Shown here: in pieces, positions 1-35,771 of the stretch
Layout of the letters: each line of letters opens with the position of its first letter
Position numbering within the stretch: position 1 is the stretch's first letter
Assembly: GCA_020057555.1 (NCBI GenBank)
Contig: JAGVFR010000005.1
Coordinates: 1 to 35,771, forward strand
Direction: 5' to 3'
Source: a bacterium
GTDB taxonomy: Bacteria; Patescibacteriota; Patescibacteriia; UBA9934; GWF2-40-263
Length of the DNA: 35,771 bases
The notes under the pieces: generated by a model
Database searches by the model: none
Told to the model about the DNA's origin: nothing
The model's input: only the letters and a program-made list of their open reading frames with translations
Position numbers and translations under genes: made by a program

Positions 1-334
1 CGAGAACACAGGCGTTCAGGACAGGAACCTTGCTGTTCTCAAGTTCCTTGCGGAGCTTGTTACCCTCGATGACCTTGCCATCCTTCTGGTTCGGCGAGAG
101 ATGCAATCTGATCTTGGAGAGATCGAGTTCAAGCTGACCTTCGCCAACGTGTTTCTCAATCGCCCACTTATCCTCTTTCCACGATGCAGGCATGCAGTCG
201 CCCGCGAGATCGACGATGTGCTTCAGAAACACGACCTTGGCGTTTCCGCGCAAGATCTGATTCATTCCTTCCACGCCGCCGATTTTGTTGAGCAACGCTT
301 CCCCCTGATCAAATGCCACTTTTCCGTACTTCAT
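1..334 (-). CDS. Hypothetical protein, Patescibacteria multi-copy type (3' end off the window)
   Basis: An open frame reads leftward from an ATG at 334 to the window edge without a stop, giving 111 residues that begin MKYGKVAFDQGEALLNKIGG and continue through GMNQILRGNAKVVF to ENSKVPVLNACVL. A good ribosome site (GGAGAA, seven bases before the ATG) and a near-consensus promoter at 472-500 support the start. From memory, Patescibacteria carry many copies of a protein with this start (GG..GM...LRG) whose missing half is Trp/Tyr-rich; its function is unknown. The gene looks richer in G+C than most of the window. Nothing in the visible part suggests a signal peptide or a membrane segment. The family link is recalled, not searched. 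Confidence 0.75.
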   Translation of the reverse strand, partial: MKYGKVAFDQGEALLNKIGGVEGMNQILRGNAKVVFLKHIVDLAGDCMPASWKEDKWAIEKHVGEGQLELDLSKIRLHLSPNQKDGKVIEGNKLRKELENSKVPVLNACVL

Positions 335-471
335 TGACGTTCTCCAATTAGGCTGTTTGCAGAAAAGTTGCCTCTGCCCGAGGTGGGGACATACGACGCA
401 AATCATCGCAGTGAAAAATGTTTAGGAAAAACGCTTTTCACTGGGGTGATTCCAGTTGATCTTGATAGCCA

Positions 472-500
472 AATATATCATAAAATGCCGCTTTTGTCAA
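472..500 (-). promoter_or_regulatory. Promoter for the leftward hypothetical gene
   Basis: Read on the minus strand this is TTGACA, 17 bases, then TATATT, with a TG one base before the -10 (extended -10). Transcription would start near 465, leaving a leader of about 130 bases. That leader contains a 9-bp inverted repeat (CAGTGAAAA at 409-417 against TTTTCACTG at 435-443), which could fold in the mRNA. Confidence 0.75.
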
Positions 501-542
501 TAGTGTGTATAATAGCTGTAAAAGGAACAATAGTGGGTTTCT

Positions 543-641
543 GTCATTGCGAGGCCAGAGTCATCGATGGCCGAAGCAATCTTCCCATTAATTCGCGAGA
601 TTGCTTCGTCGTCCCGCCATGTCGTGACTCCTCGCAATAAC
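543..641. repeat. Dispersed palindromic repeat of the ATTGCTTCG/CTCGCAATGA type
   Basis: The element is nested. The outer arms are CATTGCGAGG (545-554) and CCTCGCAAT (630-638), and the inner 10-bp arms are GAAGCAATCT (573-582) and AGATTGCTTC (598-607). The same words recur at 12831-12870 and 12982-13021, so this is a dispersed family, here lying 25 bases before the 997-residue surface protein gene. An open frame across it (368-640) has no ribosome site and looks accidental. Apart from the promoter at 472-500 and this element, the gap 335-666 holds nothing else I can recognise. Confidence 0.75.
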
Positions 642-666
642 AAAAGAAACATTTCATAAATACAAT

Positions 667-3660
667 ATGCTAAAAAATCAAATCAAAACGCTACTTGTTT
701 TAACTTTATTAGTAAGCGCATCTTGGGTTCTGCCAGCTCAAGCGGCTGACTGGGTCGCACAAACTTCAGGAGTAACCACAATCCTAAACAGTATTGACAT
801 GTACGACGCAGGGCTTGGTCTTGCTGTTGGCGATTCCGGAGTCATTCTTAAAACCACAAATGGTGGTCAATCATGGGTTTCAAAAGGAAGTATTGTTAAT
901 AATTGGCATGATATTGATTTTTCAACTTCAAGCATTGCTTGGGTTGTTGGAGATGGAGGCAAAATCATGAAAACAGGAAACGGCGGAGACACTTGGACTT
1001 CAGTGACTTCGGGCGTTACTTCAACTTTAAGATCAATTCAATTTCTAAGTTCTGAAACCGGTTTTATTGTTGGAGCAAGCGGTACAATCCTTTACACATT
1101 TGATAGTGGAACAACTTGGACACAAGAAGCTCCACTCACAACTCAAACATTGTTTGGAGTCAGTGGAGGTTCATATAGCGGAAATCAAAAAAAAGCTTAC
1201 GCAGTTGGATCTGGCGGTGTTATTTTGAGATTTAGCACAATGGGAGGATGGACAACTCAAAGTTCTGGAACAACAAATACTTTGCAAGATGTTTATGTAA
1301 AACCCGGAACTGACAGCTCGGAAGTTTGGGTTGCGGCAAATGGCGTTAGTTCAAACGGAGGACCTGGATTTTTGAAAACAGTTAATAGCGGTTCGGCTTG
1401 GTCAGTTGTTTCTCAATCTGTTTCAACAACAGGCGCAATATCATCTGTCAAAATGAACTCAAGCGGTGTTGGACTCGCAACTCTCACAACAGGAAAATTA
1501 TTAAAATCAACAGACGGTGGTTCAAACTGGATTCTTGGTAAAGACACTGGAAGTTATCTCACAGATGTTGTTTCAATAGACAACTATGCTTGGGCTGTTG
1601 GGTGGACCGGAAAAATTTGGCTATATGATAGTGCCGCTCCAAATAGCGTAATGACAATAACTCAATCAAGCTCGAGTAATGACAACACTCCGACTTTTAG
1701 TTGGGACGCTGTATCGGATGATGTGCTTTTCACATACGGATCCGGCATTGATCATTACGAATACTCATTAAATTCCGCGACTTATGTTAATGTTGGTAAT
1801 GTATTAACTATTACGTTGTCCGTTGCTGATGGAAATCACACGTTAGCTGTTCAAGCTGTTGATAAAGCTGGAAATACAGGGCCAGCCGCAAGTGTAAGTT
1901 TCATAATAGACACAACAGCTCCATCAATAGGCACTGCGACAGGATCAGCAACAGCAACAGCCGGAACTTCACAAAATTTTTCAGCAACATATTCTGATAA
2001 TTTTGGTTTGAACATTTGTTACTTGATTGTAAACAATACACCACAAACAAGTGTGAGTATTCCTGGAACAGCATCTGGAACTGCCCAAATGAGCTATGTG
2101 TTCCCTTCTGCTGGAAATTATTCTGTTTATTTTGCTTGCCATGACACAGCTGACAATGTCGGTTACGGTCTGCCTAAGAGTGTTGTTGTAAGCGCCGCGA
2201 TCAATGACACAACCGTGCCTTCGTCTGGATCAGTTAAATTGAATAATGACTCTACCGCGACAAATTCAACTGCTGTAACTCTTACAACAGCATGCACTGA
2301 TAATGTCGGTTGCGCTTACATGCAAGTTTCAGTTGATGGAACACTTGACACTGAACAGTTCGAATCATATTCAGCATCAAAGACAATCTATTTACAAAGT
2401 GGTGATGGTTACAAAACTGTTAAAGTCAAATTCAAAGACGTGGCTGGAAATATAGGCGTGCAATATAGTTCCAGTATAATTCTTGATACAACAGCTCAAG
2501 AAACTTCGATTGTTCTAAAACCGTCGTCGTCAACTTCTGACGCATCAGCAACATTCACTTTTGGTTTCAGTGGTGACTCGATTTCTGATGTATCGTTTGA
2601 ATGCAGAATGGACACTTCGATTTTTTCTGCGTGCGCAACTCCAAAATCTTATTCTGGTCTTTCATCAGGAAGTCACACATTTTATGTAAGAGCTGTTGAC
2701 GCGGCTTTGAATTACGATGCGACTCCGGCTTCGTACACATGGACGATCACCGGAACTTCAACTGACACGTCTTCCCCATCTACTCCACAAAATCTTCAAA
2801 AAATCAGTAGCACTGGCGACACAACACCGACTTTCACATGGAACGCTTCAACAGATAACACTGGTGTCACTTCATATTTAGTGCAAGTTGATAATGGATC
2901 ACTGATTGATATTGGCGCGAATTTGACTTACACAACTTCGGTTTTGGCAAACGGTTCACATTCAATAATAATTCTCGCAAAAGACGCGGCTGGAAACACA
3001 AGTCCAACATCAAGTTTCAATTTCACTGTTGATTCTTCGCAATCGTCAACTGTTGAATGTTCTCTGACAATCGGTTCAGCATACAAACTTTCAACTTCAC
3101 CGGCCGTTTATTACATCACAGAAGATTGCACAAAACGCGCGTTTACAAATCCAAATATTTTCTTCTCGTATTTCAACTCATGGTCTGATGTTGTGACGAT
3201 TTCCAAATCCAGTTTGGACGCAGTGTGGAACGACCCTCTTGGTTTTATGCCATGGGGTCCGAAGTATGATCCAAAGTATGGAGCGTTGGTTAAGATTGTT
3301 TCGGATCCGAAAGTTTATTTACTGCTTGGAACTGAAAGATATTGGATTACAAGTGAAACAATTTTCCTTGGATTAAATTATTCATGGACATGGGTTGAAG
3401 ATGTTGATAAGGCTCTTTTGAACAAGTACACGACTGGTTCTGAAATCAATTACACGGATCATCATCCAAATTATACGATTGTTAAATACGCGACTTCGCC
3501 AAAAGTTTATCGTTTGGAACCTGATCCATCCAATTCAAGCAAACAAGTTAAACGACATGTGGCAAACGAAACGGTCTTCAATTCTCTTAATTTCCGATGG
3601 GATAGAATCGTAACGATTCCTGCAACAGAAGTTTATACGGACGGCGCTGTGATTCAATAA
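667..3660 (+). CDS. Secreted YCF48-like beta-propeller protein with Ig-like domains and C-terminal surface repeats
   Basis: This is a 997-residue exported protein. Residues 1-26 are a Sec signal peptide (hydrophobic LLVLTLLVSASWVLPAQA, cleavage after AQA). Residues ~30-330 are tandem propeller blades of the YCF48/BNR type, each with AVGDSGVILKTTNGGQSW-like text. Residues ~335-820 hold about five Ig/FN3-like modules with boundaries such as FIIDTTAPS and ILDTTAQ. Residues ~825-997 have two to three copies of a motif in which VYxL/VYYI is followed by KRxxxNExxFxS and a Trp. From memory, that tail occurs on many Patescibacteria surface proteins; its function is unknown and cell-surface attachment is only an inference. 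I see no sortase motif or C-terminal membrane segment. The ATG has no clear ribosome site. A terminator follows at 3735-3775. It probably acts outside the cell in binding or adhesion; no catalytic residues are recognisable. Confidence 0.85.
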   Translation: MLKNQIKTLLVLTLLVSASWVLPAQAADWVAQTSGVTTILNSIDMYDAGLGLAVGDSGVILKTTNGGQSWVSKGSIVNNWHDIDFSTSSIAWVVGDGGKIMKTGNGGDTWTSVTSGVTSTLRSIQFLSSETGFIVGASGTILYTFDSGTTWTQEAPLTTQTLFGVSGGSYSGNQKKAYAVGSGGVILRFSTMGGWTTQSSGTTNTLQDVYVKPGTDSSEVWVAANGVSSNGGPGFLKTVNSGSAWSVVSQSVSTTGAISSVKMNSSGVGLATLTTGKLLKSTDGGSNWILGKDTGSYLTDVVSIDNYAWAVGWTGKIWLYDSAAPNSVMTITQSSSSNDNTPTFSWDAVSDDVLFTYGSGIDHYEYSLNSATYVNVGNVLTITLSVADGNHTLAVQAVDKAGNTGPAASVSFIIDTTAPSIGTATGSATATAGTSQNFSATYSDNFGLNICYLIVNNTPQTSVSIPGTASGTAQMSYVFPSAGNYSVYFACHDTADNVGYGLPKSVVVSAAINDTTVPSSGSVKLNNDSTATNSTAVTLTTACTDNVGCAYMQVSVDGTLDTEQFESYSASKTIYLQSGDGYKTVKVKFKDVAGNIGVQYSSSIILDTTAQETSIVLKPSSSTSDASATFTFGFSGDSISDVSFECRMDTSIFSACATPKSYSGLSSGSHTFYVRAVDAALNYDATPASYTWTITGTSTDTSSPSTPQNLQKISSTGDTTPTFTWNASTDNTGVTSYLVQVDNGSLIDIGANLTYTTSVLANGSHSIIILAKDAAGNTSPTSSFNFTVDSSQSSTVECSLTIGSAYKLSTSPAVYYITEDCTKRAFTNPNIFFSYFNSWSDVVTISKSSLDAVWNDPLGFMPWGPKYDPKYGALVKIVSDPKVYLLLGTERYWITSETIFLGLNYSWTWVEDVDKALLNKYTTGSEINYTDHHPNYTIVKYATSPKVYRLEPDPSNSSKQVKRHVANETVFNSLNFRWDRIVTIPATEVYTDGAVIQ

Positions 3661-3734
3661 TACAAGTCGAAGGCAATGATTTTGTGAAATTTCGTTCTGT
3701 TTTGTTTATTTAACATCGCAAAATAATTAAACTC

Positions 3735-3775
3735 AAAAACCGACCGTTTTGACAATGCAAAATGGTTGTTTTTTT
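3735..3775 (+). terminator. Intrinsic terminator after the propeller protein
   Basis: A 13-bp stem (12 pairs, two of them G-U) formed by AACCGACCGTTTT and AAAATGGTTGTTT encloses an 8-base loop and runs into a T tract. It lies 75 bases after the stop codon at 3660. Confidence 0.7.
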
Positions 3776-3830
3776 GTGTCAGCTTTTCCTGACGTCTTGC
3801 ATTTTTTATCTAAATTTAGCCTAAAAAAGC

Positions 3831-3859
3831 TTGACTTACTTTTCAAATCATGCTACGCT
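3831..3859 (+). promoter_or_regulatory. Promoter of the membrane-anchored HExxH protein gene
   Basis: TTGACT (3831-3836), a 17-base spacer and TACGCT (3854-3859), with TG at 3851-3852 making an extended -10. The transcript would begin near 3866 with a small hairpin (GTTGCA, 5-base loop, TGCAAC) before the ribosome site. The promoter lies inside the longest possible frame beginning with TTG at 3831, which argues that translation starts at the ATG at 3912 instead. Confidence 0.75.
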
Positions 3860-3911
3860 TTTCAGTTGCAATGGATGCAACACGTTCAATACAACTGAAA
3901 GAGGTGGAAAA

Positions 3912-4550
3912 ATGAAACGCGTCAAAAAAAACAGATCCAAGTCAATAACAAAGTTCCTAGTATTGTTCGTGGTCACTTGTATCGTCGCAGCGCTCATCTA
4001 TCTAGGAACAGTTTGTAGCTCTGAAACGCTCAAGGATTCACCGGAACATAAGCATACAACATCCAGAAATATAGATGAGGAATTGTACAGATTATTCATA
4101 GAACATCCGATGGAGGAAGTAAGCAAGAAACTCTGGGCCGAAATCGTATCAGGTAAAGTCAAACTCGAGTGGAATGAAGAAATGAATGATTTTTTTGGTT
4201 CTTTCGGCGTTCATTCCCAAAAAGAAACCCTAAAAATCAATCTGCCGTTCACTAGTAACGCGTTACGATCCGAATTTGGGCAAAAATATTTAACTGTCGC
4301 GATCTATCATGAGGCAATTCATCATAGGCAATATCACGATCGTGGCGAAAAAGAAATCGGAGGAAGTTGCGAAGCATATTGGTTGGTCGAACAAGAGGCG
4401 TATAGTAAGCATTGTCTCTTGGCAAAACAACTTGGAATTCACGATGAAGCACCATACTGCAACTTAATCGACAACGAAACGTTCGACCAAAAATTACTCA
4501 CAGATCTTATTGCAAGTGATCCCAACTTCTCAACATGCGGACACATGTAA
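3912..4550 (+). CDS. Membrane-anchored HExxH metallopeptidase-like protein
   Basis: A 212-residue protein. The ATG at 3912 is preferred over a TTG 27 codons upstream because it has a strong ribosome site (GAGGTGG) and the promoter overlaps the longer version. Residues 13-33 form one hydrophobic segment, after positive residues, so the rest is probably outside the membrane. The motif YHEAIHHRQY (H133, E134, H137) is a zinc-binding HExxH, and E154, E160 or E162 could be the third ligand as in gluzincins. Cys residues (35, 153, 168, 183, 209) may form disulphides. I do not recognise a named peptidase family, so substrate and activity are unknown. It is a single-gene unit with its own promoter and terminator (4575-4602). 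Two more proteins of this broad kind are encoded at 5062-6384. Confidence 0.7.
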   Translation: MKRVKKNRSKSITKFLVLFVVTCIVAALIYLGTVCSSETLKDSPEHKHTTSRNIDEELYRLFIEHPMEEVSKKLWAEIVSGKVKLEWNEEMNDFFGSFGVHSQKETLKINLPFTSNALRSEFGQKYLTVAIYHEAIHHRQYHDRGEKEIGGSCEAYWLVEQEAYSKHCLLAKQLGIHDEAPYCNLIDNETFDQKLLTDLIASDPNFSTCGHM

Positions 4551-4574
4551 CATGGTCATGATATCTGGCATTCT

Positions 4575-4602
4575 ATAGTCGAGACACTCTCGGCTATTTT
4601 TT
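4575..4602 (+). terminator. Intrinsic terminator of the HExxH protein gene
   Basis: ATAGTCGAG pairs with CTCGGCTAT (9 bp, one G-U) around a 5-base loop and is followed at once by T5. It is back to back with a minus-strand terminator at 4603-4628. Confidence 0.8.
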
Positions 4603-4628
4603 AAAAAAGCTGTGCGAGTAGGCACAGC
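4603..4628 (-). terminator. Intrinsic terminator of the small membrane protein gene
   Basis: On the minus strand GCTGTGC, a 6-base loop and GCACAGC form a perfect 7-bp stem followed by T6. It starts six bases after the stop codon of the gene at 4634-4936, so the two convergent genes each have a dedicated terminator. Confidence 0.8.
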
Positions 4629-4633
4629 CGAGA

Positions 4634-4936
4634 TTACGGAACAGTGTCCGTAGGAAGGTCGAAGTCGATAAGGTCGCACATGTGCTTGTTGGACCTAGTT
4701 GATGTATGCATCAATTTACTGCCAATTGAATGCTGGAAAAAATCGTCTTCTAGCACATCGACCTCTATATGATTGCCAAACGATTCAGTAGAATCGTCAG
4801 TATCGCCGTTAATAGCGAAGACCGACGCGAACTTCGTAGTAAAGTCCGGGAAAAACTTCACCATAAGAGCCCCAGTTTTGGCACCAATCAAAAGAGCGAG
4901 CGCGCAGAACAAACAACCTTTCAGAAAGCGATACAT
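4634..4936 (-). CDS. Small secreted or membrane-anchored hypothetical protein
   Basis: A 100-residue protein starting MYRFLKGCLFCALALLIGAK. The ATG at 4936 has a good ribosome site (AGGAGAA, about seven bases upstream), so I prefer it to a start 16 codons earlier that overlaps a hairpin. Residues 4-21 form a hydrophobic segment that could be a signal peptide or an anchor; the remainder is acidic and polar (NGDTDDSTESFGNHIEVDVLED). I do not recognise the family. The upstream hairpin (4970-5000) separates it from the metallopeptidase-like operon, and a possible promoter at 5014-5042 would make that hairpin part of its leader. It faces the HExxH protein gene tail to tail. Function unknown. Confidence 0.6.
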   Translation of the reverse strand: MYRFLKGCLFCALALLIGAKTGALMVKFFPDFTTKFASVFAINGDTDDSTESFGNHIEVDVLEDDFFQHSIGSKLMHTSTRSNKHMCDLIDFDLPTDTVP

Positions 4937-4969
4937 GACTATTCTCCTTTTGTTTGAACCATACAAACA

Positions 4970-5000
4970 AAAACCTCCAATCAACTTGATAGGAGGTTTT
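4970..5000 (-). terminator. Terminator hairpin after the metallopeptidase-like operon, possibly an attenuator
   Basis: A perfect 9-bp inverted repeat (AAAACCTCC at 4970-4978, GGAGGTTTT at 4992-5000) encloses a 13-base loop. On the minus strand it ends in GGAGGTTTTTGTTTG, so it can end transcription from the operon finishing at 5062. If the promoter at 5014-5042 is real, the hairpin also lies in the leader of the 4634-4936 gene. Confidence 0.65.
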
Positions 5001-5013
5001 AACTTGTACTTAC

Positions 5014-5042
5014 AGATTACATCAAAATTAGTTTTTCGTCAA
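5014..5042 (-). promoter_or_regulatory. Possible promoter of the small membrane protein gene
   Basis: On the minus strand TTGACG, a 17-base spacer and TAATCT. The -35 is strong and the -10 weak. It lies just beyond the stop of the gene at 5062 and upstream of the hairpin at 4970-5000. Confidence 0.4.
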
Positions 5043-5061
5043 TGGCAGTTTTCCACAAGCG

Positions 5062-5691
5062 CTAGTTAAATTTGATTGAATGTTTGTATTTTTTTACTAG
5101 TCGAATTCCAGTTTGGATATATTCATCAAACGAATTGCGTTTCAAAAATGGATTTTTAAGTTTATTTTGTAACTGAACAATGCTTTGATAATTATGATTT
5201 GTATAGTAACCATCTGTATCCCATGGCCAGAATTTTTTTACTTGTGGAGTTAGTGATGTGAGCGCGAATGCCGCGATTTCTGCCAGAGCCCATATTTGTT
5301 TATCTGTTAAATTTACATCGGAATAAAACTTTCTTACAATATAAAAATAATGATGGAGAATCAGCTCATGCGCTGTTATTCGACAAATTGCGTAAGGATT
5401 TTCTTTCCACCATCGAATAATACGATCACTTCCGTCCCAATTAGAAATCCCCTGATGCACTGGAGACACAACACAATAATATTTTTCATGTGCCCATGCG
5501 TATCCGATTGTTTGTTCGATGTATCGTGAAAATAAATGATTGATTTCATCCCATGCTTTTTGATATTCACAAACCGAATACAACAATACAGATTTGCCTT
5601 TCCTGTATTGTTTCTCCATTTTCTGTTTCGCATTTACGTTCTGCGCGAAACGCAGATCGTATTTTTTGTCGATAATAAAGTGTAGTTCCAT
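5062..5691 (-). CDS. Metallopeptidase-like protein with an altered HExxxH motif
   Basis: A 209-residue protein with no signal peptide or membrane segment, so probably cytoplasmic. AHELILHHYF (H108, E109, H113, H114) resembles a zinc-binding motif but has three residues, not two, between Glu and the next His. ALAEIAAFAL (E138) is a candidate third ligand. It aligns by eye with its neighbour at 5722-6384 around the His motif and in the C-terminal part (WPWDTDGY...SFDEYIQTGIRLVKK against IIWPDKGY...NFDELIKYGVKEF), so the two look like diverged duplicates. The ATG has a ribosome site (TGAGG, eight bases upstream). It is the last gene of a three-gene operon, 30 bases after its paralogue. The family is not recognised; peptidase activity is an inference from the motif, and the extra residue may mean it is lost or altered. 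Confidence 0.65.
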   Translation of the reverse strand: MELHFIIDKKYDLRFAQNVNAKQKMEKQYRKGKSVLLYSVCEYQKAWDEINHLFSRYIEQTIGYAWAHEKYYCVVSPVHQGISNWDGSDRIIRWWKENPYAICRITAHELILHHYFYIVRKFYSDVNLTDKQIWALAEIAAFALTSLTPQVKKFWPWDTDGYYTNHNYQSIVQLQNKLKNPFLKRNSFDEYIQTGIRLVKKYKHSIKFN

Positions 5692-5721
5692 TAAAAAGAC
5701 CTCAACACAAGTGTGTCGAAT

Positions 5722-6384
5722 TCACTCAAATTCTTTCACACCATATTTTATTAGTTCATCAAAATTTTTATTCGCCTTCCAAAATTTTAATAATTTAGAT
5801 CTTAAATTTTCGTGAATTTTATATCCTTTATCTGGCCATATAATTAAATCCATAAATTCTTCATTCAAAACAATTGTCAAGGCTTCTTTCAAATCTTCAA
5901 ACTCCTGCATGGTTAATTTCTTTAAGCACATCGTCTGCCAATAAGCGTAAGTCTGAAAGTGGAGCAATTCATGTACAAAAATTCTTATATAAGTTTCTTT
6001 TGGCCAAATAATTGGAATCCAAACATATCCACGATGGTAATCGTAAGGAGCTCTTGGAAAAGTTGTCAAAAAACAAGTAAAATTTTCTCTGTAAATTTTT
6101 TTACCAATTACTTTTTCCATTCTTTTAAGAATTTCATTTTGTTGTTTTTTTAAAATATTTTGCAGTTCTTTCTTTTTTTGGTTGATATTTTCCTTTTTAT
6201 ATAAATTTCTCAAATAAGGGATTAAAAAGCTGAAGACTCGTTCCTTGGTTCTGCCAACCAATTTATTTTGTAATTTTTTTTCTATTCGTTGTTTCCAATC
6301 TACGCTATAAGAAATTTTATTGCAGGCGCTCCACCAGTTCCACGCGTCTTTTCTAATGCTTTGTTTTACAATTATTTCTGGCAT
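5722..6384 (-). CDS. HExxH metallopeptidase-like protein
   Basis: A 220-residue, probably cytoplasmic protein. Residues 60-95 are Lys/Gln/Glu-rich and likely helical. VHELLHFQTY (H138, E139, H142) is a standard HExxH zinc motif, and Glu residues 25-37 positions after the Glu of the motif (E167 in LKEALT, E175-E176 in LNEEF) could be the third ligand. No transmembrane segment is visible. It resembles the downstream neighbour at 5062-5691 in the His region and the C-terminus. There is no clear ribosome site, but it starts only five bases after the stop of the gene at 6390-7346, so translational coupling is likely. Family and substrate unknown. A role in trimming a modified peptide made by the nearby YcaO locus is conceivable but has no direct support. 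Confidence 0.65.
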   Translation of the reverse strand: MPEIIVKQSIRKDAWNWWSACNKISYSVDWKQRIEKKLQNKLVGRTKERVFSFLIPYLRNLYKKENINQKKKELQNILKKQQNEILKRMEKVIGKKIYRENFTCFLTTFPRAPYDYHRGYVWIPIIWPKETYIRIFVHELLHFQTYAYWQTMCLKKLTMQEFEDLKEALTIVLNEEFMDLIIWPDKGYKIHENLRSKLLKFWKANKNFDELIKYGVKEFE

Positions 6385-6389
6385 ATTTT

Positions 6390-7346
6390 TTATTTTTCAT
6401 AATCGTATGAAAAAACTCTAGAAGAAAGAACAGAAACATACCTGTGTCCGTGATCAAAATTTTGATCAAGAACTTTCATTAAGTCATCTGGCACTGATTT
6501 TTTCATAAATTCAACCTGCTCATTCAGACGTACGAGGATATATTCATTTTTCAATTTTCCTCTTTCTTTCAATTCTTTGGCAAATCTCAATTGCGCTTCT
6601 AGCTGAACTAAAACTTCGTGAAAAAAGAAATATTTGACAGGGTGTCGAGCAAGTTCACTTTGTTTCCCTTGTACCCATAACCTTGCTAAATGAACCAGAG
6701 TTTTTCTTTCTATAGCCAACACAACTGTTGGTAGAAGCTCCATTTTTCCTTTGAGAAAACCATCGCTTGAACGAAAATAACGAACCTCCCCCATCTCTCC
6801 ACGCATAATTTTTTTTCTGATTCGGTCTAATTTTTTTTCGATTGTCTTATCATGTCCTGATGTAGCGTCAATAGCAAACCCGAGATGCTTGCCTATATCC
6901 TCAAATTCCGCTATGAAGTCAATGCCGTTTGTATAATCATCAAACCTCGTCGTTTGTTGCGTTTTTACATGTTCTCCAAGCCATTCGTTTAATTCGATCT
7001 GTTCAATAACAATCGCTTCTAAAATTCTTCCCAATCTCATTATTTCTTCTTTTGATGGTTCAGATTCGTTTTGCTGTGCAAATTTTTCTTCCAAATCTCT
7101 CACCAAACGCAGGTTAGATTCTATTTCATCGGCAGTATAGACATTCGAAAAATTTTCTTCCTGTATCTGATCAGTTTCGGTATCCAAAGCCTTACGATAT
7201 GCTGCTTCCAAAATGATACGATTCGTTTCTTCTACGTCCCCAATAGTTCTATCCTTACTCCCATCTTTTATCGTTCTAGCTTCTCGTACTTCTTTATTTA
7301 CCTCGTTCAAATGATGAGCTGACCGAAACCGTTCTACTTCTGACAT
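6390..7346 (-). CDS. Patescibacteria conserved hypothetical protein, possible PD-(D/E)XK-like fold
   Basis: A 318-residue soluble protein. Residues 1-130 are charged and helical. The central text DDYTNGIDFIAEFED...LGFAIDATSG has an Asp after Asn-Gly, then Glu, then Asp-x-Thr, a pattern I recall from a widespread uncharacterised Patescibacteria family and one that resembles a reduced restriction-endonuclease-like core. The C-terminal third is again helical, with many Arg, Lys and Glu. It is the first gene of the operon with the two metallopeptidase-like genes (gap of five bases). The ATG lacks a clear ribosome site. A 19-bp palindrome lies 32-50 bases upstream. Nuclease activity is only suggested by the residue pattern; function unknown. 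Confidence 0.6.
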   Translation of the reverse strand: MSEVERFRSAHHLNEVNKEVREARTIKDGSKDRTIGDVEETNRIILEAAYRKALDTETDQIQEENFSNVYTADEIESNLRLVRDLEEKFAQQNESEPSKEEIMRLGRILEAIVIEQIELNEWLGEHVKTQQTTRFDDYTNGIDFIAEFEDIGKHLGFAIDATSGHDKTIEKKLDRIRKKIMRGEMGEVRYFRSSDGFLKGKMELLPTVVLAIERKTLVHLARLWVQGKQSELARHPVKYFFFHEVLVQLEAQLRFAKELKERGKLKNEYILVRLNEQVEFMKKSVPDDLMKVLDQNFDHGHRYVSVLSSRVFSYDYEK

Positions 7347-7377
7347 AAATTTTAAAAAATTATTTATTTAAATCGAA

Positions 7378-7396
7378 TTAATCATGAGTTGATTAA
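7378..7396. promoter_or_regulatory. Palindrome upstream of the three-gene operon, possible operator
   Basis: TTAATCA, five bases, TGATTAA: a perfect 7-bp inverted repeat lying 32-50 bases before the first start codon (7346). Its size and position suit a repressor dimer site over a promoter, and a weak TTGAAA -35 lies just upstream on the minus strand. In such AT-rich DNA it could also be chance. Confidence 0.35.
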
Positions 7397-7491
7397 CTTT
7401 CAATTTTTATTGTTGAAAGAATGATGCTTTTTTCTTGCAACTAATTTTTTAACGGTTGCCACGAGCTCTTTAACAGGAAGGATCTGAACCG

Positions 7492-7524
7492 TTCACTTAG
7501 TGAAAAAATGGCTCACTTAGTGAA
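7492..7524. repeat. Two palindromic copies of TTCACTTAGTGAA at the end of cysS
   Basis: TTCACTTAGTGAA (7492-7504) and CTCACTTAGTGAA (7512-7524) are direct repeats that are also self-complementary, so together they can form a 12-bp stem. The stop codon of cysS (7517-7519) lies inside the second copy. There is no T tract, so it is not a typical terminator, although a stem here would mark the end of the operon mRNA. The rest of 7347-7516 shows only short AT-rich inverted repeats. Confidence 0.5.
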
Positions 7525-8971
7525 GGGATTCGTAATAAATATCCCAACTAACTCCTGTTGGATCGTCATGCAATTCAATCCCAAGATCCTTTAATTCTTG
7601 TCGAATGCTATCACTGAGATTAAAGTTCTTATCGGATTTCGCTTTTTCTCTTTCTGATACCCGATCCTCGACGTATTCGCTCGTTATATTTCTTCTTTTT
7701 AAAAATCGCTCTTTCTCTCCATCGATATATTCTTGAGGATTTTCATCCAATAGTCTTAAAGTGCATGTAATTTTTTTAAATTCACGTATAAAATAGTCTA
7801 AGCTGGAAATTTTGTTATATTGAGCAATTTTTTCATCCATGAGGAATGAATTAACGTCTCGAAAAGTTGATGATAATTGAGACACGACAAGAGCAGTGTT
7901 GAAATCAGCATCCATCACAGATTCAAAATTCGCTACAACAGAATCAGAAAACTCCTTGAGGAGGTTATCGTCATCATTTGTTAAAGTACCATTTACTAAT
8001 AGTTTGTTGATAATGTTAAGCGTTTTATAAAAATAAAAGACTCTTTTACTAGCAATTTTAAATAAGTCCTCGGTAAAATCAATCGGTGAGGAATAGTGAA
8101 AACTTAATATCGCAAAACGTATTACATCGGGTGGATAATTCTTAAGAGCTTGTTCTACTGTAATAAAATTACCTAGACTCTTACTCATTTTTTGGCCTTC
8201 CACCATAACCAACCCATTATGAAGCCAATAATGTGCAAATTGTTTGTTAGTAAATGATTCGCTTTGTGCGATCTCGTTTTCATGATGGGGAAAGATCAAA
8301 TCTATTCCACCCCCGTGTATGTCAATAGAATCTCCGAGAAATATTTTTGCCAAGACCGAGCATTCAATGTGCCACCCTGGCCTGCCATAACCCCATGGCG
8401 ACAACCAAGATGGCTCACCTTTCTTAGTCTTTTTCCATAAACTGAAATCTTGAGGATGTTTTTTATAACGAACCGTCTCATCACTGACCATGTCTTCTAA
8501 TTTACGTTTTGATAATTTTCCATAATTAGGAAATGCATACACATCAAATAAAATTTCTCCATTAGAAACATAAGCTGCTCCAATTCTTAGTAATTTGCTA
8601 ATAAAATCGATAATCTCTTGAATGTAATCTGATACTTTTGGTTCATATGTAGCCCTACCGACTTTTAATCTTGATAAATCGATAGCGGTTTTAATTACGT
8701 AAAAATTACTTAGTTCAAGGGGATCTCTTTGTAGTTTCTTTGCTCTATCAATAATCTTATCGTCAATATCCGTATAATTACGAACGTATCTCACTATATA
8801 CCCCTTGTATTCAAAATAATTTCGCACAACATCAAAAAATATTGCCTGACGTGCATGACCTATATGGACATCATCGTAGGTCGTTACCCCACATGCATAC
8901 AAACTAACTTCTCCCGGTATTATCGGCTCAAAATGTTCAATTTTTCCTAAAAAAGTCGAGTAGATATTCAT
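7517..8971 (-). CDS. cysS: Cysteinyl-tRNA synthetase
   Basis: A 484-residue class I aminoacyl-tRNA synthetase that charges tRNA-Cys with cysteine using ATP. The catalytic core is intact: YACGVTTYDDVHIGHAR (zinc Cys and HIGH motif) near residue 27, GWHIECS with the second zinc Cys near 202, FPHHENEIAQSES with the remaining zinc ligands near 228, and KMSKSLGN near 264. The anticodon-binding helical domain and a short C-terminal domain (SDSIRQELKDLGIELHDDPTGVSW) are present, so the length is normal. It lies 31 bases after the YcaO gene in the same direction, with no terminator between, which implies one transcript. No ribosome site is evident. It could be the only CysRS of the cell or a second copy dedicated to the YcaO pathway; the window cannot show which. 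No T-box leader is visible. Confidence 0.95.
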   Translation of the reverse strand: MNIYSTFLGKIEHFEPIIPGEVSLYACGVTTYDDVHIGHARQAIFFDVVRNYFEYKGYIVRYVRNYTDIDDKIIDRAKKLQRDPLELSNFYVIKTAIDLSRLKVGRATYEPKVSDYIQEIIDFISKLLRIGAAYVSNGEILFDVYAFPNYGKLSKRKLEDMVSDETVRYKKHPQDFSLWKKTKKGEPSWLSPWGYGRPGWHIECSVLAKIFLGDSIDIHGGGIDLIFPHHENEIAQSESFTNKQFAHYWLHNGLVMVEGQKMSKSLGNFITVEQALKNYPPDVIRFAILSFHYSSPIDFTEDLFKIASKRVFYFYKTLNIINKLLVNGTLTNDDDNLLKEFSDSVVANFESVMDADFNTALVVSQLSSTFRDVNSFLMDEKIAQYNKISSLDYFIREFKKITCTLRLLDENPQEYIDGEKERFLKRRNITSEYVEDRVSEREKAKSDKNFNLSDSIRQELKDLGIELHDDPTGVSWDIYYESLH

Positions 8972-9002
8972 AAAGTAAGAGTTTGTCTTTTTCTATTCTA
9001 AC

Positions 9003-10223
9003 TCATCCAAATGGGTGCGGTAAAAAATTTATTTCAGATGAATTGAGTATCCCACCAGAGTAAATTTTCAATCTCCGATAGTCTCGGTGTAGCTGACTAT
9101 GGTTAACCTCAAGTGGGTGCATGCCTGGTACGACAACCTTATTAGCATAATAACCAGAATCTGAGAACTTCGTATGAAGAATATTCACACGCAAAGGTTC
9201 GTAACCATGACTCACAAGTCGATTAATACACTCTTTAAATGTCTTAGGATGATTTTCGGTTAGTCTTTGATATGCGCCGGAAGAAAGCACTGTGGTCTTA
9301 CCAACAAACCAACTATTGTAATTTCTGAAGTATCGATTATAGGGCACCATTATGTGATTCATGAGGCTCGCGACTGATTTATCTCCTACATAGTTCTTCT
9401 TTAAAAGTATTTTTTGCGTTCTCAAGATCATCACCGATTCCTCGATAGATCTTTGGATTGCAAGTTCAATATCGAGCTTACAGCACGAACCGTAAGCATT
9501 GTATTGGTTATCGGTAGAATAAAGCCGTGAAATCACAGTTATAATATTCATATCATTTACGGCGAAATACACCTCTATATTCATTCCAACATTTTGCACA
9601 AGAGCGAAAAGTTCCGCGATTTTTTTTGTAGCAAATAATTGTGAACTCTCTAAACAGAACCATCCTTTTTTCAGAAGCCACGAACACATGGTTGTATCGC
9701 GCTCTATCACTTCGCATAAACCGTTTTCCAAACTGTGTATTTCATTTTTCGCTACCGCCGCCCCAGTGGAGGTGCAGCCATCGATTTTTCCAACCTTATC
9801 GACTGGAACAATTAATTCAGCAGGAAGATATTTTATCGTCCCATCCAACAAACTTTCCGCTTTTACCCATTCATACACATATAAAATTTCTGGTCGGACG
9901 TATGAAAATTTCCTTCTGAAGTACTGATCTTGTGAATACAAAATAAATTCCTTTGGATTTATATACACATTCCGATCGTAATAACCGTAATAAAACTTAT
10001 CTTCTTCGAAGTTCATGAAGCAACATCGTTCAATAGATTCAGAGATAGCTCTAGCGAGAGCGTTTTCCTGATTAAGATCCAATGCTGCACCATTTACTTT
10101 TTCTGTATTTACGTTGAATCCATTGTTAGCTTTATCGCTCATTGGACTGACAAGGTATCCAGATAATTCAGGAACACCAAAAGGAATGTGTAGTCTCTTG
10201 GCTTTGAATTCAATCTGCTCCAA
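9003..10223 (-). CDS. YcaO-domain protein (azoline-forming type)
   Basis: A 406-residue YcaO enzyme. The family uses ATP to activate a peptide amide; typical members cyclise Cys, Ser or Thr into azolines, others make thioamides or amidines. Visible motifs are ALARAISESIERCC near residue 55 (the Glu-rich ATP-Mg site), STGAAVAKNEIHSLENGLCEVIERDT near 150-175 (second ATP site), LAIQRSIEESVMI near 265, and a C-terminus FLPHPFG that resembles the Pro-rich tail of azoline-forming YcaO proteins. No E1-like or Ocin-ThiF partner is encoded in the window. The likely start is TTG at 10223; no in-frame ATG occurs before residue 29 and no ribosome site is clear, so the start could be a few codons upstream. 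It has its own promoter (10424-10452) and a leader with a 22-codon ORF and a long hairpin. cysS follows in the same operon. Substrate unknown. Confidence 0.88.
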   Translation of the reverse strand: MEQIEFKAKRLHIPFGVPELSGYLVSPMSDKANNGFNVNTEKVNGAALDLNQENALARAISESIERCCFMNFEEDKFYYGYYDRNVYINPKEFILYSQDQYFRRKFSYVRPEILYVYEWVKAESLLDGTIKYLPAELIVPVDKVGKIDGCTSTGAAVAKNEIHSLENGLCEVIERDTTMCSWLLKKGWFCLESSQLFATKKIAELFALVQNVGMNIEVYFAVNDMNIITVISRLYSTDNQYNAYGSCCKLDIELAIQRSIEESVMILRTQKILLKKNYVGDKSVASLMNHIMVPYNRYFRNYNSWFVGKTTVLSSGAYQRLTENHPKTFKECINRLVSHGYEPLRVNILHTKFSDSGYYANKVVVPGMHPLEVNHSQLHRDYRRLKIYSGGILNSSEINFLPHPFG

Positions 10224-10262
10224 TCTACTTTTTGTAACATGTATTTTCCAACGTAATGACCC

Positions 10263-10298
10263 AAATTAAATACCATCAATTAAGATGGTATTTAATTT
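10263..10298 (-). promoter_or_regulatory. Perfect 15-bp hairpin in the YcaO-cysS leader (attenuator-like)
   Basis: AAATTAAATACCATC (10263-10277) and GATGGTATTTAATTT (10284-10298) pair without mismatch around AATTAA. On the minus strand the 3' arm ends ATTTAATTT, a weak terminator-like tail. It sits seven bases after the stop of the 22-codon ORF and 40 bases before the YcaO start. This is where a partial terminator or RNA-processing stem is often found between a precursor-peptide or leader-peptide gene and the enzymes it precedes. Confidence 0.6.
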
Positions 10299-10305
10299 TA
10301 AGAGG

Positions 10306-10374
10306 TTAACCTGTCTCTGTTGAACAAAAAACCTCGGACATACTCTCAATTGAGTCTATGATAATTTTTACCAT
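10306..10374 (-). CDS. 22-codon ORF in the YcaO leader: candidate precursor or leader peptide
   Basis: ATG at 10374 to TAA at 10306 encodes a 22-residue peptide that starts MVKIIIDSIE, continues SMSEV and ends FCSTETG. The hydrophobic and acidic first part followed by a short tail with one Cys, Ser, Thr and a final Gly looks like a tiny leader plus core, the kind of substrate a YcaO enzyme modifies. It starts about 43 bases after the predicted transcription start and ends just before a perfect hairpin. No ribosome site is visible, though YcaO and cysS also lack one. A short frame like this can occur by chance in AT-rich DNA, and it could instead be a regulatory leader peptide (one Cys codon in front of a cysS operon). 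Position is its main support. Confidence 0.35.
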   Translation of the reverse strand: MVKIIIDSIESMSEVFCSTETG

Positions 10375-10423
10375 ATTTAAAGAGAGAATTACCTTACTTA
10401 GATGTATTTTCGACCTTTTAAGT

Positions 10424-10452
10424 AAAGTAACAGAGACGATGTAAAGCGTCAA
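10424..10452 (-). promoter_or_regulatory. Promoter of the YcaO-cysS operon
   Basis: On the minus strand TTGACG, 17 bases, TACTTT, with TG one base before the -10. The predicted start is near 10417. A 9-bp inverted repeat (GTCTCTGTT at 10313-10321 and AACAGAGAC at 10429-10437) and a smaller 10-bp stem nearby (one G-U) lie across the promoter and leader and may be regulatory. Confidence 0.6.
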
Positions 10453-10492
10453 AAAAAAATTACGGTTACTACTCTACTCGATTTGTTGAAAT

Positions 10493-10516
10493 AAAAAAGC
10501 CTGCCGAGAGGCAGAC
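10493..10516 (-). terminator. Intrinsic terminator of the radical SAM gene
   Basis: On the minus strand GTCTGCC, a TCTC loop and GGCAGGC (7 bp, one G-U) followed by T6. It begins nine bases after the stop codon of the radical SAM gene and so separates that gene from the YcaO-cysS unit, which has its own promoter immediately downstream. Confidence 0.85.
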
Positions 10517-10524
10517 AAATAGAG

Positions 10525-11670
10525 TTAATCGGGCGTTCGGATAGCGCTTCCAAAGTCCCAATCAGATGTCCACAATGTGCCACCTTCAACAGGCATCTCA
10601 ACAAACTTCTTATCATGTAACAGAGGCAACACAAGTTTCTGAAAGAACAGCTGAAGTGCACAGGCACTTTTATCTTTACCATATAGATCACCATTAGATG
10701 ACCATGCGGTACGACGGCAACCTCCCCCGCAATACTTGAGCATATGACAGTTTGCACACTTCGTAACCAAAAGTGGCATACATTTATGAGCCCTACACGG
10801 AGTCGATCTCCATATGTCTTGAAGCAAAGCACTATGCACGTTACCGAATATAACATTGTCAAAAGCCGGACATGGCACAACGCTTCCATCCGCCTTAACG
10901 GTAATCGATGTTTTCTTATATTCACAACAACAGTTTTCCGTGGAGAATGTATGAATGATCTTTCGCTCAATATCTCGACTCGTGATGAGAGAATCCACGC
11001 TGATATGGATATCGTCTTGATGACAAAGCATGTGTTTAATAATTTGCTCAAAGGCCATACATACATCGCTGAAGTCAGCATATATATCTAGATTATTTCC
11101 AGCTTCACCTTGGAGTCTTGGTATTGCCAATCGCCACTGGCTGGCACCAATGCTCTTTATCATGGATAACATCGGAATGAGGCTATCGACGTTATATTTC
11201 GTCACCATCGTATTGACACCGACTGCCACTCCTGAGTGACGTGCGAATCGGACAAACTTCATGGCACTAGAAAACGTCCCGACCCCCCTCATCATCTCAT
11301 GAGCACTTGCTGAATGCCCATCCAGACTTACCAAGAAACTCGTTGCAGGACTATCTTTGAGTAATCTCTCGACAACATCAAGCCTATGTACCGTGCCATT
11401 GGTGAAAACACTTTTAAGACGAACTGCCTTGTCTTTGAAGAGACTAATGATTTCAGGCAGATCGCGTCGCAGAAGTGGTTCTCCTCCAGAAAGCCAACAC
11501 TCCTCGACTCCCATCTTTTCCATTTCAGCGACTAGCAATCGAATCCGTTGCTGTGTCAATTGATCACGTAAACGAGAAAGAAAATACTTTCCACCATAGC
11601 AATGTTTACATTTTCCTAAAAGGTTACAGCGGTTCGTAACATCCAGATGAACCGATTTCAATGTTACCAT
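10525..11670 (-). CDS. Radical SAM/SPASM-domain protein with a CX5CX2C cluster motif
   Basis: A 381-residue radical SAM enzyme. The SAM-cluster motif near residue 14 reads VTNRCNLLGKCKHCYGG, with five rather than three residues between the first two Cys. ECWLSGGEPLLRRDL (residues ~57-71) is the SAM-binding GGE motif, followed by FTNGT and FLVSLDG, as in the TIM-barrel core. The C-terminal part (residues ~250-345) is a Cys-rich SPASM domain: ADGSVVPCPAF, GNVHS, CANCHMLKYCGGGCRR and a final Cys near DKSAC, suited to two extra iron-sulphur clusters. SPASM enzymes commonly modify peptides, though some act on other substrates. The ATG has a strong ribosome site (GGAGAA). A TATAAT at 11757-11762 on the minus strand is a weak promoter candidate. 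It has its own terminator but lies next to the YcaO operon on the same strand. Confidence 0.9.
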   Translation of the reverse strand: MVTLKSVHLDVTNRCNLLGKCKHCYGGKYFLSRLRDQLTQQRIRLLVAEMEKMGVEECWLSGGEPLLRRDLPEIISLFKDKAVRLKSVFTNGTVHRLDVVERLLKDSPATSFLVSLDGHSASAHEMMRGVGTFSSAMKFVRFARHSGVAVGVNTMVTKYNVDSLIPMLSMIKSIGASQWRLAIPRLQGEAGNNLDIYADFSDVCMAFEQIIKHMLCHQDDIHISVDSLITSRDIERKIIHTFSTENCCCEYKKTSITVKADGSVVPCPAFDNVIFGNVHSALLQDIWRSTPCRAHKCMPLLVTKCANCHMLKYCGGGCRRTAWSSNGDLYGKDKSACALQLFFQKLVLPLLHDKKFVEMPVEGGTLWTSDWDFGSAIRTPD

Positions 11671-11791
11671 TTTATTTTCTCCATTCTTGTATCTGGTTAA
11701 TAGACAATCAAGTCATTCGTTTTTTATTGGAAAGATCAATTCCCTATAACCCTTATATTATAACTAAGAAAAAAAATCAAGCCGTTGTATT

Positions 11792-11854
11792 GGGGTCAGA
11801 TCTTCGATCATCGGTTTTGAGCGATGTTAAACCGATGATCGAAGACCTGACCCC
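11792..11854. repeat. Long palindromic repeat of the GGGGTCAGRTCTTC type (REP/MITE-like)
   Basis: Two 26-base arms (11792-11817 and 11829-11854) differ at one position and enclose an 11-base loop. The arm ends are GGGGTCAG and CTGACCCC. From memory, similar GGGGTCAGGTCTTC words border palindromic repeats and transposon ends in many bacteria. It lies between the divergent radical SAM and lipoprotein genes, close to the lipoprotein promoter; no transposase is encoded in the window. Confidence 0.75.
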
Positions 11855-11862
11855 TTCCAAAC

Positions 11863-11891
11863 TTGACAAAATTGGGGTTTTGTGATGAAAT
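11863..11891 (+). promoter_or_regulatory. Promoter of the lipoprotein gene
   Basis: TTGACA (11863-11868), 17 bases and TGAAAT (11886-11891). The leader has a small hairpin (GCCCA, GAAAA loop, TGGGC) just before the ribosome site, like the arrangement in front of the HExxH protein gene at 3912. Confidence 0.65.
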
Positions 11892-11932
11892 GATGATGAG
11901 GATGCCCAGAAAATGGGCTGAAAGGAGAGAAA

Positions 11933-12691
11933 ATGAAGCTCTTTCAAAAGGTCGCGATCTGCGTGATCGCAATGGTTCTGTCCATGTTTATTCTCGCGGG
12001 TTGCGAGAGCGCGGGAGCTGAAGACAGCAGAACAGCGTGCGAAAAAATCCGAACATGCTGTGAGGAGGGGTATAGTAACCACGCGGTGTGTGACGATTAT
12101 GAAACTGAAGATGACTGTGAACTATCTCTAAGCTTTAGTTTTGTAAGTGAAGAGTGCGTCAATGGTCACTTTGTGGAGAAAGTGAACAAGTCCGGACTCG
12201 TGATCGCCACGGCGCCCAACGAATTCGTTGGAGATTTCACGTTCAATGGCGAAGTGGTCTGCGTGAACGTCAATGTCTGCGAGAAGAAGACTATCGGCGA
12301 AAAAAAGACGGGTGGTGGTGTGGTCTGGGTAAAATTCTTTCGTCAAGATTCTCTCTTTCTTAACAAGGTCGTCGGAATTGATCCGATGGATCCTGTGAAA
12401 GTCTTCTGGGACGAGCCCGAGGACTGGGGGCTCGCGCCAAACGGGACGTATCGCGATGAGGCCGATCAGTACGAAGGTGAGGCCACGACGGAGATGGTTG
12501 ATGGTCACTTTGAACTCCACTGGGCTGGATCCATTCTAGGCATAGTAGATAGGAACAGCTTCTCCGTAGCAGATGACGCTATCGAAATCTCCAATGGGAT
12601 CATCTCCGATGATCTCAAGACGATCACATACCACAAGACGTATCCACAATCCAACAAGGAATTCGATATCGTGCTCACTCGTGTCGAGTAG
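11933..12691 (+). CDS. Cys-rich lipoprotein, hypothetical
   Basis: A 252-residue lipoprotein. Residues 1-23 are a signal peptide with a clear lipobox (ILAGC), so Cys24 would carry the lipid and the protein sits on the outer face of the membrane. The next ~55 residues hold many Cys (CEKIRTCCEEGYSNHAVCDDYETEDDC and onward, including VSEEC), probably forming disulphides. The rest is beta-rich and acidic, with FVGDFTFNGEVVCVNVNVC and a C-terminal DDLKTITYHKTY segment like that of small beta-barrel lipoproteins. The ribosome site AGGAGA is strong, with a promoter at 11863 and a terminator at 12726. I do not recognise the family. It is divergent from the radical SAM gene, with no sign that the two act together. 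Confidence 0.75.
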   Translation: MKLFQKVAICVIAMVLSMFILAGCESAGAEDSRTACEKIRTCCEEGYSNHAVCDDYETEDDCELSLSFSFVSEECVNGHFVEKVNKSGLVIATAPNEFVGDFTFNGEVVCVNVNVCEKKTIGEKKTGGGVVWVKFFRQDSLFLNKVVGIDPMDPVKVFWDEPEDWGLAPNGTYRDEADQYEGEATTEMVDGHFELHWAGSILGIVDRNSFSVADDAIEISNGIISDDLKTITYHKTYPQSNKEFDIVLTRVE

Positions 12692-12725
12692 CTGGATCGT
12701 AGATCCTTCGCTCGAAGGATCACTG

Positions 12726-12761
12726 CCCGGTTTGCATACTGCAACCCGGGATTTTTTATTT
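12726..12761 (+). terminator. Intrinsic terminator of the lipoprotein gene
   Basis: CCCGGTTTGCA, a TAC loop and TGCAACCCGGG form an 11-bp stem with one mismatch, then ATTTTTTATTT. A second perfect hairpin (GATCCTTC, GCTC loop, GAAGGATC at 12702-12721) lies just before it. Confidence 0.85.
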
Positions 12762-13075
12762 GAAAATTCCTCATCGACCGAGTGGAGAGATCTCTCGACT
12801 CGTTTAACTCGCTCGAGATGACAGAAGCATAGATTGCTTCGACCTTTGGTCTCGCAATGACGGAAATTCGAGATGACAAAAATGCTCTGTGTCATCTCGA
12901 GCGATCCCGCCATGGCGGGAGAGTCGAGAGATCTCTCCGCTCGTCGGCTGTTGGCCTCCTCGGTCGAGATGACAAAAGCAGAGATTGCTTCGACCTTTGG
13001 TCTCGCAATGACGGAAATTCGTGATCCTTCGCTTCGCTCAGGAGGACTGAAAAAGTAACCGCTCGGGATGACACA
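12762..13075. repeat. Cluster of dispersed repeats, non-coding
   Basis: Two 58-base direct copies (12813-12870 and 12964-13021) differ at two positions. Both contain the words GATTGCTTCGACC and CTCGCAATGACGG, related to the element at 543-641. Between them, GAGAGATCTCTCGACTCG words near 12783-12802 recur inverted near 12931-12952. The open frames here have no ribosome sites and appear to be made of the repeats. With a single 93-base gap between the two copies it is not a CRISPR array. I see no gene in this stretch. Confidence 0.75.
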
Positions 13076-13082
13076 AGACAAC

Positions 13083-13110
13083 AAAATCACAGGCGTTAGC
13101 CTGTGATTTT
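13083..13110 (-). terminator. Terminator after the giant surface protein gene
   Basis: A perfect 12-bp stem (AAAATCACAGGC and GCCTGTGATTTT) with a 4-base loop, ending on the minus strand in GATTTTGTTGTC. It lies 10 bases after the stop codon at 13121. It is symmetrical enough that it could also stop transcription arriving from the left. Confidence 0.75.
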
Positions 13111-13120
13111 CTCCTTTTTC

Positions 13121-16100
13121 CTACTCCACTTCAACAATTATTGTTCCATTGTAGTTGACCCAAGGGTTGACAATTAAATTTGTATTGACGATATCTGGAC
13201 ATTTGTTGTTTGTGTTTTCGCTCGGACAAACATCTATCTGACATTCATTATTAATCAGTTCTACTCCACCATAGCATCCATCTTTCCCATCACTTCCAGC
13301 ATCACAAAAACCTGTACACCAGCCCCAGTTATCTTTCACGTGTACGCGAGGCTGAAACACGCACGCGGCTTTTCCTTCTTTTGTTGAGCTCAAACATGGA
13401 GAGTTGATCAAACGTCCGCCAGCAAATTTACACTCACGTGTTTCAAGCGCATTCACATTAGCCTGGCTACACGCATAATCATGGCTAAACACAACATAAC
13501 CACTTGAGCACGCTTCTGGCGATTCACCAAAGTTATCAGCGTCACTGCTACAAATCTCGCTATTGTTACCAACTGTGTTATTCAACCCGCGATGATTTTT
13601 ATAGAAGTTATCATCGGCGTTAGATCCGCTTTGCGAATCTGTCGGCCATGGCATTCCTTCAGCCGTAATATCTTTTCCGTCTCCCCAGTCAACAACTATA
13701 TTTCTAATCGGCATCTGGTTTGAATCAGCATACGCGAAGAAACTTACACTCACGCGCTTTGAACCTTTTGCCAAAATATTTCCTTCATCTTGATCGTTCA
13801 CAGTAAACGCGCCTTCTTTTCCCTCTTTACATTTTGTTCCCGCGCACGCGCCAAGCGAAACAACAGTCGGCGGTTTCCCTTCTTTTGCGCGCTCATCCCA
13901 AGTCCAATCATTTGCAGATGAATCTTTTTGAAAAACACTTTCTGGATCAGAAGAAATTGATTCTAAATCTCCAAACAAATTGTTATCGCCATACTTGCCT
14001 ACATCATCTGTAAACTTCAACAGATCATACGAAAGCGCAAATAATTGTTTCACGCGCGACGTGACTAACTCTTTAATTTTTGTAACGTCCTCAAGATTTT
14101 TCAATTCGACTCCTGAAAGACTCGACTCAACGCAGCCATTCACGTATTCACCTGAAACATATTTTTGTACGCATTGATATACTTCACAATCGGATGTCTT
14201 TGTGCATGAAGAACCATTTTCTGTATTTCCACTCTCACATATTCCAACACACTCACCTCCACCTTCTCCACACGCCGTTTCAGACAAACCAATAAAACAC
14301 TTTTCTTTTTTAGAATCATCAGTTAAAGCATCACATTCTTTTGTATCTAATGCTTTTTTACCAAGAGCAGAATCACAAGACTTGCCATTTACTTTATTTT
14401 CGTCTTCTCCTGTAACTTCACAAATTAGTGAATTACAAACAGCTGGATTTCCATTAACTAAATTGCAACTTGCGTCATCTGTACATGTTCCAATAGGTGC
14501 ACTACTGACTAGTTCCACGACCTCAACTCCATAGTACGGTCGAGCCTCCCCAATTCCGGATACAATATTGTAATCTTCATCGCACGTACCAGCTCCGTCA
14601 GTTGATGCGAGTTTTTGGTTATCACCATCTTGACACATGTACACGCGATGAGGATAAGGATCCGGCACTGTTTCTTTATCAAGCTTCTTTGTTAATCCAA
14701 ACGCTTGACCAAAAATTTCCGGAACAGTGCTTGGTTTATACCCAAATGCTTTGAACTGTGTGTCACCGATTGTTATCGTGTAATCATCCTTAATGAAATA
14801 TGGAGTTGGCTTGCTCTTCCACACGCGATCGGTATAAGCCGCGTTGTAATTTCCTTTTTCATCAGCGGTTTGTTTTCCAACCTCAAGAATATTTTTGCAA
14901 GCCGCGTATGGTGTGAGCGAAATTCCTGATGTGTTCGGTGAACTTTTTGATTCAAAATAATATTCAAACAATGGTTCATCGTCAAACACTCCTCTGACAA
15001 AACAATCATTGTAAGAAGTTTTATATTCTGAATATTTACTACTACCCATGAAGTAAATCGTATTGTCATTCTCATCTTCTGAATTTTTATAAACGACTTC
15101 ATCGTCTTTTGGTAGTTCACATCTGTCACCCTTAGCCATTCCAAGACCTTCCCCTTTATCATCATCCTTTTTATAAGACAATTCTGGAACGCAGAAATAT
15201 GGGTAATCGTCATCTCCCCAAGACTCTGTACACGTATCGTCTCCAGGCGAGGCATCTCCGCATCCTGTCATAATCACGAAAGAACCTGGGGCGCAATAAG
15301 TGTCTTCATCAGGATAATCATCTTGAAAAGCAGATGTTGTTGAGGAGTCATTGCACCACCCATCACCTGTTTCAGCACATCGTCCTCCACTTGTACTAAA
15401 ATCATACGCAAGTCCGATTTCACCGCAGAAATATGTGTCCTGCGGTTCAAAACCAGCGCTCAAATATTTCGCGTACAAATCAGTCGCGCCAGAAAGTTGA
15501 TCAACCGGAAGCCAAGTCAAACACGCTTGGTCTTTCGGTTCAGTGCTTGCGAAAAGTTGAATAGATGTATCTTTTTCAATGCAATAACCTTCCCATCCAA
15601 ACATTGAGTCGCGGCGAGATTGCTTCAAACAAGTTCCGGAGCTTAATGGGTTCTCTACTTGATCAGCACAATCGTCGTTCGATTGACAAATGTGACCGTC
15701 AAAAGCTCCGCCTGAACAAAAACCGGTTGGGAGGGTCGCGGAAGAACCAACTTCTTCAAAACGATTGATGGTTCCGTCAGCGTATTCAACTTTGTCATAA
15801 CTACAATTACAGTTTGCGAATTTTCCATTTCCTTGCGGCGCGCAAATTTGAGAATCCTGATAGCCAGTTTTATATGTGTATGGACGCGACCATGTTTCTG
15901 TGTCAGCTTCTGACGTTGGAGTAAATCCAGCTTCTAAAGCGCCTTGTTTCCCGTTCGCTGTTGCCCATTGTTCAACAACATTTGGTAAATAAGGTGAATC
16001 AATCTCCGGATATCCGCGGCAAGATTGCGTTACGTAGTTTTCAGATTTTAGTGGATCAGCAAATCCATCGCTGTTACTATCAATAATCGAAGTCAAACAT

Positions 16101-19100
16101 CGGCCACTAAAACATGAACCGTTCGCTGTTGTCGCGTTTAGAACGCAAACTTGCGGATCATCACAATTGTTGTCTGCGGCCGCGTAACAATTTTGCGCGC
16201 CAAGTTGTTTATCAACACAAACGCTTGTGACAACGTCGCAAACATATCCACCTATACAATCCGCACTTACTGCGCACGAACAATCTGTGTTCACACAATT
16301 TGTTGTGTTTCCAGATTTCGCTGTTGCCTGACATGATCCGATCACACACTTGTCAGCCGCTCCGGCCGATGTTTTCCCGCAATCCGAACTTGTTCCGCAT
16401 TCTTTTCCAGAATCTTCACAAAAGCCAACTTGACACGAACTACCAAGTTCTGCCGATGTCTTGCACGGTCCGGCATCGTTTACCAAACGATATGCTGTTG
16501 GCGCGGTTTTGCATGATGACCCTTTCGCGCAGTCTTTATCATTATCACACTCCTTAAGAGATCCCTCTGCAGTTCCATCGGCTTTCAAGCACGCTTTCGC
16601 TGGATTGACATTAAATTGATTGTAAAGCTCAACAGGCAATTTGTTTGGAATCGCATAACCGGATAAATCCGAACCGCTCCATGTGATATCGCGCGATGAG
16701 TATTGGTACGCGGTCAAAATTTTCGGATCACGAGGTGACCACTTCGTGCAAGTTGATTCATTTCCAAGCGCTCCGCCTTCTGTGCACAAATTCACTGAAT
16801 CACAAATTCGTTCATACTTATTGTTTTGTTCATTCCAACTTGTGCGTGACGAATCGCACGCAAGCCACGATGAACAACTACGATCGCGCACAACCCTCAA
16901 AACAATGTTTGAATCATTCTCGAGTATATAATCCTGAACAACCGTCGCGCATTGCGTTGCTTTGATTTCTTTCCCATTTTTTGTTTCAAGTGTCGGGCAA
17001 TCTTCAACAGATAGACACGAACGTTCAAAGTAAGTGCTGTTAGTATTTGTTTTTTTCTGACTCATGCTTGTTTCAAGTGAATCATCCAATCCTGTTGTAT
17101 ATTCACATCTCTGATTACACAAATTCACTTTTGTTGTATCTGACAATGTGAATTCGTCACCTCCAGGGAGTGTACAACTAACCGGATCAACAAGCGCGTT
17201 TGGTGATTGATTTAATAATTCATCAGCATGAATTGAAACAACATAAGAAGCGCTCGCGTTGTAGTTGAGTTCTGATCGACTTCGATTATTGAAAACAGCA
17301 CAGCCAAGTTTTTGGCTTACTCTTCCTTTACAAACATCGGGATCCGCTGTTGCGGCTTCGTCAAGTTTGTCGTTATTCAAAAAGTAATATGGTTTTTCAT
17401 TATCTGTAACATCAGCAAATTCAGTGCACAAATCAGCGCCGGATGGACAACTTCCAACCCAACCGTCGTACCCAGCGTCTCCGTTTTGCCAAATCGCGGC
17501 TTGATCTCCGTCAACAATATACGCGCTATCAATTTTTGGCTGGAACCCTGTCGTTCCATTCACATCTGCCCAATAACACGGCTCGCTTGTTCCACTTCTA
17601 AACCAGCCGGAAAATTTCTGCTTTTCAATTTCAACACCGGCTCGATATTCACACGTTTTCTTGATTGGATCTTTGAAATAAAAGTTCCCATCTTTTGTTG
17701 AAGCAAACTCGTCACAGAACAAAGCGTCGTTATCACACAAAATATCTCCATACTTTTCTGGATCATTTATGAAATACGCACTGTCAAAACCTTCAACTTT
17801 TTTCAAATCCTGACTGTATTTTGGCGCGCCAACTTCGCGACATCCTGCGACTTTTGCATCGCAATCCGCTTTTCCATTATCAACAATGTACACAGCGCTA
17901 TCTGCTGGAGACAAAACCGTTTCTGGTCCATACACAATTCCGAAATTGCCATCTTTCGGCAATTTATTTTCAAACACTCCGTCTAAATCGAATGTACAAT
18001 ACGATCTGCCGGTTGAAATCGTGCAGTATGTTTTGCCATTAACAACACAAGCTGTGTTTTGACTTACAAATGACGGAACTGCTAAATCTCCGTTCGTGCC
18101 TTGTGAGCATCTCGCATTAAACACTTGGCTGTACGCTGAATCTGATTCAAATGTTTTATTAAACGCTTCGCACCCAACAACCGCTTCTGAACAAAGATTA
18201 GAAAATTGATACAAATCACTCGCTTTGCCATCTTTGTCAGAATATGATTCACAGCCAAGATAATACTGCGGCGTTACAGCTCCGTTTGGAGCAGTGTCAC
18301 AGGTTGAAGGAATAACCCAAGAATCTTTCACGATCGTGATATTTTCTTCAACTTGTTTGAGAATCAAATTATCAATGAAAAATTCTTTCCCGGCGTCAGT
18401 TTGGAAAGCAAGAATCGAATTTTTCTCAATACCAGAGTATGGACTCGAATCAAACGGACCAAGCGAATAAACTTTCCAATTTCCTGTTAAAGCAATCTGG
18501 CCGCCAAAATCATAAGAATCAGAATTCTGTTGTCCTCCGTATTCAACAATTGACGCTTGAAGATTCCCGTTTCCTTTTGCCCAAAACTGTGTAACAAACG
18601 TTTTTCCGGAAACAAGTTTATTCACAAGCGGACCGCAACTGTTCGCGCCAGGATATACAACACAATCCGGCGCGATTTCACAGCCGGCTGGCGTTACAGT
18701 ATGACTTAAATTCGAACATGTCTGCGCTGAATTGTTTGGGTCATACGTAACATTTATGTGAGCAACATCAAGATATTCTTGCGTTGTCGCAAACCCGCCT
18801 TTTGCACCAGCAGGAACAGACACGCGCAAAGAATGTCCGTCTGTTGCAATGGATTCGTTGCTAATTTTTATATCAGTATTTGCTGGACCGAATTTCTCAA
18901 ATCCAGCGTATGATCCGGATTCGAATGTTTCGTTAAGAAGCGTGACAGCGTTTCGACCCGCTCCTCCAGTATATGAACGACAACCATTTTGCGCAGAAGG
19001 ACAACTATTACTCTCTGAAGACAAACCAAAGTACCGACAAAAACCGACTTGCTGATCAAAGAAACCGCCAGAAGCGTCACAATCAGATTTTGTAGAAACA

Positions 19101-22100
19101 TCTTTTCGATACGGCGCGCACTCTTCGCTTATTGTTACTGTTTTTGAAAACTTTCGATAATGAACTATACCGGACGCGTCAAAAAATTCTCGACAATCAG
19201 GATTTGAGAAAATATCATCGTGTCCGTTGCAAGATTGATCTACCGCAACGAGTGTTAAATATACAGCGTCTTCTTCACAAATCATTTGATCTTTCGCGCT
19301 GACTTTCCACTTTGTACACGGAGCATCATCTTCGTTTGATTCAAGTAAAACCCATGAACGAAGTTGATAACCGGCATTGTCCGATCCTTCCCAAGTGAAA
19401 AATGTTGATGATTCTTTGTTTGTTGATCCATCTGTCATTTTCGGAGTCGCGCAAGCTCGAAGCGTTGTGTAATACTCAATTCCCTCTCCGCCTTCTCCTA
19501 CGATATTCAAATTCGTAAAACTATCACATCCAACAAATTGCGCTGAACATGTAACTGCTTTTGCTGGAATGAAATGCACTGGAAATTCACTATCATCGTA
19601 CTGTGTTGCTTCTTGTTTGAAAGCGTCATATCCAACACATTCATTTGGACAAACATCAAGCGAACTTACGATCGCGGACACGTTTGGATCTCCATCATCT
19701 GGTGTGTACAAATTACATCCGACATCTTGAGCGGCACAGACTTGTGCATAAGAGTTACACGCGGCAGGATCTGTTGCTTTTCCTTCACACCCAAGATAAC
19801 TCGGAGCTGTTTTGATGTATTGCGATTGTCCATCTTTTTTCAAACCTTCAACAAATGTGCTTGTTGTTTCTTTTGGTTCGACTTGAATCGCGTCATAACG
19901 AACATTTGTTGAATCAAGCAAAACTTTCATTTGAGAAGCGTTTTTTGGAACACCAAAAGTGCAAGATTGTCGTATCCATTCAGTTTCAACATTTTTTACA
20001 GCAAACAATTCATTATTCACTTCTACGCAGCCAACAAACGACAAGCCTGACAAACCTACAGGATCGCTATTTTTATCCAAAAACGTAAGACGAACTGCGG
20101 CGCTTTGCGCGTTTGCTGTTTCTGAAACTGCGTAATAACTCAAAGTGTAAAACTGATTTGGTGAAACAGAAAGAAGTTGGGAGATATTTCCGGCTATCAA
20201 CTTAATTGATTTATTTCCGCGCGCGGCTTGATTGGTTGAATCAATTGTCATTTGGCCTGAAGTCGAAAGCGCCCAATGATCTGGAAAACCATCGCTGTTT
20301 TCATCTGTTTCAAAACTCGGATTGCGATTCATGTTCAAAGTTGAACTGTTTGAAGAAAACAATTCAGAGCATCCAGCATCACTGTTTGAACATTCTTCTG
20401 CCGCGTGCGTGAAATATTCACGATCTTGATATGAAAAAACAGAATACGCGCTACCAGTCGGCGGAGTATATGTTGTCGGGTTACTCATTGTTCCAGCTTG
20501 AATCTGATATAGCCAATCGTTCTCACGGTCTGCTGTATTGAACGTTTCGCCTGGAACTAACCACTCAAAAACGTCACCTGTTTTATATTTATTTGTGCGA
20601 TACCACTGACAGCCTGCGTTTTCTTTTCCGCAAACGCTGTAATCAACAGTGTTTATGATAACCGCATTTTGTTTTTTGGATGTTGTGTTTGTCATTGACA
20701 AACAACCCGCGTATTCTTCCGCGCACACGTCGCCTTTGAAACGCCAAACGTTTTTTTCACTTACACAATACCCATATCCATTTGTACATTTTCCATTTCC
20801 GTCTTCTCCTAAACAGCTTGGCGAGTCAGCACAAACACTTTGTCGGCCGGGACTTAACATTGTAAGACGAATTTCACCGTTCACGATTGCGCGACATTGC
20901 GCGTCAGGATATTTCAAAACCCAATCAGGATCTATCAAATGACAAAATGGATGAGCAGAATCAATTGTTCCATTTGGACTGCAATTATTAAACTCACTGA
21001 TAATTTCCTTAAGGGATTTTGGATTTGTATCACTATTTGCTTGCGCGGCCATTTCCCATCCAATTGGAAGGATTCGAGCTTTGCGCATTTTTACAAGGTT
21101 TGCATAACAAAAACTGTACGAATAACACAACGGATCTTGGTTCACATCCAATTTACGCGAAGAAATGAGTTTCCAACTTCCGTCAAGCAAACCTTCGTCA
21201 ATCGCCTCTTGAACAGTAAGCGGCATTCCAACATTTCCTCTTGAAATAGCGGCCATGAAATTCGCGTTAATGACACAGTTGTTAATTCCACGATTTGCTA
21301 TTCCTTCTGGTGGACAAACGATAAATTCCGAAAGTGCATTGTATTCGGTTGTTGCAAATGGAAGTGTTGCAAAAATTCCAGAAAGTCGATCACGTTGAGA
21401 TTCTTCATCATCAGGAAGCGCTTCTAAATTGAACGGATCTGATGATCCTGGTGTTACAGAAAACAAACCTTTGTAAATTTTGTTGAAAAGTTCGGAAAGA
21501 AGAGTGTTTGTGAAAGTCGAAGCCGCTGTCAACGCAAGCCCACCAACTATTGCTCCGGTTGTATCTTCTGCCGCAAGCATGTCAGAGGCTTTCAAATTTA
21601 TGTCTTCTCCCGTGGCTAGTTTTCTAAGTTTTGTAACGAAATCATCCTCCACAAAAGAAGATGGTGTTGTTGTTTGTCCTGTTGTGGGATCTTTAACGTT
21701 TTTTAATGCGTTTGATTTTAGTTGATCTAAAATGCTAGCATTTTTTTTCTCATCCACCTGTTTTGCAACCTCATAGTTGATTTTCACTGCCGCGCTTAAT
21801 TCATTTCGACCAGGCTGAAGTGATTCAGCAAATTTTGAAAGAATCGCTTTATTGGCTTGATCAGGATCCATTGCAGATTGAATCTCGCTTGCAAAACTTT
21901 CCCAATTGTTCACAAACTCATCAATGTCACAACGAGGCTTTTGTGGTTTATATCTTTGCGCAATTCCAAGCTGAAGAGCAAGCGTAAAATCCGGTGGTGG
22001 AAGACAAGCTCCGAGCTTGAGTCCAAATCCGCTTTCAAGTGTTTCGCTCATTTCTGCAACAGCTTCTCCGGCAACTTCTTTTCCAAAATCCCCAAATCCT

Positions 22101-22492
22101 TCGCTAATACCTTTTTTATAAAACATTGATCCCTGCCCTATTCCGCCATTTGCGATAATCAATGCTGATTCGTATGCGAGACGATTGGTAACAAATTTGC
22201 TTATGTCCAACAATCCTTGTATCGCCGCGATTTTCCAAGCTGGTGAAGCCACTTTTTCACTTAGAATTTTTGTGGTTTCCTTAACTGATTCACCAATACA
22301 TGGAGGAGAAAAAGGAGCTGCTCCACAAGCTGACATACTCTCTGCCCCTTTTAATTCCAAGTTGGTTAAGACATATTCTGCTTGAGCGACTCTTGTGTAT
22401 GAAAAAACAATCGTGCTTACCAGTCCAAAAGCAAAAACAAACATGAGTCCTAAAGAAAACATTTGTTTCGTTTTTTGCTTAGTAGAATTCAT
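13121..22492 (-). CDS. Giant Cys-rich secreted surface protein (3123 residues)
   Basis: Residues 1-38 form a signal peptide or membrane anchor (FSLGLMFVFAFGLVSTIVFSY, possible cleavage after AQA). Residues ~40-400 are mostly helical. From ~430 onward come many Cys-rich modules of about 50-100 residues, each carrying a GCxxY/GCxxF word (AGCQWY, VGCNLY, VGCDSF, NGCRSY, VGCEAF). Two jelly-roll, carbohydrate-binding-like modules are inserted at ~718-880 (NPSFETDENSDGFPDHW) and ~1180-1385 (LLNETFESGSYAGFEKFG). Residues ~1965-2130 hold closely spaced Cys of a Dickkopf/EGF-like kind. Near 2934 a PKD-like module begins (VVDWGDG, later SHDY). No C-terminal anchor is visible. Such proteins recur in Patescibacteria beside a TSP3 protein, as here (gap of two bases). 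A role in attachment to host cells is often supposed but not shown by the sequence. Reading is continuous over 9.4 kb, so the gene is intact. Plus-strand frames inside it are shadows. Confidence 0.93.
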   Translation of the reverse strand: MNSTKQKTKQMFSLGLMFVFAFGLVSTIVFSYTRVAQAEYVLTNLELKGAESMSACGAAPFSPPCIGESVKETTKILSEKVASPAWKIAAIQGLLDISKFVTNRLAYESALIIANGGIGQGSMFYKKGISEGFGDFGKEVAGEAVAEMSETLESGFGLKLGACLPPPDFTLALQLGIAQRYKPQKPRCDIDEFVNNWESFASEIQSAMDPDQANKAILSKFAESLQPGRNELSAAVKINYEVAKQVDEKKNASILDQLKSNALKNVKDPTTGQTTTPSSFVEDDFVTKLRKLATGEDINLKASDMLAAEDTTGAIVGGLALTAASTFTNTLLSELFNKIYKGLFSVTPGSSDPFNLEALPDDEESQRDRLSGIFATLPFATTEYNALSEFIVCPPEGIANRGINNCVINANFMAAISRGNVGMPLTVQEAIDEGLLDGSWKLISSRKLDVNQDPLCYSYSFCYANLVKMRKARILPIGWEMAAQANSDTNPKSLKEIISEFNNCSPNGTIDSAHPFCHLIDPDWVLKYPDAQCRAIVNGEIRLTMLSPGRQSVCADSPSCLGEDGNGKCTNGYGYCVSEKNVWRFKGDVCAEEYAGCLSMTNTTSKKQNAVIINTVDYSVCGKENAGCQWYRTNKYKTGDVFEWLVPGETFNTADRENDWLYQIQAGTMSNPTTYTPPTGSAYSVFSYQDREYFTHAAEECSNSDAGCSELFSSNSSTLNMNRNPSFETDENSDGFPDHWALSTSGQMTIDSTNQAARGNKSIKLIAGNISQLLSVSPNQFYTLSYYAVSETANAQSAAVRLTFLDKNSDPVGLSGLSFVGCVEVNNELFAVKNVETEWIRQSCTFGVPKNASQMKVLLDSTNVRYDAIQVEPKETTSTFVEGLKKDGQSQYIKTAPSYLGCEGKATDPAACNSYAQVCAAQDVGCNLYTPDDGDPNVSAIVSSLDVCPNECVGYDAFKQEATQYDDSEFPVHFIPAKAVTCSAQFVGCDSFTNLNIVGEGGEGIEYYTTLRACATPKMTDGSTNKESSTFFTWEGSDNAGYQLRSWVLLESNEDDAPCTKWKVSAKDQMICEEDAVYLTLVAVDQSCNGHDDIFSNPDCREFFDASGIVHYRKFSKTVTISEECAPYRKDVSTKSDCDASGGFFDQQVGFCRYFGLSSESNSCPSAQNGCRSYTGGAGRNAVTLLNETFESGSYAGFEKFGPANTDIKISNESIATDGHSLRVSVPAGAKGGFATTQEYLDVAHINVTYDPNNSAQTCSNLSHTVTPAGCEIAPDCVVYPGANSCGPLVNKLVSGKTFVTQFWAKGNGNLQASIVEYGGQQNSDSYDFGGQIALTGNWKVYSLGPFDSSPYSGIEKNSILAFQTDAGKEFFIDNLILKQVEENITIVKDSWVIPSTCDTAPNGAVTPQYYLGCESYSDKDGKASDLYQFSNLCSEAVVGCEAFNKTFESDSAYSQVFNARCSQGTNGDLAVPSFVSQNTACVVNGKTYCTISTGRSYCTFDLDGVFENKLPKDGNFGIVYGPETVLSPADSAVYIVDNGKADCDAKVAGCREVGAPKYSQDLKKVEGFDSAYFINDPEKYGDILCDNDALFCDEFASTKDGNFYFKDPIKKTCEYRAGVEIEKQKFSGWFRSGTSEPCYWADVNGTTGFQPKIDSAYIVDGDQAAIWQNGDAGYDGWVGSCPSGADLCTEFADVTDNEKPYYFLNNDKLDEAATADPDVCKGRVSQKLGCAVFNNRSRSELNYNASASYVVSIHADELLNQSPNALVDPVSCTLPGGDEFTLSDTTKVNLCNQRCEYTTGLDDSLETSMSQKKTNTNSTYFERSCLSVEDCPTLETKNGKEIKATQCATVVQDYILENDSNIVLRVVRDRSCSSWLACDSSRTSWNEQNNKYERICDSVNLCTEGGALGNESTCTKWSPRDPKILTAYQYSSRDITWSGSDLSGYAIPNKLPVELYNQFNVNPAKACLKADGTAEGSLKECDNDKDCAKGSSCKTAPTAYRLVNDAGPCKTSAELGSSCQVGFCEDSGKECGTSSDCGKTSAGAADKCVIGSCQATAKSGNTTNCVNTDCSCAVSADCIGGYVCDVVTSVCVDKQLGAQNCYAAADNNCDDPQVCVLNATTANGSCFSGRCLTSIIDSNSDGFADPLKSENYVTQSCRGYPEIDSPYLPNVVEQWATANGKQGALEAGFTPTSEADTETWSRPYTYKTGYQDSQICAPQGNGKFANCNCSYDKVEYADGTINRFEEVGSSATLPTGFCSGGAFDGHICQSNDDCADQVENPLSSGTCLKQSRRDSMFGWEGYCIEKDTSIQLFASTEPKDQACLTWLPVDQLSGATDLYAKYLSAGFEPQDTYFCGEIGLAYDFSTSGGRCAETGDGWCNDSSTTSAFQDDYPDEDTYCAPGSFVIMTGCGDASPGDDTCTESWGDDDYPYFCVPELSYKKDDDKGEGLGMAKGDRCELPKDDEVVYKNSEDENDNTIYFMGSSKYSEYKTSYNDCFVRGVFDDEPLFEYYFESKSSPNTSGISLTPYAACKNILEVGKQTADEKGNYNAAYTDRVWKSKPTPYFIKDDYTITIGDTQFKAFGYKPSTVPEIFGQAFGLTKKLDKETVPDPYPHRVYMCQDGDNQKLASTDGAGTCDEDYNIVSGIGEARPYYGVEVVELVSSAPIGTCTDDASCNLVNGNPAVCNSLICEVTGEDENKVNGKSCDSALGKKALDTKECDALTDDSKKEKCFIGLSETACGEGGGECVGICESGNTENGSSCTKTSDCEVYQCVQKYVSGEYVNGCVESSLSGVELKNLEDVTKIKELVTSRVKQLFALSYDLLKFTDDVGKYGDNNLFGDLESISSDPESVFQKDSSANDWTWDERAKEGKPPTVVSLGACAGTKCKEGKEGAFTVNDQDEGNILAKGSKRVSVSFFAYADSNQMPIRNIVVDWGDGKDITAEGMPWPTDSQSGSNADDNFYKNHRGLNNTVGNNSEICSSDADNFGESPEACSSGYVVFSHDYACSQANVNALETRECKFAGGRLINSPCLSSTKEGKAACVFQPRVHVKDNWGWCTGFCDAGSDGKDGCYGGVELINNECQIDVCPSENTNNKCPDIVNTNLIVNPWVNYNGTIIVEVE

Positions 22493-22494
22493 AA

Positions 22495-23178
22495 CTAAGG
22501 CGCGACAAGTGCATCAAACGTCCCTTTATCCGACGCTTCATCTATCGTCATATTGAAAAACTCGGCAAGCGCTTCATCATCTATTTTATCAAGGTCTTCC
22601 TGTAGCATTCCTGATTTAATCAGCGCTTTCCGAATTTCCTCAAGTGTTGCTTTTTTGAAAAACGCTTCAACATCTTCTTTTGACTTAAAATCAATTTCTC
22701 CAGCGGCTGACAAAGATGTCATATCTCCAAAAATTCCTTCAAGCCCGGCGAGCGGATTGCTTTCATCAACTATTTCAGATGAAGAAATGCCTGTGCAAGT
22801 TTTGTCTTTTGGACAGTTCGGATCATTGTTTGAAAAAATTTCCATCTTGTCGTCAAATCCATCTGAATCCGAGTCAGCTAGATACGGACTTGTTTTATAA
22901 ACTTGAAGCTCATCATAATCAGTAAGTCCATCTCCATCCACATCGCGAGTTTTTGAAGCCTCAAGTTCTTCTTGTTCACGTTGTGGAGTTGAGACAAAAC
23001 GTTCACCTTGTAAGTATTTAGCGATCTGTAAATCAAACGGACGCTGGATATTCACGCCAAACGAACGGAATCCAAAAAAAATTCCACCAAGACCTAAAAA
23101 TAACAAAAGCGCAAAAGCAACCTTTTGCTCGGTTGAAAGAGGACGAGGTTCGCGTGTTCGAACGCGTTTGATTCCCAT
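22495..23178 (-). CDS. Membrane-anchored thrombospondin type 3 repeat protein
   Basis: A 227-residue protein. Residues 1-17 are basic, residues 18-37 form one membrane segment (VAFALLLFLGLGGIFFGF), and residues ~78-110 contain two calcium-binding TSP3 repeats (DVDGDGLTDYDELQVYKTSP and DSDSDGFDDKMEI). The tail (~140-227) is acidic and helical. The N-terminus in and the Ca-binding part outside is the likely topology. It is the gene directly before the giant surface protein (two bases apart), so the two are almost certainly co-expressed and probably work together at the cell surface; the pairing recurs in this group, from memory. The ATG at 23178 has no clear ribosome site. Confidence 0.85.
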   Translation of the reverse strand: MGIKRVRTREPRPLSTEQKVAFALLLFLGLGGIFFGFRSFGVNIQRPFDLQIAKYLQGERFVSTPQREQEELEASKTRDVDGDGLTDYDELQVYKTSPYLADSDSDGFDDKMEIFSNNDPNCPKDKTCTGISSSEIVDESNPLAGLEGIFGDMTSLSAAGEIDFKSKEDVEAFFKKATLEEIRKALIKSGMLQEDLDKIDDEALAEFFNMTIDEASDKGTFDALVAP

Positions 23179-23193
23179 AATCGGATAAACCTA

Positions 23194-23955
23194 TTATAGC
23201 AAACGAATCCAATTCTCAACAGTGAGTTCTTGTGCACGAATTTTTGGATTCAATTCAATTTGTTCGAGTCTTTTCGCAACATTCTGACCAAGATTTGATT
23301 TGAGTTGTTTTCGCTTGGATGAAAAGCCTTTTTTGGCAATAGAAATTACTTTTTCAGGATCTTTACCTTGCAGAGCAGGATGACTTGGTTTGTACAGATC
23401 AAGTATAACAATCGCGGAATCAACTTTTGGAATCGGGCGAAACGCGCCGGCTTTCACAATTGTCACGCGCTCACACTTCGCATAAATCTGACAGACAATG
23501 GAAAGCAAACTCATTTTTGAAGGTTTGGCAGTTATGCGATCTGCAACTTCTTTTTGAACCATAAGAACCATCCGCGACGGCCTTGGTGATGTTGTTAAAA
23601 ATCGTTCAAGAATTGGTGAAGTGATGTTGTAGGGAATGTTGGAGATTAGTTTGAAAGAAAAGTCAATTAAGTCAATGGAGTCAATAAAGTCTTGGAGTTT
23701 AAGGATGTCACCGTGAATCAATTCAATACGATCGCCGAATCTTTTTTTGAGTGGTTCGATCATATCTTTGTCCATCTCAATCGCGATCACTCGCGCGCCA
23801 GCGTCAACAAGCGCTTGTGTTAGCGTCCCGGTTCCTGGACCAATTTCAAGAACTGTTTCGCCTTTTTCAATTTCAGCGGCTTGGATTATTTTTCGCAAAG
23901 CTGTTTCATCAACAAGAAAATTCTGACCAAATGATTTTTTCGCTCTAGGCAACAT
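23194..23955 (-). CDS. ksgA: 16S rRNA (adenine1518/1519-N6)-dimethyltransferase
   Basis: A 253-residue KsgA/RsmA enzyme that dimethylates two adjacent adenosines near the 3' end of 16S rRNA with SAM, late in small-subunit assembly. KKSFGQNFLVD at the start, VLEIGPGTGTLT (SAM motif I, near residue 37), VIAIEMD (motif II) and ISNIPYN (catalytic NLPY-type motif, here NIPY) are all present, with a normal C-terminal domain. I start at the ATG at 23955, which gives the standard MLPRAKKSFGQNF and overlaps the end of tsaC by 11 bases (translational coupling); the frame extends 13 codons further upstream without support. An oddity is IDSIDLID before the NIPY motif, encoded by a tandem run of ATTGACT-like units. 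Confidence 0.95.
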   Translation of the reverse strand: MLPRAKKSFGQNFLVDETALRKIIQAAEIEKGETVLEIGPGTGTLTQALVDAGARVIAIEMDKDMIEPLKKRFGDRIELIHGDILKLQDFIDSIDLIDFSFKLISNIPYNITSPILERFLTTSPRPSRMVLMVQKEVADRITAKPSKMSLLSIVCQIYAKCERVTIVKAGAFRPIPKVDSAIVILDLYKPSHPALQGKDPEKVISIAKKGFSSKRKQLKSNLGQNVAKRLEQIELNPKIRAQELTVENWIRLL

Positions 23956-24568
23956 ACAATACTGGTATTTCAATTTCTCCTTGACGCAAAACAACTATCT
24001 GTCCGTTTTTTTCAGCAATAATAGTTGATGGCTGACGCATTGGCAGAACCCCACCATCCAAATACAAATCTGGTTGCAAAAGTTGAGTGCTAAATTGTTT
24101 TTTTACTGACTCAATATCATAACAAGATGGTTCACCAGCGAGATTTGCTGATGTTGCAACAATCGGAACATCTAATTCTTGCGACAGCACATGAGCGATC
24201 GGGTGAGAACTTACACGAATTGCAATTGTATTGTCTTGAATCACAAGCGGCGACAATGTCGATTCTTTGCGAATTGGAGAAACAATAGTAAGTGGTCCAG
24301 GCCAAAGGTTAGAAATTAGTTGATCAAAAATCGGCGATAGCAAAGCATATTTTTCTGCCATTTTTAAATCAACAACGATAAGCGGCGGTGCTTTTCCTGT
24401 TGCGCGACCCTTGATAGCCATCACTTTTTCTATCGCGCGTGAATTTGTCGCATCTGCCGCGATTCCATAGGCAGTTTCTGTTGGAAACACAACAACTCCC
24501 CCTGCACGGAGTATTTCTACTGCTCTTCCTATTTCATCTTTTTTAAGTAAAAACATAGTTTGTGACAT
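23945..24568 (-). CDS. tsaC: Threonylcarbamoyl-AMP synthase (YrdC/Sua5 domain)
   Basis: A 207-residue enzyme that makes threonylcarbamoyl-AMP from threonine, bicarbonate and ATP for the t6A37 modification of tRNAs. VFPTETAYGIAADA, KGRATGKAPPLIV, LWPGPLTIV, IAIRVSSHPIA and PIVATSANLAGEPSC match the YrdC core. The frame stays open for 33 codons upstream to a TTG at 24667, but that extension runs through the long palindrome at 24576-24648 and overlaps the epimerase gene, so I start at the ATG at 24568 (24556 is an alternative). No ribosome site is clear. It lies between the epimerase and ksgA on one strand and overlaps ksgA by 11 bases. Confidence 0.93.
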   Translation of the reverse strand: MSQTMFLLKKDEIGRAVEILRAGGVVVFPTETAYGIAADATNSRAIEKVMAIKGRATGKAPPLIVVDLKMAEKYALLSPIFDQLISNLWPGPLTIVSPIRKESTLSPLVIQDNTIAIRVSSHPIAHVLSQELDVPIVATSANLAGEPSCYDIESVKKQFSTQLLQPDLYLDGGVLPMRQPSTIIAEKNGQIVVLRQGEIEIPVLYVA

Positions 24569-24575
24569 TATAAAA

Positions 24576-24648
24576 GGAGCGGTTCGTGCCATGTTGAAGG
24601 GAACAGCGGCGACAGTCCGATGGCCCGTAGACATGGCACAACCGCTCC
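24576..24648 (+). other. Long hairpin element, copy A, with a core shared with copy B near prfB
   Basis: The arms at 24576-24594 (GGAGCGGTTCGTGCCATGT) and 24631-24648 pair over 18 bp with one bulged C. The 36-base core between them contains GAAGGGAACA, CGGCGACAGTCCG and GGCCCGTAGA, which matches the core of copy B (26771-26847) when B is read on the minus strand. Copy A in that orientation is on the plus strand, opposite to tsaC, and overlaps the upstream extension of the tsaC frame. It may be a structured RNA, an antisense element or a palindromic mobile repeat. Confidence 0.6.
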
Positions 24649-24656
24649 GTGCTTTT

Positions 24657-25583
24657 TCATTTTCCAAACCACTTTACTGTTCTTTCCAATCCTTCATCCA
24701 ATTTTACTTTCGGTTTCCATTCCAAAATCTCTCGCGCTTTGCGCGCATCAAGCGCTGAACGCATAACTTCTCCAACTCCCGCTGGTTCATGACGTGCTGG
24801 AAGTTGCGCACGAGTAAGTTTTTGTAATTTTTGAAAAATCGTATTTACATCAGTTTCTTTTCCAGTGCCAATGTTAAAAACACCTATTACTTTTTTATTC
24901 ATCGCCGCAATGTTCGCGGCAACAACATCTTCAACATACACATAATCTCTTGTTTGTTTTCCTGTTCCAAAAATCGTTGACGGTTTTCCGTTTAACATTT
25001 GATTGGTAAAAATAGAAATCACTCCTGCCTCCCCTTTTGCATTTTGTCGTGGCCCATACACATTCGCGTAACGAAGCGCTATATATGAAACCCCATGCAC
25101 CATATAAGCAAAATGAAAATACATTTCCGCGGAGCGTTTTGAAATCGCGTATGGAGACGATGGTTCTGGAATGATTTTTTCAGACCATGGCAATCTCGCG
25201 GATTCTGGATACATTGGTCCGCCGCTTGAACAAAAAATAATTTTTTTAACATTGATCTGTCCAGCAACATGCGCGATCGTTAAACTTCCCAAAATATTTG
25301 TTTTTGCGTCATTGAGCGGATCTTTAACTGAATCCCGTAAATTGATTTGAGCGGCAGTGTGAAAAATCACATCTGGTTTCACTCGCTTGAGATACTCAAC
25401 AAACTGCGGATTCAAAATAGACATCCGCGTAAAATGCGCGTTTGGATTAACATTCTTCGAGTTTCCAGTTGATAAATCATCAACAACATAAACTTTGATA
25501 TGTCGCCGAATGAGCGCGTCAACTATGTGTGAGCCGATAAACCCGGCGCCACCGGTCACTAATGCTATTGAATATTTTGGCAT
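24657..25583 (-). CDS. NAD-dependent sugar-nucleotide epimerase/dehydratase (GalE-like)
   Basis: A 308-residue extended short-chain dehydrogenase. LVTGGAGFIGSH is the NAD-binding glycine motif at the N-terminus, VDDLSTG binds the cofactor ribose, FHTAAQ follows, and the catalytic set is the Ser of CSSGGPMY with YAISK (YxxxK). RYANVYGPRQ and the C-terminal FNIGTG and LEWKPKVKLDEGL complete the family pattern. Members interconvert UDP-sugars such as UDP-glucose and UDP-galactose for surface glycans; the exact sugar cannot be read here. GGPMY replaces the more usual G.VYG after the Ser. Together with the O-antigen-ligase-like gene at 29463 it suggests surface polysaccharide synthesis. The stop is TGA. 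No ribosome site is evident. The gene follows prfB after a short repeat-rich gap. Confidence 0.88.
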   Translation of the reverse strand: MPKYSIALVTGGAGFIGSHIVDALIRRHIKVYVVDDLSTGNSKNVNPNAHFTRMSILNPQFVEYLKRVKPDVIFHTAAQINLRDSVKDPLNDAKTNILGSLTIAHVAGQINVKKIIFCSSGGPMYPESARLPWSEKIIPEPSSPYAISKRSAEMYFHFAYMVHGVSYIALRYANVYGPRQNAKGEAGVISIFTNQMLNGKPSTIFGTGKQTRDYVYVEDVVAANIAAMNKKVIGVFNIGTGKETDVNTIFQKLQKLTRAQLPARHEPAGVGEVMRSALDARKAREILEWKPKVKLDEGLERTVKWFGK

Positions 25584-25601
25584 ATTATTTTCATTTCCCT
25601 T

Positions 25602-25635
25602 TGCTACTCTGCTACTTTACTACTTTTCTACTCTC
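25602..25635. repeat. GTAGCA/AAGTAG microrepeat between prfB and the epimerase gene
   Basis: On the minus strand the stretch reads as successive GAGTAG, AAAGTAG and AAAGTAGCA units, and the stop codon of prfB (TAG) lies inside it. Similar runs occur at 31640-31757 and 34612-34636, so this is a recurrent low-complexity repeat at gene borders. Confidence 0.6.
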
Positions 25636-26756
25636 GATTCGCTTTTGCAAAACGATCCGAATCCGTAAGTTGCTTTCTCAAATACGCTTCCATAAACGGT
25701 TCAAGCTCACCATCAAGAACTGAAGTCGTATCTGACGTCTCATACTCTGTTCGGTGATCTTTTACCATTTTATACGGATGCAGAACATATGATCTGATTT
25801 GATTTCCCCATTCGGCCGATTGATATTCACCACGCAATTTTTTCTTTTCTTTTTCTTGTTCATCCAATTGAAGCTGAAAAAGTTTTGATTTCAAAATCTT
25901 CATTGCGGTTTCTTTGTTTTGCAACTGCGATCGTTCATTCTGACACGCGACTGAAATGTTTGTTGGAAGATGAACTATACGAACGGCTGAATAAGTTGTG
26001 TTTACACTTTGTCCACCTTTGCCACCTGCCATAAAAGTATCAATGCGCAAATCTTTTGGATCAATTTCTATTTCTTCAACTTCATCAAGTTCTGGTATTA
26101 CTTCAACAAGCGCGAAAGTTGTATGACGCATTTTTTCAGCATCAAACGGAGAAATTCGCACAAGACGATGAACACCGGCTTCGGATTTTAAATATCCATA
26201 AGCATAACGACCTTCAACACGCATTGTAATACTTTTAATTCCAACGTCTTCGGCTCGCGATTCATTCAAAATCGTAACTATCCAATCGCGACGTTCGGCA
26301 AAACGAATTAACATTCTAAACAACATTTCTGTCCAATCCTGCGCTTCTGTTCCACCAGAACCAGCATGAATCGAAACAATTGCAGGAAACTGATCATACG
26401 CGCCGGAAAAAAGCGTGGCAAATTCAAGTCGCGCAAATTTTCTCTCAAATATTTCAAACTTTTTTGCAACTTCATCATGAAGAGAATCATCTCCTTCACT
26501 TTGCGACAGAGTAACAACTTCCTCTAAATCTTTAACTTCTGTTAAAAACCCTTCCCAAATGAAAAGTTCATCTCGCAGTTCTGCTGCTTGTTTACTCACT
26601 TTGCGAGCGTTCTCACTATTATCCCAAAAACCCTGCTGGCCCATTTCAATCTCAAGACTGGCAAGCTGTATTTTTACAGTGTCGAGGTCAAAGGGACCTC
26701 CAGGTGTTCTCTGCTTTCACCCGGAGGGCTTGAATTTGATTGAGAAGTTCTTGCAT
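25628..26756 (-). CDS. prfB: Peptide chain release factor 2, with programmed +1 frameshift
   Basis: RF2 recognises UGA and UAA stops and releases the peptide. The gene is in two frames. An ATG at 26756 opens 22 codons ending WRSL, then TGA at 26690-26688. The site reads TGGAGG, TCC, CTT TGA C: an SD-like hexamer three bases before CTT-TGA, as in the classic prfB frameshift. A +1 shift continues with GAC CTC GAC and gives a 375-residue product. The rest has SPFDAEKMRHTTF (SPF anticodon-like motif) and AGGKGGQSVN (GGQ catalytic motif), with normal length. A 338-residue reading from an internal ATG at 26644 would lose the N-terminal part, so the frameshifted form is the real one. The leader carries a long hairpin (26771-26847) and an extended -10. 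RF2 level is therefore probably self-controlled by UGA read-through at the shift site. Confidence 0.93.
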
Positions 26757-26770
26757 AAAATTTGGCTGGA

Positions 26771-26847
26771 CACGAACGACTGTATCATGTCTCCGGGCCA
26801 ACGGACTCCTCGCCGTTGTTCCCTCCGACATGACACAGCCGTTCGTG
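26771..26847 (-). other. Long hairpin element, copy B, in the prfB leader
   Basis: The arms at 26771-26791 and 26827-26847 are 21 bases long. On the minus strand the two imperfect positions are G-U wobbles, so all 21 pairs form; on the plus strand they would be A-C mismatches. That favours a minus-strand RNA. The core has the sub-stems GGG/CCC and CAACGG/CCGTTG with purine-rich internal loops (GGA against GGA). It ends 14 bases before the prfB ATG at 26756, and the transcript predicted from the extended -10 at 26853-26861 would start with this hairpin. Its core matches copy A (24576-24648). Confidence 0.65.
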
Positions 26848-26852
26848 CAATA

Positions 26853-26861
26853 ATTCTAACA
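26853..26861 (-). promoter_or_regulatory. Extended -10 promoter of prfB
   Basis: Minus-strand TGTTAGAAT (TG, one base, TAGAAT). No good -35 is spaced from it. The predicted start, about 7 bases on, falls at 26846, the first base pairs of the hairpin at 26771-26847. Confidence 0.5.
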
Positions 26862-26913
26862 GAATAAAAAGAAATCAACACAAATCCATCTGTACGCGAG
26901 AACAAACCTTACG

Positions 26914-27219
26914 TTAAAGATTCATACGCTTTGCATACGCTCCCAACACTGGCATTTCCCACATGCGTCCTGCAAAAGCGTTAATCATTCCAAGAATTAT
27001 CAAAATAATAAGAACAAGCGATCCAAGCACCCAAACGACTTGTCCCAAAATTGGAACAATATTTCCAGCCCACAAAATGATCCAGACGATAAGTAAAACT
27101 AATCCTTGCTTGCCATGATGTTGAGAAAACGCACTTTGACGATTTAACCAAAGAGGAAGAACACATAAAACCCCAAGATAACCGATCGCGGAGATAAATT
27201 TCTCTGATTGTGTAGGCAT
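26914..27219 (-). CDS. Small multi-span membrane protein (Tic20/DUF4870-like)
   Basis: A 101-residue membrane protein from the ATG at 27219 (MPTQSEKFISAIGYLGVLCV); a frame start 13 codons earlier lacks support. Hydrophobic stretches at ~9-24, ~40-55 and ~58-80 suggest three or four membrane segments, with SAFSQHHGKQGLVLL between the first two. The order helix, FHxxQG-like text, helices matches the DUF4870/Tic20-like group as I recall it. Function is unknown and nothing specific is visible. It lies between groEL and prfB on the same strand with no ribosome site. Confidence 0.6.
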   Translation of the reverse strand: MPTQSEKFISAIGYLGVLCVLPLWLNRQSAFSQHHGKQGLVLLIVWIILWAGNIVPILGQVVWVLGSLVLIILIILGMINAFAGRMWEMPVLGAYAKRMNL

Positions 27220-27314
27220 AGTACGATAAATGATGCCTGAACTTACGATAAAAATCAAAAGCGGAGTGATGGCACCCCGCCTATGTTTTATTTTCTACCC
27301 TTTCTGCCCTCTCT

Positions 27315-29229
<1,915 letters not shown>

Positions 29230-29248
29230 AATATAGATAAATAATACG

Positions 29249-29275
29249 CTAGCACTCGTCTTATATGACTGCTAG
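29249..29275 (-). promoter_or_regulatory. CIRCE-like operator (HrcA site) upstream of groES
   Basis: CTAGCACTC, 9 bases, GACTGCTAG, against the consensus TTAGCACTC-N9-GAGTGCTAA. The inverted repeat extends to 12 bases per arm (29247-29278) with one mismatch. It lies just downstream of the -10, the usual place for the heat-shock repressor HrcA. No hrcA gene is in the window. Confidence 0.75.
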
Positions 29276-29282
29276 CGTCGTC

Positions 29283-29310
29283 ATTTTACTCAATAAAAAA
29301 AGACTGTCAA
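29283..29310 (-). promoter_or_regulatory. Promoter of groES-groEL
   Basis: Minus-strand TTGACA, 16 bases, TAAAAT. The start would fall inside or next to the CIRCE-like repeat, so repressor binding would block initiation. The -35 lies within the left copy of a 12-base direct repeat (ACTGTCAAGTGG at 29303-29314). Confidence 0.75.
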
Positions 29311-29332
29311 GTGGATGTAAAAGAAAACAAGG

Positions 29333-29450
29333 GTAGCCCACGGCTTTAGCCGTGGTATTAAAATTTGTGTCTCTGTTACGAAAAAACGCAACAAATCAAA
29401 GATAAATAAAAATGAGTTACAACACAGCCACGGCTAAAGCCGTGGGCTAC
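29333..29450. repeat. REP pair (REPIN-like) built of palindromic CCACGGCTTTAGCCGTGG
   Basis: GTAGCCCACGGC and the palindrome CCACGGCTTTAGCCGTGG fill 29333-29355, and the exact reverse complement fills 29428-29450 (23 bp each). The whole is flanked by identical 12-base words ACTGTCAAGTGG at 29303-29314 and 29459-29470. Such paired REP palindromes are commonly spread by REP-associated tyrosine transposases, none of which is in the window. It sits between groES and the O-antigen-ligase-like gene. Confidence 0.8.
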
Positions 29451-29462
29451 AACTATTTACTG

Positions 29463-30731
29463 TCAAGTGGGTCTAGACCACTGAACTATCAATGATATTC
29501 CAAACACTCCCAAAGCCAAGCCAGGCCAAAGAGACCAAAGATAATGGTCAAACAAACCGAGTATTATCAAAACAACACAAAGAGTTAGCCCAAGCATTCC
29601 GTCTGCTTGTTTTGAAACTTTGGCGCTCAATTGATCAATTCGCAAAATTAGATATAAAAATGCCGCGAATCCAAAAATACCAAGCTCACCGAGAATTAGG
29701 AAAAATATATTATGAATCGGTTGATAAGCCCACGCGTCTTTTCCAGAATCAATTGTCTGAAGCGCGAATGTGTACGCTCCTGGCCCAACTCCAAACAACG
29801 GATTGTGTTTGAACACATCATCAAACCATGAGTATTGCGACACGCGTTCTTCAATGGAAATTTTTTCTACGCGAAGGCTTGGTTCAAATCGCGCAAAAAT
29901 TTGTGGATAAAAAATAATAAATGTGGTAATCAAACTAATAAAACCAATAATCATGACTGGAATCACGTGCGAAGGAATTACACGACGTCTAACAAACATC
30001 AAACTAAACAAAAGTAAAAATCCGACAATAAGAGCGAGCCATGCACCACGAGAAAAAGTAAAAATAAGTGTTACAGAAAACAAAATAACAGGAATTGCCG
30101 AAAAAATAAGTTGTTGTTTTGTCTTTATCATTCGAACGATCCATGAAAAAGAAACAAGACCAACTGCAATATAACCGCCAAAAATGTTTGGATGAGGAAA
30201 AGATCCGTACGCGCGCAACATTCTTGAACTAGCGGTTTCAACAACTGCAGTTCCTGCAACCTGCGAGTCTTGCGCTGAAAGTCCGAGCCATGAAAACGAC
30301 GGTGAAGAACCAACAATAATCTGCCACAACCCAAGAACAGATGGAATAATAAGTCCTGCGACAAAAGCACTAACGACTGATTTTATATTTGTGCGGACAT
30401 CACACAAAAGCGTAAGGAGTGCGAAGGCAAATATAAGATGCAAGACCTGCGCGATCCCTGTTTGAAAAAACGAAGTGAATGCAAGCGAAAAAAAAACTGT
30501 TCCAAATAATAAGTATCCAGCCTGTACAATTTTCTTCATCCCTTCGACTGGTTGCCATTTTCCGCGCAACAAAACAACAACAAAAATAATTAACTCTGTT
30601 ACATGCAATGACAAAGTTCCATATTGCGACACTTCCCCACCAATCACTGGAGAAGAAAAAATCCATCGCGTTTGCCAAGGCAAAAGAAAAACCATCAACA
30701 GTAAAAAAATCTCAGCTAATTTCTCTTTCAT
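29463..30731 (-). CDS. O-antigen ligase / polymerase-like membrane protein (Wzy_C type)
   Basis: A 422-residue protein with about eleven membrane segments. AYGSFPHPNIFGGYIAVG, TFSRGAWLAL and NPLFGVGPGAYTF...PIHNIFFLILGELGIFGF match the O-antigen ligase/polymerase family, including the large extracytoplasmic loop between the last helices. Members join lipid-linked glycan to an acceptor or polymerise repeat units; the acceptor here is unknown, and the organism may lack classic lipid A. It overlaps the nucleotidyltransferase-like gene at 30712 by 20 bases, so the two are co-translated. The stop TGA is within a 12-base direct repeat that recurs beside groES. Confidence 0.85.
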   Translation of the reverse strand: MKEKLAEIFLLLMVFLLPWQTRWIFSSPVIGGEVSQYGTLSLHVTELIIFVVVLLRGKWQPVEGMKKIVQAGYLLFGTVFFSLAFTSFFQTGIAQVLHLIFAFALLTLLCDVRTNIKSVVSAFVAGLIIPSVLGLWQIIVGSSPSFSWLGLSAQDSQVAGTAVVETASSRMLRAYGSFPHPNIFGGYIAVGLVSFSWIVRMIKTKQQLIFSAIPVILFSVTLIFTFSRGAWLALIVGFLLLFSLMFVRRRVIPSHVIPVMIIGFISLITTFIIFYPQIFARFEPSLRVEKISIEERVSQYSWFDDVFKHNPLFGVGPGAYTFALQTIDSGKDAWAYQPIHNIFFLILGELGIFGFAAFLYLILRIDQLSAKVSKQADGMLGLTLCVVLIILGLFDHYLWSLWPGLALGVFGISLIVQWSRPT

Positions 30732-31635
30732 AAATTTCTTTATACTCTTTCATAAACTGCTCACGACGGTCGCTATTGTGAAATTTCAAAATCTGATCTG
30801 AAACAATCACGCGTGAATCTTTATTCGCAATATCTCTGATGTTAGAAGGAAAACGATTTCGTTGAATTGAACGAAACAATGGTTCTAACAAAGACCACTG
30901 AATTGGAATCGAAAATAAACAACGAGGCCGATGAGATGGATGTGACAATCGCTGGCGCGCGTTTGGCAAAATCACATCAACCCAACGATTTACAGACGCG
31001 AGTTGCGAAAAAATTTCTGACCTGTCAAGCATTGGAACAAGCGACTTTACCCAATACGCAAGATATGGATCTTCATCTCCGTATTTGAGCGACTCCATTT
31101 GAAGAGCTTCCGTTGTGGTGAAAAAACTAAAACAAAACGGATCATTAACTTTAACATCTTTAATTTGTTGTGGTCGGTTTCCGATCAACGCAAACGGCAA
31201 CACCAAAAAAAATCGTGATGACCAAATTCTATTTGGATCAGTCATTATATATAAATCAATATCACTCTCATTTGTTGTATGCCACCACGCAAGAGTGTTG
31301 GCTGAAGCCACAGCTTTAACGTTTGGCAAGAGTTGAAAAAAATAACAAGCGCGACGTAGTTTGCGATATTTAATTATCGCGTTTAAAAAACGTTTGTGAC
31401 GTTCCTCTACTATTGATGGATGTTGGTCAGAATGCAGTGTCCAAAAACTGTCTTCCTGATTCAATTTTTCTTTAAGCCAAACACTGTTTGTAAGTGATTG
31501 TGTTACTTCAAATAAATCGTACGGTCGTGATGGACGCAACAACCATTTCCAAATTTCAAATGTTGTGAGTGGATAATGAAAAACAGAAAACCAACAGAGT
31601 GTTCTTAAAATTGAAAGCTCGAGATCTGTTGGCAT
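30712..31635 (-). CDS. Nucleotidyltransferase-like protein, Patescibacteria type
   Basis: A 307-residue soluble protein. ANTLAWWHTTNESDIDLYIMTDPNRIWSSRF (residues ~110-140) has the Asp-x-Asp of a minimal nucleotidyltransferase core, though the usual leading Gly-Ser is not clear. The N-terminal ~100 residues look like a winged-helix region (LSILRTLCWFSVFHYPLTTFEIWKWLL). The C-terminal part is basic. I recall similar proteins next to glycan genes in this phylum, but the substrate is unknown. It overlaps the O-antigen-ligase-like gene by 20 bases. No ribosome site is evident. Confidence 0.6.
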   Translation of the reverse strand: MPTDLELSILRTLCWFSVFHYPLTTFEIWKWLLRPSRPYDLFEVTQSLTNSVWLKEKLNQEDSFWTLHSDQHPSIVEERHKRFLNAIIKYRKLRRACYFFQLLPNVKAVASANTLAWWHTTNESDIDLYIMTDPNRIWSSRFFLVLPFALIGNRPQQIKDVKVNDPFCFSFFTTTEALQMESLKYGDEDPYLAYWVKSLVPMLDRSEIFSQLASVNRWVDVILPNARQRLSHPSHRPRCLFSIPIQWSLLEPLFRSIQRNRFPSNIRDIANKDSRVIVSDQILKFHNSDRREQFMKEYKEIYEREIS

Positions 31636-31639
31636 AGAA

Positions 31640-31757
31640 AGAGTAGCAAAGTAGCAGTGTAGCAGTGTAGTAAAGGGAAAGCAGAACTCGTTAGAAGATT
31701 CGCTTGTGACTTCCCTTTTCTACTTTTCTACTTTGCTACTGCTACTTTACCACTCTT
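31640..31757. repeat. Imperfect palindrome of GTAGCAAAGTAGCAG units at the yidC 3' end
   Basis: The left arm (31640-31681) is made of AGTAGCAAAGTAGCAGTGTAGCAG-like units and the right arm (31710-31757) is its imperfect complement. The last residues of YidC (KVAVAK) and its TAG stop are encoded inside the right arm. It may act as a terminator-like stem on either strand. Related runs are at 25602-25635 and 34612-34636. Confidence 0.6.
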
Positions 31758-32465
31758 CTTCCTAAATACAACCGCTTGTTGAACAATTGAAAAAACTGTA
31801 ACCGTAACCCAGTAAAGTGCCAAACCACCAGGCAAACTCACACCAATAACAACTGTCATAACTGGCATGAAATACAACATGGACTTATTCATGGAAGCAA
31901 GCATTGTTTCATCTTTGGCTCCAGACGTTCCAGCAACTTGTTTTGGCGGACTCTTAGACATTAACATTTTCGTTTGAAAAAATTGAAAAATTCCAGCCAA
32001 AACCGCGAGCCAAATACTTGGAACAGAAAGATCTAAGAAGCCTAGAAAAAATTTGTGGATCTCTCCTGGATTTGGAACAAAAGTATAGAGCATTTCAAGT
32101 GCAGTTGGATCAAACCCTTTTAAAAGAACTTGATAAAGCGCGATCAAAATTGGAAATTGAATAAGAAGCGGAAGACAAGATGATAGAGGATTAACTTTTT
32201 CTTGTTGATACAAAGTCATCATTGCTTTTGCAAGTGCTTCTTTATTATCTTTGTGTGTCTTTTTTAGTTCTTCAATTTTTGGCTGAATCTCTTGCATGGC
32301 TTTCTGTGATTTCAACGAAGAATTCATGAACGGCCAAAGAATCAGTTTGATAATAAGCGTGAGTAAAATAATAGCGACTCCCATATCAGAACCGGAAATC
32401 GCGTCATAAAGAAAAACAAGCAAGTTGAAAAGTGGCTGAACAAGAACTAGTTGAAAAATGTTCAT
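31728..32465 (-). CDS. yidC: Membrane protein insertase YidC/Oxa1
   Basis: A 245-residue insertase of the short Gram-positive/Oxa1 type with no large N-terminal periplasmic domain. Five membrane segments are visible: an N-terminal one (residues ~9-22), VAIILLTLIIKLILWPF, PLLIQFPILIALYQVLL, a Phe/Trp-rich one and PGGLALYWVTVTVFSIVQQ. The cytoplasmic loop LKSQKAMQEIQPKIEELKKTHKDN is characteristic, with the Arg/Lys-bearing groove helix before it. It inserts and folds proteins in the membrane, alone or with SecYEG. The stop region lies in a microrepeat (31640-31757). nusA ends 29 bases upstream. Confidence 0.95.
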   Translation of the reverse strand: MNIFQLVLVQPLFNLLVFLYDAISGSDMGVAIILLTLIIKLILWPFMNSSLKSQKAMQEIQPKIEELKKTHKDNKEALAKAMMTLYQQEKVNPLSSCLPLLIQFPILIALYQVLLKGFDPTALEMLYTFVPNPGEIHKFFLGFLDLSVPSIWLAVLAGIFQFFQTKMLMSKSPPKQVAGTSGAKDETMLASMNKSMLYFMPVMTVVIGVSLPGGLALYWVTVTVFSIVQQAVVFRKKSGKVAVAK

Positions 32466-32493
32466 AGGTTAGCAGTCAAAAAAGTCAAGTGAG

Positions 32494-33756
32494 TCATGGA
32501 GTCAATGTAGTCGTTGAATTATTTTCTTCTTTTTCTTCCGTTACCTCCATTACTTCCGCTACTTCCTTTTCCTCCAATACTTCCTTTACTTCCTCTTCCT
32601 CTCCAATATTAATTTTCCATCCAGTTAGACGAGCGGCGAGACGAACGTTCTGACCGCCTTTTCCAATCGCAAGCGACAATTGATCCGCGTTCACTTTCAC
32701 ATGCGCGGAATGATCTGTCTCATCAACTCGAACTGATATAACTTTTGCCGGAGAGAGTGAGTGAGTGATAAATTCAACAGGATTTTTATTCCATTCGATT
32801 ATGTCTACCTTTTCACCGCCTAGTTCAGAAATAATTGTTTGAATGCGAGTGCCGCGCTGACCAATGCACGCGCCAATTGGATCAATAGATTCGTCGCTTG
32901 TGAAAACAGCAACTTTCGAACGTGATCCAGCCTCACGAGCAATAGCTCGAAGTTCAACAGAACCTTCTGAAACTTCGGGAATTTCAACCGCAAACAATTT
33001 TCGCACCATTTCTTCTGATGTGCGTGAAACTAAAATTTCAGGACCTTTTGTTGTAAGACCAACTTGGCGAACATAAACCTTGATTCGATCGCCAGTATTA
33101 TATCGTTCTGAAGTAATTTGATCTTCAGGTCGCATGATCGCAGTTGTTCGACCAAGATCAACCAAAACAACTCGCCCTTCGCGACGTTGAACTGTTCCAT
33201 TCAAAATTTCACCTTCTTGTCCTTTGAATTCATTGTAAACAACTTCGCGTTCTGCTTCTCGCAATTTTTGTGTGATAACTTGCTTTGCTGTCATCGCGGC
33301 CATACGACCAAACTCTTCTGCTTGAGGAAGTTCATTTCGAATCACATCCCCAATTTTTGTATTGTGTTTCAAAATTTGTGCTTCAGAAAGCATGATGTCT
33401 GTTTTTGGATTAAAACGCAAAACTATTTCTTCTTCAAGCGAAATAGTTGGAATCGGCTCGCCCTTTTTTCTAGCATCTTCAACTTGAAGAGCAAGTTGCT
33501 CTGCTTTTTGACGACGCTCTACATCTTGATGCTCTAATTCTTCCAAATCAATATCTTCAACAACAGTTTTTACATCCCACACTTGCATTGAACCATCGGT
33601 TGGATCAAATTTAGTTTCAATGTTTTGATTTTTATCTCCAAAATCTTTTCGATATGCCGCACCAAGTGCAGATTCGATTGCGTCAATTACAGCCTCGTAT
33701 TGGAGGCCTTTTTCTTCGACTATTTGTCTGATTGCTTGTTCGATTGCGGAAGGCAT
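32494..33756 (-). CDS. nusA: Transcription termination/antitermination factor NusA
   Basis: A 420-residue NusA that binds RNA polymerase and RNA and affects pausing, termination and antitermination. The N-terminal domain (IEQAIRQIVEEKGLQYEAVIDAIESALGAAYRKDFG) is followed by an inserted Glu/Lys-rich stretch, S1 (LNGTVQRREGRVVLVDLGRTTAIM, ~190), KH1 (IGACIGQRGTRIQTII, ~290) and KH2 (SLAIGKGGQNVRLAARLTGW, ~375), then an acidic low-complexity tail. I start at MPSAIEQAI (ATG at 33756); an extra 10 codons upstream would cross into a hairpin-rich gap. No ribosome site is visible. It lies between yraN and yidC. Confidence 0.95.
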   Translation of the reverse strand: MPSAIEQAIRQIVEEKGLQYEAVIDAIESALGAAYRKDFGDKNQNIETKFDPTDGSMQVWDVKTVVEDIDLEELEHQDVERRQKAEQLALQVEDARKKGEPIPTISLEEEIVLRFNPKTDIMLSEAQILKHNTKIGDVIRNELPQAEEFGRMAAMTAKQVITQKLREAEREVVYNEFKGQEGEILNGTVQRREGRVVLVDLGRTTAIMRPEDQITSERYNTGDRIKVYVRQVGLTTKGPEILVSRTSEEMVRKLFAVEIPEVSEGSVELRAIAREAGSRSKVAVFTSDESIDPIGACIGQRGTRIQTIISELGGEKVDIIEWNKNPVEFITHSLSPAKVISVRVDETDHSAHVKVNADQLSLAIGKGGQNVRLAARLTGWKINIGEEEEVKEVLEEKEVAEVMEVTEEKEENNSTTTLTP

Positions 33757-33788
33757 ATGGTAGAGAAGATGGTGAGTTGTTAACAACA

Positions 33789-33810
33789 GAACCCGTCTTT
33801 CGACAGGTTC
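33789..33810 (-). other. GNRA-capped hairpin between yraN and nusA
   Basis: On the minus strand GAACCTGTC, GAAA, GACGGGTTC makes a 9-bp stem with one U-G pair and a GAAA tetraloop. The opposite strand would have an A-C mismatch, so minus-strand RNA is favoured. It resembles a GTCGAAAGAC palindrome word often seen as a dispersed repeat. It lies 33 bases before the nusA ATG. Confidence 0.55.
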
Positions 33811-33825
33811 AACAGTGCTTAAACT

Positions 33826-34194
33826 TTACCAAACACTGTCTGGAATGTCAATGGCTTTGAGATGAGTTATTCGAGCTTTGGACAAAAACTCAACTGCTAC
33901 AACGTCAATGCGCCACTGTGTGTTTGGATTCTTTGATCGAAGATATGCAAGACCGCACCGAACGATATGACGAAGCTTTTGTCGTGTTACGCTTTCTTCA
34001 GGATATCCAAATGTTGATGTTTGACGAGCTTTTACTTCAACAAAAACGACCTCGTCGCCATCTTGACAAACAAGGTCTATTTCTCCAAATGGAGATTTAT
34101 ATTGATGTTCGAGAATCCGAAATCCTTTGTTTTCCAAATATTCAGCAACAGCTTTTTCAACTGAAGTTCCAAATTCACGACGATGGTCTGACAT
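33826..34194 (-). CDS. yraN: YraN family (UPF0102) endonuclease-like protein
   Basis: A 122-residue protein. EKAVAEYLENKGFRILEHQYKSPFGEIDLVCQDGDEVVFVEVKARQ shows the family pattern, with the GEIDLV and FVEVK motifs of a small PD-(D/E)XK nuclease fold, then YPEESVTRQKLRHIVRCGLAYL. The cellular role of the family is poorly known; DNA processing is supposed from the fold. It starts three bases after the upstream membrane protein gene ends and precedes nusA. Confidence 0.9.
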   Translation of the reverse strand: MSDHRREFGTSVEKAVAEYLENKGFRILEHQYKSPFGEIDLVCQDGDEVVFVEVKARQTSTFGYPEESVTRQKLRHIVRCGLAYLRSKNPNTQWRIDVVAVEFLSKARITHLKAIDIPDSVW

Positions 34195-34197
34195 AAA

Positions 34198-34611
34198 TTA
34201 CTTCTTGCGGCGAGGTGGAAAATATTTTTTCTGTTCTGCTTTCAAAGATTCATGCGCGCGAAGTTCTGGGATTGTGCGCCTAACAAAACGCAATAGAAAG
34301 AAACCCCAGACAATAATTCCAATTAACCAAAACAGATACCAAAACCTTGAACCAAATAATCTAATCTGTTCAAAACTGAAAAAGTACAAAACCGCGCCAA
34401 GAATTCCCATTGTCACAAGCAATGTTGCGCCACGCTCAATTACTTCTCGAATGTGACGATCGTCTGTTCTGTTTGAAGAGACAATTCGGGCAACAATGCC
34501 CAGCACAAAAAGAAGAGCAAAAAAAACAAAGATTATTTTCCCAGACGTTCCGCCAACAAGTGCTGGTTGAAGAGTGAACCAATAAGATGGGTCAAGAAAA
34601 TTATTAAACAT
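34198..34611 (-). CDS. Hypothetical membrane protein
   Basis: A 137-residue membrane protein with three likely segments: KIIFVFFALLFVLGIVARIV (residues ~25-44), LLVTMGILGAVLYFF (~64-78) and FWYLFWLIGIIVWGFFLL (~91-108), ending in a basic cytoplasmic tail (KKYFPPRRKK). I recall similar genes beside yraN in Patescibacteria, without a known function. The N-terminal LDPSYWFTLQP is conserved-looking. It starts at an ATG at 34611; the sequence just upstream is a GTAGCA microrepeat. Confidence 0.6.
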   Translation of the reverse strand: MFNNFLDPSYWFTLQPALVGGTSGKIIFVFFALLFVLGIVARIVSSNRTDDRHIREVIERGATLLVTMGILGAVLYFFSFEQIRLFGSRFWYLFWLIGIIVWGFFLLRFVRRTIPELRAHESLKAEQKKYFPPRRKK

Positions 34612-34636
34612 AGTAGAGTAGCAAAGTAGCAGAGGA
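34612..34636. repeat. GTAGCAAAGTAGCAG microrepeat before the membrane protein gene
   Basis: A third copy of the low-complexity run seen at 25602-25635 and 31640-31757 (AGTAGAGTAGCAAAGTAGCAGAG). It fills most of the 37-base gap between the membrane protein (34198-34611) and the methyltransferase gene. Confidence 0.55.
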
Positions 34637-34648
34637 GATCACTATAAG

Positions 34649-35209
34649 TCAAGTTGTTGAAAGTTTGAAAAGCAAACCCCAATGCTGTGGCCCTGCATCA
34701 AAAGCTTCGAGTAGACGAAATCCTTGTTCAACAAAAAGCTTGTGCACATCATCTGAACGAACGCGCCTTTGTTCATCAACAATCATTGATCCAACTCCTG
34801 GTTTCCAATCAACAACAAGAACTCGTCCATTTTCGCGAAGCAATCGCTTTGCTTCATCAACAGGAACACTGGTTTTAATTAAAACGCGAGCAACATTCAC
34901 AAACGAAATAATATGCAAAGAGCTCGCTGGAATTTTCACTCCTCCCAATCGTTCAAAGTCGCCCCAAACAATGTGAAGGTTTGTCACGTTCTCCATTTGC
35001 GCCCGACTTTCAACTGATTGAAGCGCGTCTTTTAGAATGTCTACCGCGTACACTTCACCACCAGGACCAACAATCTCGCAAGCAGGCAAAACAAAATGCC
35101 CAAGCATGCCAGCGCCAAGATCCGCATAGTGCATATCAATCGTAAGACCAGCGCGGCGTAATATAGCCTCGGAATCGAGAAGCGCGCGACCTGAAGGAAG
35201 GATAGGCAT
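34649..35209 (-). CDS. Class I SAM-dependent methyltransferase
   Basis: A 186-residue Rossmann-fold methyltransferase. ADLGAGMLGHFVLP (motif I, residues ~29-42, with Gly-Ala-Gly in place of the commoner Gly-x-Gly-x-Gly), GEVYAVDI (motif II), WGDFERL (motif III-like) and RENGRVLVVDWKPG are visible. Substrate unknown; the pattern fits small general methyltransferases. It starts two bases after the small membrane protein ends, and is followed by a 37-base gap with a microrepeat. Confidence 0.8.
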   Translation of the reverse strand: MPILPSGRALLDSEAILRRAGLTIDMHYADLGAGMLGHFVLPACEIVGPGGEVYAVDILKDALQSVESRAQMENVTNLHIVWGDFERLGGVKIPASSLHIISFVNVARVLIKTSVPVDEAKRLLRENGRVLVVDWKPGVGSMIVDEQRRVRSDDVHKLFVEQGFRLLEAFDAGPQHWGLLFKLSTT

Positions 35210-35211
35210 AA

Positions 35212-35463
35212 TTATGTGTGCGTAAGAAGTTTCGCAATGCTTGTTAAAACATCAGATATCACATTTGTGGCAATGAAAATTCCGATAAAGGTCACACCAA
35301 CTCCAAGAAGTTTATAAAAAAAACGTGTGCCACCTGGGCCAAATTTATCTTCAGCAAACTGAACTTCACCAAACCACTCAAGCAGGGTCTCGGTTTTTTT
35401 TACCATTAAAAATCCAATGATCATTACAATGAGGCCCAAAGGAATACGATAAAATGCGGACAT
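35212..35463 (-). CDS. Small two-span membrane protein
   Basis: An 83-residue protein with two hydrophobic segments (residues ~7-21, IPLGLIVMIIGFLMV, and ~48-70, FYKLLGVGVTFIGIFIATNVISD) joined by a polar loop with FAEDKFGPGGTRFF. From memory, a family with an Asp/Phe-Gly-Pro-Gly-Gly-Thr loop is common in Patescibacteria; its function is unknown. It starts at an ATG at 35463, 33 bases from the promoter of tRNA-Leu on the other strand. Confidence 0.6.
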   Translation of the reverse strand: MSAFYRIPLGLIVMIIGFLMVKKTETLLEWFGEVQFAEDKFGPGGTRFFYKLLGVGVTFIGIFIATNVISDVLTSIAKLLTHT

Positions 35464-35495
35464 ACTAGATGGTAGTTTATCATAAGAAGTGCCAC

Positions 35496-35524
35496 TTGAA
35501 AATTTTCAAGGCTTTATCTATAAT
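35496..35524 (+). promoter_or_regulatory. Promoter of tRNA-Leu
   Basis: TTGAAA (35496-35501), 17 bases, TATAAT (35519-35524), a near-consensus sigma-70 promoter. The start would be near 35531, eight bases before the mature tRNA. Confidence 0.85.
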
Positions 35525-35538
35525 GCCCGAGCAATAAT

Positions 35539-35622
35539 GCGCGGGTGGTGAAATGGTATACACGCAGGATTGAGGTTCCTGTGCCGCAAGGCGTGGAGGT
35601 TCGACTCCTCTTCCGCGCACCA
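35539..35622 (+). tRNA. tRNA-Leu(GAG)
   Basis: An 84-base class II tRNA with the CCA end encoded. The acceptor stem is GCGCGGG with CCGCGC (and a G-T first pair), the anticodon stem CAGGA/TCCTG carries the loop TTGAGGT with anticodon GAG at 35572-35574, a long variable arm (GTGCCGCAAGGCGT) marks leucine, and the T-arm GTTCGACTC is normal. It reads CUC and CUU leucine codons. Confidence 0.95.
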
Positions 35623-35771
35623 AATTGGACTTCGTGATTTTTTGTGGGGGGAAGCAGAGGTTTGCTCGCCGTGCCTGCGGGCGCGGCTCGCAAGGAATTG
35701 GGCGGTAAAATCAAACGGCGGGGCGAAATCCCAAGAAACAATTTTTTCGGAAATGAGGCGGTTCGTTCCAA

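Follow-up and report, generated by a model that had tools for sequence, protein, structure and literature searches.

A YcaO Gene and a Second Cysteinyl-tRNA Synthetase Gene at a Variable, Apparently RiPP-Type Site of a Patescibacterial Genome

Introduction

In TOMM systems, an azoline-forming YcaO cyclodehydratase (SagD/McbD/LynD type, TIGR03604) is found with an E1/Ocin-ThiF protein, a SagB dehydrogenase, and a precursor peptide. The Patescibacterial YcaO protein described here has the fold and the ATP-site residues of these cyclodehydratases and, like them, a C-terminal P-x-P motif (PHPFG); unlike with TOMM enzymes, none of those three partners was found near it, and its full-length identity to them is at most about 26%. 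The YcaOs of bottromycin act without a partner protein (PMC8442711) and have the standalone YcaO domain in common with our protein; this likeness is one of domain layout, and a bottromycin-type precursor and bottromycin-type neighbors are absent from the locus.

The YcaO gene is followed by a second gene for cysteinyl-tRNA synthetase (cysS2, encoding CysRS2). Self-resistance copies of aminoacyl-tRNA synthetases include the mupirocin-insensitive IleRS and the albomycin SerRS, the latter being a second synthetase gene in a natural-product cluster. CysRS2 is comparable in being a foreign, divergent second synthetase at a locus with a possible peptide product; it differs in that nearly all of its highly conserved positions are conventional. 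The valanimycin cluster likewise includes a second synthetase, the seryl-tRNA synthetase VlmL, as cited in PMC4159871. Going by that citation, VlmL and CysRS2 are both complete second synthetases inside an accessory biosynthetic locus, whereas the amino acid is serine there and cysteine here, and no aminoacyl-tRNA-using transferase was identified in the DNA that we analyzed. TglB-type PEARL enzymes are known to extend peptides with cysteine from Cys-tRNA (PMC9016710). The PEARL pathways (TglA/TglB, 3-thiaglutamate) resemble the present locus in bringing cysteine and tRNA charging close to peptide modification, but a search of the genome for the PEARL domain (Lant_dehydr_N, PF04738) gave no match, as it also did in the control genomes. 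We know of no PEARL pathway with its own CysRS next to a YcaO gene, and to our knowledge the peptide chemistry of Patescibacteria is almost unstudied. Among the titles and abstracts covered by a literature search, we found no work linking YcaO with a second CysRS.

A Lineage-Specific Block at a Variable Site

The window, by which we mean the whole 35,771-nucleotide stretch of DNA analyzed (contig JAGVFR010000005.1), comes from an 849-kb draft genome (G000) that consists of 30 contigs, is 96% complete, and is listed with 1.15% contamination. In DNA comparisons with members of the same genus, window positions 3690–6388 and 11858–20000 are collinear with contig C7 of a sister species, G008, at about 70–94% identity. 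This collinearity on either side shows that the contig is a genuine, non-chimeric part of this lineage, and misbinning was rejected. Between the flanks, a 5.5-kb block (6389–11857) of lower G+C than its surroundings, containing the radical SAM, YcaO, cysS2, and ORF318 genes (table 1), replaces 1.48 kb of G008. Judged by these sequence comparisons, YcaO and cysS2 are both gains of this lineage within conserved flanks.

At the same site, G008 carries a different radical SAM/SPASM gene, whose product is about 21% identical to that of the window and whose 3' end overlaps a 44-aa cysteine-rich ORF with a perfect ribosome-binding site (AGGAGG). The encoded precursor peptide, MEAVQLLLVRKGVEEQAPVQDPKRTCFGSCDCCDCADCSCDCVN, reads MEAVQLLLVRKGVEEQAPVQDPKRT-CFGSCDCCDCADCSCDCVN; of its 19 core residues, 8 are cysteines, and the sequence looks like the leader and core parts of a RiPP precursor. 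The ORF is followed by a terminator-like hairpin and then by the HELLH gene common to both species. From its sequence, the G008 locus looks like a RiPP-type, apparently cysteine-rich-peptide modification pathway, which supports the RiPP-like context that the initial annotation had suspected for the window. A short precursor beside modifying enzymes is clear in G008; searches of the window and of 336 of the 849 kb of G000 gave no convincing one.

Table 1. Features in and around the inserted block, in window coordinates
Feature	Position	Strand	Description
Second small HELxxH-like protein	5062–5691	-	Related to a gene of genome G009
HELLH metallopeptidase-like protein	5722–6384	-	Native to the site; 79% nucleotide identity to G008:C7, syntenic
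ORF318	6390–7346	-	Patescibacterial protein without assigned function; 170 bp after cysS2, 5 bp before the next gene
cysS2	7517–8971	-	Second full-length cysteinyl-tRNA synthetase, laterally acquired, as judged by phylogeny; 484 aa
YcaO	9003–10223	-	Standalone, highly divergent YcaO enzyme, 406 aa; TTG start; ORF intact
Leader of the YcaO-cysS2 unit	10224–10424	-	More stably folded than any of 200 shuffled versions, z -3.4
A+T palindrome	10263–10298	-	Perfect, 15 bp; operator or RNA hairpin, from sequence and folding
22-aa ORF, MVKIIIDSIESMSEVFCSTETG	10306–10374	-	Weak candidate precursor or leader peptide
Terminator-like hairpin	10499–10516	-	Between the radical SAM gene and YcaO
Radical SAM/SPASM protein	10525–11670	-	381 aa; PF04055 1e-19, PF13186 8e-10; inside the inserted block
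REP-like palindrome	11792–11854		Edge of the inserted block

An Orphan YcaO Enzyme

In a profile search, the YcaO protein matches PF02624 with an E value of 2.7e-29 (103 bits against a gathering score of 25.7). The conserved residues E62, E65, R66, E171, E174, R175, D176, E262, and R384 are intact, and the protein has all 12 of the residues that are invariant across an alignment of 37 members. AlphaFold models it with confidence (pLDDT 88, pTM 0.91), and the best PDB folds for this model are cyanobactin heterocyclases, followed by a methanogen YcaO and McbD. The PF02624 score, the ATP/Mg residues, and the fold place the protein in the YcaO superfamily, and, with the residues and modeled fold of azoline-type YcaOs, it looks catalytically intact. 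The match to TIGR03604 is partial and, at 143.3 bits, below the curated cut-off of 219.25; with this score and without an E1-like partner, the locus does not qualify as that of a TOMM cyclodehydratase.

The protein has no counterpart in the other members of the genus; elsewhere in the order, a single distant YcaO protein was found (in G015), and any YcaO is present in 13 of 380 sampled Patescibacteria. Across all searches, the best relatives show 20–26% identity over most of the protein and at most about 32% where the alignment is shorter, and the closest ones inspected are mostly inside E1-YcaO-dehydrogenase (TOMM) clusters. In line with the initial annotation, which saw no E1-like partner, no E1-like or Ocin-ThiF protein is fused or adjacent to YcaO in the neighborhood; the sole ThiF-family match of the genome sits in a JAB/UBL-like run on contig C23. 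No TfuA or transport gene was recognized near the YcaO-cysS2 pair. By sequence comparison, the window YcaO is an orphan. ORF318 was considered as an E1 or recognition partner and found no support: its homologs, present in 13 of 379 other sampled Patescibacteria, are in ordinary contexts, none beside YcaO or cysS.

A Foreign Second Cysteinyl-tRNA Synthetase

CysRS2 scores 490 bits against TIGR00435 (cut-off 340) and departs from the highly conserved CysRS columns at only 4 positions; this score, the intact HIGH and KMSKS motifs, the zinc ligands C27, C204, H229, and E233, and the retained C-terminal (anticodon-binding) region identify it as a CysRS. Its score against the MshC model TIGR03447 is 242 bits, short of the cut-off of 485. 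With both motifs, the zinc ligands, and the C-terminal region in place, CysRS2 should charge tRNA.

The initial annotation had proposed looking for another cysS in the genome, and a full copy 30% identical to cysS2 is present at C1:14655–16010. Matches to cysS occur in 67 of 72 genomes of the order, with two copies in G000 and one in each of the other 66. In a tree of 67 taxa, the C1 copy falls among the enzymes of the order, beside those of its genus mates, and cysS2 groups away from it with the cysS of G430, a Patescibacterium of another family (support 100/99), a pairing that persists under other taxon sampling. We consider this kinship likely but not certain because both branches are long and the two proteins have only slightly more rare residues in common than other fast-evolving rows (13 versus 11 for the next row, which is not decisive). 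On this phylogenetic placement, cysS2 is a foreign, laterally acquired second copy and not the housekeeping gene; no viral relatives of CysRS2 were found. Patescibacteria also encode a separate clade of short CysRS-like proteins, two of which adjoin BshB2/MshB-like deacetylases, and CysRS2 lies outside this clade in the tree.

The cysS gene of G430 is the last gene of an apparent operon and is preceded by a run encoding a LeuRS-like fragment, a MoaA-like radical SAM protein, a methyltransferase, a radical SAM/SPASM protein, a glycosyltransferase, and an HExxH protein. The best match of the radical SAM/SPASM protein is the PapB ranthipeptide maturase, below the cut-off, and a search of G430 with its two radical SAM proteins as queries found only those two. 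Since this 801-kb genome has neither a YcaO nor a second cysS, its CysRS may be plain housekeeping. A radical SAM and HExxH context recurs with this CysRS branch; YcaO does not.

Occurrence of the Pair

The YcaO-cysS pair was sought in 73 genomes of the order, 380 genomes of the phylum, all-prokaryote contigs, viral contigs, and plasmids. No conserved cysS was found beside YcaO in 93 YcaO neighborhoods elsewhere. The single other nearby cysS among these loci is a frameshifted second copy 2.4 kb from YcaO in Bradyrhizobium Leo170 (L099), and we regard it as a coincidence, the same YcaO occurring in G594, G681, and Tistrella without cysS. Of the plasmid-borne cysS matches that were inspected, two are chromosomal housekeeping blocks and the others are in unrelated contexts. 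The window pair is real and so far unique, with one occurrence. Two findings had been named beforehand as speaking against a meaningful pairing; YcaO homologs without cysS were indeed found, and cysS2 as the sole copy of its genome was not.

Possible Roles of YcaO and CysRS2

The explanation that we put forward, tentatively, is that YcaO and cysS2 form an accessory block gained at a variable modified-peptide (RiPP-type) site, with a functional CysRS2 in an indirect, auxiliary or immunity role. YcaO would act alone, as an ATP-dependent azoline/amidine-type enzyme, and activate backbone amides of a peptide, the putative substrate being a small cysteine- or serine/threonine-containing peptide. 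CysRS2 would charge tRNA in the ordinary way and help the pathway indirectly, not as a chemical partner of YcaO; most likely it would be an isoform that sustains protein synthesis should the product or an intermediate attack CysRS, or else a source of extra Cys-tRNA. We infer both the peptide substrate and this role of CysRS2 in the pathway. The second, unrelated cysS, the lineage-specific, intact YcaO with its predicted cyclodehydratase-like fold, the CysRS2 motifs, the conserved synteny, the precursor at the G008 site, and the radical SAM context in G430 are all in line with an accessory block, and second synthetase genes in natural-product clusters are an established principle. Against it stand the single occurrence, the lack of a precursor in the DNA searched and of an E1, TfuA, or transport gene nearby, the G430 genome without a second cysS or YcaO, and the fact that the pairing with G430 joins two long branches. 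Almost equally good, since the evidence that ties the two genes functionally lies in their position, is the view that the site is an insertion hotspot and that cysS2, a redundant gene for translation, came in together with YcaO or later and is functionally unconnected with it. That no other YcaO locus has a conserved cysS, that the nearest CysRS is the only copy in a genome that lacks YcaO, and that ORF318 relatives occur in ordinary contexts all fit such a passenger, as do two pointers to mobile DNA, the REP-like palindrome that borders the block and, in G008, a REP-type transposase. It accounts less well for the tight, co-directional spacing of the two genes, for their presence in the same lineage-specific block, and for the fact that a genome of 849 kb has kept a second CysRS, complete and conserved, when its relatives show one.

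A more specific proposal, which we think unlikely, is a Patescibacterial RiPP-type pathway with its own CysRS, either feeding tRNA-borne cysteine into a peptide for a partner-free YcaO or providing immunity against a CysRS-targeting product. Direct coupling, in which tRNA charged by CysRS2 is used to add cysteine to a carrier peptide and YcaO cyclizes the added residue, is improbable in our estimation. The PEARL precedent, the cysteine-rich peptide at the sister locus, and the apparent competence of CysRS2 speak for it, but no other aminoacyl-tRNA-dependent ligase was recognized beside the pair, no precursor was found in the window or the part of the genome searched, one CysRS is normally enough for Cys-tRNA supply, and the genome has no PEARL match, a weak argument given that the controls had none. 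The initial annotation had raised such chemistry between the two enzymes; YcaO relatives without cysS, a nearest CysRS genome without YcaO, and a leader ORF at chance level also tell against it. The descent of MshC from CysRS and the clade of short CysRS-like proteins, two of them beside deacetylases, speak for an MshC-like CysRS2 that ligates cysteine to a small molecule or to the peptide instead of tRNA; even so, this role would be very improbable for CysRS2 with its anticodon-binding region kept, its far higher score as a CysRS than as an MshC, and its position outside the short clade. An assembly or binning artifact, to which the draft state in 30 contigs and the lower G+C of the block might point, is already largely refuted by the collinear flanks and the low listed contamination. 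If the accessory block that we favor is functional, it would add cysteine, and the Patescibacteria, to the cases in which natural-product pathways use or protect an aminoacyl-tRNA synthetase, and the G008 precursor offers a concrete substrate candidate.

Transcription Signals and Neighboring Elements

YcaO and cysS2, both with intact ORFs and profile matches, are 31 bp apart on the minus strand, as first annotated, and are presumably co-transcribed. The structured leader that had been described upstream of them is confirmed by folding, and its stability is due mainly to the perfect 15-bp A+T hairpin. The leader matched no Rfam family, and regulation of cysS2 by a T-box was rejected, there being no Rfam T-box match even at a permissive threshold. 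The 22-aa leader ORF was dismissed as a significant feature: it has no ribosome-binding site, and 24% of shuffled leaders would contain an ORF of this length by chance (P about 0.24). The single promoter assigned to the unit is a weak candidate; an 8/12 match is present (10452–10424, TTGACG-17-TACTTT), but it is below the scan threshold, and promoter-like sites are not in excess in the region.

The radical SAM/SPASM gene, for whose protein no viral relatives were found, does adjoin the pair within the inserted block, as had been noted; because a terminator-like hairpin and a 301-bp gap separate its end from YcaO, it is probably a transcription unit of its own. Another copy of the REP-like palindrome is present at G000:C13:895–922, and a further terminator-like hairpin (5720–5701) comes after the HELLH gene.

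Additional Loci of Interest

Within the window, a lipoprotein carries a cysteine-rich stretch in its N-terminal part that is absent from its counterpart in the sister species (G008), and a single cysteine-rich protein of 3123 amino acids, which has a signal-like stretch at its N-terminal end, is common to genus mates. Elsewhere in the same genome, consecutive genes encode a JAB-domain protein, a ThiF-type E1, a ubiquitin-like protein, and an E2-like protein; this arrangement is similar to that of cassettes for PRTRC or ubiquitin-like conjugation. In the sister species, a radical SAM/SPASM gene overlaps an ORF with a perfect ribosome-binding site that encodes a cysteine-rich, precursor-like peptide of 44 amino acids, for which NCBIfam models gave no match. 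We consider this in itself a candidate RiPP locus of Patescibacteria.

A Roizmanbacteria contig encodes a Cys/Pro-rich precursor directly 5' of YcaO and a possible dehydrogenase 3' of it, apparently an ordinary TOMM locus within Patescibacteria. The TOMM cluster of Bradyrhizobium Leo170 includes a precursor containing CCCCTAPCCCT; the second cysS nearby is frameshifted, and the arrangement is not conserved.

The sole cysS of G430, a Patescibacterium of another family, lies in an apparent biosynthetic operon. Its other genes encode a LeuRS-like protein that is truncated, a methyltransferase, a glycosyltransferase, an HExxH protein, and two proteins of the radical SAM type. Short CysRS-like proteins (370–400 amino acids) lacking the anticodon domain form a single clade in Patescibacteria; four genomes bearing such a gene additionally encode a full cysS, and two of the short genes are adjoined by BshB2/MshB-like deacetylases. 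Together, these two short genes and the deacetylases may represent a mycothiol- or bacillithiol-like pathway beyond the known phyla.

Positions of the loci described
Locus	Position	Feature
Window	11933-12691	Lipoprotein
Window	13121-22492	Cysteine-rich protein
L276 (G000:C23)		Ubiquitin-like gene row
L251 (G008:C7)	4666-5851	Radical SAM/SPASM gene and ORF
L096	3498-5607	Roizmanbacteria YcaO
L099	84-5227	Bradyrhizobium TOMM cluster
L255 (G430:C5)	740-8197	Apparent operon with cysS
L277	7799-9711	Short CysRS-like
L280	7621-9479	Short CysRS-like
L278, L279, L281, L282, L284		Short CysRS-like

Follow-up and report, generated by a model that had tools for sequence, protein, structure and literature searches.

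The hairpin beside tsaC in the window (the whole 35,771-nt stretch of DNA analysed) is one of a set of dispersed sequences in which a nearly fixed tip stands on stems of varying sequence. We consider it probable, at roughly two chances in three, that these sequences form a short (~76 nt) non-autonomous palindromic element family, spread through a few Uhrbacteria genomes, whose arms are kept by selection and template switching. They are dispersed bacterial palindromes in kind, like REP and RPE, yet they fail the REP, RPE and MITE tests on tag, stem and transposase.

Two hairpins with a common core and different arms

Two copies of the element, A and B, were located in the window (Table 1). Copy A lies between the epimerase gene and tsaC, antisense to both, and copy B immediately precedes prfB in the sense orientation, with a gap of 14 nt between its end and the ATG. 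The words common to both are GAAGGGAACA / GGAGGGAACA and GGCCCGTAGAC / GGCCCGGAGAC, and the tip word reads CGGCGA-C-AGTCCG in copy A and CGGCGA-GG-AGTCCG in copy B, which is one base longer. The arms of copy A, GGAGCGGTT-c-GTGCCATGTT / GACATGGCACAACCGCTCC, pair with one bulge, and those of copy B, ACGAACGGCTGTGTCATGTC / GACATGATACAGTCGTTCGT, pair with the inclusion of two G.T pairs, the two sets of arms being unlike each other in sequence. Sequence comparison and folding thus bore out what the earlier note had seen here, namely shared core words between arms that differ but still pair. For the core pattern with up to three mismatches, the chance expectation in the window was 0.00.

Both copies were predicted to fold as a single long hairpin. 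The RNA folding energies were −46.0 kcal/mol for copy A and −50.0 kcal/mol for copy B, with the opposite strands weaker (−41.3 and −38.0 kcal/mol, respectively), and DNA folding gave the same order, the opposite strands again being weaker than the core strands. None of 200 dinucleotide shuffles was equally stable (z scores in Table 1). Near its start (26680–26757, minus strand), prfB retains the CTTTGA site for programmed frameshifting, with AGG ahead of it.

Table 1. Positions of the two hairpin copies, the parts of copy A and the neighbouring genes in the window.
Feature	Position	Strand	Evidence	Remark
Hairpin element, copy A	24575..24648	core strand +	R1 77.6 bits; fold z −7.5 (RNA), −7.1 (DNA)	
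Copy A, 5' arm, GGAGCGGTTcGTGCCATGTT	24576..24595	+	sequence and fold	one base bulged
Copy A, conserved 34-nt core/tip, GAA-GGG-AA-CAGCGGC-GACA-GTCCGATG-G-CCC-GTA	24596..24629	+		
Copy A, 3' arm, GACATGGCACAACCGCTCC	24630..24648	+	sequence and fold	
Hairpin element, copy B	26772..26847	core strand −	R1 91.9 bits; fold z −9.4 (RNA), −7.4 (DNA)	
tsaC (L-threonylcarbamoyladenylate synthase)	23945..24568	−	TIGR00057, 160.6 bits, above cut-off	downstream neighbour of copy A
NAD-dependent epimerase/dehydratase	24657..25583	−	PF01370, E 1.3e-57	upstream neighbour of copy A
prfB (release factor 2)	25628..26757	−	TIGR00020, 460.9 bits for 25628–26644	downstream neighbour of copy B

Copy number and distribution

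A genome-wide search for the core with flexible arms, as called for in the earlier note, was carried out with covariance models, the first built from 17 copies and the second from 100. It found 27 copies in the window's 849-kb genome, not only the two in the window, and 110 across seven Uhrbacteria-group genomes. BLAST with copy A as the query located 17 places in the genome and the exact core 18, with none for a reversed control pattern. Three species of the window's genus carried 27 (the window's genome), 27 and 16 copies (the last in G001), a sister genus carried 23 (G014) and 15 (G026; 14 with the 17-copy model), and two further genera (G018 and G035) had one copy each, in tgt only. These copies in the genome and its relatives, together with the fixed core and covarying arms described below, supported the earlier suggestion of a dispersed element.

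No copies were found by covariance model in the other 35 of the 42 genomes of the family, by the 100-copy model in 30 genomes from other families of the order, or, under strict candidate limits, outside the genus in samples of the class and phylum; the viral contigs, phages and plasmids searched also contained no element. Apart from three chance hits, all matches in an exact-pattern scan of ~85,000 species came from Uhrbacteria and Parcubacteria bins. The off-lineage hits (Bacteroidales, Microbacterium and Caldilineaceae) were rejected as elements because the arms were missing, and about three chance hits were estimated for the 257 Gb. In an Rfam search of the window, only a tRNA scored above the gathering score, and the sub-threshold matches of the element were, with few exceptions, to miRNA hairpins of eukaryotes or viruses.

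Anatomy of the element

The ~76-nt unit consists of an outer stem of 18–20 bp, often with a single bulge, under a nearly fixed tip of 34–35 nt. Directly above the stem, 5'-C GNA G-3' stands opposite 5'-C GNA G-3' (a GNA/GNA internal loop), followed by GGG/CCC and then by AA opposite G. The upper tip comprises CA/TG, a variable R-Y pair, CGG/CCG, a bulged T and a C-G-closed apical loop of GANA or GANNA. At the R-Y position, copies tipped with GANNA have a pair, and those tipped with GANA usually have a G.A mismatch. The unpaired tip was nearly invariant in 100 copies from two genera. The arm ends are not conserved, with no GTAG at the foot and no CGTC at the end, and some arms are similar to common GTCATTGCGAG dispersed repeats. 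At L163, L180, L181:7916 and L198, an extra hairpin or insert, such as CCTGCCAAAGGCAGG, is nested in the core.

Covariation and strand polarity

In an alignment made with MAFFT, for which structure was not used, 90.7% of the cells were paired, compared with 33–43% when partners were slid. Both sides had changed in 18 of the 29 pairs, and double-changed cells numbered 83 against 27.5 in shuffles, so that the covariation test proposed in advance found the paired arms changing together. The 100-copy alignment, which was fitted to the structure, contained 643 double-changed cells against 160 in shuffles, with both-sided changes in all 20 arm pairs and also in the GGG/CCC stem, where G-C to T-A exchanges occurred. 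At orthologous sites with the same orientation, 15 double changes in arm pairs were paired and one was broken; of the single changes, 17 made or removed a G.T, 7 made or removed an A.C and 6 led to other mismatches.

For the mismatch counts, the 5' arm of every copy was aligned with the reverse-complemented 3' arm of that copy, at equal mismatch costs. Read on the core strand, the window's genus showed 85 G.T vs 25 A.C mismatches (28:6, 26:11 and 31:8 by species), and the ratio was 62:19 when shared sites were dropped, with 33 copies having an excess of G.T and 2 an excess of A.C. No G.T bias was observed in G014 (17 G.T vs 18 A.C). A double-stranded cruciform would give no such bias, whereas RNA or single-stranded DNA of the core strand would, which argues that one single strand folds. 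The earlier note had posed a structured RNA against a self-propagating palindrome; a single folding strand, as RNA or ssDNA, is upheld by the excess of G.T over A.C, but the two are not mutually exclusive.

When the mismatches were polarised by the nearest relative, G.T had arisen from C>T in 47 cases and from A>G in 26, and A.C from G>A in 8 and from T>C in 13. Since C>T was the more frequent origin of G.T, the bias could stem in part from strand-biased deamination. Deamination of C on an exposed strand may add to the G.T count but would not yield the excess of A>G. A replication-strand bias was also sought: local GC skew tracked gene orientation, and third-position skew gave no consistent signal.

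Placement relative to genes

With genes called by a simple codon-usage caller, the 103 mapped copies were distributed as 75 between co-directional genes, 15 in convergent and 6 in divergent gaps, 5 within genes and 2 at contig ends. Orientation relative to genes, which had also been proposed for counting, ran both ways among the 75 (34 sense and 41 antisense), and a bias towards gene 3' ends was not significant (p 0.15). The earlier note had further suggested that copy A, if an RNA, is antisense to the tsaC leader; this specific role is unsupported, because orientation to neighbours is random and the core has been inverted in place between species. Copy A is shared by three of the genus's species (the window's genome, G001 and G002) at one site and in one orientation, pointing to an old insertion and no recent jump, and between species a pair in it has changed from C-G to T-A (GTGCCATG/CATGGCAC vs GTGTCATG/CATGACAC). 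It is probably an old resident of the gap upstream of tsaC, not a tsaC regulator.

More generally, the copies might serve the host as a structured RNA, binding an RNA-binding protein or RNase and acting on the mRNA that carries them through processing, stability or termination. Such a function would agree with the strand-specific G.T bias and the strong covariation, with the resemblance of the GNRA-like GANA/GANNA tip and the GNA/GNA internal loop to protein-bound RNAs, and with convergent gaps being somewhat more frequent than divergent ones (15:6). The likeness to boxB and GNRA-like pentaloop RNA hairpins lies in the C-G-closed GANNA pentaloop or GANA tetraloop; the element differs from them in having more conserved internal loops below the tip and no known protein partner. 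We nevertheless regard a host function as improbable, given the equal use of sense and antisense orientations (34:41), the in-place inversion of the core between species, the many unshared sites, the lack of an Rfam family and the 35 of 42 family genomes without the element.

The five intragenic copies all sit in tgt (tRNA guanosine(34) transglycosylase), inserted antisense and in frame between ..WAKRCK and LFGIVQGG, in G000, G001, G014, G018 and G035; the copy in G026 is degenerate. Constrained by the reading frame, the tgt copies are never inverted. At L233–L262, L201 and L202, this loop holds the present element, GTCATTGCGAG-type or GTCATYCTGAG-type palindromes, CCCTCC palindromes, tandem runs or nothing, and simple runs were also found within the loop in some relatives. 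The occurrence of unlike in-frame repeats, or of none, in the same loop across the family marks it as a permissive landing site for several repeat families. A single origin for the tgt copies was unsupported by the weakly resolved tgt tree; G018 and G035 stand apart from the two main genera.

Site history and probable template switching

The counterpart in G001 of the copy at L153:4001 (G000) is an empty site with directly joined flanks, where arms and core are all missing, indicating that the mobile unit is the whole hairpin; no clear target-site duplication was observed at this clean empty site. Arms without a core were absent from the DNA examined, apart from two remnants adjoining known copies, which indicates that arms travel with the core. 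Many sites are unshared between species; several copies are old and shared, which counts against inferring current mobility.

The core was found inverted between species at L149/L178, L150/L164:15472 and L205:4001, L155/L181:4001, and L158:4001/L212:241, with the flanks, and mostly the outer arms too, still aligning. These are 4 of the 11 intergenic sites in the genus at which, in our reading, a single insertion is clearly shared. Two more inverted pairs, copy B of the window/L168:4001 and L147:2314/L177, were left out of the count as they may be separate insertions. In published work, homogenised arms together with an inverted spacer are what marks template switching between inverted repeats (PMC8604942), a process that can also maintain RNA hairpins (PMC8794818); both features were seen here, in the 15 paired double changes and the 4 clear core inversions. 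The elements resemble hairpins maintained by template switching (PMC8794818, PMC8604942) in their compensatory multi-base arm changes and spacer inversion; they differ in forming a dispersed multi-copy family with a structured 34-nt spacer, the published spacer inversions being substitutions of 2–5 bp (PMC8604942).

The in-place inversions and the arm homogenisation would equally fit dead repeats under no selection, the arms of which are paired solely through replication template switching (PMC8604942, PMC8794818). We consider this explanation quite unlikely, since template switching removes G.T and A.C equally, yet G.T is in excess by about 3:1, and since it does not preserve the unpaired tip, which is nearly invariant in the 100 copies. 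Because template switching alone would account neither for the kept tip nor for the excess of G.T, we infer a selective component acting on the fold of one strand.

Candidate enzymes and proposed mechanism

Of the five many-copy genomes, G000 and G002 encode Y1/RAYT transposases (PF01797), whereas G001, G014 and G026 had no match. The occurrence of reverse transcriptases (PF00078) did not track the element, and the genes beside the copies were mostly housekeeping genes, with no recurrent family and no adjoining transposase. None of these (RAYT, reverse transcriptase or a recurrent neighbour gene) tracks the element, and no mobilising enzyme was found. In this the element is like CGTC repeats and RPEs (PMC3733652); no dedicated transposase is known for CGTC repeats (PMC3733652; PMC10969869).

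Movement of a REP-type element by a RAYT (Y1 HUH) transposase would suit a short, intergenic, multi-copy hairpin with single-strand polarity, and some genomes of the family do encode Y1 transposases. This idea is already weakened by the missing GTAG or CGTC tag, the unconserved arms, the lack of a PF01797 match in three genomes that carry 16, 23 and 15 copies, and the absence of any transposase beside the copies, and it appears very unlikely. That a bare core inserts in the middle of palindromes already in place, with differing arms as different targets, is scarcely credible: certain arms do look like the common GTCATTGCGAG dispersed repeats, but core-less arms are essentially absent in the DNA examined and the empty site lacks arms and core alike.

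For the mobile palindrome family that we favour, the folded tip, as ssDNA or RNA, would be recognised by some trans-acting enzyme, and new copies would settle where harm is small, in intergenic DNA or in the permissive tgt loop. Resident arms may stay paired partly because poorly paired copies would cease to be copied, while replication template switching between the arms may copy one arm onto the other and occasionally invert the loop between them. Selection on the fold of one strand would most simply reflect that the element can spread only if it is recognised. A more specific version, which we put forward tentatively and at less than even odds, is a structure-defined mobile hairpin, whose structured tip would be recognised as one strand (ssDNA or RNA) by a non-RAYT enzyme that allows any pairing stem sequence.

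Comparison with known palindromic repeats

In the definitions used, GTAG at the palindrome foot marks REP and CGTC at one end marks RPE/CGTC repeats (PMC3733652). The element shares with REP/REPIN and their RAYT (TnpA-REP) the short hairpins, single-strand polarity, intergenic location and tens of copies. In contrast to them, it has no GTAG foot, no conserved stem and no cognate Y1 transposase, RAYT being absent from 3 of the 5 many-copy genomes. With RPE and CGTC repeats it has in common a dispersal of palindromes both between genes and, in tgt, in frame within them; it differs in lacking the CGTC end, in its length (76 vs ~150 nt), in its fixed tip on a free stem and in being nearly all intergenic, with only 5 of 103 copies within genes. 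A MITE would have conserved terminal inverted repeats matching transposase ends and a target-site duplication, whereas the arms here are variable and no clear duplication was seen; nor was there an Rfam match over the gathering score that would mark a known RNA.

What usually identifies REP and RPE palindromes is an end tag or a stem of conserved sequence; in the present family the tip alone is fixed and the stem may vary, while the arms covary strongly, wobble pairs are biased to one strand and cores are seen inverted in place. The family is therefore of interest as a natural data set for separating fold selection from template-switch homogenisation, and as a lead towards a mobilising activity not yet known, in ultra-small CPR genomes. 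It also cautions that, when a bacterial hairpin is a repeated one, its covariation does not have to imply a host riboregulator.

Other repeats in the window and upstream of prfB

Further repeats and palindromes were noted in the window at 12779–13025 and 29322–29461 (a TCGCAATGACGG-type repeat pair and a CCACGGCTTTAGCCGTGG inverted repeat), and 8-bp units like CTACTTTG / GTAGCAAA form short runs in intergenic gaps at 25601–25629, 31640–31759 and 34615–34637. Upstream of prfB, G001 and G002 (L207:1490–1870 and L168:3910–4480) carry another long conserved hairpin, AAGAGACAGTTACGGGACACTTTTTCTGCC...GGCCAAGAAAAAGTCGTCCCGTCTGTCTCT, which is absent in the window's genome. In the same region of G002, a stretch of ~38 bp is duplicated and flanks that genome's copy of the element on both sides.
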